In this document: positions 1-48,471 of the stretch, in pieces
How the letters are laid out: the number at the start of each line of letters is the position of its first letter
How positions within the stretch are numbered: position 1 is the first letter of the stretch
Assembly (NCBI GenBank): GCA_030602885.1
Contig: JAUVYV010000026.1
Location: 1 to 48,471 of the forward strand
Reading direction: 5' to 3'
From: Phycisphaerales bacterium
GTDB lineage: Bacteria; Planctomycetota; Phycisphaerae; Sedimentisphaerales; Anaerobacaceae
DNA length: 48,471 nt
Translations under genes and position numbers: made by a program
Notes under the pieces: model-generated
What the model was told of the DNA's origin: nothing
Database searches by the model: none
What the model saw: only the letters and a program-made list of their open reading frames with translations

Positions 1-2020
1 CCGGGCTGGTCGTGCCGAAATAGACATCGTGAGAAGTTGCACCTGAACCTGCCGTCCAGCTCAGGTCGGCATCAACGCTCACACCTGTTGCACCATCGCC
101 GGGATTCGGATTCGTCGCCTGTCCGGGCGGCTGTGGCGCTGCGGTCGTGAAGCTCCACACTACTCCCGTCGTTGTCCCATTCGCGTTCACTTCATCGATT
201 CGCCAGTAGTAGGTGGTAACCTCAGCCATAGTGCCGGGCTCGTACGTGGTCTCAGGCTGGTTGCCGATAAAAGGCGGCTCGGTCACCGTCCCGAAGTACA
301 CATCGTGTGAGGTGGCGCCTGAACCGGCTGTCCAGCTCAGGTCGGCATTTATACTAACATCTGTCGCCGCGTCGGCAGGATTGGGATTGCTCGCCTGGCC
401 GGGTGGGCCAGGTACATCGCCCAGGATGTCTCGAATGGCCTGGAACTTGTAGTTGCGGTCGGGATTGGTGACGTCGTCGGTCAGGCCCCAGCAACCGTAG
501 CGGTTGTAGCCGCTGGTCAGCGTGAACTGCATGGCCAGATTGCCCCCGAGGGCTAAGAAACAGTCGTCGTAGTTGTACTTCAGCTCGGTGCCTGCACGTG
601 CGACGCGGTGCATCGTGATCTGGTTGTCTAAGTTCGTTGTCCCGCCGCCTGCGGGTACGTGGAAACCGCCCTCATAGGAGCTGGCTCCGCCAACGAGGCC
701 CCAGTCGGAAGCCTTCTGGACCCACTGCAGGCGCCCAGACTCGTCGCCGCCGGTTTCCGATTTCTGACTTGTGGCATCGTCATGGCAGCGATCAAGAATC
801 TCGTCAACGGTTCCGTAGCTCCCATCAGTTGAGAAGTACGTCTGCCTCGCGATGGCATAGATGTAATCGCTCGGCGGGCCGAAGTTGATGTTGATGTACT
901 CTAACATGGGCTGTACCCACCACTTCACCATCGGCGCATGGCTGCACAACATCACACGGACCCTGTCGTTGATGGCAGAGGCGCCCCAGACGTTCTTGAA
1001 AATGTTGCTGAGCTCGACTGTCCTGCGGGCGTGGTTTTCATGTTCCCCGATTCCGAGTGCACTGGCCTGGGCGTTGTTGTAATTGTACTGGTTGAATATG
1101 CCGTTCCAGACCTCGTTGCTGCTCTCGACATAGACATTCAGATTGGAGTTGAGGTTGTTCTTGATAAGCGTCGCTAATTGGGTGACGTAGTCGGTGTCCG
1201 CCGAGAGTTGAACGGTGATCCAGATGTCCATGTTCACCTGGTTGCCGAGATCAACGACGTACTCCCACGCGGCGCCGTCCAGCTTGCCCAACGGCGCGAT
1301 CTGGCCTTGCCCGGCGTCGGTCGTCAGCTTACGCTGAGACCAGGACGTCGTCGCAGGATAAGTTGGCTCAGAGTTGTTCGTGTGCCTGAAGTCCATGAAC
1401 CGAATGGTGCTGAAGCTGGCGCTGGTGAGACAGTTGATGAAATCATCAGTGAAAAGCTGCGTTGTATCGTGCGCATAGCCCGGGCGTGTCGTCCTGAAAT
1501 TAGTGATGCCGGTACCGGTGCTGCTGCTCGGTGTCCGCTTGGTGTCCAGGAACTCCAGAACAATCAGGCCATGGTGCGGGCCCAGCGTGCTTACGGTGAT
1601 ATCGAACGTCGTGGTATTGCTGGGCTCGTCAAAGACCTGGTTCGAGATAGTGTAATCACCTTCGAGGTTGCTCAGTGTAGCCTGGCCGTTAAAAGAGCAC
1701 TTGTACAGACCGCTCATATCGACGCGATATGCATCGGGGTCGTCAATCTCGCCCGACCATTCAGCAACCGGCCGCCAGTCCTTGACATACCTGCAATCGC
1801 ACTCCGGCCAGCCGCTCGCGTCCACTGTACTCGACGTGAGAGCGGCACCACCCGCTTCGTACCACCTGTAGTGCTCGTGCACCTGGTTCACCATGGTCCC
1901 GCCACGTTCCGGCAGGCTGATGCCAATACCCATCTGGCCGGGGTAAGTCGCAGCAAAGACCGATGAGGTCAGGCCCAGCAGCAAAACAAGAGAGATTAAA
2001 CAAATCAATTTTTTACACAT
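1..2020 (-). CDS. Secreted glycoside-hydrolase-like protein with beta-sandwich repeats (C-terminus beyond window)
   Basis: Open for 673 codons from ATG at 2020 to the left edge, so it is 3'-truncated by the window, not broken. Residues 1-23 are a Sec signal (MCKKLICLISLVLLLG... ending SVFA). The middle (about 25-530) reads like a TIM-barrel carbohydrate-active enzyme: the Ser-Asn-Glu-Val-Trp-Asn stretch places Glu303 after an Asn, as in the acid/base Asn-Glu of clan GH-A. From about residue 535 there are at least two copies of a 92-residue repeat (NPNPADAATDVS... / NPGDGATGVSVDADLSW..., each with HDVYFGT), 276 bp apart, of the Fn3/Ig-like type common in planctomycete secreted proteins. The repeats probably bind carbohydrate or act as spacers. 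The exact GH family is not recognised. A possible promoter lies 440 bp upstream. Confidence 0.75.
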   Translation of the reverse strand, partial: MCKKLICLISLVLLLGLTSSVFAATYPGQMGIGISLPERGGTMVNQVHEHYRWYEAGGAALTSSTVDASGWPECDCRYVKDWRPVAEWSGEIDDPDAYRVDMSGLYKCSFNGQATLSNLEGDYTISNQVFDEPSNTTTFDITVSTLGPHHGLIVLEFLDTKRTPSSSTGTGITNFRTTRPGYAHDTTQLFTDDFINCLTSASFSTIRFMDFRHTNNSEPTYPATTSWSQRKLTTDAGQGQIAPLGKLDGAAWEYVVDLGNQVNMDIWITVQLSADTDYVTQLATLIKNNLNSNLNVYVESSNEVWNGIFNQYNYNNAQASALGIGEHENHARRTVELSNIFKNVWGASAINDRVRVMLCSHAPMVKWWVQPMLEYININFGPPSDYIYAIARQTYFSTDGSYGTVDEILDRCHDDATSQKSETGGDESGRLQWVQKASDWGLVGGASSYEGGFHVPAGGGTTNLDNQITMHRVARAGTELKYNYDDCFLALGGNLAMQFTLTSGYNRYGCWGLTDDVTNPDRNYKFQAIRDILGDVPGPPGQASNPNPADAATDVSINADLSWTAGSGATSHDVYFGTVTEPPFIGNQPETTYEPGTMAEVTTYYWRIDEVNANGTTTGVVWSFTTAAPQPPGQATNPNPGDGATGVSVDADLSWTAGSGATSHDVYFGTTSP

Positions 2021-2167
2021 AGTACTTTCCCTTTTCTTTCAAAATCGTTGTTAAAGTTTCTGCAAAATACAATTTCAAGGGTACTTCTCAAAAATACTTC
2101 TCTTCATTTCTCCACCTAATTTCTCACCTCCTTTGCACCGTTGTGCCAAACTTTTCCGAAGCCCATT

Positions 2168-2335
2168 TCAGTTCATCGATTTATGTTTATCACGCTCTAA
2201 ACGTGCAATTGTCAACGGCCGCGATTGAAGCGCTGAAAATCGAGAAATGATTGCCCGAGCTGCGTCGCCAGGCGGCGATAGTGCAGGCGTACCACCCAAC
2301 CGGCTTCGCCATCTACCCTTTCCTTCATGGCTCAT
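2168..2335 (-). CDS. Possible 55-residue small protein with a strong Shine-Dalgarno
   Basis: An ATG at 2335 is preceded, five bases away, by GGAGGT (2346-2341 on the minus strand), one of the best ribosome sites in the window. The product is short, basic and Arg/Ser-rich, with no motif I recognise. It lies in the long leader of the secreted protein that starts at 2020, so it could be a leader peptide, a small independent protein, or chance. No codon-bias or homology argument backs it. Confidence 0.22.
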   Translation of the reverse strand: MSHEGKGRWRSRLGGTPALSPPGDAARAIISRFSALQSRPLTIARLERDKHKSMN

Positions 2336-2462
2336 ATTCCACCTCCATGAGGAATTCACAGATACCCCGCCCAACGGCTCTCTTGAGCGCGCTGTGAATG
2401 TTCGTTAAGGTCGACCGGGTAAGAAAACCGGGTGCAACTCCTCTTTCAAATTGCTGTGATCC

Positions 2463-2490
2463 TTTGTACGGGTATCCTGTGTCTTGTCAA
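2463..2490 (-). promoter_or_regulatory. Possible sigma-70 promoter for the gene starting at 2020
   Basis: On the minus strand TTGACA (2490-2485) is followed after 16 bases by TACAAA (2468-2463). The -35 is perfect and the -10 matches four of six bases. It would give a leader of about 440 nt, which is long, so a second promoter nearer the gene is possible. Confidence 0.3.
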
Positions 2491-2901
2491 GTGAATTTTA
2501 TGCTTTTTACCAATTTTTTTTGCAATTAGGCCCCGACCACTGTCCGCTGGAGTTTATCCCGGCCCGCCGGGGTTGACTGTTTATCCGCCGTAGGCGGACT
2601 CCCTTACTTCTCCCTTCTGACTTCTGACCTGCTCCTACTATTAGCTCAGCTTATACTACGCGCTCTCAAAATTCTCTCAAAACCCCCTTTTTTTCGCGAT
2701 TTTTTGCCTTTTCACAGCCATTTTTCGCAGATTTTTTCAATTTTTTTCAAACTTTCGCACGTTTCGCCAAATGCCAAAACCCGCCCCATTTGCCCCTCTC
2801 GACCCCAAATTCGCCCTTCCCGCCCATCCCTCCACCCCCCTCTTTGCCCCCCTCTAACCCCTTTTCCAAAACACTATAAGCTACGCTTATACTACCCCCC
2901 G

Positions 2902-4011
2902 CTACGCCAACGAGCAGAGAATCTCAACTCCCTGTCTCAGCTTCTCATCGCTCGTCGCATAGCTTATCCGAAAATGCGTGTCCTTCTCGCTGAACACGTT
3001 ACCCGGTATGATCAAAACGTTATTCGCAATCGCCTTTTTCACGAATTCCGTCGCATTGCCCCCCGGCGCCTTCACAAACGCATAAAACGCACCGCTCGGC
3101 TTCACTAATTCGAACTTGTCCTTCAGCCCCTCATACACCATATCTCGCTTCCGCCGGTATATCGCAACATATTCACTGACGTCATAATCCAGAGCCGCAA
3201 TCGCCGCCTTCTGAAAAGGCGTCGGTGCACAGACGAACGTGTACTGCTGAATCTTCGTCATCTCCTCGACAAGCCCCGCCAGCCCCTCGCTCGTCACCGC
3301 ATAACCTAATCGCCACCCCGTCATCGCACAGCTCTTACTGAACCCCCGCAGCAAAAGCGTCTTCTCATAATACCGCCCAATCGATGGACACCCGCCGTCG
3401 TAACAAAACTTGTCATATATCTCGTCGCTCATCACCACTATATCTCTCTCGGCCGCAACCTCCGCAAGTCTCTTTATCGCTTCCTCCGAATAAACCACTC
3501 CCGTCGGGTTACACGGCGAATTCACAACAATCAGCTTCGTCCTATCCGTAATAACCGCCTCGATTCTATCAACGTGCAGACCAAAATCAGGATATGTATC
3601 CACAAACACGCACCTGCCCCCCAGAAGATTCACCAGATGCTTGTAAATCACAAAATACGGGTCCGGCATTATCACCTCATCACCCGGATTGATAAGCGAC
3701 ATAAACGCCAACAGCAGCCCCCCGCTCACCCCGCTCGTTATCAGAACCGCCGGCTTTGCCCATCCGAACTCGGCCTTTACCCCCCCTGCCACCTTCTGCT
3801 TCAGCACCGAGTCCCCTGCCGTCTGCGAATACTTGTTCTGCCCTGCCCTTATCGCCTCAATCGCCTTCTCTTTAAGCTCCTCCGGCACATCGAAGTCCGG
3901 CTGGCCTATCGAAAAATTTATCGGGTCCTCCAATTCCGCCGCCAGCGCAAAGACCTTCCGTATCCCGCTCGAATCAATCAACTTCATCCTGTCCGCCAAA
4001 TACTCTTTCAT
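2902..4011 (-). CDS. PLP-dependent class I/II aminotransferase (aspartate aminotransferase-like)
   Basis: A 369-residue fold-type I aminotransferase of normal to slightly short length. Visible landmarks are the substrate loop near residues 35-38 (SIGQPDF), the NPTG motif at 168-171, the cofactor Asp196 and Tyr199 in SDEIYD, the Schiff-base Lys226 in GFSKSCAMTGWR, and the carboxylate-binding Arg348 in HFRIS. It transfers amino groups between an amino acid and a 2-oxo acid in the cytoplasm. The subfamily (Asp, aromatic or other donor) cannot be fixed by eye. It stands alone, divergent from the GH94 gene. Its + strand is extremely C-rich, unlike neighbouring genes, which fits the skew patches noted in the findings. 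Confidence 0.9.
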   Translation of the reverse strand: MKEYLADRMKLIDSSGIRKVFALAAELEDPINFSIGQPDFDVPEELKEKAIEAIRAGQNKYSQTAGDSVLKQKVAGGVKAEFGWAKPAVLITSGVSGGLLLAFMSLINPGDEVIMPDPYFVIYKHLVNLLGGRCVFVDTYPDFGLHVDRIEAVITDRTKLIVVNSPCNPTGVVYSEEAIKRLAEVAAERDIVVMSDEIYDKFCYDGGCPSIGRYYEKTLLLRGFSKSCAMTGWRLGYAVTSEGLAGLVEEMTKIQQYTFVCAPTPFQKAAIAALDYDVSEYVAIYRRKRDMVYEGLKDKFELVKPSGAFYAFVKAPGGNATEFVKKAIANNVLIIPGNVFSEKDTHFRISYATSDEKLRQGVEILCSLA

Positions 4012-4185
4012 GGCCTCAATCTCACAATAATTTGCCTATTAATTCATTTCCTCGGATAATCCTAAACCCAAAATCACGAATAGTAAACAGCAAATCATAC
4101 TCGCCCGTTCCCCTGTTTTCTGCTATCTTATCCGCAGCTGTTGTCACACCTGCTATATGGTTCGAGGATATGGAGACGACTAAAT

Positions 4186-6570
4186 ATGAGCAAACGCACA
4201 TCTGCAGGGCAGTCACCGGCCGGCTTTGCCGACAATGGCAAACGATATTTCCTGAACAGTCCGCTACTTGCCCCAACTGCTGACTCCTTCATCTTCAACC
4301 ACCGCATGCTCCTGCAGGTCACCTGTCGAGGATACGCCACGGCCCAGTTCATGCAGCCCGAAGTCGCCACATACACCTACCATCCTTTTATCGCAGCCAG
4401 GACATTCATACAGCCCGAACCACAGTACTACGCGCATCACCCGGGCCGCTTCTTTTACATTCGAGATGACAACACCGACCGGTTTTTCTCTGCACCGTAC
4501 GACCCCGTCCGTGCCGAGCTCGACAAATTCTCCTTCGCCCCAGGCCTCAGTGACATCCAATGGCTCGCCAAAAAAAACGGCATCGAAGTCAAGCTCCGCG
4601 TCACGATCCCTCGCGACGACATAGTCGAACTCTGGACCGCCACCGTTACAAACAGCTCTCGAAAACAGCGACGCATCTCTCTCTATCCTTACTTTCCAAT
4701 CGGATACTCATCGTGGATGAACATGGCCGGCACATACGATCAAAACCTCCGCGGTATCATCTGCTACTCCAAAACCCCCTATCAGTTGATGGAGGACTAC
4801 TTCAAGAACAAGGATTTGAAAGACCTCACGTACCTCTTGGCCGATATTATGCCCACTTCATGGCAGGCCAACCAGAAGAGCTTCGAAGGCCAAGGCGGTC
4901 CGACTTCACCCGACGACCTCAAGCGACCTCACCTCAGCAGGTCTGATGCGCGCTTCGAAATCCCCGCCGCGGTCCTGCAGTTCTCACGCACACTGGCACC
5001 GGGAAAATCCTTTCAGGTCAATCTCGCTTTCGGCCCGGCAAAAGACATCCCCGAAATCCGGCGTATCAGAACCAGGTACCTTAAGAAAAATGTCGCTGAA
5101 AAAGTAATTAAGAAAGTCAATGCCCTCCAAACCTCCAGGGCTGGCTGCATCATGATCGACACACCCGACGAAGTCTTCAACCACTTCATCAATCACTGGT
5201 TGCCGAGACAGATCAACTATCAAGCCCGAAGCAACCGCATGACAACCGACCCACAGACCCGCAACTACCTCCAGGATGCTATGGGTATGACCTTCCTTGA
5301 CCCGGATTTGTCACGCCGGATGTTTCGAACGGCCCTGAGCCGACAGCAGGCCAATGGTGCTATGCCCGAGGGCATCCTCCTGATAGAAGGTACTGAGCTC
5401 AAGTACATAAACCGTGTGCCCCACCGCGACCATTGCATCTGGACTGCACTCGCCCTCGCAGTTTACCTCAATGAAACTGCAGATACCACTTTCCTTCACG
5501 AAAAACTTCCGTTTGCCGACAGCACCGAATCCGCAAGCGTTTACAAGCACACATGTATGGGTCTCGATTGGCTCCTCAAAGACCGCTCCAGCCGAGGCCT
5601 GTCACTCATCGGCCAGGGCGACTGGTGCGACCCAATGAACATGGCCGGGTACAAGGGCAAGGGCGAATCTGCCTGGCTGACCGAAGCCCTGGCCTATGTA
5701 CTCCGGTGCTGGGCACCGTTCTGCAAATCCGTTGGCGACAAAACGCTTGCCGCTCGCTATCGCAAGAGCGCTGGAGCCATCAACGCTGCCCTTAATAAAT
5801 ATATGTGGGACGGCTCATGGTACGCCAGAGGAACCAGCGACTCAGGCAAGCGGTTCGGTATCAAACGCGACAAAGAGGGAAAGATCTTCCTCAACGCTCA
5901 AAGCTGGGCGGTCCTCTGCGCCGCTCCAACCGGCAAGCGACTTGAGAAGTGTATCGCTGCGGTGCAGAAGCATCTGGAAACACCGTTTGGCCCCATGACT
6001 CTCGCACCGGCCTACACCGAGATGCGTGAAGACATAGGCCGTGTCACTCAAAAGCATCCCGGCGTAAGCGAGAATGGTTCCGTTTACAGTCATGCCGCCC
6101 TCTTTTATGTCTTTGCACTCTATACTGCCCGGCGCACCGACCATGCGTTCAACGTTCTTCGCTCCCTGCTCCCCGGACCAGAGATTGCCTCTGTACGCCG
6201 GAGTCGCCAGCTCCCACTGTATCTGCCAACCTACTACCGCGGTGCGACCTTCCCCGCAACAGCCGGACGTTCAAGCCACCTCCCCAACACCGGCACCTTG
6301 TCATGGTATTACCGCACTGTCGTAGAAGTGCTTTTTGGCCTTCGCGGATGCGCCGAAGGATTACTCGTGGACCCGCAGTTGCCCAAACGCTTCAAGCGTG
6401 CCAACGTCAGACGCTATTTCCGCGGCGCCGTCTTCGACATACGGTTCCGCCGCTCCCCCACCGTTTCAGCACCGAAAGTCGTCCTCGACGGCAGAGAGCT
6501 ACCCCACAACCTGATCCCGAATCCTAAACATGGTGCGCACCATACCGTCGAAGTTACTCTGCCACGGTAA
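4186..6570 (+). CDS. GH94-family glycoside phosphorylase (cellobiose/chitobiose/cellobionate phosphorylase type)
   Basis: 794 residues, the usual length for GH94, with no signal peptide, so the protein is cytoplasmic. The start is ATG 4186, behind GGAG at 4171-4174; the frame is open further 5' (TTG 4141) but that start lacks a good ribosome site. Order of parts: N-terminal beta-sandwich (about 20-300, with NPHR-like FNHRMLLQV and WLA/PRDDIVELW stretches), a linker helix region, then an (alpha/alpha)6 catalytic barrel from about 345. GQGDWCDPMN (476-484) matches the family's DWND acid motif, with Asp482 as the likely general acid and Cys in place of the usual Asn. GSVYSHAALFYVFAL and PTYYRGATFPATAGRSSHLPNTGTLSW (split here only by naming) belong to the phosphate/substrate region. 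It would split a beta-disaccharide with phosphate to give a sugar-1-phosphate. The substrate is not determined. Confidence 0.82.
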   Translation: MSKRTSAGQSPAGFADNGKRYFLNSPLLAPTADSFIFNHRMLLQVTCRGYATAQFMQPEVATYTYHPFIAARTFIQPEPQYYAHHPGRFFYIRDDNTDRFFSAPYDPVRAELDKFSFAPGLSDIQWLAKKNGIEVKLRVTIPRDDIVELWTATVTNSSRKQRRISLYPYFPIGYSSWMNMAGTYDQNLRGIICYSKTPYQLMEDYFKNKDLKDLTYLLADIMPTSWQANQKSFEGQGGPTSPDDLKRPHLSRSDARFEIPAAVLQFSRTLAPGKSFQVNLAFGPAKDIPEIRRIRTRYLKKNVAEKVIKKVNALQTSRAGCIMIDTPDEVFNHFINHWLPRQINYQARSNRMTTDPQTRNYLQDAMGMTFLDPDLSRRMFRTALSRQQANGAMPEGILLIEGTELKYINRVPHRDHCIWTALALAVYLNETADTTFLHEKLPFADSTESASVYKHTCMGLDWLLKDRSSRGLSLIGQGDWCDPMNMAGYKGKGESAWLTEALAYVLRCWAPFCKSVGDKTLAARYRKSAGAINAALNKYMWDGSWYARGTSDSGKRFGIKRDKEGKIFLNAQSWAVLCAAPTGKRLEKCIAAVQKHLETPFGPMTLAPAYTEMREDIGRVTQKHPGVSENGSVYSHAALFYVFALYTARRTDHAFNVLRSLLPGPEIASVRRSRQLPLYLPTYYRGATFPATAGRSSHLPNTGTLSWYYRTVVEVLFGLRGCAEGLLVDPQLPKRFKRANVRRYFRGAVFDIRFRRSPTVSAPKVVLDGRELPHNLIPNPKHGAHHTVEVTLPR

Positions 6571-6894
6571 TACCTCTTGTCATCTCTGAAAGCGAGCGTC
6601 CACAGTTTTGACTTTTCTTGATAGGCTGTGTCACACACGGACTATCTGTAACTTTCGAACCAGGAGCGATTATGCCGTTCCCCAAAGACTCCGCCGAATG
6701 GTACTCCAAAATCATCGCCACAAACGCCCTCGCCCTCGACGACTCCTGAAACCTACACCCCATCCTCAGATAAACGCTACGACAGTACCATATTCCTCAG
6801 GCCAACAGAAAACACGCCCAAAAAACCAAAAAGCAAAGGGCTGACCACTATCAGCCAGCCCTGTCCGTCTGCCATGTGACGAATTATTAGATGA
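6571..6894. other. 324-bp convergent spacer with a 25-codon ORF
   Basis: Lies between the GH94 stop and the small-basic-protein stop. It contains ATG 6672 to TGA 6749 on the plus strand (25 residues, starting MPFPKDSAEWYSKII), preceded by AGGAG at 6662-6666. This could be a micro-ORF or the stub of a lost gene. The rest holds the terminator listed separately and nothing else I can support. Confidence 0.4.
6818..6856 (-). terminator. Rho-independent terminator of the small-basic-protein operon
   Basis: Read on the minus strand: GGCTGA (6856-6851), six-base loop, TCAGCC (6844-6839), then CC and a T-rich run out to about 6818. It sits 39 bp after the stop of the gene at 6895-7149. The stem also faces the incoming GH94 transcript. 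Confidence 0.6.
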
Positions 6895-7149
6895 CTATTC
6901 CTCCTTGCTGCTCTCAGTCTCAGTGGTTTCTACCGCCGCCTCGGCAGTTGCAGCTTCCGCTGCTTCCTTGGCCGCCGCTTTGCGACCCGCGTGGCTCTTG
7001 CGGTGTGCTACCTTCGGAAGCCCAAATACCGATTCGCCTTCCTGCCAGACCTCCTCATCCTTCAGCTTATCTATCCGCTCCGCACGCGACAATACATTTC
7101 GGTGCCGCTCAAGAGCGCCTTTTACCTTCAGTGAACGATCAATACTCAT
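6895..7149 (-). CDS. PVC 'small basic protein' family member
   Basis: 84 residues. The N-terminal about 50 match the small basic protein family known from Planctomycetes, Verrucomicrobia and Chlamydiae (TIGR04137 type): MSIDRSLKVKGALERHRNVL, then SRAERI.KL and VFGLPKV. The family's function is unknown; its spread across the PVC group makes it a lineage marker. Unlike the usual Lys-rich end, this protein finishes in an Ala/Glu/Thr-rich acidic tail (about 58-84), so the net charge is less basic than the name suggests. It lies 19 bp behind the membrane-protein gene at 7169-7888, probably in one transcript. Confidence 0.85.
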   Translation of the reverse strand: MSIDRSLKVKGALERHRNVLSRAERIDKLKDEEVWQEGESVFGLPKVAHRKSHAGRKAAAKEAAEAATAEAAVETTETESSKEE

Positions 7150-7168
7150 CCAACGTTTCTCCTAAAAC

Positions 7169-7888
7169 TCAATCATCAAATCGCATTCCAAACGCATCCC
7201 TGAAAAAGTTCGGCGCAAATGTCTCATATCCCTCGGGCGCCTTATAACCGGCCCCTAACTTTATTATCCTCTGTTTCGCCGAATAGCCATTTGTCCCTGC
7301 CCGGTTCGGGTTATCGTATTGGTTCCTGGTTACCAGATAATACCAATTATCCTTCTTTATTATTTCACTTTGAACGCCCATGCCGTCAAAATACTCTTTC
7401 ACCGGCTGAAGATGCGCAGGCACCTGATACATCTGTATCACTATCCTGTTCTTCCCTGTTGACTCCGCCGCTCCTTCGCCGCTCTTCGCAATCACCCCGA
7501 CGCCCACGCCCGGCTCAACCACTTCTACCCCCCCTGCCGACGCCGGGCCCCCCGCTGCCACCCCGACTCCTGCCGTCTGCCCCGAACCCATCTTCCGCCC
7601 GACCTGAACGCACAAAAGCAGCAGAACAACAAGACCGAGCACAACCGCCACCGCAAGCTGATAAGGCACCGAAAACTCGATCCTGCCCGAATTGAGCTGA
7701 AACACCCGGGGCTTGCGAGGCCACTCCAGACGCCGCGATACTGCTCCGCTAACGCCCTGTGCCCCTGCTGGGCTTTCATCCTCGGACCCCTTCGGATGCA
7801 ACCGCTCTAACGTCTTGCCTTGGCTCGACTTAGACCAACCCTTGCCTATTACCTCGTAAAGCGCCTTCTTTTTAGGATTCCGTGCCAT
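7169..7888 (-). CDS. Single-pass membrane protein with a SPOR-like C-terminal domain (unknown function)
   Basis: 239 residues. Basic N-terminus (MARNPKKK), cytoplasmic part to about 75, one transmembrane helix at about 76-95 (LAVAVVLGLVVLLLLCVQV), a Gly/Ala/Val-rich linker (about 100-145), then a compact domain at 147-239 beginning IVIQMYQVPAHLQPVKEYFDGMG. The beta-alpha pattern and an 'IQ.Y' start recall SPOR peptidoglycan-binding domains, but the match is loose and I would not name it. The topology fits an envelope protein with its C-terminus outside the cytoplasm. It is the first gene of a two-gene unit with the small basic protein. Confidence 0.6.
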   Translation of the reverse strand: MARNPKKKALYEVIGKGWSKSSQGKTLERLHPKGSEDESPAGAQGVSGAVSRRLEWPRKPRVFQLNSGRIEFSVPYQLAVAVVLGLVVLLLLCVQVGRKMGSGQTAGVGVAAGGPASAGGVEVVEPGVGVGVIAKSGEGAAESTGKNRIVIQMYQVPAHLQPVKEYFDGMGVQSEIIKKDNWYYLVTRNQYDNPNRAGTNGYSAKQRIIKLGAGYKAPEGYETFAPNFFRDAFGMRFDD

Positions 7889-8907
7889 AGACCAAAAAGC
7901 TCACTTCTCAAAAAATCCCGCAACCGGCACGCCAACGTTCATCTAACGCCCTGCTCAAGGTCAGCTCGCAAAATGCTCATCCACTTGTACTATATTCAAC
8001 TCTGAAATTCAATCGCAAAATTATGAATATTTGTGCGCTGCAACCCTGATTCGTCGAATCCCGCTTTTCGCTATGCTCGGCTGTACGCCATCTACAACGT
8101 CGCTCACCTGTATTATCTTCTCCGAGTTTTCCCGAATATAACGAACCGCCGCCGACACGTCTTTGTCCAATACTGCAAGTACGTCCGTTGATTGCCTCGT
8201 CACAACGTGTGTCGGCCGCACAACCACAGTCTGGCCTGACGACCTCGCCGCCCTACTACTGCATAAGCCAGGCCTCCACCACGCCCGTGATTGACAGCAG
8301 TATCGACAGTGTCTGGGACGATCGTCGATAACTCCTGGACCAATCCGAGCACCTTTGGAACTGCTGAGTTGCTGCCATAACCAGAGGTTATTTTTGTGTT
8401 GGCCCTTAGTGGGAGGAATTTCCAACGGCCAATAACATCAAGAGAAAGAGCACACGGGCACCTTCGTCCGCGGGCTCGCTCTTTAACGGTCAAAAAAACC
8501 GTCGGCATAGCCATTCCAAAACTGAGAACCACAAATCACATATCCTGCCCGCTCTCCCCGCTTGCCTGCCCTCGGGGTGAGCTTACCTGATATGCAAACC
8601 GAGGGGCCTCGACGCAAGCTGTGCAGAAACCGCAATCGCGAAACCATAATGCCCACCTGGCCTCGCAGCAGGGAACCCGGAGAATGACGGCCCTCTGTCG
8701 CCCCCCCCGGACTCCTCGGATACCCATCCGTAACCCGCACTCACAACCTGTAACCCGCGACCCCCAACCCTTTGCCAAGGTTCCAGTTCTTACGCCTTGT
8801 GCTCTTGTGACTTATGACTTTCGCACTTGTCCTCTCCCGTCTTCTGACTACTCTCTACCGCCTTACACATCCCTTTCACACACAAAGGCCAATATCCCAA
8901 ATTTACC
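7889..8907. other. 1-kb spacer holding regulator debris and low-complexity sequence
   Basis: Between the membrane-protein start (7888) and the rpmF promoter (8908). The only recognisable coding material is the XylR-like remnant at 8021-8233. Several short frames cross 8200-8780 on both strands but lack motifs. From about 8690 to 8880 the plus strand is C/T-rich with degenerate 'taacccgca' and 'cttctgac' words, like the pyrimidine tract near 2600. Confidence 0.55.
8021..8233 (-). pseudogene. Remnant of a XylR-type AraC-family transcriptional regulator
   Basis: In an open frame ending at 8021, about 45 residues read QTVVVRPTHVVTRQSTDVLA followed by VLDKDVSAAVRYIRENSEKIIQVSDVV. This is the hinge of XylR-like regulators (LacI-type sensor followed by an AraC helix-turn-helix), normally 'PP.GVVTRQSTDVLA..DP.VAAA.RFIRE'. 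Homology fades on both sides: the sensor domain is not readable upstream in any single frame, and the helix-turn-helix stops after about 20 residues (SIAKSGIRRIRVA). It is therefore a broken gene. Sugar-responsive regulators of this type commonly sit by carbohydrate genes in this lineage. Confidence 0.65.
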
Positions 8908-8936
8908 TTGACATTCCGCCTCCCATAGACTATCTA
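8908..8936 (+). promoter_or_regulatory. Sigma-70 promoter of the rpmF-plsX-fabH operon
   Basis: TTGACA (8908-8913), 17-base spacer, TATCTA (8931-8936). Predicted start of transcription is near 8943, giving a leader of about 50 nt that contains GGAG nine bases before the rpmF ATG. Confidence 0.7.
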
Positions 8937-8993
8937 AAAGGTTTCAGGTTGTCAGAGAACGCAAATACCTGTGTAGATTTGGAGTACTTGTGA

Positions 8994-9179
8994 ATGTTAC
9001 CGGTAAAGAAAACCAGCAAAGCCAGAACGAGAACTCGCCGAAGCCACCATCGGCTTGGGGCGACTAATTATTCCGTCTGCAAAAAGTGCGGCCAGGCAAA
9101 ACTCCCGCACGCCGCCTGTCAAAGCTGCGGGTATCTCAATCCAAAGATTACACTCGACCTCGGCAAGGAATCCGAATAG
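8994..9179 (+). CDS. rpmF: Large-subunit ribosomal protein bL32
   Basis: 61 residues, normal length for bL32. Starts MLPVKKTSKARTRTRRSHH, the variant of the usual AVPKRKTSKSR opening, and has a complete zinc ribbon: Cys29/Cys32 (CKKC) and Cys42/Cys45 (CQSC). It binds 23S rRNA near the peptidyl-transferase exit of the large subunit. First gene of the unit; plsX begins 12 bp after its stop, and rpmF-plsX-fabH is a widely conserved order linking ribosome and lipid synthesis. Confidence 0.95.
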   Translation: MLPVKKTSKARTRTRRSHHRLGATNYSVCKKCGQAKLPHAACQSCGYLNPKITLDLGKESE

Positions 9180-9191
9180 GGGTTGGACAAA

Positions 9192-10256
9192 ATGCGAATT
9201 GCCATCGACGCCATGGGCGGTGATAACGCCCCTGACGAAATTATTGCGGGCGCCCTCGAATCGATTGAAGCGCTCTCAGAAAACGACGAACTCATACTTG
9301 TCGGCCCTCGCCTCGTCATCGAGCCGCGTCTCCCGGAAAAACGGGCACGAGAAGGCATTCTCTCAATCGTCGATGCACCCGACGTCATCGCCATGGACGC
9401 CTCGCCTATCGACTCGCTCCGCAAAAAGCCCAAAAGCTCCATCGCCATCCTCGCAAAGCTCGCCAAACTGGGGCGCGCCGATGCCGTCGTCTCCGCCGGG
9501 AACACCGGCGCCTGCGTCGCCGCTTTCCAGATGCGAATGAGAAAGCTGCCCGGCGTCAACCGACCCGGCATCGCCGTGGTCTTCCCTACCTTCAAAGGCC
9601 CCGTCACCATCTGCGACGTCGGAGCAAACATAGCGTGCAAACCTATAAATCTTTACCAGTACGCTATCATGGCCCGATTGTATTCGCAGCATCTTTTTGG
9701 AATAGAGAATCCGCGCGTGGGGCTTATGAGCATCGGCTCCGAGGACGCCAAGGGCAACGAGGTTGTGAAAAAGGCGAGGGACCTGCTGAAAACGAACGAG
9801 AACCTGAACTTCATCGGAAATATCGAAGGCAGGGACATCTTCACGGGCGTTTGTGACGTTGCTATCTGTGACGGGTTTGTGGGCAACGTTGTTTTGAAGC
9901 TGACCGAAGGTCTGGTGGACGGTCTGTTCAATGCCATCAAGCAGGAGCTGATGCACGAGAAACCTCGGCTGGCGAGAAAGTTCAAGCCCATCATGCAGAG
10001 GATATACAAGAAACACGACTACAACACGTACGGCGGAGCACTGCTGCTCGGGATTAACGGCACGGCACTGATATGCCACGGTTCGAGCGAGGCCAGGACC
10101 GTCAGGAACGCGATAGTCGCCGCCAGAAAATACCACTGTGAAAAAATAAACGACAAGATTATCGAGTATCTCTCGGGAACCGAGTGCGGCGAGGACTCGC
10201 AAACAACCGGCTCGGAGAAAGTTGCGTTAGGAACCACGGATGGACAAGCCAGGTAA
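9192..10256 (+). CDS. plsX: Phosphate acyltransferase PlsX
   Basis: 354 residues from ATG 9192 (MRIAIDAMGGDNAP); an in-frame TTG at 9183 is less likely. PlsX turns acyl-ACP into acyl-phosphate for phospholipid synthesis at the membrane face. Family signatures visible: AIDAMGGD.AP at the start, SAGNTGA near 105, GA N region (CDVGAN) near 140, and GFVGNVVLK near 230. Its 3' end overlaps fabH by 17 bp, so the two are translationally coupled. Composition changes abruptly inside the gene: by hand count 9361-9420 has 25 C and 12 G, while 9721-9780 has 12 C and 24 G. Confidence 0.95.
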   Translation: MRIAIDAMGGDNAPDEIIAGALESIEALSENDELILVGPRLVIEPRLPEKRAREGILSIVDAPDVIAMDASPIDSLRKKPKSSIAILAKLAKLGRADAVVSAGNTGACVAAFQMRMRKLPGVNRPGIAVVFPTFKGPVTICDVGANIACKPINLYQYAIMARLYSQHLFGIENPRVGLMSIGSEDAKGNEVVKKARDLLKTNENLNFIGNIEGRDIFTGVCDVAICDGFVGNVVLKLTEGLVDGLFNAIKQELMHEKPRLARKFKPIMQRIYKKHDYNTYGGALLLGINGTALICHGSSEARTVRNAIVAARKYHCEKINDKIIEYLSGTECGEDSQTTGSEKVALGTTDGQAR

Positions 10257-11253
10257 CTCTCATCTTCACCCCTATCGAGCGGTCATCACGGGGCACGGCT
10301 CGTATGCGCCGGCCAAGGTACTGACCAACGAAGAGCTCGCGAAAATGGTCGATACGAGCGATGAGTGGATTACCACGCGAACCGGAATCAAGACCCGGCA
10401 TATAACTACAGAAGACGAAACGACCGCGATGCTGGCCACCGAGGCGGCAAAATTAGCGCTGGCTGAGGCAAAGCTCAAGCCGGAAGACCTCGAGATTATT
10501 ATCGTCGCGACGATAACTCCCGAGATGGTCTTTCCCTCGACGGCCTGCTTCGTCCAGAAGAATCTGGGCGCCAAAAAGGCCTGGGTGTTCGATTTGGCCG
10601 CTGCCTGCAGCGGGTTCGTGTACGGCATCTCCATCGTCCAGCAGTTCCTCGAGGCCGGCAGATTCAACAATGCCCTGGTCATCGGCGCCGAGACGCTTAC
10701 GAAGATCACCAACTTCAAAGACCGCACAAGCTGTATCCTCTTCGGCGACGCCGCGGGTGCCGTAGTACTCGAGCGAAAACCGGATGGTTTGAGCGGAGTA
10801 ATCTACAGCACGATGCACTCGGACGGCGAGTACTGGCGGACGCTGAACTGCCAGGCCTACGGCTCGCGTCACCCCTCGCCAAAGCCCCTCGATAACCCCG
10901 ATATGGTATTTATGGAAATCAAGGGCAGAGAAGTCTATCAGCAGGCCGTGCGAAGAATCGTCGAGGTACTCGAGGCCTGCCTGGACCACTGTGGCCTTAC
11001 CACCGACGATATCAAGATGGTCATCTCGCACCAGATGAACGCGAGGATTATAGAGTCCGCAGGAAAACGGCTCAAGCTGCCGCCTGAAAAGGTTTTTATA
11101 AACATCAACGAGTACGGCAATACCTCCGCTGCTTCGGTGCCCCTGGCTTTCGACGAATGCGTCCGAAAGGGACTCATCAAAAGAGGCGACCTCGTCGTCT
11201 TCGTCGCATTCGGAGCAGGCCTCACCTGGGGAGCAAATGTCATTCGCTTTTAA
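10240..11253 (+). CDS. fabH: 3-oxoacyl-ACP synthase III (KASIII)
   Basis: 337 residues. FabH condenses acetyl-CoA with malonyl-ACP to open each round of fatty-acid synthesis. The catalytic triad is readable as Cys123 (AAACSGF), His264 (ISHQMNARI) and Asn294 (NEYGNTSAAS). DEWITTRTGI near 41-50 and the C-terminal GAGLTWGA are typical. His264 is preceded by Ser where many FabH proteins have Pro. It begins inside plsX and ends the operon; a recR stub follows in the same frame after the stop. Confidence 0.95.
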   Translation: MDKPGNSHLHPYRAVITGHGSYAPAKVLTNEELAKMVDTSDEWITTRTGIKTRHITTEDETTAMLATEAAKLALAEAKLKPEDLEIIIVATITPEMVFPSTACFVQKNLGAKKAWVFDLAAACSGFVYGISIVQQFLEAGRFNNALVIGAETLTKITNFKDRTSCILFGDAAGAVVLERKPDGLSGVIYSTMHSDGEYWRTLNCQAYGSRHPSPKPLDNPDMVFMEIKGREVYQQAVRRIVEVLEACLDHCGLTTDDIKMVISHQMNARIIESAGKRLKLPPEKVFININEYGNTSAASVPLAFDECVRKGLIKRGDLVVFVAFGAGLTWGANVIRF

Positions 11254-11547
11254 TCACCGCCCTTTACCGCCGAGGTCGAAAGCAAAACCAAACAATGCAA
11301 AATCTGCTATAATCTGGCCGAAACCGACACCTGTCAAATCTGCTCCGATACCCGCCGCGACAAATCACAAATCTGCGTCGTCGAACAGCCCAGGAATGTG
11401 GTGACGCTCGAGAAAACCGGTGCCTGCAGATGGGTCTATCACGTCCTCGGCGGCCATATCGCCCCGCTTGCCATTGCTCGACACACCCGCCTGCGCGCAC
11501 ATAAGGACCAGAATTGCGTTTTCCTAATCAAGCGGCTTTATCCGTAA
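11254..11547 (+). pseudogene. recR: Truncated recR remnant
   Basis: Directly after the fabH stop, in the same frame, a start-less open stretch reads from about 11272: EVESKTKQCKICYNLAE, then TCQIC, RRDKSQICVVEQPRNV, LEKTG and YHVLGGHIAPL. That is the middle of RecR: the four-Cys zinc finger (CKIC...CQIC, all four Cys kept) and the start of the Toprim domain. The N-terminal helix-hairpin-helix and the rest of Toprim (after about 11442) are missing; the frame then drifts to a stop at 11545. A full recR of about 200 codons is expected elsewhere in the genome. The tail overlaps the convergent gene ending at 11524. Confidence 0.75.
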
Positions 11548-12978
11548 GTCCTTAAACCAAACAGGGTTACCATGAAACTGGAACCCGATATGCCCCTCTC
11601 TCGGCATATCCTTATAAGCCGTACTGAACTTATTTCCCGAACCGTCCGGATTCTTGTGTGGCTGCGTCCACAAATCGAGGTCCATATCGATAATATCTTC
11701 GCCGTTTAGATTAACGTAAATCTTGTTGTCGATACAGGTTATGACATAGTGATTCCACTCACCTGCCGCCTTGACCGCCTTCTTACTTGGGCTCAGGCAG
11801 TCATAAATCGCACCGCACTGCCCATGCGGCGTACCGTCCGTACTCGAGTGTATCTGCACCTCAATCGCCGTATTCAGCCAGTTTTTGATACTGCCCGTAC
11901 GAATAAAAACCCCGCTGTTACCCCCCTGCTCAACACGGTACTCCAGCTCTAACAAGAAGTTACCGTACCTTTCCTTCGTCCAGATATCCAGGTCCCACCC
12001 ATGCGCATCAGACCTTGGCGACAAAACACCTTCTCCGTCAAAGCTCCAGGTCCCCGCCTTCTGCACCGCATTCGACAAGTCCTTCTCGAACAAGTCTTTA
12101 TACTCAGCACGGCTCAGCTCCGCCGCGACCTTGTTGAAGAACTCCCCGCACTTCTTTATCTCCGCTATGTTATCCTCCCAGTGATACTCGTATTCGATAG
12201 CAAAAACCCCCTTAAACCCCTGCCTGTCAAGCTCTTCCAGCATCGCCCTCGCATCTCCAGCCCCCGTTCCCCATACCACATCGTGGGCCCTCTTGTTACC
12301 GAATTCGTTTAAGTCCTTAAAATGCAAGCTCTTAATGCGTCCTTCGAGTTTCTTGAGCGCCTCGATAGGATTGATTCCCGATCGCATCCAGTGCCCCGTA
12401 TCGGCACACGCACCAATATACTCACTGCGGCCTTTGCAGACCTTCAGCACCGTATCCGGATTCCAATAGTGCGACGGCTCCGGATGGTTATGAATGGCAA
12501 CATTGATTTTGTACTCCCGGCACAGTTTATCTATCAGGTCAAACGCCTCTTCCGGCGGCTCGGAAACAATCGTCTCAATGCCCATATCCTTAGCAAAATC
12601 AAATACCTGCCGACATTTTGCTTCATCGTTCGGCAGGGCGACCACCCCGTAATTGACAAGTTTTATCCCTGCCTCTGCGAGCTTTGCTTTGACATCGGCC
12701 CTGAGCCGCGCCGGCATCAGGTGGTGCATTTTCGCACCCGGCTTATCGGGACTGAGGGACTGACCCGGATACGCCTCGATGTGGTGCATTCCTGCGGCTC
12801 CGGTCTTTTCAATCGCCTCAAAGAATGTGAATTTATTAAATGACCAAGCCTGCACGGCGAGCTGCCAGCCGTCGTAAGTGTCTTTCGGCACGGACTTTGC
12901 AACCGCCGGCTCTAAAGAAATGAACAATGATGTAGCCAGCACAGCCGCGATGATTGTGAGTCTTGTTTTGTACGTCAT
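11524..12978 (-). CDS. Exported fusion: sugar isomerase/epimerase TIM barrel + DUF1080 (3-keto-disaccharide hydrolase family)
   Basis: 484 residues with a Sec signal (1-27, ending AVAK). The barrel (about 37-295) belongs to the AP-endonuclease-2/sugar-phosphate-isomerase family; likely divalent-metal ligands lie in VSEPPEE, AIHNH, ADTGHWMRSG and AIEYEYHW. The second part (about 300-484) is a DUF1080 beta-sandwich (GTWSFDGEGVLSP, SGVFIRTG, GEWNHYVITC, GHIGFQFHGNPVWFKDLRI). A single exported polypeptide would thus cleave a 3-keto-glycoside and rearrange the product. The barrel is very close to barrel 2 of the four-domain protein at 27095-30454. AGGAGAG lies 5 bases before ATG 12978. It is the most downstream gene of the cluster. 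Confidence 0.85.
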   Translation of the reverse strand: MTYKTRLTIIAAVLATSLFISLEPAVAKSVPKDTYDGWQLAVQAWSFNKFTFFEAIEKTGAAGMHHIEAYPGQSLSPDKPGAKMHHLMPARLRADVKAKLAEAGIKLVNYGVVALPNDEAKCRQVFDFAKDMGIETIVSEPPEEAFDLIDKLCREYKINVAIHNHPEPSHYWNPDTVLKVCKGRSEYIGACADTGHWMRSGINPIEALKKLEGRIKSLHFKDLNEFGNKRAHDVVWGTGAGDARAMLEELDRQGFKGVFAIEYEYHWEDNIAEIKKCGEFFNKVAAELSRAEYKDLFEKDLSNAVQKAGTWSFDGEGVLSPRSDAHGWDLDIWTKERYGNFLLELEYRVEQGGNSGVFIRTGSIKNWLNTAIEVQIHSSTDGTPHGQCGAIYDCLSPSKKAVKAAGEWNHYVITCIDNKIYVNLNGEDIIDMDLDLWTQPHKNPDGSGNKFSTAYKDMPREGHIGFQFHGNPVWFKDLRIKPLD

Positions 12979-13019
12979 TTTTCTCTCCTGTTACTGAAAG
13001 TCATATCGTTTAGCTCTGA

Positions 13020-14327
13020 TTAGAGCTGCCACGGGCTTCTCATTGCCCGCGATAACATTTGGTTTGCCTCTGAGTCATTAACGAATCTTTCGTTTCCCGG
13101 GTCCCAGCGCAGCTTTCTGCCCAGTTTCAGGGCGATATTGCCCAGGTGGCAGATAGTGACCGAACGGTGCGCAACCTCAGGTGGCGCTATAGTATCGCGC
13201 CTTGTTTTTACACAGTCAATGAAGTTTCTGTGGTGGTCGTCGCTTTGGTACAGATGGACCTCATCGGCACCAATTCTCGAATTCAACAGCGATTTTGGCT
13301 CGGCATCGATATACGAGCGAGCCATAACCCAGCCGTTGGTGCCCTCAAAGCGAATGCCCTGGTCCATTTTTGCAATGTCACGTGTGGCGCATACCAGTTT
13401 TACGCCGTTTTCATAAGTGTAGTGCACCTCGAAGCTTGTGGCTGTATCCCACAGACCGTCTCGCGGGAACCGGCCTGTGCCTTCTATTTCAACGGGCCCT
13501 GTGTGTTCGGTATCGTTGCCCCACTGGGCAAGGTCGTTATCATGAGCCCCAAGGTCGGTCATAACCCCACCGGCATAGTCGGATATGTACCTGAAGGAGC
13601 CGTGGCATCGCCGTTTTGTATAAGGGGCCCACGGAGCAGGCCCAAGCCATAAGTCGTAGTCGAGACCGTCAGGAACGGGCATTGTGGCTTGTGGGGCGAT
13701 GGCGCGTCCTGTTGGGACACAGGTGCGGATGGTGTGGAGCCGGCCGATTCGGCCGTTGCGGACAAGCTCACAGGCAAAGCGGGCGGCTTGACCCGATCGC
13801 AACTGCGTTCCGGCCTGAAACACACGATTGTATTGCTTGATTATGTTACAGAGCGTACGACCCTCGGCTATCGTCTTAGAGAGGGGTTTTTCGCAGTAGA
13901 TGTCTTTACCGGCTCTGGCTGCCGCGATTGAGATCGGCACATGCCAGTGGTCCGGAGTGGCTATCAATACGGTGTCGATATCGTCTCTTTCAAGCAGGTC
14001 GCGAAAATCGTTGTAAGCTGCGCAGCTGCCGTAGTTTGCCTTGACGACAGCAGATTCGTAATGCTCTTCAACTTCGTTCTTGGCGCGTTTGCAGTGGGCG
14101 ATATCGACGTCGCATACGGCGACGATTTGGACGTCGCCGAACTTTAGGAAACCCCTCATATCACTGAGGCCCATATTGTTTGTACCGATGCAGCCCATAG
14201 TTATCCGGGCGCTCGGGGCGGTCGATTTGGCCAGACCGAGTGCGAATGAACGGACTACTAAGGGTACGGATACGGCGGCGACGGCGGTGCGTTTCAGAAA
14301 ATCACGTCTCGACAGCTTCTCTTTCAT
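13020..14327 (-). CDS. Tat-exported Gfo/Idh/MocA family oxidoreductase
   Basis: 435 residues. Twin-arginine signal LSRRDFLKR at 5-13, so it should be exported folded with its nicotinamide cofactor bound, like glucose-fructose oxidoreductase. N-terminal Rossmann fold (GCIGTNNMG at 45-53), the catalytic Lys147 in YCEKPL, then a C-terminal alpha/beta domain with DLGAHDNDLAQWG carrying the second catalytic His/Asp pair. It ends in MRSPWQL, a variant of a C-terminal signature shared by nine of the ten exported copies. Substrate unknown; neighbours point to sugar C3 oxidation. No clear ribosome site precedes ATG 14327. Confidence 0.9.
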   Translation of the reverse strand: MKEKLSRRDFLKRTAVAAVSVPLVVRSFALGLAKSTAPSARITMGCIGTNNMGLSDMRGFLKFGDVQIVAVCDVDIAHCKRAKNEVEEHYESAVVKANYGSCAAYNDFRDLLERDDIDTVLIATPDHWHVPISIAAARAGKDIYCEKPLSKTIAEGRTLCNIIKQYNRVFQAGTQLRSGQAARFACELVRNGRIGRLHTIRTCVPTGRAIAPQATMPVPDGLDYDLWLGPAPWAPYTKRRCHGSFRYISDYAGGVMTDLGAHDNDLAQWGNDTEHTGPVEIEGTGRFPRDGLWDTATSFEVHYTYENGVKLVCATRDIAKMDQGIRFEGTNGWVMARSYIDAEPKSLLNSRIGADEVHLYQSDDHHRNFIDCVKTRRDTIAPPEVAHRSVTICHLGNIALKLGRKLRWDPGNERFVNDSEANQMLSRAMRSPWQL

Positions 14328-14386
14328 AACGACATTATGCTGTTAGCCGGATACGCAGCCAGAGAACAGCCGGTGCATGCGGCAGG

Positions 14387-15073
14387 TCACTTAAGCTTTC
14401 GGATAAATACGTTTCTGAAATAGAGCGGCGAGTTGTGCGCCTGCAGCTCTATTGAGCCTGCCGGGTAGATTTCGATGTCTCGCTGCCAGAAGTTTTCAAG
14501 CTCTGTGGTATCCACGACGAGCTGGTCGTTGAGATAGACGATAACCCATTTGCCAATCATAATGATTCTGAAGGTGTTCCACTCACCGGGCGGTTTGTCG
14601 GCGGTTTTGATGGGCTTGTCGGGATTGTTCTTGTTGTTATAAAGTCCGCCCGAGCCGACGTGGGATTTTGCGGGGTCCCAAATCTGGACCTGTGGAGTAC
14701 CGCGCAGGTAAATGCCGCTGTCGGTACCGGGTTCAATTTTCCAATCAACCAGAAGCTCGAAATCTGCATAGTCTTTGACGGTGCATATACTATCGAATCC
14801 GCTGCCGTCATAGACCAGGATGCCATCGACGACATTCCAGTGCTGTCGCATCAGTTCATCAGCTTTTGCCTGTGCTTCGGCGAGTTCTTCAGGGGTCATT
14901 TTGGCACGAGTCACCGGATTACCTACAAGTCCTTTGAAGCCGGAGAGGTCTTTACCGTTGAACAGTGCGACAAAGCCCTTCGGTGGCCTGTTCAGTACCT
15001 GTGGCTGTGCGCAACCTTGAAGCATTGCGATAAAGAACGCAGTTATTGCCAACGCTATTGTTTTTCGACTCAT
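14387..15073 (-). CDS. DUF1080 (3-keto-disaccharide hydrolase family) lipoprotein
   Basis: 228 residues. The signal ends in LQGC, a lipobox with Cys21 as the lipidated residue, so the protein is membrane-anchored outside the cytoplasm. The mature part is one DUF1080 beta-sandwich: GFVALFNGKDLSGFKG near 33-48, DGILVYDGSGFDSICT, DFELLVDWKIEPGTDSGIYLRG, GEWNTFRI and a closing SPLYFRNVFIRKL. Family members hydrolyse or eliminate across the glycosidic bond of 3-keto sugars. It lies between two exported oxidoreductases (59 and 27 bp gaps), which fits cleavage of their products. Confidence 0.88.
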   Translation of the reverse strand: MSRKTIALAITAFFIAMLQGCAQPQVLNRPPKGFVALFNGKDLSGFKGLVGNPVTRAKMTPEELAEAQAKADELMRQHWNVVDGILVYDGSGFDSICTVKDYADFELLVDWKIEPGTDSGIYLRGTPQVQIWDPAKSHVGSGGLYNNKNNPDKPIKTADKPPGEWNTFRIIMIGKWVIVYLNDQLVVDTTELENFWQRDIEIYPAGSIELQAHNSPLYFRNVFIRKLK

Positions 15074-15100
15074 GGTAGTCCGATTGAACCTGCCTTATAC

Positions 15101-16516
15101 TTAGAGGAACCATCCTTCGCGATACGGGCTATGGACGAACTCGTTAGCCGTATCATCGTTGGTAAACTTCATGTTCTCACCATCCCATTCGAGCACTTTG
15201 TATGGGTTGCGAATGGCGAGATTTCCCATAACGACGGTCTCTGTGAATGGGCCGGCGTAGTCAAAGTTGGAGCCGGCGGGCGACCCGCCCTTACAGGTAG
15301 CGAGCCAGTTCTTTTCGTGACCGTCCATGCCGTCCTTGACGCGTGGAATTGTTCCAGCCGGTCTTTTGTATTCTCTCATTTTTGTTTCGGGGACAATACG
15401 GGGGTTTTTCCCGTAACAGCCGCACATAATGATGCCCTTGTCACCCATAAAGAGCGCTCCGCCGTCCTTATCGCCCATCATCCTGCCCGGCTCGAGCTCT
15501 TCGGGCCTTGGGGGCATCAGGCCGCCGTCATACCAAGTGACCTTAACCTCGGGCATTTGGATTTTGGGCATTGGGTCACGAGCGGGGAATTTGAAGCGGA
15601 TGATGCTTGCCCTGGGGTAAGTCTCTCGAACACCAATTTTCTCCCAGCCCTTGCCGGCTAATCTGGTTGAGGAACAGGCCTCAACGGTAACAGGATACTT
15701 GAGATTAAGCGCCCAGAAGGCGGGGTCGAGGATATGGCAGGCCATATCGCCGAGGGCGCCGCAGCCGAAATCGACCCAGGCCCGCCAGCCAAACGGATGA
15801 TAGAGGTCTTTAACATAGGGTCTCTCCGGTGACGGGCCAAGCCATAGGTCCCAATCAAAATATGAAGGGACATCATCAACCCGTTTCGGTCTTTCGATTC
15901 CCTGGGGCCAGACGGGTCTGTCTGTCCAGGCGTGAACCTCGCGGACGGGCCCAATGGCGCCATCCCAAATCCACTCGCATATTAGACGGATGTCCTGAGA
16001 AGAATGGCCCTGGTTGCCCATCTGCGTTGCGACGCCGGCCTCTCTTGCGGCCTCGGTGAGCTTTCTCGCCTCATAGACGGTATGCGTCATCGGTTTCTGG
16101 CAATAGACGTGCTTTCCCATTTTGATTGCCATCATTGCAGCAACGGCGTGTGTGTGGTCGGGCGGGGCGACGATAACCGCATCAATATCTTTTTGCTTTT
16201 CGAGCATCTTGCGAAAGTCTCTGTACGTTTTCGCCTTAGGATATTCTTTGTAAACGTCGGCGCCCCGTTTGTCGTCCACGTCACAGAGGGCGACGATATT
16301 CTCGCCGGCATCGGCGCATCTTTTGGTGTTCCAGCGACCCATGCCGGCGGCGCCGACGGTGGCGATGTTGAGTTTTTCGCTGGGCGGCGTCTGGCCGGCA
16401 CCCAGGACATGCCGCGGGACTATGGTAAATGCGGCTGCTGTGGCGGCTGAGCCGAGAAAATCGCGTCGAGAAATTGATGCGTGGTTTGATTGGTCTGGTT
16501 TGACACTTTTAGTCAT
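15101..16516 (-). CDS. Tat-exported Gfo/Idh/MocA oxidoreductase, divergent subgroup
   Basis: 471 residues, the longest exported copy. Tat signal [15 protein letters not shown] at 17-31 behind an extended N-terminus. Cofactor loop [10 protein letters not shown]; the catalytic lysine lies in YCQKPMTHT (Gln replaces the Glu of EKP); second catalytic region [13 protein letters not shown]. It lacks the MRSPWHL ending of its neighbours and finishes SPYREGWFL instead, and its middle carries a long insertion (about residues 300-400). These points place it in another branch of the family with its own substrate. AGGAGA six bases before ATG 16516 supports the start. Confidence 0.9.
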
Positions 16517-16649
16517 ATTGCTTCTCCTAATAATTCGCCGGAGCTGCGAACGGCGTCGGATGGATGTCAGCGTTCGATAAAGATGAATGATTGCTGCAAA
16601 CCCAAGGCGCAGCCGAAGTCGGACGTCTGCAGTAACCGCCCGGTCACTA

Positions 16650-18716
16650 TCAGTTGCGTTCCATAAATCCTAACATTCTCTTGGCCTGCTGACGGACTGT
16701 TTCGCTTTTGGTTGTCTCCAACACTTTTTTGAGCAGCTCTTTTGTCTCTTCCGGGTGATCTTCTGCGGTGCTGCGGGCGATTTTAACGACGGCGGCCTCG
16801 GCTTCCTGGCTGAGCTGCGGGTCGTCAAGGTATCCGGCGGCCATCTGCATACCTTCCCAGGAGCCGGTAGTGCCGACTCCGGACAGGACCATTTTCTTTT
16901 CGTTGACATTCGGGGCAAGGCCCATAGCAGTCTTATACATTTTAATGGTCTGCTCGGTCGGCCTGTCGCTTTTGATACCGATAAGGCGGATGTAGCCGCG
17001 AAGCGCCAAGACCTTGTGAACCTGGTTTTCGGAGGTTTGTGCCACGTCGAGCAGCTCGGCAGCGGGCTCCGGTGTCGGCCATTCGGAGAGAGCTCGTACG
17101 GCAGCATCTTTTATCTTGGGATCACTGTCTTTGAGGGCCTTGCGAAGCACCGGCATAGCACTGTCAACGCCGATTTTCCCGAGGACACTGAGCAGTGAGG
17201 ACCTTGCAGGGACATCCTTGACCGACGGCAGCGCAGCAAGGACAGCGTTTGCCTGTTCTTGTTGGTCGGTGATTTTGCGTGCGACAGCAACGATGGTTTT
17301 TTCCATCTCACCGCGTTCAGAGCTGCTGTCGGTTCGGACGAGAATGTCGATGAGTGCGGGCAAATCCTTCGGCTGAACGACGGTTCTAAATGCCTTGATC
17401 GACTCGATTCTTACTTTGCTGTCGGAATCGCTGATGGTCTTAAGCAGCACAGGGACGGAGCCGGCGGTATTTCGCCGGTCGAGGCTGCGGATCAGCTCAA
17501 CCTTAGCCGAGGCATCGGCGCCGGGGATTTTCTGCAGGATGGCCCGGTCGATGTCGGCCCCCCGGAGACGGTAGAGACTCTGCTGTGCAGCCTGCTGCTC
17601 GTCGCCGGTGGTTTTTGCAGCGGCACTTACGAGAAGGTCAACCGTGGAGGCGTCGCCGAGCTTTGCCAGGGCGCTTAGGGCGGCGACACGGACGGCGGCA
17701 TCCGAGCTTTTCGTTTCACCAACTACGGAATCCAGTGCGGCCTTGTCGCCGCAGTCGGCCAACGCACTGAGCAACTGGACCTGGCTGGTGACGGAGAGGT
17801 TAGGAAGCAGAGCGGCGACGGCCTTTATCATCTCGCTATCGGCGACATCTCTTAGCAGACCGATTGCGACCGTTTGCATGGGCTGGTCGCTCGCCTTGAG
17901 GGCGCCGACGACGGTCTCTGTGGGATTTTCGGCAGTTGTCACCATACCCCTGAGAGCGGCCGCCCTGATGGGCATGACCTTTTCCTGGGTGTAAAGTTTC
18001 TGGTAGATTGCAAAGGCCTGGCTTTTTTTGCCGCCGGCGGCGAGACGGTCGGCACATTTCAGGTACGCATCGAGTACCTGGGTCCTGAGTGCACCGCTTG
18101 TCTTGCCCATGGCCTTGGCAAGGGTTTCAGTGGCGGCAACGCTGCCTATCCGCCCTAAGGCGGCCGCAGCGGCGCCGGCTATCATCTTGTCCGAATCGTC
18201 GATGAGTTTTGCAATCTCAGGCACCGCCTTTGTATCGCCGCGGACCGCCAACGTGTTTATTATGCCTACCTTCGCCTTGCCGGTTGCTCTCACAAGAGCG
18301 CTCCTCAGGGCCTCATCCACCGCTGAGCCGGGTATACGTTCAAGGGCATACCTTGCCATATCAGAATACTTCTCATCGGTCAGCATAGGGGCCAGCGCAG
18401 GCACCGAGTCCTCGGTGCCGATTAAGCTGAGCTGTTTGCAGGCGAACTGTTTGGCGGCGTATGTGGCATCGGAGCAAACGAAGTCATCGAGCCGCTTTTC
18501 AACCTGTTTCAGCATGTCGGGCGAAGTGCCCGCTTCGCGGATCATGTCGGTGATTTTGGTCAGGTTCTCGCGACTCTGGCCGTAATCATAGGTCTTGACT
18601 TGAATCAGGAGGTCGTCAAGCTCCTGAATGTCCACGGCAGCGAGTGATATGCCGCCGGCAAAGGTACAGCAGATGATGACGAGTGAGACGGCTGCAATTC
18701 TGGTCCAACGCTTCAT
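16650..18716 (-). CDS. Secreted HEAT-repeat protein
   Basis: 688 residues from ATG 18716 (AAAGGA eight bases upstream); the frame extends seven codons further but without a ribosome site. Sec signal 1-26 (ending SLAAV). The rest is a continuous series of roughly 30-35-residue helical repeats of the HEAT/PBS-lyase type, for example [68 protein letters not shown]. No catalytic motif is visible. In planctomycetes such solenoids often accompany exported sugar enzymes and probably bind proteins or glycans; here it lies between the oxidoreductase/DUF1080 genes and a ThuA gene. Function is inferred only from context. Confidence 0.85.
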
Positions 18717-18795
18717 AATTCTATCCTTTCCCAACACCTGAATATTAACATTCGGTTAAAAGACAATAGCTATTGTAATATGGCTGCAATAATCA

Positions 18796-19716
18796 TTACT
18801 GTTTTTTCATCGGGCCGCTCGGTGTTGCGTCGGCAGACAAATCGCCAAGGGCGAACTGGATGCCGTCGAGCATGTGCTGCATTACCGCCAAGTGCTGGAA
18901 TATCTCATTGTTGTGTCCCATACCACAGTAGAAAACCCTGCCCTTTTCATACTTGCGAATCCAGCTTACGGGTGTGTCCTGGTCCTGCTCTCTGACGCCG
19001 GAAGCGCTTCTCGTGTTTTTGTCGGTAAGGTCGAGACGCAGCAGGACGTGACAGTTGTCCCTGAGGTTGAGCTGTTTTACCCTGTAGATTTCATCCTTTA
19101 CCTTGAAATCCTTGCCCTTGAAGCCGGCGTTGATGGGATGGTTCGGGTCGGCGTTTTTCATCGCCCAGGTACCATCGGAAGTCCAGGGATGTCCGTTGAA
19201 GAGCCCACCCATCATTTCTGCAGCTTCCGGCCAGTCGTAAAAGTTGTCGGTGGCGGCGTGGATTCCAATTATGCCTTTGCCTGCTTTGGCAAAATCCAGC
19301 AATGCCTTCTTTTGTTCATCATCGAACCTGAGTTTGGTAGTGTTATTGAACAGCACCGCATCGAACTTTTCGAGCTTGTCGGCATCGAACATTGCCATAT
19401 CGTCACTGGTGACAATCTCGAAAGCACCGGTCTTCTTACCGAGTGTCTCAATCGCCTTGTTCGCAACCGGAATGCACTCGTGGTAAAAGCCCTTACACAG
19501 CCAGAAGACAAGGATTCTTCTTGGCTTCTGAGGTGTTGCAGTCGCTTTTGCAGGGGCGGCCTGCTCGATTTTCTGGATTTCTCCGGGGTCAAGCATGCGC
19601 AGCTCCTTTGGTGAGCCGACAGCACAAGCACTGTTTGAGACGACAAGAGAACAGAAGATAGCTGCCAACACCACACCCAAAGACAGCGGGCCGGGACTTA
19701 CCCCGATCTGATTCAT
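18796..19716 (-). CDS. Exported ThuA-family protein
   Basis: 306 residues from ATG 19716 (AAGGAA six bases upstream); the upstream in-frame GTG at 19812 would overlap the previous gene and hide the signal, so I reject it. Sec signal ending SNSACAV (about 29). The ThuA domain (glutamine-amidotransferase-like fold) begins PRRILVFWLCKGFYHECIPVA and continues FDAVLFNNTT, GIIGIHAATDNFYDWPEAAEMMGG, NGHPW and RVFYCGMGHNNEIFQHLAVMQHMLDGIQFALGDL (quoted in pieces). ThuA acts in 3-keto-trehalose/3-keto-sugar metabolism in Rhizobiaceae. The segment preceding the domain (IEQAAPAKATATPQKPRR) recurs before both ThuA domains of the protein at 27095-30454. Confidence 0.85.
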   Translation of the reverse strand: MNQIGVSPGPLSLGVVLAAIFCSLVVSNSACAVGSPKELRMLDPGEIQKIEQAAPAKATATPQKPRRILVFWLCKGFYHECIPVANKAIETLGKKTGAFEIVTSDDMAMFDADKLEKFDAVLFNNTTKLRFDDEQKKALLDFAKAGKGIIGIHAATDNFYDWPEAAEMMGGLFNGHPWTSDGTWAMKNADPNHPINAGFKGKDFKVKDEIYRVKQLNLRDNCHVLLRLDLTDKNTRSASGVREQDQDTPVSWIRKYEKGRVFYCGMGHNNEIFQHLAVMQHMLDGIQFALGDLSADATPSGPMKKQ

Positions 19717-19799
19717 AACTGTTCCTTTCGTCTGCGTTGTCACAAGAATTACTATTATAATGCCTGCCGGCACACATCCATACCACATTTTCCGCCCAT

Positions 19800-21122
19800 T
19801 TACAAGTGCCACGGGCTTCGCATGGGTCTTTTGAGCAGATTATTTGCCTCGTCATCGCCAACAAAGCTCTCTTTAGCGGGGTCCCACTTGAGCTTGCGTT
19901 TCAGGCGAACTGAGGTTTCTGCAATCATACCGAGGTACGAGGCCTTGTGGCCGGCCTCGACGGGAGAAACCGGGTCTTTTCGAGTTCTTACGCAGTTTAT
20001 GAAATCTTCATGGTGCTCTCTTGATTCATACAGATGGGTGTTTGACGGTTTAAGTTTGACCTCCAGCAGGGACTGCGGCTGTGCCTGGATGCCGTAGCGG
20101 TTGACGTGGACCCAGCCCTCGTCGCCTTTGAACAGGCACCCATCATTTTCATCGGTGCGTTCAACCGCGTCCGTGTAGAGCATTTTCAGGCCGCTCATAT
20201 AACGGAACTCGCCGCGCCAATCGTTGATGTTGTCCGTCAGGCCGTCGTTACGATAGCTGCCCGTGAACTCAAGCTCACAGGGCTGCGTCGCAACATCGGG
20301 ACAGCCCCAGACGGCAATATCCAGGTGATGCACGCCCCAGTTCACTATGAAACCGGCGCTATAGTCCCAGATGAGATACCAGTCGGGCCAGGCGATTCGA
20401 CCACCGTTGTAGGGTTTCATGGGAGCAGGGCCAAGGTACATCTCATAGTCGAGACCGAGCGGTATGGGCTGTTCGACGGGAGGTCTTTTGTATGTTCGCT
20501 TGTACACAGGCCCGGGTGCACCTACCCTTACGGTGTGTATTTTGCCGAGATAGCCGTTGCGAGCAAGCTCACAGGCGAAGCGGAAGTTGCGCTCGGAGCG
20601 CTGCTGCGTGCCGGTCTGGAAGATGCAGTTGTACTTTCGAACGGCATCGCGGATGGCCCGGCACTCGCTGACGGCAACACCCAATGGTTTTTCGCAGTAC
20701 ATATCCTTGCCGGCTTTTGCGGCGGCTACCGCAATTAGAGCATGCCAGTGGTCCTGGGTGGTGATGCACACTGCGTCTATGTCGTCGCGTGCGATGATGT
20801 CACGCCAGTCATTGTAGGCCTTGCAGTCCTGGTTCTTATAGATTGCATCGACGATGCTCTTTGCCTTTTCTCTTCTGTCTTTGACGACATCGCAAACGGC
20901 AACGACGCGAACATTTGGATTGCCGCAGAATACCTTCATATTGGCAGTTCCCTGGCCGCCGGTGCCGATAGAGGCCGTCACAATGCGCTCGCTGGCAGCA
21001 ACAGACCCATCCTTCCCCAATGCCGATGAGCAAACAAAGTAAGGAAAGGCAATTGAACCGGCAGCCGTTCCGACCGCTTTTGCCAGAAACGAACGTCTGC
21101 CTAAAACCTTATTACGTCTCAT
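19800..21122 (-). CDS. Tat-exported Gfo/Idh/MocA oxidoreductase (tandem copy A)
   Basis: 440 residues; twin Arg at 9-10 (GRRSFLAKAVG), followed by the cluster's shared FPY.V.SSALG stretch. Rossmann loop IGTGGQGTAN, catalytic Lys in YCEKPLGVAV, second site NWGVHHLDIAVWG, end RPMRSPWHL. Its closest relative in the window is the next gene upstream (21144-22463): the two share GFIVNWGVHHLDIA.WGCPDVA and CELEFTG.YRNDGLTDNI, and differ mainly in the substrate-side loops (MKPYNGGRIAWPDW against KKPFNGGRVYGIDW). They look like a tandem duplication with shifted specificity. AAGGAGGT at 21127-21134 is the best ribosome site in the cluster. Confidence 0.92.
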   Translation of the reverse strand: MRRNKVLGRRSFLAKAVGTAAGSIAFPYFVCSSALGKDGSVAASERIVTASIGTGGQGTANMKVFCGNPNVRVVAVCDVVKDRREKAKSIVDAIYKNQDCKAYNDWRDIIARDDIDAVCITTQDHWHALIAVAAAKAGKDMYCEKPLGVAVSECRAIRDAVRKYNCIFQTGTQQRSERNFRFACELARNGYLGKIHTVRVGAPGPVYKRTYKRPPVEQPIPLGLDYEMYLGPAPMKPYNGGRIAWPDWYLIWDYSAGFIVNWGVHHLDIAVWGCPDVATQPCELEFTGSYRNDGLTDNINDWRGEFRYMSGLKMLYTDAVERTDENDGCLFKGDEGWVHVNRYGIQAQPQSLLEVKLKPSNTHLYESREHHEDFINCVRTRKDPVSPVEAGHKASYLGMIAETSVRLKRKLKWDPAKESFVGDDEANNLLKRPMRSPWHL

Positions 21123-21143
21123 TATGGACCTCCTTAATAATGC

Positions 21144-22463
21144 CTATAAGTGCCATGGGCTGCGCATGGGTCTTGTGAGCAGATTATTTGCCTCCTCGTC
21201 ACCGACGAATCGTTCTTGAACGGTGTCCCATTTCAGCTTGCGTTTCAGGCGGACAGAGGTTTCGGCAATCATTCCGAGGAATGAGGCATTGTGACCGGCC
21301 TCGACCGGCGAGACCGGGTCTTTTCGCGTCTTGACACATCTGAGGAAATCCACCCTGTGGTCGTTTGATTCGTAAAGCCGATTGTCGGAGGATTTAAGCT
21401 GCACCTTCAGCAGGGAAGCAGGCTCTGCCCGGATTCCCGGACGATCTACATGTACCCAGCCTTTATCCCCATAGAAAGCGCACCCACACTCCTCAGTACC
21501 CTCATCCGCACTCGTGTAAACCATCTTTAATCCGTTTTCGTAACGAAACTCGCCTTTCCAGTCAAAGATATTGTCCGTCAGCCCGTCATTACGATAAGTC
21601 CCTGTAAACTCAAGCTCACACCGCTGATTTGCGACATCCGGGCAACCCCAGTTGGCGATATCCAGATGATGCACGCCCCAATTCACAATGAATCCCGCGC
21701 AATAGTCCCAGTTCAGATACCAGTCGATGCCGTAAACCCTGCCACCGTTGAAGGGCTTTTTCGGAGCCGGTCCGAGCCACATGTCCCAGTCAAAGCCGGG
21801 CGGAATTGGCTCCTCAACCGGTGGATTCAGGTATTCACGCTTGTACACCGGTCCAGGCGCACCGACTTCGACTGTATGGATCTTGCCGAGATATCCACTG
21901 CGCGCCAACTGACAGGCAAACCGAAAGTTTCTCTCGGACCTCTGCTGAGTACCGGTCTGAAACACTATCCCGTACTTGCGGACTGCATCGCGTATTGCCT
22001 GACTCTCTGCCACGGCGACCCCCAGCGGTTTTTCACAGTACATATCCTTGCCGGCCTGCGCCGCTGCAACTGCGATAAGGGCGTGCCAGTGGTCCTGCGT
22101 GGCGATGACAACGGCGTCGATATCGTCGCGAGCGAGCAGCTCGCGGAAGTCGTTGTACATAGCGCAGTCCGTATTGCCGTATTTCTCATCGACTATTCTT
22201 TTGGCCTTTTCACGTTCACTCTGCTGAACGTCGCAGACCGCAACCATCTGTGCGACGGGAATACCCAGAAAATCCTTCACCTTCCATGTCCCCTGCCCGC
22301 CGACACCGATTGAGCCGATAGTAATACGTTCGCTCGCCGCGACAGCCCCGTCTGCGCCAAGAGCCGACGCCGAAACTATGTAAGGGAATCCAACCGCACC
22401 GGCCAGCATTACGCCGGAGCCTTTGAGAAAACTTCGTCTGTCAAAACTTCTTTTCGCATTCAT
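21144..22463 (-). CDS. Tat-exported Gfo/Idh/MocA oxidoreductase (tandem copy B)
   Basis: 439 residues; twin Arg at 9-10 (DRRSFLKGSG), same position as in copy A. Rossmann loop IGVGGQGTWK, YCEKPLGVAV, NWGVHHLDIANWG, end RPMRSPWHL. A Cys pair (EECGCAF) stands where copy A has ENDGCLF. Only 21 bp separate it from copy A downstream, and 40 bp from the ThuA-like gene upstream, so the three are probably one transcript. On the + strand the gene is C-rich from about 21450 upward and more balanced below that. Confidence 0.92.
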   Translation of the reverse strand: MNAKRSFDRRSFLKGSGVMLAGAVGFPYIVSASALGADGAVAASERITIGSIGVGGQGTWKVKDFLGIPVAQMVAVCDVQQSEREKAKRIVDEKYGNTDCAMYNDFRELLARDDIDAVVIATQDHWHALIAVAAAQAGKDMYCEKPLGVAVAESQAIRDAVRKYGIVFQTGTQQRSERNFRFACQLARSGYLGKIHTVEVGAPGPVYKREYLNPPVEEPIPPGFDWDMWLGPAPKKPFNGGRVYGIDWYLNWDYCAGFIVNWGVHHLDIANWGCPDVANQRCELEFTGTYRNDGLTDNIFDWKGEFRYENGLKMVYTSADEGTEECGCAFYGDKGWVHVDRPGIRAEPASLLKVQLKSSDNRLYESNDHRVDFLRCVKTRKDPVSPVEAGHNASFLGMIAETSVRLKRKLKWDTVQERFVGDEEANNLLTRPMRSPWHL

Positions 22464-22503
22464 TTTTATATTCCGAGAACCTTTTCCCAGCTTGGTTCAT
22501 TTC

Positions 22504-23439
22504 TTAATCAGCCAATCGCGCATCACGCAATACAAGCTCGTCAAAACGGTATGGCGACTCGCCTGCGGCCCAGGCAGTCCCCCGCAGCAATAGAATCCGA
22601 AAATACGGGTCATCGAATGTCCAGGTGTAATGCCCCGGCTGACAGCCGAAGATGCGCCCCTTGCCATACTCGTACGTCCACAAGACCGGCTGCGGGGCGA
22701 TTTTATCTGAGTCCTTGTTTACTTTCTCATCGGAAGTAGCCAATACCCTCACCTTTTGCGTATCGATGCCAGGTACAGGTGGCCAATATGTCTCATCATA
22801 GAAATGAATACTCGTGGCAAGGCCAAGGCAAATCGGGTGCTCGGGTTCGGTAATCTTCATGTTCATCGGCCCGTGACGAAACAACTTATAGCCGCCAACC
22901 CCAAGCAATTCGGCGGCCTTGACGAAGTGCTTGGAATCGGGCCAGCTCGCCGGGTGCACAGGAACAAGACCGCCGCCTTTTTCTAAGTATTTGCGCATCT
23001 GCTCGAATCGCTCCTCGTTCCAGCGCAAATAGCAGAACGCCACTATCACGTCGGCCTCTGCAAACTGCTCTTCACTCAGCCAATGCCACGCAGTTGTCAC
23101 CGTGACATTAGCCGCGCCTTTGGATACGTCGGCATCGCCGACCGCAGGGCCGAACATGTTCGCCTGTTTCTCGCCCGACTGACCACTGCCTGCCAATAAG
23201 AGCTCCCACCGCTTTTGCCAGAGCGGATAGTCGTGCTCGTTTTCGCCGTGGTCCTTGACATCAGCAAGCAAAACAATGTTTAACTGTTTCAGTTCCTTCG
23301 CTTCGACTTTGGGCGCCTTTGCAAGAATCGCCTCTATCTCGCCGCGACCGGGCGCCTCCGGCGGCTCTGCAGCAACGGCAGACAGAGCCGTAGTCGAAAA
23401 CAGTGTGATTGAGAAAACTAATCTAAGTGTCACATTCAT
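22504..23439 (-). CDS. Exported ThuA-like protein, second type
   Basis: 311 residues with a Sec signal (1-23, ending VAAE). It belongs to the ThuA-like/class I amidotransferase fold but to a different branch from the gene at 18796: the opening is LNIVLLADVKDHGENEHDYP followed by LWQKRWELLL, and the core has ADVIVAFCYLRW, LEKGGGLVPVHPASWPD, HPICLG and GRIFGCQPGHYTWTF. The mid-domain His of VHPAS takes the place of GIHAA in the other branch. Probably binds or processes a sugar intermediate outside the cytoplasm (inference from neighbours). AAGGAC lies eight bases before ATG 23439; the gap to the next oxidoreductase gene upstream is 15 bp. Confidence 0.8.
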   Translation of the reverse strand: MNVTLRLVFSITLFSTTALSAVAAEPPEAPGRGEIEAILAKAPKVEAKELKQLNIVLLADVKDHGENEHDYPLWQKRWELLLAGSGQSGEKQANMFGPAVGDADVSKGAANVTVTTAWHWLSEEQFAEADVIVAFCYLRWNEERFEQMRKYLEKGGGLVPVHPASWPDSKHFVKAAELLGVGGYKLFRHGPMNMKITEPEHPICLGLATSIHFYDETYWPPVPGIDTQKVRVLATSDEKVNKDSDKIAPQPVLWTYEYGKGRIFGCQPGHYTWTFDDPYFRILLLRGTAWAAGESPYRFDELVLRDARLAD

Positions 23440-23454
23440 CGTCTTGTCCTTTTT

Positions 23455-24819
23455 CTATAAGTGCCACGGGCTTCGCATAGGCCTATCAAGCATCTGGCTT
23501 GCCTCCGGATCGTTAATAAAATCCTCCTTCTTCGGATCCCACTTCAGCTTGCGACCTAACTTGATTGCAATGTTGTCGATTTGGCATATCGTATCTGAAC
23601 GAACCGCAACCTCGACCGGGCAAATCGTCTTTGAGCCGGTCCGTATCGCATCAAGGAAATTACGCTGATGGTCCTCGCTGCGGGTAAGAATACCGGCCAC
23701 AGCATCTTCCTCCTGTAACAACGATTTCGGCTCCGCCTTAATCACGCCGCGTTTCACATAAACCCAACCCTCGCTGCCCTTGAACAACACTCCCTGATTG
23801 AACTCCCTGCGAACCTGCTCCGGATGCCTCTCACAGTTTGAGTTATCCATATGCACAACCGTAACGCCGTCCGCGAACCTGTTCTCGACCTGCCAGCTCA
23901 GCGCGTTATCCGCCAGCCCTTCGGTCGGGAAAACTCCCTTGCCCTCTATCTCTATCGGCCCTGTATCCTCGGTCCCATGTCCCCACTGAGCGATATCGAT
24001 ATGATGAATACCCCAGTTGTCAATAAACCCAAGACAGTAATCCGAGATGTGATACCAACTGCTGTAGTTCTGCGTCCAGTCCTTGTCGGGCCTGCTCACG
24101 TAAGGCCTGCACCGCTCAAAACTATGCGGCGCCCATGGAGCCGGGCCAAGCCACATGTCATAATCAAAACCCTTTGGTATCGGCTCGGTCGGTTGATTCG
24201 GAACAGTCACCCCACCGGGCACACCCACAAGGATCGTCTCCAGCTTTCCTATCTTGCCGCTGCGAACCAGTTCGCATGCGAACCGAAATTCCCTGTCCGA
24301 CCGCTGCTGAGTACCGAATTGAAACACAACTCCGGTCCGCTGGATTGTTTCCCTTATCACCTGTCCCGCCCTGAAACTCCATCCGATCGGTTTTTCATGA
24401 TACATGCCCTTGCCATTCTTAGCCGCCTCGATAGCTATCAACGCATGCCAGTGATCCGGAGTCGCTATAACGACAGCATCAATGTCACTGCGAGCGCAAA
24501 GTTCACGAAAATCCCCGTATGCCGAACAGCCCGAACCCTTGTAATACGTATCTACGGTACGCCTGGCCTTTTCTAACTGGCTCCGGCGAACATCACATAC
24601 CGCCGCCAACTGAACGTCCGGCTCCTGCATAAAATCGCTTAACAAGCCTGAGCCCTGGATCCCAAGACCAATGCTGCCCATCACTATTCGATTGCTTGCT
24701 GCGACCGTACCGGCCTTGCCAAGAGCCGACGAAGCAACAATATAGGGAAAATTCACTGCCGCCGCTGCACCCAGCGTACCGGCAAGAAAATCCCTTCTGT
24801 TTATCTTACTCGTTCTCAT
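23455..24819 (-). CDS. Tat-exported Gfo/Idh/MocA oxidoreductase (YHEKP variant)
   Basis: 454 residues; Tat signal NRRDFLAGTLG at 7-17. Rossmann loop IGLGIQGSG, catalytic Lys in MYHEKPIGWSF (Tyr-His replaces Tyr-Cys), second site NWGIHHIDIAQWG, end RPMRSPWHL. It carries an insertion of about 20 residues after WAPHSFERC (RPYVSRPDKDWTQNYSSWYH, residues around 235-255) that closes over the presumed active site and is missing from the tandem pair. Closest to the gene at 25747-27090, which has the same GTEDTGPIEIEG/GTDDTAPVEIEG region. The whole gene is C-rich on the + strand. Confidence 0.9.
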   Translation of the reverse strand: MRTSKINRRDFLAGTLGAAAAVNFPYIVASSALGKAGTVAASNRIVMGSIGLGIQGSGLLSDFMQEPDVQLAAVCDVRRSQLEKARRTVDTYYKGSGCSAYGDFRELCARSDIDAVVIATPDHWHALIAIEAAKNGKGMYHEKPIGWSFRAGQVIRETIQRTGVVFQFGTQQRSDREFRFACELVRSGKIGKLETILVGVPGGVTVPNQPTEPIPKGFDYDMWLGPAPWAPHSFERCRPYVSRPDKDWTQNYSSWYHISDYCLGFIDNWGIHHIDIAQWGHGTEDTGPIEIEGKGVFPTEGLADNALSWQVENRFADGVTVVHMDNSNCERHPEQVRREFNQGVLFKGSEGWVYVKRGVIKAEPKSLLQEEDAVAGILTRSEDHQRNFLDAIRTGSKTICPVEVAVRSDTICQIDNIAIKLGRKLKWDPKKEDFINDPEASQMLDRPMRSPWHL

Positions 24820-24843
24820 GGAGTAACCTTTCGTTCTCTGAAT

Positions 24844-25671
24844 CTAAACAAGCTTTTTCAGATGTTCCAGACTTCTCGCCGCCTGCTCCGGCGTGCCGCA
24901 CTCAACACTGAAAACTATATCACGCGGACACTTATCCTTTACAATCCCAACGACCTTCGCCCAGTCAATCACTCCGTCACCGCACGCACAGCCGACCGGC
25001 GTACCCGTGACCTTGCCCCTTTCGGCATCGGAATGTTCCACCGAGATGTCTTTTGCGTGAAGATGCACAAGGCGATCCGCCACACGTTCGAGCCAAGGAT
25101 AGACGTCCTGACCCGCCAGATACGCGTTGCCCGTATCGAAGTTGATGCCGATAGCCGGTGAATCGACAAGATTATAAAGCTTATCAAGCCCGTCCGGCGT
25201 CTTCGAATACTGTGCATGGTCTTCAAGCCCTATCTTAACACCGCGACGCTCAGCAACAAAGGCGGCTTCCCGTAGCGTGTATTTGATCAGTACCATGTCC
25301 TCTTCTTCAGTAGTCCACTTGGCCTTAACACCCTCGTCCGTATTTACCACACGCACACCGATCTCCGCCGCTACCCGGATCGCTAACTTAAGATATTCGC
25401 CGTGCACCTCAGGCCTGCCGAGTGGCCCGTGTGCCTGCAGACCCGATATCTTCAGCCCTGCCTTATCGCACGCCTCTTTGATGCGATACGGGTCATCGAA
25501 CATCGAGACGGTGTGAAAATACCCGGCCTCGCTCATCAACTCTCTGCCGAAGTGAATCATCGGTTCCACATACTCAAAACCAATCTCAGCAGTCTTCTCA
25601 ACAGCCCATTCGAACGGCTTATCCGAGCTGCGCGAAAATTCCGTGTTCAAACCAACACTAATCTTACCCAT
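24844..25671 (-). CDS. Sugar-phosphate isomerase/epimerase-type TIM barrel (cytoplasmic)
   Basis: 275 residues, no signal peptide. AP-endonuclease-2-like barrel of the type that includes xylose-isomerase-like and 3-keto-sugar epimerases. Metal-site candidates: Glu in KIGLEDHA, Asp in INFDTGNA, His in LHAKDI, Glu in FSVECG. The Cys-rich VGCACGDG loop (about 217-224) is unusual; similar barrels have a Gly-rich loop with one Cys or none. AAGGAGA ten bases before ATG 25671 supports the start. It lies between two exported oxidoreductases, 24 and 75 bp away, so its substrate would be an imported product of those enzymes. Confidence 0.85.
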   Translation of the reverse strand: MGKISVGLNTEFSRSSDKPFEWAVEKTAEIGFEYVEPMIHFGRELMSEAGYFHTVSMFDDPYRIKEACDKAGLKISGLQAHGPLGRPEVHGEYLKLAIRVAAEIGVRVVNTDEGVKAKWTTEEEDMVLIKYTLREAAFVAERRGVKIGLEDHAQYSKTPDGLDKLYNLVDSPAIGINFDTGNAYLAGQDVYPWLERVADRLVHLHAKDISVEHSDAERGKVTGTPVGCACGDGVIDWAKVVGIVKDKCPRDIVFSVECGTPEQAARSLEHLKKLV

Positions 25672-25746
25672 TTCGTAATCTCCTTTTAATGTTTTTGCCG
25701 TTATTGTTTTATAACACAGAAAGTCCGTTACAATTATGCCAAGCCG

Positions 25747-27090
25747 TTACAGCCGCCAGGGGCTTCGCATAGTTCGCGTTAACATTCGATTAGCCTCACC
25801 GTCGTTAATGAATTGTTCCCTCACCGCATCCCATCTCAACTTCCTTCCAAGGCGCAGGGCGATATTTCCCTGATGGCAGATTGTATCCGAATGGACCGCC
25901 ACGTCAACGGGGCAGATTGTCTGCCTTTTTGTCCTGACAGCATCGAGGAAATTACGCATGTGGTCGTTGCTGCGATATAGTTTTATTTCGTCGGGGCCGA
26001 TGACGGTTTTAGTCAGCGATTGCGGGTGGGTGTGGAGTCCACGTCGGCTGACGAAGACCCAGCCGTCGGTGCCGAGAAAGAGGATACCAAGACCTTCGTG
26101 CAGCCAGAACTGAGGGGCCTTTTGCCTGGCTGTTTTGGTGTCCATATGAACGAGTGTAACGCCGTTGGCGTATTTGTGTCTTACCTCAAATTGTATTGCC
26201 GTGTCGGTCAGGCCGTCGGCGGGAATGACTCCTGTTCCTTCTATTTCAACCGGTGCCGTATCGTCGGTGCCGTTGCCCCACTGGGCGATATCGACGTGGT
26301 GTATTCCCCAGCCGGAGATATGTCCCATTGCGTAGTCACTTATGACGTACCAGGCGCCGGCGCCTTCGGTGCGCGGACCGCAACGTGCGAAGCTGTACGG
26401 CGCCCGGGGGGCGGGGCCAAGCCAGAGGTCATAGTTGAAACCTTTCGGTATCGGTTCGGGCTTTGAATTGGGGACATACCAGCTCGGAATCGAGCCGACC
26501 ATAATCGTCCGGAGCTTGCCTATCCGCTGGTTGCGAACAAGCTCGCAGGCCTGGCGAAACTTCTCGTCGCTGCGCTGCTGGGTGCCGAACTGAAATACCA
26601 CGCCCGAACGATGTATTTCTTTTCGCAGCGCCTGGTTTTCATCGAAATAGACACTCATTGCCTTTTGCAGATAGACGTGTTTTCCATTGCGTGCCGCTTC
26701 AAGGCCGACCAGGACGTGCCAGTGGTCGCAGGTTGCGACGACGACGCCGTCGATGTCGCTTCTGGCGAGCAGGTCGCGAAAATCGGTGTATGCGGCGCAG
26801 TCGCTGTTTCCGTATTTTCTGTCAACGATCGCCTTGGCTTTCGTTTGTCGGATGGGCCAGATGTCACACACGGCTGCAAGGTGGACATCGGGATATCCGA
26901 GGAGCTGATGGACGTGGCCTGTACCCATACCTCCCACGCCGATAGAGCCGATTACGAGGCGATTGCTGGGCGCTATGGTTCCGGCTTTGCCCAGGGCAGA
27001 CGACGATACCACGTATGGAAACCCAACAGCGCCTGCTATGACTTTTGTCGCTTTTCTTAACACCGAACGACGACTGATAGTTTCCGCCAT
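25747..27090 (-). CDS. Tat-exported Gfo/Idh/MocA oxidoreductase with altered EKP motif
   Basis: 447 residues when started at ATG 27090 (MAETISRRSVLRKATK), which puts the twin Arg at 7-8. The frame is open 34 codons further but that would run into the upstream gene, whose stop is at 27095-27097, only four bases away. Rossmann loop IGVGGMGTGH. The usual YCEKP reads YLQKAM here: Lys143 stays but both flanking residues of EKP are changed. The preceding DHWH segment also has Cys for Pro (TCDHWH). Second site GWGIHHVDIAQWG, end RTMRSPWRL. The changes suggest altered chemistry or a binding role. The gene is tightly coupled to the four-domain protein upstream. Confidence 0.88.
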   Translation of the reverse strand: MAETISRRSVLRKATKVIAGAVGFPYVVSSSALGKAGTIAPSNRLVIGSIGVGGMGTGHVHQLLGYPDVHLAAVCDIWPIRQTKAKAIVDRKYGNSDCAAYTDFRDLLARSDIDGVVVATCDHWHVLVGLEAARNGKHVYLQKAMSVYFDENQALRKEIHRSGVVFQFGTQQRSDEKFRQACELVRNQRIGKLRTIMVGSIPSWYVPNSKPEPIPKGFNYDLWLGPAPRAPYSFARCGPRTEGAGAWYVISDYAMGHISGWGIHHVDIAQWGNGTDDTAPVEIEGTGVIPADGLTDTAIQFEVRHKYANGVTLVHMDTKTARQKAPQFWLHEGLGILFLGTDGWVFVSRRGLHTHPQSLTKTVIGPDEIKLYRSNDHMRNFLDAVRTKRQTICPVDVAVHSDTICHQGNIALRLGRKLRWDAVREQFINDGEANRMLTRTMRSPWRL

Positions 27091-27094
27091 AAGT

Positions 27095-30000
27095 TCAATC
27101 CGCCAATTCCAAAGCCGTTTGCTCGAAGAAATCAATGCATTTTGCGATATCGGGCATGGAGTTGTCCCAGTTGTATTCGTATTCGATTGCAATGGTCCCG
27201 CGGAAATTTTGACGCTTCAGCTCAGCCAGAACAGCAGGGACATTTGCTTTACCCGTCCCCCAGGGGATATCGTGTGCCCTGAGATTGCCAAGCTCGTTGA
27301 GGTCCTTTAAGTGCAACGATATGATTCTTCCCTCGAGAGTTTTCAGCCCCTCAACGGGGTCGATACCGGATCGCATCCAGTGACCTGTATCGGCGCAGGC
27401 GCCGATTCGTCTGCTCCGGCCCTGACAGACTTTCAAGACTTCAGCCGGGTCCCAGTATCGGGACTCACCTTTGGCGTGGTTATGTATCGCTAAGTTCATC
27501 TCATACTCGCTGCAGAGCTTCTCTAACATATCGAGCCGGTTGGGGTCGGGCTCCGAAACGAATGTCTCGATACCCATCTCTCGTGCGAAATCGAATATCT
27601 TTCTGCACTGTTTCTCTTGTTTCGGCCAGGCGCCGATGTAGCAGTTGATGATTCTTATTCCGGCGTCACTGAGCTTGCCTCTGACTTCTCTGCGGAGCTT
27701 TGCGGGCATCAGGTAGCTAAACAATATGCGCTTATCATCATTGGTCAGACGCTGGCCTGCTCTGGGACCAAAGATGTAGGCCTCGATGTTTCTAAGACCG
27801 AGTTGAGAGGCCTTTTCAATAGATTCGTTAAACGAGAATCTGTTGAACGACCAGAACTGCACTGCGAGGTTGAAGCCGAGCTTTTCCTGTGCGCGGACCG
27901 CATCTGTAAGCTTCCCGCTCGGCGTTGTCGAAGCGGGCAAATCGCCCAACGCAAACTGTATCGCCGCAAGAAAATGCTCGAGGAACATCTCGTCCCAGAA
28001 CACATACGGATTATGCCCTATCGTCGTGTAATAGACTCGGCCTGCACCGTGGCTCTTGACCCAGGCGAGTGGATAGTCGTTGTCGTCGCGAAAGCAGTTG
28101 CCGTAAGCGCGTCCCTGCTCCATATCCGTCTTGTCAACGTCGATACTGAACAGCACACGAACATTGTCTCTCGAATAGATTTCGTGGAATCGGAAAAACT
28201 CATCTGTGAATTCGAATCCTTTTCCGGCGAAGCCGGCGTTGAGTGGGTGGGTCGGATCGTCGAGTTTGGTCGTCACTGTCTCGTCACTCTCTCTGTGGTT
28301 TGCACCGAATGTTCCCAACATCTTAGAGTATTCGGCAAAGTCCATTGTCCAGCCCGGCTGCTTGGCAAAGCCGACACTTGCAGCGTGATTGCCGAGCACC
28401 CCCCCACCGCGATAGACAAAGTCCAGCAGATTCTGCCTCAGCTCTTCGCTGTTAAAGCTATCGCCAACCGTATTATTAAAGAAAACCGCATCAAACTCAC
28501 TCAGCTTATCCGCCTCGAAATACGCTGGATCCTCGGTCACAACCGTCTCATAAGCCCCTAATCTTTCCCCCATCAACTCAACGGCATAATTGGCGTGCGG
28601 GACCGAGGGATGCTTGCCATGACCGACACTTTTGTCGAAGACCAGCAGTCGTCTGGGCTTTTTCGGTGTGGCCGGCGCTTTTGCGGGAATTGCATTTTCG
28701 ATTTTCCGCTGCTCCTCATCACTGACGCCAGCTTGGCGTCTTACCCCTTTTGTTCGGCCAATGTATGCACGGTGATAGCTCACGATTGGAGCAATTATCT
28801 TATCAAAAAATTTGATGGACTGGGCAATTTGCTTTGTGTTGTCTTCGAAATCGTAAGCGTACTCGATGTTCCAGAGCGTAGGGTTGATTTCAAGCTCGTA
28901 GGCCTTCTTGAAGAACTCATCGAGTTTGGCCACACCGGCCCCCCAGGGGACATCGTGGCCCTGTGGACTGAACTCGTGCACATCGTGAATATGGAAGGTG
29001 ATGACTCGGTCCTTCATTTTCTCTAAGGTTTCAACCGGGTCGTACCCCGCCCGCACCCAGTAGCCCAGGTCCGGGCAGACACCCATTCGTCTGCTCCTGC
29101 CTTTGAGGACCTTGAGGATGTTGTTCGGGTCGTAGTAGAATGGAGATATGTCTTTGGTGTGATTGTGGATGGCGAGGTTGATGTCGTATTTGTCACAGTA
29201 TTTTTCCAGAAGGTCGAGCACCTCCGGTTCCGGCTCGCCGGTGATCGTTTCCACACCTAATTTCCTGCAGAATTCGAAAAGTTTTTTCACCATCTGCTCG
29301 TCATTCGGTATCTTATGAACGTAGTAGCAGACCATCCGAACATCCGAGTCGAGCAGCTTCCTTCGCAACGCAATGACCTCATCATCGCCCATATTAAAGT
29401 CAGGCCCACCCTCGATATATCGCAGCCCCAGCGCCGCGGTCTTCTCAATTGCCTCGTCAAACGAGTATTCCTTAAAGCTGTACGCACCAATTCCCAGACG
29501 CCAATCGAGGGTCTCCCGAGCGCGAACGGCGCCGGTGAGTTTGGCGCTCGGGGTCGTGGGGGCGGGCAGGTCGCCGAGGGCAAACTGTGTCCCGTCGAGC
29601 AAGTGCTTGAGGAACAGCGGATTCCAGAAGGTCTCGGCGTTGTGACCGAAGGCAGTGAAGAAGACACGTCCCCTGCCGTAGTTCTTCACCCAACTGAATG
29701 GGAAGTCCTTGTCCTTCTGGCGTTCAGGCAAGAACCTACGACTCGGGCTCATATCCATCTTGGCCGTGTCGATGCTTACGAGCACGCGCAGCTTGTCTCG
29801 TGAGTAGCCGTGGCGGAACTGAAAGGCCTGGTCTGTTATCTCGAAGCCCTTTCGCCCAAAGGCGGCGTTGACGGGATGCTCGGGGTCATCGATCTTGATG
29901 GCGATTGTCTCGTGCGCCTGCCAGGGGTGGCCTCCGTCTTCGTAGCCGCCGAGCATCTCGCCAAACTCAGGCCAGAAGTGATAATCGGGCCACTGCGCAA

Positions 30001-30454
30001 ATGTCGCCGCTACGGCGTGAATGCCGATGAAGCCGCCGCCGCCATAGACAAAATCAAGCAGACTTTTCTTCAACTGCGGGTCTTCAAAAAGCACGCCCAC
30101 CGTATTATTGAAGCAGACAGCATCGAACTGCTTTATATTTTCCGGTTTGAACATCTCAATATCGTTGCTGACGACCGTCTCGTAGGCGCCGGTTTTTTCG
30201 CCCATAAGCTCGATGGCATAATTGCTGCAGGGTATCGAGGCATGGCCTTTTACGACTTTGCCGTCCCTGACATTGAGGTTGACGACGAGCAGCTTTCTCG
30301 GCTTTTGCGGTTTGGCAGACGCTTTTCGGGGTATCGCCTTTTGGATTTTTTCGCGTTCGCCGGCTGTTACCTGGGCAAATACACAGTCGCCGAACATCGC
30401 AGCTAACAGAATTGCGAACAGGATGACGTTGATGATTTGCGTTTTTCGGTTCAT
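27095..30454 (-). CDS. Four-domain exported protein: ThuA - TIM barrel - ThuA - TIM barrel
   Basis: 1,119 residues in one uninterrupted frame. Sec signal 1-27 (ending CVFAQ). ThuA domain 1 at about 53-296 (FDAVCFNNTVG, FIGIHAVAATFAQWP); isomerase/epimerase barrel 1 at 318-560; ThuA domain 2 at 600-838 (FDAVFFNNTVG, VLGNHAASVGFAKQP); barrel 2 at 859-1119. Each half starts with the same kind of linker (IQKAIPRKASAKPQKPRK, IENAIPAKAPATPKKPRR) and the same ThuA-to-barrel joint (QFALGDLPA.TTPS.KLT.AVRA), so the gene arose by internal duplication of a two-domain unit. Barrel 2 keeps the metal-type motif ADTGHW (Asp1022, His1025); barrel 1 has PDLGYW (Asp462, Tyr465) and FHIHD for LHLKD, so it may be inactive or differently specific. 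AAAGGAG lies before ATG 30454. Confidence 0.88.
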   Translation of the reverse strand: MNRKTQIINVILFAILLAAMFGDCVFAQVTAGEREKIQKAIPRKASAKPQKPRKLLVVNLNVRDGKVVKGHASIPCSNYAIELMGEKTGAYETVVSNDIEMFKPENIKQFDAVCFNNTVGVLFEDPQLKKSLLDFVYGGGGFIGIHAVAATFAQWPDYHFWPEFGEMLGGYEDGGHPWQAHETIAIKIDDPEHPVNAAFGRKGFEITDQAFQFRHGYSRDKLRVLVSIDTAKMDMSPSRRFLPERQKDKDFPFSWVKNYGRGRVFFTAFGHNAETFWNPLFLKHLLDGTQFALGDLPAPTTPSAKLTGAVRARETLDWRLGIGAYSFKEYSFDEAIEKTAALGLRYIEGGPDFNMGDDEVIALRRKLLDSDVRMVCYYVHKIPNDEQMVKKLFEFCRKLGVETITGEPEPEVLDLLEKYCDKYDINLAIHNHTKDISPFYYDPNNILKVLKGRSRRMGVCPDLGYWVRAGYDPVETLEKMKDRVITFHIHDVHEFSPQGHDVPWGAGVAKLDEFFKKAYELEINPTLWNIEYAYDFEDNTKQIAQSIKFFDKIIAPIVSYHRAYIGRTKGVRRQAGVSDEEQRKIENAIPAKAPATPKKPRRLLVFDKSVGHGKHPSVPHANYAVELMGERLGAYETVVTEDPAYFEADKLSEFDAVFFNNTVGDSFNSEELRQNLLDFVYRGGGVLGNHAASVGFAKQPGWTMDFAEYSKMLGTFGANHRESDETVTTKLDDPTHPLNAGFAGKGFEFTDEFFRFHEIYSRDNVRVLFSIDVDKTDMEQGRAYGNCFRDDNDYPLAWVKSHGAGRVYYTTIGHNPYVFWDEMFLEHFLAAIQFALGDLPASTTPSGKLTDAVRAQEKLGFNLAVQFWSFNRFSFNESIEKASQLGLRNIEAYIFGPRAGQRLTNDDKRILFSYLMPAKLRREVRGKLSDAGIRIINCYIGAWPKQEKQCRKIFDFAREMGIETFVSEPDPNRLDMLEKLCSEYEMNLAIHNHAKGESRYWDPAEVLKVCQGRSRRIGACADTGHWMRSGIDPVEGLKTLEGRIISLHLKDLNELGNLRAHDIPWGTGKANVPAVLAELKRQNFRGTIAIEYEYNWDNSMPDIAKCIDFFEQTALELAD

Positions 30455-30488
30455 TTTTGCCGGCTCCTTTCGAGAATAATGATTTTTG

Positions 30489-31802
30489 TTATAAGTGCCA
30501 CGGACTTCTCATCGGTCGGCCGAGCATTTCGTTGGCGGTCGGGTCATCGATGATAGTTTCTGTTTTCGGGTCGAACTTTATTCTGCGCCCTAACAGCATC
30601 GATATCTGTCCCAAATGTCCGGGTATGGCAGAGTGGTGTGCGACTTCGCAGGGTGTGATGGTGGGCCTGCGGGTTTTTATACAGTCGAGGAAATTGCGAT
30701 GGTGCTCCGGCGAACGGTATAACTGAATATCGTTCGGGCCGAACGTCTCTTTAAGCAGGCCCGATGGCTCGGCATCGACCCTTTCTCTATTGACCCACAC
30801 CCAGCCATCCTCACCTATCCACTTCGTCCCCCCTCGCAGCCCCACACTACCGCCAAGCACCATCTCAACACCATTGGCGTACCTGCAGATTACTCGATAC
30901 TTCGTCGCGGTGTTCCAAAGACCCGTCTTTGGATACTCGCCCTTACCATCAACCTCTACCGGGGCCTCATAATCCATCCCAAGCCCCCAGTGTGCGATGT
31001 CCCCATGATGCCCTATCCAATCCATTATCTGACCGCCCCCGTAATCCAGATGCCATCGCCAGTTCTTATGAACTCTCGCAACCGCATACGGTGCATACGG
31101 TGCCGGACCGAGCCAGAAGTCGTAATCGAGTTCGGGCGGTGGTGGCTCAATCTTCTCTTGACCTTTAGTACCGGCAAAGTCAGTGTGTCCGCCCGGCAGA
31201 CCCACCTCTACTCGCTGGATTTTCCCGATCCTCCCGTTGCGGACGAGCATACATGCAAAGCGGAAGTTTGCAACCGATCGCTGCCAGCTTCCGGTCTGCC
31301 AGATTCGGTTGTACCGTTTGACCGCCTCGCACATCGCCCGGCCTTCACGAAGCGTATGCGACAGCGGCTTTTCGCTATATATGTCTTTGCCCGCCCTGGC
31401 GGCTTCAATTGCAGGTATCCCATGCCAGTGGTCCGGCACACCCAGCGACACTGCATCGATGTCGTTTCGTGCCAGCAGCTCACGGAAATCATGATATGTC
31501 GCACAATCCTTGTTGCCGTACTTCTCGTTTACGAGCCGGGCTGCGTTGTTCAAGTGATTTTTGTCGAGGTCACAAACGGCAATAATCCGTGCGTCGCCCT
31601 CGTTGAGGAAACTTTGAAGGTTTTCAGTCCCCATCCACCCCGTCCCGATACAACCGAGCGTGATGCGGTTGCTCGGCGCAACAGTTCCTGCAGCACCCGG
31701 GGCCGACGGCGAGACGATATAGGGAAAGCCGAATGCGACTGCCAACGTTCCGGCAGTCTTCTTTAGAAAACGGCGTCGGTTAACTTTCTGACCTTTTGTC
31801 AT
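30489..31802 (-). CDS. Tat-exported Gfo/Idh/MocA oxidoreductase
   Basis: 437 residues; Tat signal with three Arg in a row (NRRRFLKKTAG, 8-18). Rossmann loop IGTGWMGTEN, catalytic Lys in YSEKPLSHTL (Ser for Cys), second site DWIGHHGDIAHWG, in which Ile-Gly-His replaces Gly-Ala/Val-His. Ends RPMRSPWHL. The loop GLPGGHTDFAGTKGQEKIE (around 225-243) has no counterpart in the other copies and probably lines the substrate pocket. Gap of 34 bp to the four-domain protein downstream and 27 bp to the next oxidoreductase upstream. The stretch 30790-31200 is much more C-rich on the + strand than the gene's two ends. Confidence 0.9.
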   Translation of the reverse strand: MTKGQKVNRRRFLKKTAGTLAVAFGFPYIVSPSAPGAAGTVAPSNRITLGCIGTGWMGTENLQSFLNEGDARIIAVCDLDKNHLNNAARLVNEKYGNKDCATYHDFRELLARNDIDAVSLGVPDHWHGIPAIEAARAGKDIYSEKPLSHTLREGRAMCEAVKRYNRIWQTGSWQRSVANFRFACMLVRNGRIGKIQRVEVGLPGGHTDFAGTKGQEKIEPPPPELDYDFWLGPAPYAPYAVARVHKNWRWHLDYGGGQIMDWIGHHGDIAHWGLGMDYEAPVEVDGKGEYPKTGLWNTATKYRVICRYANGVEMVLGGSVGLRGGTKWIGEDGWVWVNRERVDAEPSGLLKETFGPNDIQLYRSPEHHRNFLDCIKTRRPTITPCEVAHHSAIPGHLGQISMLLGRRIKFDPKTETIIDDPTANEMLGRPMRSPWHL

Positions 31803-31829
31803 AAACTAAGGTTCCTTGAACTATGTCTG

Positions 31830-33092
31830 TTACAAATGCCGGGGGCTTCGCATTGTCCTTGCAGAAAACTTCTCGGCCTCATGGTCATCTACGAAGTGTT
31901 CGCTGGCCGGTTCCCATTTGAGCGGCCTGTTGAGACGATAGGCAATGTTGCCCAGATGGCAGACGGTAACGGAGCGGTGACCGGTCTCGACATCGGCCAC
32001 CGGTTTTCTGCGTGAGCGGATACATTCGAAGAAATTCGCCTTGTGGTCGCTGCTGTAATACAGGCGCTTCTCGTTCGGACTTATCTTGTGCAGAGCCAGT
32101 GGACGCGGCTTTGTACGGAGCCAGTCGCGGTGCATTTCGACTTCGCCGTCCGTGCCGATTACCCTCACGGAATACTCGCTGTAATCTGCCGGCTCTCTGC
32201 GAACCATCGTGACTCCGTTTGAATAAACGAAGCTGATTTCGCGCGTCCCGTCGGGCGGATAAATTTCGACCGGGCCGCTGTTGTCCATACCGAGAGCCCA
32301 CTGGACGATATCGAAATGGTGGGCCCCCCAGTCCGTTACCGATCCGCCGGAGTAATCCCAGTAGCTTCGCCATCTTCGGAATATAGTGTAGTTGTAAGCT
32401 CTCAGTGGCGCCTGCCCGAGCCACATCTCCCAGTCGAGCCCCTCACGGACCGGCTCAGCCGGCAGGTCACAGTCACCCGCATGGCCGTGAACTCCAACGA
32501 CTATATGTTTGACCTGGCCGATATACCCGTTGCGTACAAGCTCACAGCCGTGACGAAAGTAGTAGCCGCTGCGCTGCTGGCTGCCCGTCTGGAAAACGCG
32601 ACCGTAACGCCTCACTGCATTGACCATAGCCCTGCCTTCGCCAATGGTTAGTGTCATTGGCTTTTCGCAGTAGATGTCCTTGCCTGCTTCAGCGGCCCTG
32701 ATTGCAGCTATCGCGTGCCAGTGGTCCGGCGTCGCAATAATAACTGCATCGATATCGTCCCTTGCCAACAGCTCTCTGAAGTCACGATAAGCGGCGCAAT
32801 CACTGTTGCCGTAAGCTTCGTTTACCCTGCCACACGCACGTTCTCTCCGCTCGGTATCAACGTCACAAACCGCAAGGACCTTTGCTTGCTCTCTTGAAAG
32901 ACAATCACGCAGGTGCCCCCCGCCCATCCCCCCTACGCCGATAGACCCGATTGTAATACGATTGCTGGGGGCGGTGCCGCCCGATTTGCCCAGCGCACTT
33001 GAAGGTACGATATACGGAAAGCCAAGGGCCGCTGCCGTCGCGGTAACGTTTTGTAGAAACTTACGTCTATTCATTTGCATCGCAGGCGGCAT
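31830..33092 (-). CDS. Tat-exported Gfo/Idh/MocA oxidoreductase (short copy)
   Basis: 420 residues, the shortest exported copy. Tat signal NRRKFLQNVTATAA. The start is uncertain: ATG at 33092, 33080 and 33074 are all in frame and none has a clear ribosome site; 33074 would give MNRRKF, as in the two genes upstream. Rossmann loop IGVGGMGGGH, YCEKPMTLTI, second site DWGAHHFDIVQWA, end RTMRSPRHL (Arg for the near-invariant Trp). The segment after the Lys motif has YYFRHGCEL where others have F RFACEL. Its ThuB-like layout is otherwise standard. Confidence 0.9.
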   Translation of the reverse strand: MPPAMQMNRRKFLQNVTATAAALGFPYIVPSSALGKSGGTAPSNRITIGSIGVGGMGGGHLRDCLSREQAKVLAVCDVDTERRERACGRVNEAYGNSDCAAYRDFRELLARDDIDAVIIATPDHWHAIAAIRAAEAGKDIYCEKPMTLTIGEGRAMVNAVRRYGRVFQTGSQQRSGYYFRHGCELVRNGYIGQVKHIVVGVHGHAGDCDLPAEPVREGLDWEMWLGQAPLRAYNYTIFRRWRSYWDYSGGSVTDWGAHHFDIVQWALGMDNSGPVEIYPPDGTREISFVYSNGVTMVRREPADYSEYSVRVIGTDGEVEMHRDWLRTKPRPLALHKISPNEKRLYYSSDHKANFFECIRSRRKPVADVETGHRSVTVCHLGNIAYRLNRPLKWEPASEHFVDDHEAEKFSARTMRSPRHL

Positions 33093-33119
33093 TGCAGCCG
33101 CTCAAAGAATAATAACATT

Positions 33120-34448
33120 TTACAGATGCCAGGGACTTCGCATAGGCCTGGCCAACATCCGATTCGCTTCATCATCATTCGTAATTTGCTCTCGCCTGGG
33201 ATCCCAGGCGAGTTTCTTGCCGGTCAGCATAGCAATATTGATAAGGTGACATATAGTGCCCGTTCTCTGGCCTACCTCTGCCGGTGCGAACGGCTGGGTT
33301 CGGCTTCTCACGGAGTTAAGGAAATTCTCATGATGGCTCGCAGTTCTGCCGAGAGTGATTTCGTTCGGACCAATCTGCTCTCGCAGCAGCGATTTCGGCT
33401 CGGCTTCGAGGCGACCGCCGTGTATGTGGACAAAAATCCAGCCGTCGGCGCCCTCGAACTTGATACCCCTGGGGGTTTTGCTTACACCCAGCAGGCGGAC
33501 GCCGTTAGCGTACTGACATTCAAATTGAAATTTGTAGAACGTGTCGAAAAGACTGTTCTCAGGCCTTCTGCCGCGACCTGACAGCTCAACCGGGCCGCTG
33601 CTGTCGGCATCATTACTCAGTTGGGCAAGGTCAAGAATGTGGGCGCCTCTGTCGGTCATTTCGCCGCCAGAGTAATCAAGAATATAGCGAAAACTGCCGT
33701 GACAGCGCTTCCGCGTATAAGCAACCCAGGGGGTATGACCGAGCCACATATCGTAATCGAACCCCTTGGGGACAGGCATAACCGGTTGAGGGGGCAGTAT
33801 TCCGTGCTCGACGGGCATATTGACTCGAATGGTCTGGAGCTTGCCGATATAACCGTTGCGCACCAATTCGGCGGCAAAACGGACGCTGTCGTTTGAGCGC
33901 TCATGGCTGCCTGTTTGAAGGATTCGTCCGTATCGCTTCACGGCTTCACACACCGCCCTGCCCTCGGCGATAGTGTTGGTGAGGGGTTTCTCGCAATAGA
34001 TGTCCTTGCCGGCCTTGGCCGCAGCAATACTTATCACACCGTGCCAGTGGTCGGGAGTACAGACCGTTACGGCATCGATATCGTCGCGGGCCAACAGCTC
34101 GCGGAAATCGTTATAGGTCGCGCAGTCGCGATTGTTGTACCTTTTGTTGACGATATCTCCTGCTCTGGTGCGGTGTTTTGTATCTACATCGCAGACGGCA
34201 ACAACCTGGACGCTTGATTTTGAAAGTTTCGGCGCATTTGCCACGTACCAGACCTGTTCGACGGCGCCAAGGAAGGCCTTGAGATTATAAGTACCCTGGC
34301 CGCCGACCCCGATGCACCCCATGACAATACGGTTGCTTGGTGCAACAGTGCCTGCACTTCCGAGAACCGATGAGCCGACAAGACAGGGAAACGCCAGCCC
34401 CCCTGCTGCCGCACGCGCTGCAGTTTTTAAGAAACTACGCCTGTTCAT
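33120..34448 (-). CDS. Tat-exported Gfo/Idh/MocA oxidoreductase (second tandem pair, copy A)
   Basis: 442 residues; starts MNRRSFLKTAARAAAGG. Rossmann loop IGVGGQGTYN, then an insertion in the first Rossmann half (VEQVWYVANAPKLSKSS, about 64-80) shared only in part with its neighbour. Catalytic Lys in YCEKPLTNTI; second site DRGAHILDLAQLS; end RPMRSPWHL. It pairs with the next gene upstream (34493-35866): both have the Lys motif YCEKPL.NTIAEGRAVC, SHERSNDSVRFAAELVRNGY, EMTDRGAHI.DLAQL and GWIF.HIHGGRL. This is a second duplicated pair, distinct from the one at 19800-22463. Confidence 0.92.
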   Translation of the reverse strand: MNRRSFLKTAARAAAGGLAFPCLVGSSVLGSAGTVAPSNRIVMGCIGVGGQGTYNLKAFLGAVEQVWYVANAPKLSKSSVQVVAVCDVDTKHRTRAGDIVNKRYNNRDCATYNDFRELLARDDIDAVTVCTPDHWHGVISIAAAKAGKDIYCEKPLTNTIAEGRAVCEAVKRYGRILQTGSHERSNDSVRFAAELVRNGYIGKLQTIRVNMPVEHGILPPQPVMPVPKGFDYDMWLGHTPWVAYTRKRCHGSFRYILDYSGGEMTDRGAHILDLAQLSNDADSSGPVELSGRGRRPENSLFDTFYKFQFECQYANGVRLLGVSKTPRGIKFEGADGWIFVHIHGGRLEAEPKSLLREQIGPNEITLGRTASHHENFLNSVRSRTQPFAPAEVGQRTGTICHLINIAMLTGKKLAWDPRREQITNDDEANRMLARPMRSPWHL

Positions 34449-34492
34449 ATCACCACGTCCGGCGGCGTTGCCGCCGAAAAAAACACAGTGTA

Positions 34493-35866
34493 TTAAAGAT
34501 ACCAGGGACTTCGCATAGGCCTTGAGAGCATGCTGTTCGCCTCAGCATCATTCGTTATTTCTTCTTTGACCGGATCCCAGACGAGCTTTTTCTCGGTGAG
34601 CATCGCGATGTTCAGCAGATGGCAGATGGTGGCAGTTCTGTGACCAATCTCAGCCGAAGCGACAGGTTGTTTCCTCGCCTTTACCGAATCGATGAAGTTC
34701 TGGTGATGTCCCGGGCTGCGCCCGAGATGCAGTTCGCCGGGAGCGATAGACTGCTGCAGCAAAGATTCCGGCTGAGCTTTGAGGCGGCCGCCATGTATGT
34801 GAATAAAAATCCAGCCGTCACTTCCTTCGAACTTCAACCCTCTCGGGTCTCTGCTTGAGCCAATCAGACGTACGCCGTTTGCATATTTGCACTCGAAGTC
34901 GTACTGCATGAAGGCGTCAAAGATGCCCGAAGCAGGCGACTTGCCTCTGCCTTCGAGCTCTATCGGGCCGCTATCGTCGGCATCGTTGCCAAGCTGTGCA
35001 AGGTCGATGATGTGGGCGCCGCGGTCGGTCATCTCGCCCCCGCCATACGTCAAGATGAAACGCCACCAAAAGTGACTTCGGTACTTCGTGTATGGCATTT
35101 CCGGCGTCGGCCCAAGCCACATATCGTAGTCCAGACTCTTGGGAACCTCCATGACGGGCTGTGCCTCGGTCATAGTCAGAATCTTCCTGTGGTGTGGGTC
35201 GGAGTTCGGCATGTTCACTCTGATTGTGTGGAGCTTGCCTATGTAGCCGTTGCGAACAAGTTCGGCGGCAAAACGCACGCTGTCGTTGGAGCGCTCATGA
35301 CTGCCGGTCTGGAGGATACGTCCTTGTTTCTCGACGGCGTCGCACACCGCCCTGCCTTCGGCAATAGTGTTGACCAGTGGCTTTTCACAGTAGATGTCTT
35401 TGCCTGCCTCGGCGGCGGCTACACTGATTAGTCCATGCCAGTGATCGGGGGTGCAAACGGCAACGGCATCGATGTCGTCACGCTCGAGCAGTTGCCGAAA
35501 GTCACCGTAGGCCTCACAGCCGCCGTAATCACCTGTCGGAGACTCGCCGGCATAATACTCCTTAACAACCCTTCGTGCAGGATTCAAACCGGCGACTTGC
35601 CCTCCGTGGTAAAGGTCGCTGCCTTTCTCAACATCACAGACGGCGACAACCTGCACTCCGGGAATTCTCAGAAAGGCCCGCATATTGCCCGTCCCCTGCG
35701 GGCCGACACCAATACAGCCCATCACTATCCGATTGCTTGGGGACACCGTTCCGGTCTTGCCAGGGGCCGACGACGCCACCAGATAAGGAAAACCCACACT
35801 GCCCAACACCACGCCGCTTCCGCCCTTGAGAAACGTGCGCCGATTCATTTTATTGCTCATCGTCAC
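34493..35866 (-). CDS. Tat-exported Gfo/Idh/MocA oxidoreductase (second tandem pair, copy B)
   Basis: 457 residues; Tat signal NRRTFLKGGSG at 8-18 after a short lead (MTMSNKM). AAGGGG lies six bases before ATG 35866. Rossmann loop IGVGPQGTGN, an insertion SDLYHGGQVAGLNPARR (about 82-98) at a place where copy A is shorter, YCEKPLVNTI, DRGAHIIDLAQLG, end RPMRSPWYL. An extra loop NSDPHHRKILTMTEAQ (around 230-245) has two adjacent His and may reshape the pocket. First of the run of ten exported oxidoreductases when read in the direction of transcription. Confidence 0.92.
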   Translation of the reverse strand: MTMSNKMNRRTFLKGGSGVVLGSVGFPYLVASSAPGKTGTVSPSNRIVMGCIGVGPQGTGNMRAFLRIPGVQVVAVCDVEKGSDLYHGGQVAGLNPARRVVKEYYAGESPTGDYGGCEAYGDFRQLLERDDIDAVAVCTPDHWHGLISVAAAEAGKDIYCEKPLVNTIAEGRAVCDAVEKQGRILQTGSHERSNDSVRFAAELVRNGYIGKLHTIRVNMPNSDPHHRKILTMTEAQPVMEVPKSLDYDMWLGPTPEMPYTKYRSHFWWRFILTYGGGEMTDRGAHIIDLAQLGNDADDSGPIELEGRGKSPASGIFDAFMQYDFECKYANGVRLIGSSRDPRGLKFEGSDGWIFIHIHGGRLKAQPESLLQQSIAPGELHLGRSPGHHQNFIDSVKARKQPVASAEIGHRTATICHLLNIAMLTEKKLVWDPVKEEITNDAEANSMLSRPMRSPWYL

Positions 35867-35893
35867 CCCTTCTGATTGCTGCCGTAAAATCGA

Positions 35894-36892
35894 CTATCGG
35901 TCGAACTGGGCATCGAACGCAACAGCCGACGGCTTGAAATCGACGCCTTTTACGAACTCGCAGGCCTCTCTTGCACCGTGCTCACGGTCCATTCGGCTGT
36001 CTTCCCACTCAACCGAGAGCGGACCCTGATATCCGATATCGTTAAGAGCGACTATTATCTCCTCGAAGTTGATGTCGCCGTGGCCGAGCGAACGGAAGTC
36101 CCAGTAGCGGCGAGGGTCGGCAAAATCGGTATGCCCGCCGAAAACTCCCACAGTTCCGTCACCGTGACCCCACCAGACGTCCTTCATGTGGGTATGGAAA
36201 ATGCGGTCGCCGAACGTTCGGATGAATTTGACATAGTCAACGCCCTGATAACCGAGGTGGCTCGGGTCGTAGTTGAAACCGAACGACTCGTGACCGTTGA
36301 CCGCCTCGACGGCCCGCTGGGCTGAAGCGATGTCAAAAGCGATTTCAGTGGGGTGAACCTCAAGAGCAAACCTGATGCCTTCAGCCCTGAACGCATCGAG
36401 AATTGGCGTCCAGCGTTTTGCGAAGTCATCGTAGCCGGCCTGGATTGCATCGGGCGAGGCCGGCGGGAACGAATAAAGCAGATGCCATATCGAGCTTCCG
36501 GTGAATCCGTTGACGACATTGACTCCGAGCTTCTTGGCGGCCTTGGCTGTGTCGATGACCTTCTTGGCTGCGCGCTCTCGCACGCCGTCGGGGTCACCGT
36601 CTCCCCAGACATCTTCAGGCAGTATCGATTTGTGACGCTCGTCGATATTGTCACAAACCGCCTGACAGACTAAGTGCGTCGAAATCGCATACACCTCCAG
36701 CCCAAGCTTCTTGAGCATCTTAATCTTCGCCTTGCAGTAGCTCTCGTCAACAAGCGCCTTATCCACCTCGAAATGGTCACCCCAGCACGCTAATTCGAGC
36801 CCGTCATAGCCCCAGCTTGCGGCCTTTTTGGCCAGCTCCTCAAGAGCCAGGTCTGCCCACTGTCCGGTAAAGAGTGTAACAGGTCTTGCCAT
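35894..36892 (-). CDS. Sugar-phosphate isomerase/epimerase-type TIM barrel (cytoplasmic)
   Basis: 332 residues from ATG 36892 (AAGGGG seven bases upstream); the frame continues 16 codons 5' without support. No signal peptide. Metal-type ligands: Glu in [12 protein letters not shown], Asp/His in [11 protein letters not shown], His in [15 protein letters not shown], Glu in [12 protein letters not shown]. The [14 protein letters not shown] loop and closing [16 protein letters not shown] mark a subfamily that in planctomycetes is typically found beside a cytoplasmic Gfo/Idh/MocA enzyme, and here such a gene (37034-38206) lies directly upstream. Together they could epimerise or isomerise imported keto-sugars. 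Inference on substrate only. Confidence 0.87.
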
Positions 36893-37033
36893 AGTCAATC
36901 CCCTTTTCTTTAAATAGATGGCGTTATTTAAAAAATTCAAACATCAAAATTACATTGCAAAATGCAAAATGTTTTAGAATCTTTGAATTTTGATTTGTAA
37001 TTTTGCACTTTGATTTTTAATTTTTGATTTTTT

Positions 37034-38206
37034 TTATTTCTTCATAGCTGTCCATTTCTGTTTGCTCTTGCTGCTTGCAACGACGGTCTCGATAAAGAGC
37101 ATGCCTCGCACGCCATCCTCAACGTCGGGGAAGTCCATAGCCAGCGGGCTTGGTTTCTTGCCTTCGATGACCGTCTTAACGGCTTCGCAGAAGTTGGCGT
37201 AGTTGTTTGCGAATGCCTCGAGAAAGGCCTCGGGATGGCCCGAAGGCAGACGCGTGTTTCGTCCGGCCGCTGCGCTGTATTCAGCCACGTAAGGGTTACC
37301 GCGTTTCCAGACCTCTTCGGGACCGGCCGGTGGCTTGAAATAAAGATAATTGGGATGCTCCTGATGCCACTCTACGCTGCCCTTCTCGCCGTGTACCCAG
37401 ATGGCGAGGTTGTTCTCTTCGCCGATTGATACCTGGCTCGCGTGAAGGATGCCTTTCGCACCGTTGTTGAATTTGATGAGACAGTTGCAGTCATCATCGA
37501 GGCGCCGACCGGTGACAAATGTCGTCAGCTCAGCGCAGATGTGCGTTATTTTCAAACCCGTAATGTACTCGGCCAGATTCGCCGCGTGCGTGCCTATGTC
37601 ACCGACGCAGCCCCCGGCGCCGCTTTGCTTCGGGTCGGTCCGCCAGCTTGCCTGCATCTGGCCTGTTCTCTCCAAAGCCGTCGCCAGCCAGCCCTGCGGA
37701 TACTGCACGACAACCTTACGAACCTTGCCCAGCTTCTTTTGTTTGACCATATCCTTGGCGAGCTTGACCATCGGATAGCCGGTGTAATTGTGCATCAGCC
37801 CGAACACCCTCTTGGTCTTTTTGACTAAAGCAGCGAGCTGCTTGGCTTCTTTGGAAGTGATGGTCATCGGCTTTTCGCACATAACGTGGAAGCCCGCCTT
37901 CAAAAAATCCCGCGCTATCGGATAATGCCAGTTGTTAGGCGTCGTCACCGCAACAAAATCAACTCGCTCACCCAAAGGAAGCTTAGACTCAGCCCTAATC
38001 ATCTCCTTATAGTCGCTATAGACCCTGTTTTTATCAAGGGCAAGCTCTCTGCCCATCTTCTTCGATTTTTTAGGGTCGATATCGAATGCCCCTGCCACTA
38101 ACTCGATTTCACCGTCAATACGAGACGCCTTGCGGTGCACCTCCCCGATAAAAGCCCCCGGCCCCCCGCCGACCATCCCCATCCTTAGCTTACGCTTGAG
38201 TTTCAT
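37034..38206 (-). CDS. Cytoplasmic Gfo/Idh/MocA family oxidoreductase
   Basis: 390 residues from ATG 38206, with AAAGGAG six bases upstream. It is the only one of eleven family members here without a Tat signal: it begins MKLKRKLRMGMVGGGPGAFI, with the cofactor loop almost at the N-terminus. Catalytic Lys in MCEKPMTIT, second site GDIGTHAANLAEYITG, and a typical cytoplasmic-branch end (GMLFIETVVASSKS). It lacks the MRSPWHL ending. The gap to the isomerase downstream is 141 bp of very AT-rich sequence (36893-37033), so the two may be separately transcribed. Likely acts on imported sugar or keto-sugar with NAD(H)/NADP(H). Confidence 0.9.
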   Translation of the reverse strand: MKLKRKLRMGMVGGGPGAFIGEVHRKASRIDGEIELVAGAFDIDPKKSKKMGRELALDKNRVYSDYKEMIRAESKLPLGERVDFVAVTTPNNWHYPIARDFLKAGFHVMCEKPMTITSKEAKQLAALVKKTKRVFGLMHNYTGYPMVKLAKDMVKQKKLGKVRKVVVQYPQGWLATALERTGQMQASWRTDPKQSGAGGCVGDIGTHAANLAEYITGLKITHICAELTTFVTGRRLDDDCNCLIKFNNGAKGILHASQVSIGEENNLAIWVHGEKGSVEWHQEHPNYLYFKPPAGPEEVWKRGNPYVAEYSAAAGRNTRLPSGHPEAFLEAFANNYANFCEAVKTVIEGKKPSPLAMDFPDVEDGVRGMLFIETVVASSKSKQKWTAMKK

Positions 38207-38594
38207 ATCTGCTCCTTTCAAATACCGGCCTGTGAACGAGGTTTTTGCGCCCGAAACAAGAATTAATTAGTGTAAAAGCCGATGCCGGCGATGTCAACCA
38301 CTAATTTTGCGCGTGCCCATAGATGCCGGTGGGCTCAAGTCGGCTGTTCGACGCGGATGTGGCGGCGGCCGAACCTCAGAAGCTGGGTGTTTCGGAAGCT
38401 GTCCAGCAGGACTGCGAAGAAGATAATGGCGCCCTCGATCGCGGGGACTGCACGCCGAAAACGCGGAGTGAGCGGGGCGTAAAGAAGATTCTCCTCAACG
38501 GCAGGCAATACGATAGTAATCTGATCGAAGTATTCCCGCAAGCCGCCACCGTTGACGTGCAGGTCCACTTAGGGTAGGCGTTTGAAGGATTTAC
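38207..38594. other. 388-bp spacer between oxidoreductase and membrane-protein genes
   Basis: Holds the possible permease remnant (38335-38568) and, at 38207-38334, the AT-richer upstream region of the oxidoreductase gene. A plus-strand frame over 38323-38577 has no motif. No clear promoter or terminator is visible. Confidence 0.4.
38335..38568 (-). pseudogene. Possible C-terminal remnant of a sugar ABC-transporter permease
   Basis: A start-poor 77-codon frame (GTG 38568) whose last part reads AVPAIEGAIIFFAVLLDSFR followed by NTQLLRFGRR. This resembles the last transmembrane helix and basic tail of ribose/xylose-type permeases ('..GAIII.AVLLD..RRR'). Third codon positions are strongly G/C, as in real genes of this window. 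Nothing upstream in this frame is readable as the rest of a permease. It may be a stub of a lost transporter gene. The match is short, so I hold it loosely. Confidence 0.35.
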
Positions 38595-39440
38595 TCAGAT
38601 TCGGACTTTGAAAACGGGTTTGAAGAGCAGTGCAAAGACCATAGATGCGATAAAGAAATAGACGACCCACCAATCCGTGCCGCTGGTCCACGACGACCGG
38701 TCAGGGTAATCTATGCTGATCGACTGCACCGGCGAATCCGGGCCGAACGGTTCCTCCTTCGGGTGCATGAGTATCTCAGTCCACTTCCACCCCGGCCTTT
38801 TCGTGCTCAACTGATTGAATCCCTCCCCCACCACAAACTCCTTTTCCACCTGCGCCTCGCCAATGCGGAACCTCATCGTGTGCTCCCCTTCCTCCAGCGC
38901 CTTCATCTGCCACACAACCTCTCTCTTGGCGGCTACACGCACCGGACCCGTCACAATCTCGAAGGCATTTGCTTCTTCGACACCCACTTCAGGCAAAGCT
39001 GCATCGGCCTGGCCGCTAAGCTTCATTGTCACCAGCGCCTCCTCCTTACGCAGCAGAGGTCGAGATTGATACCATAGACCAAGCTGGCTCAACAGCAATA
39101 CCACCGGCACTATCATAAACAACATCGGACGTATCGAATAAAACAGCAGCAAAAAAGCTCCTCTGAAAACTCGCCCCTGAGCTCTCAATGTTACCGAAAT
39201 GCTGTCCTTGAACAGCTTTAATGCAAGCATGTGCGCCTTTATATCGTCCCTGACTTTACCGATGGCACGCTGGTTGGATGTGTACTTAAAAATGACCAGC
39301 AGCACGACACCGGCGACGGCGGAGATGATGGTATTGCTCAGCCAGCCGGGCACGACCGCTATGAAGCCGAAAAGAGCCTTGCCCAGCACATTTACGGGGA
39401 CGTTTATCCAGGTTACTAATTGAGCCAAAAGTTCCGTCAC
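38595..39440 (-). CDS. Three-helix membrane protein, DUF106/EMC3-like topology (function unknown)
   Basis: 281 residues. Transmembrane helices at about 35-52 and 104-123, separated by a charged helical stretch with SNQRAIGKVRDDIKAHMLAL, then a soluble beta-rich domain (about 130-250, including EFVVGEGFNQLSTKRPGW) and a third helix at about 257-276. The helix/charged coil/helix opening resembles DUF106 proteins of the YidC/Oxa1/EMC3 insertase superfamily, but the large domain between helices 2 and 3 is not typical, and the likeness is by eye only. Its ATG overlaps the stop of the small RHH-like gene by four bases (ATGA), so the two are translationally coupled. Confidence 0.6.
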   Translation of the reverse strand: MTELLAQLVTWINVPVNVLGKALFGFIAVVPGWLSNTIISAVAGVVLLVIFKYTSNQRAIGKVRDDIKAHMLALKLFKDSISVTLRAQGRVFRGAFLLLFYSIRPMLFMIVPVVLLLSQLGLWYQSRPLLRKEEALVTMKLSGQADAALPEVGVEEANAFEIVTGPVRVAAKREVVWQMKALEEGEHTMRFRIGEAQVEKEFVVGEGFNQLSTKRPGWKWTEILMHPKEEPFGPDSPVQSISIDYPDRSSWTSGTDWWVVYFFIASMVFALLFKPVFKVRI

Positions 39441-39622
39441 TCGATATACCCCAACCCGCGAAGCTGGTCGGCAACTTTCTCGTCCGCATCGGACGACTCG
39501 TGTTTGCTAAGCTCGGTTTCAATGATATGAGTGATAAACTCTTCGACGCTGCTGTAGCCGGCCGCCTCAGCGGCGCCTTTAGCTCTGTTGAAGAGACTCG
39601 AATCGATCTTGATTTTAGCCAT
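39437..39622 (-). CDS. Small ribbon-helix-helix-like protein
   Basis: 61 residues: MAKIKIDSSLFNRAKGAAEA, then GYSSVEEFITHIIETELSKH and an acidic tail. A short beta strand followed by two helices with an 'SVEEFI..II..EL' pattern is typical of ribbon-helix-helix DNA-binding proteins such as antitoxins and CopG-like regulators. The strand lacks the usual Arg/Thr-rich face, so it may be a protein-interaction version. GGAAGGA before ATG 39622 is a good ribosome site. No toxin partner is visible; the gene is coupled to the membrane protein downstream and lies 39 bp from the phosphodiesterase upstream, so it may regulate this unit. Confidence 0.65.
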   Translation of the reverse strand: MAKIKIDSSLFNRAKGAAEAAGYSSVEEFITHIIETELSKHESSDADEKVADQLRGLGYIE

Positions 39623-39661
39623 AATTGTCCTTCCTGCGGAATCTTTTCAGGTCCTTGCTCA

Positions 39662-41692
39662 TCAGGTTTTGAGAATATTCCTGCCTACCATAGATGACGG
39701 GACTCCCAACCCGAATTCGGTCAGAATTGTCGGCGCCAGATCGATCAGAGCCGGGCTGCTCGCGGCGATGGGTTTATTGCTGAACAGGACACCGGGCACC
39801 TCTGCCGCATCCGCACAATGGTCCGCACTCCAGGCAGAGTCGTTATCGTAGAGGATTTTACCACCCATACCGCCCAGACACGTATCCCAGGAAGCCCTGT
39901 AGTCGCGCCTGTATCCAATGATAAGGTCGGGAGCCAGTGCGGTAGCCGGGCCCGAATAATCCTTATCTGCACGATGGGCTTTGTGAATGACACGCCTGCC
40001 ATTTTCGTCGGTAACCGCTTCGAGCTTGGCCGCCAGCTCATCTACGTAGAATTCATACTCGGCGCCCGGCTCGACCGTACCGTATATTTCTCTGCCCTTT
40101 AGATTGATATACAACCCGTTTATCCCCAGTCCGTACGCCTTTGTTCTGGCCCAGTCAACGTCGGCCAGTACCGATCTTGCATCCGGCGGATAAAGGTAAC
40201 CGTTTTCGCGAAGCCACGTATTGACGTTGAACTGGCGCTTGAAATTGGCAAAGCCGTGGTCGCTCATAACAAAGATGGTCGCCTTGTCGCCGTACCGGCT
40301 CAGAATCATTCCCAGAACCTCATCCATCTTTCCGTAAAGCTGCTGGATATCGCCGAAGTATTTCTTGGCCTCACCCGAAGAACGAACGGGGTGTTTTTCA
40401 TCCGAGTCCCACCAGAACATATGCGATTGCAAATCGGTGCTGGAGAAGTAGAAAAACAGCAGCCCATCGTCATAGTTCTCGAGCGCATAGTCAAGCAACG
40501 CAAGCCTTTCCTGCAAAACATACGTGGCCTGGCTGCGAAACTCCTCATCGGTGAAGACCTTGTTCGAAAGCGCCTTGTGGTCTTCCTGAAACCCCGTTGT
40601 GTAGAACAAATCCAGTCGGTTCGAGACTTCCTTTATGAACTCGGGCGGCTCAGTCAGCTTAAGGGCCGAATCCGATGGGTCGCTGTTGACAGGGCTCACA
40701 TAAAGCCGAAAGTTCTCTCTGACCTGCTGGAGATAGAAGCGACATATCCCGCTGATGTGTTTGTTAGGTCCAGGAATCGCCATCTCGAAGTCCAGCTTTA
40801 TCCACCTGCTCCACTGGCCCTGCCTGAGAAGGATTCTGTGCTTCTGAATTTCAATAAGGGCCGCGTTTGCATCGGTATCGCGGTGGACGGTGAAATCGAC
40901 GGCGGTATCCTCGGGTTTTACCAGGAATGTGTTTGGTGGGCCGATGATTTTTCCGTGCGCGGTTTCATTCTCGAAAAACAACATAGAGCGTTTCCCCCCA
41001 CCCTCGTCCTTTGTGCGAAGCGGCCCGTCTTCGGAGAAGTGCTGATACGTCCCGTACGTCCCCAACATATCAGGTGTCCCCATCCCTGCAAGGCATCGGT
41101 GGTAGCCGTATTGGGATTCGCTTGGAGGATAGTTGCTCGGCAGGTCGTAGAACGTCGAGTATATCTTCGCCTCGTCGAGATAATCCCAGAAGGGCGTCCC
41201 CTGCCGTTTCAAAACGGTGGCGGGCGGCTTATGATTGAAAGGCCAAAAATCAAGCTGCAGCCTGTAGTCGCCGACCTCCCAGTAGCCGGCGCCCGGCAGC
41301 GTCTCGGCCATCGCAAAGAACGGCACACACTGCTTTTCAGGATGACGGTGGATGAAATCAAAGATGCCATGCGAACCGGGACCGGCGCCGTTGATAAAGT
41401 TGGCCCAGGCAACGGGGCTTTGAGGCGGAATGCTCGTGCCCAGAACGCTGAAACCGCCCTGCCTGCGAAGCTTCTCGAAGTTGGGCAGTTTGCCCGCATC
41501 CATCAGACGCTCCGACAGCCGAGGGTCCATCCCGTCAACACCTACTACGATGACTCTCTTGCCTTTGCCGCGAACCCTGCCGGTGCCTCCATAAACAGGA
41601 TTCAGAGCCAGTCCCGCCCCGAACGCGACAGCAGCCGCTGCCGAACCTTTGAGAAACTCTCTGCGATCAATTTTATTTCTCTTACCTGCCAT
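39662..41692 (-). CDS. Tat-exported AlkP-superfamily type I phosphodiesterase
   Basis: 676 residues. Tat signal DRREFLKGSAAAAVAFGAG at 9-27. The nucleotide-pyrophosphatase/phosphodiesterase fold is visible as the metal-binding VIVVGVDGMDPRL near 48-60, the nucleophile region IPPQSPVAWANFINGAGPG (Ser where many members have Thr), FVMSDHGFANF (Asp-His metal ligands) and SADHC near the end. The second half of the protein carries the usual N.WLRENGYL and YGLGINGLYINLKGRE segments of this group. Substrate unknown: phosphodiesters or headgroups on exported glycans or lipids are possible. Its paralogue is at 41868-44000; about 175 bp of sulfatase debris lies between them. Confidence 0.88.
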   Translation of the reverse strand: MAGKRNKIDRREFLKGSAAAAVAFGAGLALNPVYGGTGRVRGKGKRVIVVGVDGMDPRLSERLMDAGKLPNFEKLRRQGGFSVLGTSIPPQSPVAWANFINGAGPGSHGIFDFIHRHPEKQCVPFFAMAETLPGAGYWEVGDYRLQLDFWPFNHKPPATVLKRQGTPFWDYLDEAKIYSTFYDLPSNYPPSESQYGYHRCLAGMGTPDMLGTYGTYQHFSEDGPLRTKDEGGGKRSMLFFENETAHGKIIGPPNTFLVKPEDTAVDFTVHRDTDANAALIEIQKHRILLRQGQWSRWIKLDFEMAIPGPNKHISGICRFYLQQVRENFRLYVSPVNSDPSDSALKLTEPPEFIKEVSNRLDLFYTTGFQEDHKALSNKVFTDEEFRSQATYVLQERLALLDYALENYDDGLLFFYFSSTDLQSHMFWWDSDEKHPVRSSGEAKKYFGDIQQLYGKMDEVLGMILSRYGDKATIFVMSDHGFANFKRQFNVNTWLRENGYLYPPDARSVLADVDWARTKAYGLGINGLYINLKGREIYGTVEPGAEYEFYVDELAAKLEAVTDENGRRVIHKAHRADKDYSGPATALAPDLIIGYRRDYRASWDTCLGGMGGKILYDNDSAWSADHCADAAEVPGVLFSNKPIAASSPALIDLAPTILTEFGLGVPSSMVGRNILKT

Positions 41693-41697
41693 CTTTC

Positions 41698-41856
41698 TTA
41701 ACGCCGGGAAACTTCATAATCAACGGCACACGAATCAGCTCCTGATGCAGCCCATAGACAAGGTCCCACTGCACCTGCCAGTCCCGCGGACAGCGCGCCG
41801 CTTAGCAGGTCCCGGCGACTAATCGTGCCTTTTGCTCTTCGGCTTCCGGCTGCCAT
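41698..41856 (-). pseudogene. Remnant of a Tat-exported sulfatase
   Basis: Two pieces in two frames. From ATG 41856 a clear Tat signal is readable (GTISRRDLLSGALSAGLAGA), but the frame then degenerates and stops at 41698. In the +1 frame, from about 41775 to 41685, the text reads LHQELIRVPLIMKFPGVKKDGR, the conserved C-terminal-half segment of sulfatases ('YEE.IRVPLIM..PG'). The start of a sulfatase thus appears joined to an internal piece with most of the enzyme, including the sulfatase Cys motif, deleted. The fragment overlaps the start of the downstream phosphodiesterase gene. Confidence 0.6.
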
Positions 41857-41867
41857 AGAGAAACCTT

Positions 41868-44000
41868 TTACTTATTGCCTGTAGCTTTGCGGCTATCCGG
41901 TTCGACCACCGCCAACGCCCTGCCGTCCATCGACTTCGGCGTATCGACACCGAACATCTCAAGCACCGTCGGACCGATATCCATAAGCCGCGGATTCTCT
42001 GTTACGACCGGACGGCTGCAGAACAGAACGCCGGGGACAAATGAGTGGTCGATGCAGTGGTCGCCGCTCCAGGCCTTTGTGTTATCGTGAAAAATCTTGT
42101 CCGTCACCTGTCCGATGGCCGTCTCCCACGACGCCCGATACCCGCGATTGTAGCCGACCAACAAATCCGGCGAATTGCCCTTATACGGCCCGTTGAAAAT
42201 CTTCAGGGCGTTATAGACCTGCTTAATAGCCGGCTGATTTCGTTGCGCATCCGTCAGTGCACCCAGCTTGCCGGCGATTTCATCACGCAGTTGCCCAGCT
42301 TCGTCGCCCGGCTCAACGATACCCTTTGACTCACGTCCCTTAAGGTTCAGGTATATACCCGACAGTCCTATTGCATACGCCCTCGTCTGCGACCAGTCAA
42401 CAGCAGAAAGATTCTTCTGCCCGCGCTTCTCCTCTATCACCTTCAGATACCCGTTATCTTCGAGCCAACGGTTCAGGTCAACACCATACCGAAACGCACT
42501 GAATCCGTGGTCTGAGATAATCATAAACAGCGTCTTTTTATCATTCAGCTTATCGACAACCTTGCCCACTAACTGGTCCATCCGCATGTAAAGCTGCTCG
42601 ATCACATTTCCTTCGGGAATTCGACCCTGATTGGCGGGATGCTCGGGGTCGATTTGCCGCCAGAACGTGTGCTGCAATCTATCCGTCCCGTCAAAGACAC
42701 ACACCACAAGCCCCTGCTTTACCTTATCGAGAGCGTCAAAAAACATCGTCTCTCGCTCCGCATCGATCTGGGTACACTGTTCGACAAACTCCTGGTCGGT
42801 AATAAACTTCTCATTGAGCGCCCAACTGTCCTCCGCCAGCCCCAACGTCGCAAACGGCCCCTGACGCTTGGCAAGGTATGTTGAAAAAATGGTCGGATAA
42901 GAGATGGGCATAGCCGGTTTCTCAGGATCGATATTTACCGGCGTAACATATAAACTGAATTCCGGCTCGGTGCTGATAAGCAGAAACTTGCAGATTCCTT
43001 TTACCTTGACACCCGGTGCCGCCTTAAACGCCACCTTAACCCAGTCGCTGTAGATACCCTTCTTAAGATGACGAGTCTCACCGTTGATTCTAATATCGGC
43101 GGCTTCTTTGCCCGTGACTTTTACCACAAAGGGACATGCAAGGGCAGAGCCGTCTTTGCGAAACGGACTGGAACAGCCGATCAGTTTCGTCTTTATCGTG
43201 TTGTTGGCCATCGTAACAAAAAAACGCTCGCCGCCGGTATGCTCACCGTCTCCTTCGCTCCGTGTCGTGTAGAAAGAGAATATCCCCTGTGTGCCGCGAA
43301 GGTCGGGGACACACATGGCAGAGAGCTGAACCCCATAGAGCTTCTCGGGCGGGAATGTGATGGGCACACGAATAATGCTGCTGAATATCCCGTGCTCGCC
43401 TAAGGTCTTCCAGAAAGGTTTTCCTTTTCGCAGCAGCCTGATATCGGCCTTGCCGAGGGGTATCTGGAACTTACCGATAGTTATATTTCGCCGGGGCCCT
43501 CTTATATCCACCGAACTCAGCTTGGGCATATATGTTCTCGTGTCGCGGGTGAGAAAATCAAAGATATTGTGCTTGCCCGGATTCGAGCCGGTCTGAAACG
43601 AAGACCACGCCACCGGCGACATCGAAGGCACCGTCGTAGCCAACCTCTTAAAGCACCCCTTTTCCTTCAACCTGGCAAAATTAGGCAGCTTACCTTCGGC
43701 TAAAAACTTCTCCGCTAAGTTCGGGTCTAATCCATCGAGCCCTAAAATCACGCATCTCTTTATCTTGGCCCTGGCGAAGGCGTGGCGGTGCTTTATTGCC
43801 CTGATTACGTAGCGTATTGGCCAGGTGAACAGTGCCACCACAGCCGAAAAGATGGCCGCGAACATCGCCAGGAATGAGCCCATTACAGCAAAGCCCGCAC
43901 CTGGCCCGATGTACGCCTGGGCGGTGCTTGCCCAGGCCAACACCACTACCACCGCCGGCGCCAGGATTCTCAGATTTAGCTTACGTTTCTTGACCGGCAT
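41868..44000 (-). CDS. Membrane-anchored AlkP-superfamily type I phosphodiesterase
   Basis: 710 residues from ATG 44000, with GGAG seven bases upstream; a TTG 16 codons earlier overlaps the previous gene and is less likely. N-terminal hydrophobic segment 10-28 followed by AQAYIGPGAGFAVM, then a second helix at about 34-62, a basic turn, and the catalytic domain from about 78. Catalytic landmarks: CVILGLDGLDPNL, VPSMSPVAWSSFQTG (Ser nucleophile), IISDHGFSAF and SGDHCIDHSF. The A-Y-I-G-P-G-A-G motif recurs in proteins from several phyla, with unknown role. It differs from its Tat-exported paralogue in being anchored by helices. The ahb-like gene upstream ends 36 bp before this start. Confidence 0.87.
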   Translation of the reverse strand: MPVKKRKLNLRILAPAVVVVLAWASTAQAYIGPGAGFAVMGSFLAMFAAIFSAVVALFTWPIRYVIRAIKHRHAFARAKIKRCVILGLDGLDPNLAEKFLAEGKLPNFARLKEKGCFKRLATTVPSMSPVAWSSFQTGSNPGKHNIFDFLTRDTRTYMPKLSSVDIRGPRRNITIGKFQIPLGKADIRLLRKGKPFWKTLGEHGIFSSIIRVPITFPPEKLYGVQLSAMCVPDLRGTQGIFSFYTTRSEGDGEHTGGERFFVTMANNTIKTKLIGCSSPFRKDGSALACPFVVKVTGKEAADIRINGETRHLKKGIYSDWVKVAFKAAPGVKVKGICKFLLISTEPEFSLYVTPVNIDPEKPAMPISYPTIFSTYLAKRQGPFATLGLAEDSWALNEKFITDQEFVEQCTQIDAERETMFFDALDKVKQGLVVCVFDGTDRLQHTFWRQIDPEHPANQGRIPEGNVIEQLYMRMDQLVGKVVDKLNDKKTLFMIISDHGFSAFRYGVDLNRWLEDNGYLKVIEEKRGQKNLSAVDWSQTRAYAIGLSGIYLNLKGRESKGIVEPGDEAGQLRDEIAGKLGALTDAQRNQPAIKQVYNALKIFNGPYKGNSPDLLVGYNRGYRASWETAIGQVTDKIFHDNTKAWSGDHCIDHSFVPGVLFCSRPVVTENPRLMDIGPTVLEMFGVDTPKSMDGRALAVVEPDSRKATGNK

Positions 44001-44035
44001 TGTTTTACTCCGCGACTTTTCCCCGGCTCTACCCT

Positions 44036-44533
44036 CTAACATCGGCAATCTCCCCGGTGTTCATCTGCCATAAAACCGCCTTGAGGACGAAAACGCGCGT
44101 CTAACTTGAACAGACGTTTTACCGGTAGATTGAGCACCTGCGATTTGTCAAGCGACAGAGCCGAGCGTATCTGCTCGATGATTTGCTCTATCCTGCCTTC
44201 ACTCTTGGCGATTATCGTAAACCAGATATTGAATTCGTCACTGCGCTGATAGCTGTGAGTCACCTCAGGGTACTCGCCGATTATCGCCGCCGCCGTCTCG
44301 ACCTTCTCAGGCGGCACAGACACCGCCGCTAATGTGCTGCTAAAGCCAAACATACCGGAATCGAAACTGGCACCGATTCGACGGACAACTCCCTCATCCA
44401 TTAACCGGCTGACCCGGTTCCAAAGCTCTTCGACGGCTATATCGAGCTTCTCCGCAAGGACCTGATACGGCCTTTCACTCAGGGGAAAATCATACTGCAG
44501 TGCATTCAAAATCTTCTTGTCCAATTCGTCCAT
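44036..44533 (-). CDS. Siroheme decarboxylase subunit, AhbA/AhbB family (Lrp/AsnC-like fold)
   Basis: 165 residues from ATG 44533 (MDELDKKILNALQYDFPLSE, the usual opening of the family). The frame also contains ATG 44557 and GTG 44587, so the start is not certain. Helix-turn-helix-like first half (WNRVSRLMDEGVVRRIGA), then a RAM-like second half with HSYQRSDEFNIWFTI: His93 and Arg97 sit in the H-x-Y-x-R motif that AhbA/AhbB use to bind and decarboxylate siroheme. The end LPVKRLFKLDARF also fits. The enzyme makes didecarboxysiroheme in the alternative haem route. AhbA and AhbB normally work as a pair; only one is present here, so the partner must be elsewhere or the protein self-assembles. Confidence 0.82.
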   Translation of the reverse strand: MDELDKKILNALQYDFPLSERPYQVLAEKLDIAVEELWNRVSRLMDEGVVRRIGASFDSGMFGFSSTLAAVSVPPEKVETAAAIIGEYPEVTHSYQRSDEFNIWFTIIAKSEGRIEQIIEQIRSALSLDKSQVLNLPVKRLFKLDARFRPQGGFMADEHRGDCRC

Positions 44534-44606
44534 CGAGATAATTCCGACAACCTGCATACCGGGCTGCGTCTGTTTTCGCTTGACCACACTGCAAATCGAA
44601 CCTATA

Positions 44607-44622
44607 TATACTCAAACTGACC
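44607..44622 (-). promoter_or_regulatory. 16-bp element in the leader of the ahb-type gene
   Basis: On the minus strand this is GGTCAGTTTGAGTATA, identical to 44769-44784 on the plus strand in front of the divergent cobA-hemD fusion. It is followed by TATATAGG, so it may include the -35/extended -10 region of the minus-strand promoter. Confidence 0.55.
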
Positions 44623-44753
44623 GTTTTATGACTGAAAATTAACGCTGCTTTTCATTCGACAAGATGTTCTGTATCACAAGAAATTCAATGAAATCGACCA
44701 TCCGCCGCAGGCGGATTCCATAATTTTGCATTTTTAGCTTTGATTTTTGCACT

Positions 44754-44780
44754 CTCAAACTGGCCAATGGTCAGTTTGAG
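44754..44780. promoter_or_regulatory. 27-bp inverted repeat (operator) overlapping the cobA-hemD -35 box
   Basis: CTCAAACTGGCC - AAT - GGTCAGTTTGAG: 12-bp arms with a single mismatch. The right arm contains the -35 hexamer of the promoter listed next, so a protein bound here would block or help transcription. A third copy of the arm lies at 44611-44622. Confidence 0.65.
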
Positions 44781-44803
44781 TATAGCATGTAACTGCCTAT
44801 ACT
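44776..44803 (+). promoter_or_regulatory. Sigma-70-like promoter of the cobA-hemD fusion
   Basis: TTGAGT (44776-44781), 16-base spacer, TATACT (44798-44803), then a start codon 33 bases on. The spacer is framed by a 7-bp inverted repeat AGTATAG (44779-44785)/CTATACT (44797-44803). Confidence 0.6.
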
Positions 44804-44835
44804 GTAAAGACAAACGTTTTTGACGGGCCGGGCAA

Positions 44836-46239
44836 ATGGCAAAACCAAAGGTATATCTCGTAGGGGCAGGCCCCGGTGACCCTGAGCTTATCACGCTGAA
44901 AGGTTACAAGCTGATATCTCAAGCCGATGTAATTCTGCACGACCGTCTCATACCGACCGAGCTGTTGCACTTGGCCAAACCGACAGCCGAAATTATCACC
45001 GTCGCAAAAAGTGCCGGCGCGCACGCCCTGCCCCAGGACAAGATAAACGAGCTGCTTATACAAAAGGCCAAAACCGCCAAAGTTGTTGTCCGGCTCAAAG
45101 GCGGTGACCCCTATCTTTTCGGCAGAGGCGCCGAAGAGACCCAGGCCCTCGCCGATGCAGGCATAGATTTCGAGGTAGTCCCCGGCATAACAAGCGCACT
45201 GGCCGCACCGGCCTATGCCGGTATCCCCCCCACGCACAGGGACTACACAAGCAATGTCGCAATTGTCACCGGACATCGCAGGCAAGGCAAGACCGAGCTT
45301 GAAATACCAAAGGCCGGCACAGTCATTTTCCTCATGGGCGTCGCTAATCTCGAAAAGATTATCGATTCGTTGCTGAAAGACGGCTGGAATTCAAATACTC
45401 CGATTGCAGCGATAGAAAACGGCACCTGTTACAACCAGCGAGTCCTCACCGGAACACTCGACAACTTCTTACTCATCGCAACCAAAGCTGACCTAAAGCC
45501 CCCCGCAGTAATCGTCGTCGGCAAAGTAGTCGAGCTCCACGAAAAGCTCCGCTGGTTTGAAAAAAAGCCGAGGATTCTCGTCGTGGGAACACATCCTGAA
45601 AAATACGCACACCTCGGCACCATCGTGCACAGACCAATGATAAAACTCATCCCTCTCGACGACTACAGCGAAGCGGACAAGAAACTAAAGAAACTAAGCT
45701 CATTCGACTGGCTCGTCTTCACAAGCACAAATGGCGTAAAATTCTTTTTCCAGCGACTATTCGATATCGGCCTCGACGCACGCGCGCTTGGTAGTGTAAA
45801 GGTAGCCGCCATCGGCACTACCACCGCCGAGATGCTCAGGACCTTTGGAATACTCACCGACATCCAGCCGACCGAGGAAACGAGTGTGGGCCTGCTCAGA
45901 GAGTTCGAGAAAATCGGCGTTCAGGATAAAAACGTTCTGCTCGTAAGGCCCAAGGATACCCCCCCTGCTCTCGGCGAAGGACTAACCCAGCTCGGCGCAA
46001 AATGCGAACAGCTCGCCGTCTATGAAAACATCGAAATCGATCCCGACGATATCGACTTCGACTTCATCGACCAAATCCTATTCACCAGCGCATCAACCGT
46101 CCGGGCATTCATCAAATACTTCCACTCGGTCCCCGAACACATAAAGGCCCTCTGCCTCGGCCCATCAACCCTCGAAGAAGCAAAAAAGCACAACATAAAA
46201 GCCGAACTGCTCAGGAACCCAAAGGCCTCAAATATTTAG
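44836..46239 (+). CDS. cobA-hemD: Uroporphyrinogen-III C-methyltransferase / uroporphyrinogen-III synthase fusion
   Basis: 467 residues, two enzymes in one chain. Residues 1-about 245: SUMT, with VYLVGAGPGDPELIT at 6-20, RLKGGDPYLFGRG near 85-97 and PGITSALAAPAYAGIP near 114-129, using S-adenosylmethionine to make precorrin-2. Residues about 255-467: HemD, which closes hydroxymethylbilane to uroporphyrinogen III (start RILVVGT, WLVFTSTNGVKFFF, ILFTSASTVRAF). The pair feeds siroheme, and through the divergent Ahb-type gene, haem. The order within the fusion (methyltransferase first) is the common one. The ribosome site (GGGCCGGGC) is weak. Confidence 0.93.
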   Translation: MAKPKVYLVGAGPGDPELITLKGYKLISQADVILHDRLIPTELLHLAKPTAEIITVAKSAGAHALPQDKINELLIQKAKTAKVVVRLKGGDPYLFGRGAEETQALADAGIDFEVVPGITSALAAPAYAGIPPTHRDYTSNVAIVTGHRRQGKTELEIPKAGTVIFLMGVANLEKIIDSLLKDGWNSNTPIAAIENGTCYNQRVLTGTLDNFLLIATKADLKPPAVIVVGKVVELHEKLRWFEKKPRILVVGTHPEKYAHLGTIVHRPMIKLIPLDDYSEADKKLKKLSSFDWLVFTSTNGVKFFFQRLFDIGLDARALGSVKVAAIGTTTAEMLRTFGILTDIQPTEETSVGLLREFEKIGVQDKNVLLVRPKDTPPALGEGLTQLGAKCEQLAVYENIEIDPDDIDFDFIDQILFTSASTVRAFIKYFHSVPEHIKALCLGPSTLEEAKKHNIKAELLRNPKASNI

Positions 46240-46265
46240 CCCCGCAATTTTATTGCGCGGGTTAT

Positions 46266-46289
46266 AAAAAAACCGCAAGCTCTGCTTGC
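46266..46289 (-). terminator. Rho-independent terminator for the minus-strand HEPN/DUF6941 operon
   Basis: On the minus strand: GCAAGC - AGA - GCTTGC, GG, then seven T (46272-46266). It ends transcripts coming from the 47718-46562 genes. A second hairpin, CCCGCAAT/ATTGCGCGGG at about 46241-46262, lies just after the cobA-hemD stop and may serve the plus strand. Confidence 0.65.
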
Positions 46290-46320
46290 TTCCACATCCC
46301 ACCGAATCCTCGGGACCCAT

Positions 46321-46413
46321 GCTACTTTGGCTTGGCTATAGAGGAAGGGATTGCTACTTTGGTCCTGCAGCAGAGGAACGGTTGCCACCTTGGCTCTGCA
46401 GCAGAGGGCCAGG
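46321..46413. repeat. Three degenerate tandem copies of a 31-bp unit
   Basis: Copies at 46321-46352, 46353-46383 and 46384-46413, each close to GCTACTTTGG..CTGCAGCAGAGGAA. They lie in the otherwise gene-free 46240-46561, just before a TCATTCCCGCGAAA word (46423-46438) that is a common dispersed bacterial repeat. No coding potential seen on either strand. Confidence 0.6.
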
Positions 46414-46561
46414 AACACTCATTGTCATTCCCGCGAAACTTGTCCCTAAGGGATTTATGTCGCTGGCTTGGGTCCGGCGTGGGGAATCATTTTACTCCCC
46501 CTTGCGAGCGCTCCATATGCTTTCAGAAATAGCTGACTGTCCCTCTAAGTTACTTCCCACT

Positions 46562-46996
46562 TTACCTCTTCTTCTTCTTCTTCGCAGCAGCAGGGCTTCC
46601 AGTAGACTTCTTCACAACCGCTATTTTCGTAGACGCAATTACTCGCTTCTCCACGCTCAATGTTAGCTTATATTCCCCATACGCCTCGAATCTGATTCCT
46701 TGAATCATCATGGCTATAGCGACTGCATTGACTTTCTTTTTGCTGAGTTTCCTGAAATCTAGGTTGAACTTGATTGCAAAGAGTTGACCTTTGCAATGTG
46801 ATTTTCTGAGCCTAATTAATCCTGTATAGGTGCGCCCAATATCCTTCGATTCCGGCATAATCTTACCAGCAACCCCAAAAGCCCTAAATATCGCCGGGCA
46901 TTCGGTTAATTCGATGTTGTCGAAGACGTCGACCACTGTGAGCCTTCCGTTGTGGTTAGCTACGTGGTCAGCAGCAGTTAACATGTTCACCTTCAT
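46562..46996 (-). CDS. DUF6941-like small protein (unknown function)
   Basis: 144 residues. The opening MKVNMLTAADHVANHNGRL followed by TVVDVFDNI matches the pattern of DUF6941 proteins ('..L.CADYA....GKL.V.G.F..I'), small beta-rich proteins of unknown role. The C-terminus is a Lys-rich tail (SPAAAKKKKKR). Its ATG overlaps the stop of the HEPN-like gene (ATGA, 46993-46996), so both are made together. In such an arrangement it could be the neutralising or sensing partner of the HEPN protein; this is inference from gene order. Confidence 0.55.
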   Translation of the reverse strand: MKVNMLTAADHVANHNGRLTVVDVFDNIELTECPAIFRAFGVAGKIMPESKDIGRTYTGLIRLRKSHCKGQLFAIKFNLDFRKLSKKKVNAVAIAMMIQGIRFEAYGEYKLTLSVEKRVIASTKIAVVKKSTGSPAAAKKKKKR

Positions 46997-47718
46997 TTTA
47001 TGACCTCGAAATTCTTTGAGAAATTAACGATCATTTGAATCAGTTTGTCTATCTCACTAAGGGTCAGTTCAATCTTATCTCCAGCGCCATATGCCTTAGT
47101 ACTCCTGTCCGACTGCAGTATATCATACGGCTTACCTCCTCTCTTGACTATGTCCTCTTGCTTAACGACACCCCTGTTATGCTGGTACAGGTTTCTTATG
47201 TCCACGTGCTTCCGCAGAAACAGTGCCTCGCGGGTGTCCTTTTTGGCACCGAAGATTTTGCACAGTATGTCCAATCGTTGCTCATAGGGCAGATATGAGA
47301 ATGCTTCGCTTGCTGCCCTTGCAATGCTCTCTCTAACAGCAGTAAGATTCCCAGGTTCAATCTTCACAAGGTCGAGCCTTACTGCCGGAACACCCATCGC
47401 TTGCCCTGTCTCTAGACGACGCAGAATGACATTCCGAAAAACCAAATCAAGAAAGATATGCCACTCTTGAATCAGGCCCGCCTGTACTGGAACGGTTAAT
47501 CCTGAAGTGAGAGAGATATCCCCCTCTGATCCGGTCACCCCTGTTGCCGAAGAGCTTCCTGCAGCCTGCCCGCCCTGTGCTGCCAAAGCATCGGCTGCAG
47601 CTGTCCCAACGGTTATGTAAAGGCGTAAGGAACTCAGCCACTGCCGATGAGCCTCACAGTTTCCTATGAGAGCCTGTCGCAACTTTTTCAGACTGCGCGG
47701 TTTTGACTTCTTTGCCAT
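46993..47718 (-). CDS. HEPN-like protein, possible RNase of a defence or toxin module
   Basis: 241 residues. The C-terminal part holds FLRKHVDIRNLYQHNRGVV: Arg175-Asn-x3-His180 fits the R-x4-6-H motif of HEPN ribonucleases, and the following 'HNRG.V' is seen in HEPN proteins of the abortive-infection/RiboL-PSP type. The N-terminus is basic (MAKKSKPRSLKKLRQAL), then a Gly/Ser/Ala-rich loop (48-65), and a helical region from about 80. No second domain is recognised. It is first in a two-gene unit and a 13-bp palindrome lies 14 bases before its ATG. Activity as an RNase is inferred from one motif. Confidence 0.5.
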   Translation of the reverse strand: MAKKSKPRSLKKLRQALIGNCEAHRQWLSSLRLYITVGTAAADALAAQGGQAAGSSSATGVTGSEGDISLTSGLTVPVQAGLIQEWHIFLDLVFRNVILRRLETGQAMGVPAVRLDLVKIEPGNLTAVRESIARAASEAFSYLPYEQRLDILCKIFGAKKDTREALFLRKHVDIRNLYQHNRGVVKQEDIVKRGGKPYDILQSDRSTKAYGAGDKIELTLSEIDKLIQMIVNFSKNFEVIK

Positions 47719-47731
47719 ACGTGCCCAAATG

Positions 47732-47744
47732 CTATCTAAGATAG
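47732..47744. promoter_or_regulatory. Palindrome CTATCT-A-AGATAG just before the HEPN gene
   Basis: Perfect 6-bp arms around a central A, 14 bp from ATG 47718, where it would cover the ribosome site or promoter. The same 13 bases recur at 47862-47874, with similar flanks (ccaaat before each). Confidence 0.55.
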
Positions 47745-47861
47745 GCCGGGAGAATTAAAGGTGTCCGGTACATTTTTTCGCTGGGGACAACAATTTGACG
47801 TTCGAAAATCAGCCATCCAACACACATTTCCATAATCGACTCAACTTTCCATAACCAAATC

Positions 47862-47874
47862 CTATCTAAGATAG
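47862..47874. promoter_or_regulatory. Second copy of the CTATCTAAGATAG palindrome
   Basis: Identical to 47732-47744 and exactly 130 bp away, about 12.4 helical turns. Probable operator pair, or the ends of a small inserted element. Confidence 0.5.
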
Positions 47875-48175
47875 CCCGAGATTGCAACCCTTTTTCACCC
47901 GCTAAAATTCCCCCGCTTTACCCCGCCTGCCCTCGAACTCAGTAATCGAGGGTGAGATGGCCGCCTTTACCTATCTCACCGGGGCCAATTATCAATCATC
48001 ATTCCCTGTCCTGAGCAGAGTCGAAGGAATCTATTATCAATATATTTTCTAACCATCCCTCCACACCAACCCGCGATTTTACCCGCCGTTCGTTTGGCGG
48101 AACGCAATACGCGATACGCGATACTCTCCACCCTACCGAGTCACGAGAGACTGGCGACGAACGACGATTTTTCAC

Positions 48176-48204
48176 TTGACATCTAACTTCACATGTTGTA
48201 TAAT
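48176..48204 (+). promoter_or_regulatory. Perfect consensus sigma-70 promoter
   Basis: TTGACA (48176-48181), 17-base spacer, TATAAT (48199-48204): both hexamers and spacing are exact. The transcript would start near 48211 and run out of the window to the right. A small hairpin TCGGC-GAAG-GCCGA (about 48254-48267) lies in the leader. Confidence 0.75.
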
Positions 48205-48292
48205 ACCCACCTAACATATAGAAAGTAAATACAGTATCCTAAACTCGCTCGTCTCGGCGAAGGCCGAAACCGTAGCCGGGGAGGGTTCAACA

Positions 48293-48471
48293 ATGGCCAC
48301 GCATTTACAAGATGTTATATTTTGTTTCTCAGCCCTTGAACTTTTTCAAAAATTCCGTGTCAATTTATCCCTACCGAAGGGGGATCAGTGTGAATCAGTG
48401 TCTAAAAACAAACCGCCTATATTGCCCAACTTAACTTGCTGGCAATTTACAACCTTTTTATGCAAAACAAA
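48293..48471 (+). CDS. Partial ORF at right edge (unrecognised)
   Basis: ATG 48293 behind GGGGAGGG (48278-48285) opens a frame with no stop to the end of the window (59 codons, starting MATHLQDVIFCFSALELFQK). It follows a perfect promoter by about 80 bp, which argues for a gene. Against it: the codons are AT-rich and unlike the other genes here, and no domain is seen, so it may be a leader sequence or a gene of foreign origin. Confidence 0.3.
   Translation, partial: MATHLQDVIFCFSALELFQKFRVNLSLPKGDQCESVSKNKPPILPNLTCWQFTTFLCKT

Follow-up and report, generated by a model that had tools for sequence, protein, structure and literature searches.

The strand-composition switch inside plsX is real, is stronger than had been shown by hand count, and is part of a striking wider pattern. 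Skew within the gene at the 180- and 360-nt scales exceeded synonymous shuffles, as did a changepoint test (p=0.00005). As sampled, the chromosome consists of blocks that differ in strand polarity, in the manner of a patchwork. The window, here meaning the whole 48,471-nucleotide stretch that was analysed, is one contig (C72) of a 3.2-Mb Sedimentisphaerales-like MAG (G000) consisting of 128 contigs. The sampled part of this genome amounted to about 20%. By PlsX, its closest named relatives were MAGs of Sedimentisphaerales, Phycisphaerae and other Planctomycetota, at up to approximately 79% identity. One chromosome labelled Desulfobacterales (CP070694.1, locus L034) encodes a PlsX 75% identical to that of the window; this label may be wrong.

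The switch within plsX and the adjoining tract

The genes concerned lie in the order rpmF, plsX, fabH. The features of this region were as follows.

8994..9179, plus strand: rpmF (ribosomal protein L32), upstream of plsX; Pfam Ribosomal_L32p, E=3.3e-18
9183..10256, plus strand: plsX, longest open reading frame, TTG start with ATG at codon 4; intact; Pfam FA_synthesis, E=1.4e-94
9183..9629, plus strand: 5' part of plsX, strongly C-ending; the genome's C dialect fits it 29 nats better than the neutral one
9630..10620, plus strand: neutral-dialect tract of about 1 kb, from the 3' part of plsX to the 5' part of fabH, by the two-edge dialect model
10240..11253, plus strand: fabH, intact; Pfam ACP_syn_III and ACP_syn_III_C; holds the right tract edge
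11268..11468, plus strand: recR in partial second copy (internal fragment), just downstream of fabH; model positions 49-116 of 196

Over its 201 bases, the recR fragment shared 83% identity with the intact recR region at G000:C93:25400-25600. Upstream of rpmF, approximately 1 kb (7900-8990) was without a convincing gene. The open reading frame at 8021-8437 (minus strand) resembles what we take to be the end of a XylR-type regulator; a Pfam profile search gave no match.

A sequence-only reading of the window had reported, from hand counts, 25 C/12 G on the plus strand at 9361-9420 and 12 C/24 G at 9721-9780. These counts were correct. The swing in G minus C between the two 60-nt windows was 25, and synonymous shuffles within plsX gave a mean of 15.3 (p=0.017). 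The protein sequence of PlsX therefore accounts for most of the swing, and this pair of windows taken alone is poor support for the switch. At the 180- and 360-nt scales, the range and variance of plsX skew were above those of 2000/2000 synonymous shuffles (p=0.0005). A synonymous-permutation changepoint test placed the break at codon 146, near 9620 (p=0.0002 with 5000 permutations; p=0.00005 with 20,000 permutations), and skew at four- plus six-fold codons changed from -0.60 before the break to +0.18 after it. A Fisher test of G against C at the chosen break, uncorrected for break selection, gave p=2.9e-6. Several codon families shifted jointly at this point. CTC:CTG changed from 9:2 to 2:11, GTC:GTG from 11:1 to 2:4, and GAA:GAG from 7:1 to 3:11, while AGG rose from 0 to 6 occurrences and ATA from 1 to 7. 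As had been stated in the earlier reading, the product is a normal PlsX despite the switch, with an intact reading frame and a match to its Pfam family. The gene is single-copy, with one match in its own genome.

Dialect tables were derived from the remainder of the sampled genome. Codons 1-146 of plsX were best matched by the genome's most C-ending dialect (29 nats over neutral) and codons 147-357 by the neutral dialect (26 nats over C). The neutral dialect continued through codons 1-101 of fabH, and the C dialect resumed from codon 102. A C-neutral-C model gained 53.1 nats, compared with 33.8 for one break and 7.1 for none. Its edges were placed at 9630 (support 9615-9678) and 10621 (support 10543-10630), both in conserved stretches (percentiles 0.90 and 0.85). 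The right edge, tested within fabH alone by permutation, was non-significant (p=0.17). The change of character within plsX is abrupt and beyond chance, as in a mosaic gene (p=0.00005, two edges). To the left and to the right of the plsX edge alike, the dialect is one of the genome's own, and neither side was foreign in composition by dialect fit; a foreign origin of 9630-10620 was therefore unsupported. The N and C halves of PlsX gave no supported conflict of relatives, with best identities of 81% (N) and 80% (C) to different genomes. A donor allele for the tract was not found among 60 relatives, a set that contained no genome of the same genus.

PlsX genes of other genomes were compared at 72 loci, from which four were removed (three partial plsX genes and one second match). 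None of the remaining 68 changed significantly in the same direction near codon 144, and a conserved functional switch in PlsX was rejected. The best change in the plsX of L041 fell at codon 142 and ran in the opposite direction (nominal p=0.024). The plsX of L100 had a strong change at codon 64.

Strand polarity across the window, the genome and its relatives

Within-gene skew variance over 28 genes of the window, with the first 60 codons of each gene removed, was 3672, compared with 2640+/-233 in synonymous shuffles, and 0/300 shuffles reached the observed value. Skew within these genes is thus more variable than among shuffled synonymous codons. The following edges and blocks were located elsewhere in the window.

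2021..9629, no strand assigned: block with C-rich plus strand, whatever the gene direction; 1-kb skew between about -0.1 and -0.38 over the stretch of 2-9 kb
2697..2902, no strand assigned: dispersed repeat near the left edge of the C-rich block; 91% to G000:C109 1-207
13185..13338, no strand assigned: edge from C to G (plus strand) inside a GFO/IDH/MocA gene; -0.38 to +0.42, LR 70
21276..21354, no strand assigned: edge from G to C inside a GFO/IDH/MocA-like gene; +0.42 to -0.21, LR 64
25897..25972, no strand assigned: edge from C to G inside a GFO/IDH/MocA-like gene; -0.21 to +0.51, LR 28

Segment skew in the C-rich block was -0.51 at sites of four-fold families up to 9.6 kb. The repeat at C109 1-207 also matched C55 68893-69097 (93%). 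By tblastn, the gene holding the edge at 21276..21354 is a paralogue of that holding the edge at 13185..13338. A run of related GFO/IDH/MocA-type oxidoreductase genes occupies 13020-35866 (minus strand), and single members of it match 12-13 places (2-kb bins) in the sampled DNA of the same genome. Multi-copy dispersed repeats make up both contig ends (1-406 and 48078-48471) and are the probable reason why the assembly broke there.

The main observation on plsX was confirmed; the further examples offered in minus-strand genes fared unevenly. The patch border proposed near 25960 corresponds to the real edge at 25897-25972. Near 30790 a nominal best change was obtained at 30699 (p=0.024), although segmentation gave no edge there. 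The patch proposed near 28610 was not borne out (gene-level p=0.12). That codon choice shifts inside genes beyond synonymous-shuffle expectation held for plsX and more widely in the genome.

Coding-strand skew at four- plus six-fold codons was measured in 360 genes and had a standard deviation of 0.41, compared with 0.10 from sampling. Skews of neighbouring genes were correlated at r=0.77 when on the same strand (n=235) and r=-0.71 when on opposite strands (n=115). Intergenic skew tracked the flanking genes (r=0.69-0.78) in divergent (n=47), convergent (n=36) and co-directional (n=103) gaps. Polarity is thus a property of the DNA strand and not of codon selection. The earlier proposal, that patches had different mutational or recombination histories, stands in so far as the patches look like pieces with distinct strand histories. 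Its framing at the level of codon choice does not stand, since coding skew is opposite in sign between genes on opposite strands and intergenic DNA takes the skew of the genes beside it. GC and TA skew at four-fold sites were correlated (r=0.53).

Segmentation of 0.56 Mb of the genome yielded 75 edges. The step was 0.5 or more at 46 of these, and strong polarity flips occurred at approximately 65 per Mb of segmented DNA. The shortest segments measured a few hundred bases and the longest about 25 kb. Block edges were often localised to tens or a few hundred bases, with a median support of 165 bases (n=21) in one direction and 140 bases (n=14) in the other. About half of the strong edges fell within open reading frames. 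With margins of 180 and 60 bases, 16/46 strong edges were strictly internal, compared with 23.1+/-3.2 under random placing (P=0.02). Edges favour gene ends, yet many are internal. For all step sizes, 16 strictly internal edges were found in a non-overlapping gene set, compared with 4.1+/-1.4 in eight within-gene synonymous shuffles. Of 25 strong intragenic edges, 16 lay in genes found at one locus only within the sampled DNA. Intragenic edges were not generally in conserved stretches (mean percentile 0.54, z=0.57) by a test that covered 16/81 edges, the other 65 being dropped for having too few homologues.

Genes were called as longest open reading frames. Some changes in early codons are start-site artefacts, and many untrimmed within-gene changes fell in the first 70 codons; trimmed tests were therefore used. 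The first 60 and last 10 codons were removed, and genes over 2500 aa or under 240 aa were left out. The proportion of genes with a trimmed within-gene change at p<.005 was 5.9% in the genome of the window (304 genes), 9.1% in G001 (252) and 7.6% in G057 (304), these two being single-contig relatives. It was 2.1% in G011 (233 genes), 2.6% in G017 (193) and 1.8% in E. coli (55). At BH q<.05, there were 8 genes in the genome of the window, 22 in G001, 16 in G057, 0 in G011, 2 in G017 and 0 in E. coli. The largest trimmed change of the genome's own sample (z=7.2) was in a DnaA-type gene on contig C109. This gene (41625-43154, minus strand) is the second of its type, and its ATPase part (about 42276-42684) is opposite in strand dialect to the rest. 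A 5577-aa open frame was also observed in the same genome (L118 616-17349, from contig C85).

The patchwork was present in both single-contig relatives, with neighbour skew correlations (same/opposite strand) of 0.66/-0.70 in G001 and 0.77/-0.63 in G057. The pattern was weaker in G011 (0.70/-0.43). G017, of the same family, had no pattern (0.04/0.00; skew standard deviation 0.13). Orthologue-like partners were available for 98 of 406 genes, and coding polarity across genera was shared in 27/35 strongly skewed pairs, which are non-independent. At near-relative loci of 85-92% identity, 500-base skew profiles agreed in three pairs (r=0.78, 0.95 and 0.86), this agreement being partly due to shared sequence, and no conclusion is based on it. 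A weakly skewed pair at 87% identity gave r=0.03. The idea that skewed blocks derive from acquired, accessory DNA was unsupported; genes with close relatives in the sampled DNA were equally or more skewed than those lacking them.

Contrasts between two replichore arcs were non-significant in G057 (p=0.24) and G001 (p=0.35), the genome of the window being in contigs. A two-replichore reading of G057 near 1.4 Mb was dropped after a non-significant permutation test. The dnaA genes were not at clear skew switches. Coding skew of the ribosomal operon was near zero in 30 genomes and was uninformative as a marker of orientation. Dispersed repeats lay within 400 bases of 13/57 edges, compared with 6.9+/-2.6 expected (P=0.024; one of several tests), and 44/57 edges were without a repeat inside this distance. 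Repeat enrichment at edges is weak. At C19 8882-9066 and C55 74949-75132 (96%), the same repeat was found in opposite orientation, each copy beside an edge.

Origin of the blocks

The reading that we put forward, and hold at about even confidence, is that each block preserves a strand bias acquired in an earlier orientation, that rearrangement has since reshuffled the blocks, and that short homologous exchanges have also taken place inside genes. As in the conventional view, strand-asymmetric mutation would give each block its skew while it stood in one orientation relative to replication. Blocks would then be inverted or moved, partly through recombination between dispersed repeats. Where an edge lies inside an intact single-copy gene such as plsX, a short tract would have been exchanged by homologous recombination with an allele whose strand history differed and which belonged to this lineage or a close one. 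The exchange was added for plsX because an inversion cannot end within an intact single-copy gene, a step that we infer. Sharp edges of both polarities, together with native dialects on either side of the plsX edge, favour joined pieces over a gradient. The block mosaic is further suggested by the strand-level skew, the correlated GC and TA skews, the two-edge tract with its edges in conserved stretches, the within-gene changes beyond synonymous shuffles, the repeats near edges, the partial recR copy by fabH, and the presence of the pattern in G001 and G057 with its absence in G017. Several points stand against it. No donor, supported tree conflict or significant replichore trend was found, the dnaA genes lay at no clear switch, and most edges had no repeat within 400 bases. 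Polarity partly shared across genera is not needed under pure shuffling. Intragenic edges were not generally in conserved stretches, and the fabH edge alone was non-significant.

Rearrangement by inversions and moves, acting without homologous exchange, is an unlikely explanation, under which intragenic edges would be start-site errors, gene fusions or recombination between paralogues. The many untrimmed changes in early codons, some of them start-site artefacts, fit it, as do the several window edges within a paralogous gene array and the repeat enrichment near edges. It is opposed by the switch at codon 146 of a gene present once, by the strong intragenic edges in single-locus genes of the sampled DNA, and by the excess of changes that persisted in trimmed genes. 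The tract might instead be an artefact of metagenome assembly, with conserved motifs in plsX and fabH as the points at which the assembler fused alleles from related organisms. The MAG is indeed in short contigs and both tract edges are in conserved stretches, but both dialects are native to the genome and within-gene changes were equally common in single-contig G001 and G057, so we consider such a chimera improbable here. That single-contig genomes also have the pattern makes short-read chimerism less likely as an explanation for it in general.

Polarity could also be made in place, if replication or another strand-asymmetric process ran in different directions from block to block, through many local initiation sites or recombination-driven replication, with edges as changes of direction. 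This would agree with a strand-level skew that includes intergenic DNA, with edges that can fall inside genes, and with the lack of a replichore-scale trend in two single-contig relatives. The density of strong flips, however, would require on the order of a hundred start zones. G-to-C edges were as sharp as C-to-G edges, whereas termination zones should presumably be diffuse, and edges mildly avoid gene interiors; production in place is rated as quite improbable. We think it very improbable that some Sedimentisphaerales-type chromosomes consist of many short, sharp-edged, strand-polar units of locally fixed direction and not of two replichores, with the plsX edge as one unit boundary. Selection on codon choice varying along genes (translation ramps, expression, mRNA structure) could be matched to the many untrimmed changes within the first 70 codons and to the near-zero skew of ribosomal-operon genes. 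It is strongly disfavoured by intergenic DNA of the same polarity. Opposite-strand neighbours also carry opposite coding skew, and the codon-146 switch was not common to the PlsX genes of other genomes. This explanation is barely credible.

Known systems and meaning

Local GC-skew reversals are used as a record of gene inversion (PMC6220195), this use is criticised (PMC9098844), and skew inflexions within a replichore are treated as possible misassembly at long inverted repeats (PMC7111523). The present pattern resembles the inversion record (PMC6220195) in having local polarity flips that are independent of gene direction and are taken as a memory of orientation. It differs in its dense flips, large amplitude and undetected replichore background, and in having many edges inside intact genes, which plain inversion leaves unexplained. 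Mosaic genes made by homologous recombination, a general kind (for example PMC4437187), are alike in being intact genes with parts of two histories, a tract of about 1 kb and edges in conserved stretches. Here, the tract was recognised through strand dialect and not through similarity to a donor. Misassembly inflexions are likewise skew inflexions inside a replichore, but as described in PMC7111523 they delimit few large segments at long perfect repeats; here edges were many, mostly repeat-free within 400 bases, and also present in single-contig relatives. A search at the level of titles and the starts of abstracts, in which subscription literature was thinly covered, found no published account of such a skew patchwork for this clade. 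Local skew reversal itself is known; the density of flips, the undetected replichore background and the edges in intact genes are unusual.

In this clade, skew may be a misleading guide both to the correctness of a MAG and to replication origins. Were polarity to arise in place, these bacteria would differ in their replication pattern from what is usual for bacteria. If the strand dialect is a memory of orientation, a genome of strong polarity in which no replichore background is detectable keeps a gene-by-gene log of the rearrangements and exchange tracts in it, legible without a reference genome, and rearrangement and recombination would then be readable from single MAGs of uncultured bacteria.

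Follow-up and report, generated by a model that had tools for sequence, protein, structure and literature searches.

The question raised by this locus is how a single bacterial protein came to carry the domain order ThuA-barrel-ThuA-barrel, and what such a chain may do. It is encoded in the 48,471-nucleotide stretch of planctomycete DNA analysed here (referred to as the window), where a complete open reading frame on the reverse strand (27095..30454, ATG start, stop codon at 27095-27097) specifies 1,119 amino acids and on translation contains no internal stop. Pfam detected ThuA (PF06283) in two stretches of the full chain (2.2e-74, 250.6 bits vs. a cut-off of 33.4), each of which passes the cut-off alone (132.6 and 126.6 bits), as well as two stretches of the xylose isomerase-like barrel PF01261, AP_endonuc_2 (3e-34, 119.3 bits vs. 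a cut-off of 31.1). Together with the comparison of the single domains, this bears out the order read from the sequence in the first-pass annotation.

The chain begins with a Sec-type signal peptide, judged by eye (residues 1-28, MNRKTQIINVILFAILLAAMFGDCVFAQ, 30371..30454). It is followed by the first ThuA domain, T1 (residues 29-304, 29543..30370; Pfam and tree), which retains the motif GGHPW, and the first TIM barrel, B1 (residues 305-555, 28790..29542; tree, model and alignment). A linker of about residues 556-576 (28727..28789) leads to the second ThuA domain, T2 (residues 577-847, 27914..28726; tree and alignment), which has GANHRES instead of GGHPW, and to the second TIM barrel, B2 (residues 848-1119, 27098..27913; alignment to the Agrobacterium enzyme AtOGE and model). 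All of these features lie on the reverse strand.

The first-pass annotation had pointed out that such an architecture might result from two genes joined by sequencing or assembly. In favour of an artefact, the four-domain chain was seen in one genome only, an assembly of 128 contigs, with no second copy. However, the two halves share no exact DNA match longer than 13 nucleotides, so there is no repeat that could have confused an assembler. The gene is located in the middle of its 48-kb contig and its codon composition resembles that of its neighbours (GC3 of 0.62-0.65 in three of the four quarters and 0.71 in T1; 0.61-0.63 in the neighbouring genes). The stretch from B1 to T2 contains neither a stop codon nor a Tat-like leader of the kind present on nearly all single fusions of a T2-type with a B1-type domain. 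Since the natural pairings are T2-B1 and T1-B2, an ordinary join of two genes would not yield T1-B1-T2-B2. As far as can be judged, an artefact is therefore highly improbable. A supposed relic of a Tat signal in the linker (GRTKGVRRQAG, found by eye) was too weak to be claimed. The linker region also carries a perfect palindrome with a 7-bp stem (GACGCCAAGCTGGCGTC, 28724-28740), which occurs once in the whole genome and whose hairpin is not significant; a mobile repeat was rejected, as no further significant copy of the linker DNA was found.

The protein had been described as duplicated, and a simple tandem duplication of one ThuA-barrel gene within the lineage would explain that both halves have the same domain order, similar linkers and joints, and 47% identity over 523 aligned residues (ThuA pair 51%, barrel pair 43%). 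The linkers PQKPRK and PKKPRR and the joints QFALGDLPA.TTPS named in support are indeed present, the joints being found at residue 290 (T1/B1, QFALGDLPAPTTPSAKLTGAVRARE..., 29501..29587, reverse strand) and residue 833 (T2/B2, QFALGDLPASTTPSGKLTDAVRAQE..., 27872..27958, reverse strand). Similar joints and linkers occur, however, in single ThuA-barrel fusions and in solo ThuA proteins too, so that these motifs are features of the family and not marks of a recent doubling. Third-position identity is not elevated at the joint, which speaks against recent duplication or gene conversion there.

Phylogenetic trees of both domain families speak against duplication more directly. In the ThuA tree, the sister group of T2 is formed by the ThuA domains of the planctomycete T2-B1 fusions (support 100/99), and T1 groups with solo ThuA proteins (69% identity to L063) and a fusion from a KSB1 bacterium (86/90). 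The barrels of these planctomycete fusions likewise come out as sister to B1 in the barrel tree (100/99). B2 is found outside this clade and apart from the KSB1 barrel, branching near the base with weak support; by path or identity its nearest relatives are solo and DUF1080-type barrels, and the KSB1 barrel too is among those that it lies nearer to. When T1 and T2 were forced to be sisters, the resulting tree was rejected (p 4e-5), and so was the one in which B1 and B2 were forced together (p 0.02). The term "duplicated" is thus misleading, and with sister halves rejected for both domains, tandem duplication within the lineage is very unlikely. To judge from the sequences, the chain is a combination of two old and distinct ThuA-barrel lineages.

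A plausible course of events would be that a gene of the T1-B2 type took up a T2-B1-type unit in interleaved fashion at the conserved ThuA-barrel joint, giving T1-[B1-T2]-B2. The inserted B1-T2 segment could have come from a tandem repeat or a circle of a T2-B1 gene, a recombination route that we infer. The presumed donor type is well represented: T2-B1 fusions of Planctomycetota (e.g. L009, L010, L058) consist of the same two domains and joint as found in the four-domain chain, with T2 mostly 53-62% and B1 about 50% identical to its counterparts, and they adjoin a Gfo/Idh/MocA gene where this was checked (L178, L179). They differ from the four-domain protein in having two domains, a Tat-like signal, a Gln in strand 7 and a Gfo partner of another subfamily. 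The four-domain protein is accordingly not a member of this group, as only its B1 and T2 fall into those clades. The presumed host type, the T1-B2 pairing, is known from a single KSB1 genome (L070). This fusion of 586 amino acids has a T1 63% and a B2 54% identical to the domains described here, and its flanking Gfo genes and HEAT gene find their best matches in the gene cluster of our window; it differs in having two domains, in belonging to another phylum and in occurring only once.

Two further features agree with a host gene of the T1-B2 type. Leaders are Sec-like in the solo T1-type relatives and in the KSB1 fusion, and Tat-like (TRRDFL) in nearly all T2-B1 fusions; the Sec-type leader of the four-domain protein thus fits the T1 lineage. 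The position of the gene fits as well, because the dehydrogenase gene located downstream resembles the neighbours of T1 genes and not those of T2-B1 fusions. Of all Gfo genes in the cluster, it comes closest both to those beside solo T1 genes (59% and 56%) and to the gene that follows the KSB1 T1-B2 fusion (52%), whereas no Gfo in the cluster is more than 41% identical to the Gfo partners of T2-B1 fusions.

How unusual is this architecture? ThuA and isomerase barrels had been regarded in the first-pass annotation as separate proteins and the double fusion as unfamiliar. The second part of this statement holds, as the four-domain order was detected only here: no second chain of this kind was present among about 1,100 genomes searched, including 161 genomes of the order that were queried with the B1-T2 junction itself, and none turned up in the named-genome collection, where the scan extends only to close relatives. 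The first part has to be corrected. Two-domain ThuA-barrel fusions of about 575 amino acids are widespread in Planctomycetota. Within the same family approximately 17 of 45 genera have them; they were also found in further families of the order and class (f7, f13, f16, f17) and, more distantly in the phylum, in a few others. A single one was seen outside Planctomycetota, the KSB1 fusion. ThuA-barrel fusion as such is therefore not new, and only the four-domain chain is peculiar. A literature search retrieved no description of ThuA-barrel fusions, and the interleaved chain of four domains is apparently both new and confined to this lineage.

In seven T2-B1 fusions of mostly 500-560 amino acids (L048, L049, L064, L065, L067-L069), only the first part of the barrel aligns, and in L048 no barrel is detected by Pfam. 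Two larger proteins contain several ThuA domains, i.e. a protein of 1079 amino acids with a formylglycine-generating-enzyme-like domain and two tandem ThuAs (G000:C92, L053:4861-8097), and one of 1383 amino acids combining ThuA-barrel, Fib_succ_major, a second distant ThuA and DUF6807 (L038:867-5015, G059).

The structure prediction suggested in the first-pass annotation was run with AlphaFold for each half separately, because MAFFT placed fragments of B1 on B2 and fragments of T2 on T1. Both halves gave confident models (T1-B1: pLDDT 91.4, pTM 0.91; T2-B2: pLDDT 95.5, pTM 0.92), in which B1 forms a full barrel. In Foldseek searches, 3p6l was the best solved relative of both barrels (target TM 0.89 and 0.92). 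Together with 4kw2 and 3lmz this structure (BDI_1903), annotated as sugar phosphate isomerase/epimerase of Parabacteroides distasonis, represents the closest solved barrels, all of them single-domain and uncharacterised. The closest solved ThuA folds are the ThuA-like structures 4jqs (TM 0.75), 4pxy and 4e5v, which are single-domain proteins with about 20% identity. The many barrels matched at lower ranks include the hydratase AtHYD (8ro4), by fold only, and the Alistipes 3-keto-glucopyranoside lyase AL1.

A further comparison is offered by AtOGE (8bvk), the 3-keto-O-glycoside beta-eliminase of Agrobacterium. In this TIM barrel, His132, Asp163, His189 and, weakly, Glu233 bind the metal and His134 is essential; the H189A mutant retains less than 0.1% activity and the H134A mutant none (PMC10628242). 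Direct alignment places H991, H993, D1022 and H1048 of B2 on His132, His134, Asp163 and His189, so four positions of the site are conserved; E1091 of B2 is located on strand 8. AtOGE differs in being a single domain without ThuA partner, and its E-value to B2 is only 0.0037. The AtOGE-like site, with metal ligands on strands 5, 6 and 7 and the base His on strand 5, is thus present in B2, and the same letters recur in B1 (H430, H432, D462, H488, E531). At neighbouring positions B1 has Tyr465 in place of His and His490 in place of Lys, and its loop after strand 2 is shorter. The sampled T2-B1 single fusions share the Tyr and the His with B1. These fusions, however, have Gln instead of the strand-7 metal His and Gly instead of the strand-2 Glu, whereas B1 of the four-domain protein keeps the His and the Glu. 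Matches to the NCBIfam families for L-ribulose-5-phosphate 3-epimerase, IolE and others all scored well under the respective cut-offs (e.g. 55 vs. 290 bits). From their sequence, both barrels would have a competent site, whose residues do not fix the reaction, and the superfamily also includes epimerases and dehydratases. As the two barrels resemble each other more than either resembles AtOGE or AtHYD, a division into eliminase and hydratase is not derivable from the sequence.

The ThuA protein of the thuEFGKAB operon has a role, with ThuB, in trehalose utilization via 3-keto sugars. For the four-domain protein, hints on the function come from the gene neighbourhood. In the window, its gene belongs to a run of closely spaced genes, all on the reverse strand (11524..38221), that code for Gfo/Idh/MocA, ThuA, barrel, DUF1080 and HEAT proteins. 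It is flanked by two Gfo/Idh/MocA dehydrogenase genes with Tat-like starts on the same strand, one upstream at a distance of 34 bp (30489..31802) and one downstream (25747..27087; the listed ORF begins with TTG at 27192, a start at about 27087 being likely). Many such dehydrogenases are encoded in the run, most of them carrying a Tat-like leader, along with two further ThuAs, stand-alone barrels, one HEAT protein and two DUF1080 (PF06439) domains. One of the latter, a 3-keto-disaccharide hydrolase domain according to its Pfam family, is fused to a PF01261 barrel in a protein of 484 amino acids (11524-12978, reverse strand), whose close relatives, compared in the barrel part, are barrel proteins of about 480 amino acids from other genomes (L033, L034, L036, L071, L076); another protein of 1114 amino acids (L052, G037) carries two DUF1080 stretches and a barrel. 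Upstream of the sugar cluster, a type I phosphodiesterase / nucleotide pyrophosphatase with a Tat leader is encoded (39662-41692, reverse strand).

A DUF1080 protein has been identified as 3-ketotrehalose hydrolase (PMC9007349). In the levoglucosan pathway, LgdB1 carries out an elimination and LgdB2 the subsequent hydration, both being annotated as sugar phosphate isomerases (PMC7676230), and AtOGE and AtHYD form a parallel elimination-hydration pair (PMC10628242). With these precedents, the neighbouring Gfo/Idh/MocA and DUF1080 genes favour a role in the cleavage of 3-ketoglycosides. We propose, with about even confidence, that the protein is exported and takes part in breaking down 3-ketoglycosides, uniting two different ThuA-barrel enzymes in one chain; its activity and export are inferred. 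The surrounding Tat-exported dehydrogenases would oxidise C3 of the glycoside. B2, with its AtOGE-like metal site and catalytic His, may then beta-eliminate the aglycone or the next sugar to leave a 2-hydroxy-3-keto-glycal. B1, which represents a diverged subfamily and combines an unchanged ligand set with the Tyr and His exchanges, could either hydrate the product as the next step or carry out the elimination on a different substrate. ThuA domains are recurrent partners of these barrels. Since the known pathways use two different proteins of the superfamily, elimination being followed by hydration (PMC7676230, PMC10628242), two consecutive steps in one chain are plausible, and these two steps are the ones most likely to be coupled. 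LgdB1/LgdB2 and AtOGE/AtHYD resemble this proposal in that two proteins act in succession and dehydrogenases are encoded alongside; they differ in being separate proteins without ThuA, and in the case of LgdB the likeness is by description. At L176:7668-8549 (G710), in another genome, a fusion of T2-B1 type is followed after 18 bp by a barrel gene of its own, diverged and with a Tat-like start, possibly the unfused counterpart of two cooperating barrels. It would go considerably further, and we think it improbable, that the interleaved protein is a lineage-specific enzyme channelling the unstable 2-hydroxy-3-keto-glycal from eliminase to hydratase barrel, with ThuA as an obligatory, hitherto unrecognised component of the cleavage of 3-ketoglycosides.

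Alternatively, the two barrels might share one reaction, either 3-keto beta-elimination or epimerisation, and differ in the sugar or anomer that they act on; the fusion would then provide broader specificity or a fixed stoichiometry without handover. The barrels belong to one subfamily with 3p6l as best solved relative and have the same ligand set, and the further separate barrels, ThuAs and DUF1080s in the window would be expected if many substrates are degraded. Tyr465 and His490 of B1, both common to the T2-B1 fusions, and the shortened strand-2 loop are nevertheless more than an adjustment of specificity might need, and we consider parallel substrates possible at a somewhat low probability. 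It is also conceivable that the T2-B1-type module has a mainly structural role, with its catalysis lost or changed, and serves T1 and B2 as a scaffold or sugar-binding subunit. The exchanges of metal His and strand-2 Glu in the sampled single fusions point in this direction, as do the eroded barrels of several other fusions, which align over no more than their first 100-160 residues or escape detection by Pfam. In the four-domain protein, however, B1 retains His and Glu, and its model shows a complete barrel, which makes a structural role here rather unlikely.

Although the ThuA family is common, a literature search found no description of its chemistry. ThuA has been fused repeatedly, in two lineages and beside Gfo/Idh/MocA genes, to barrels of the 3-keto sugar type, which ties it physically to the cleavage of glycosides by oxidation, elimination and hydration. 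The interleaved chain would represent a clear case of domain shuffling at a conserved joint, and the ThuA-barrel fusions may offer a concrete route to testing the role of ThuA.
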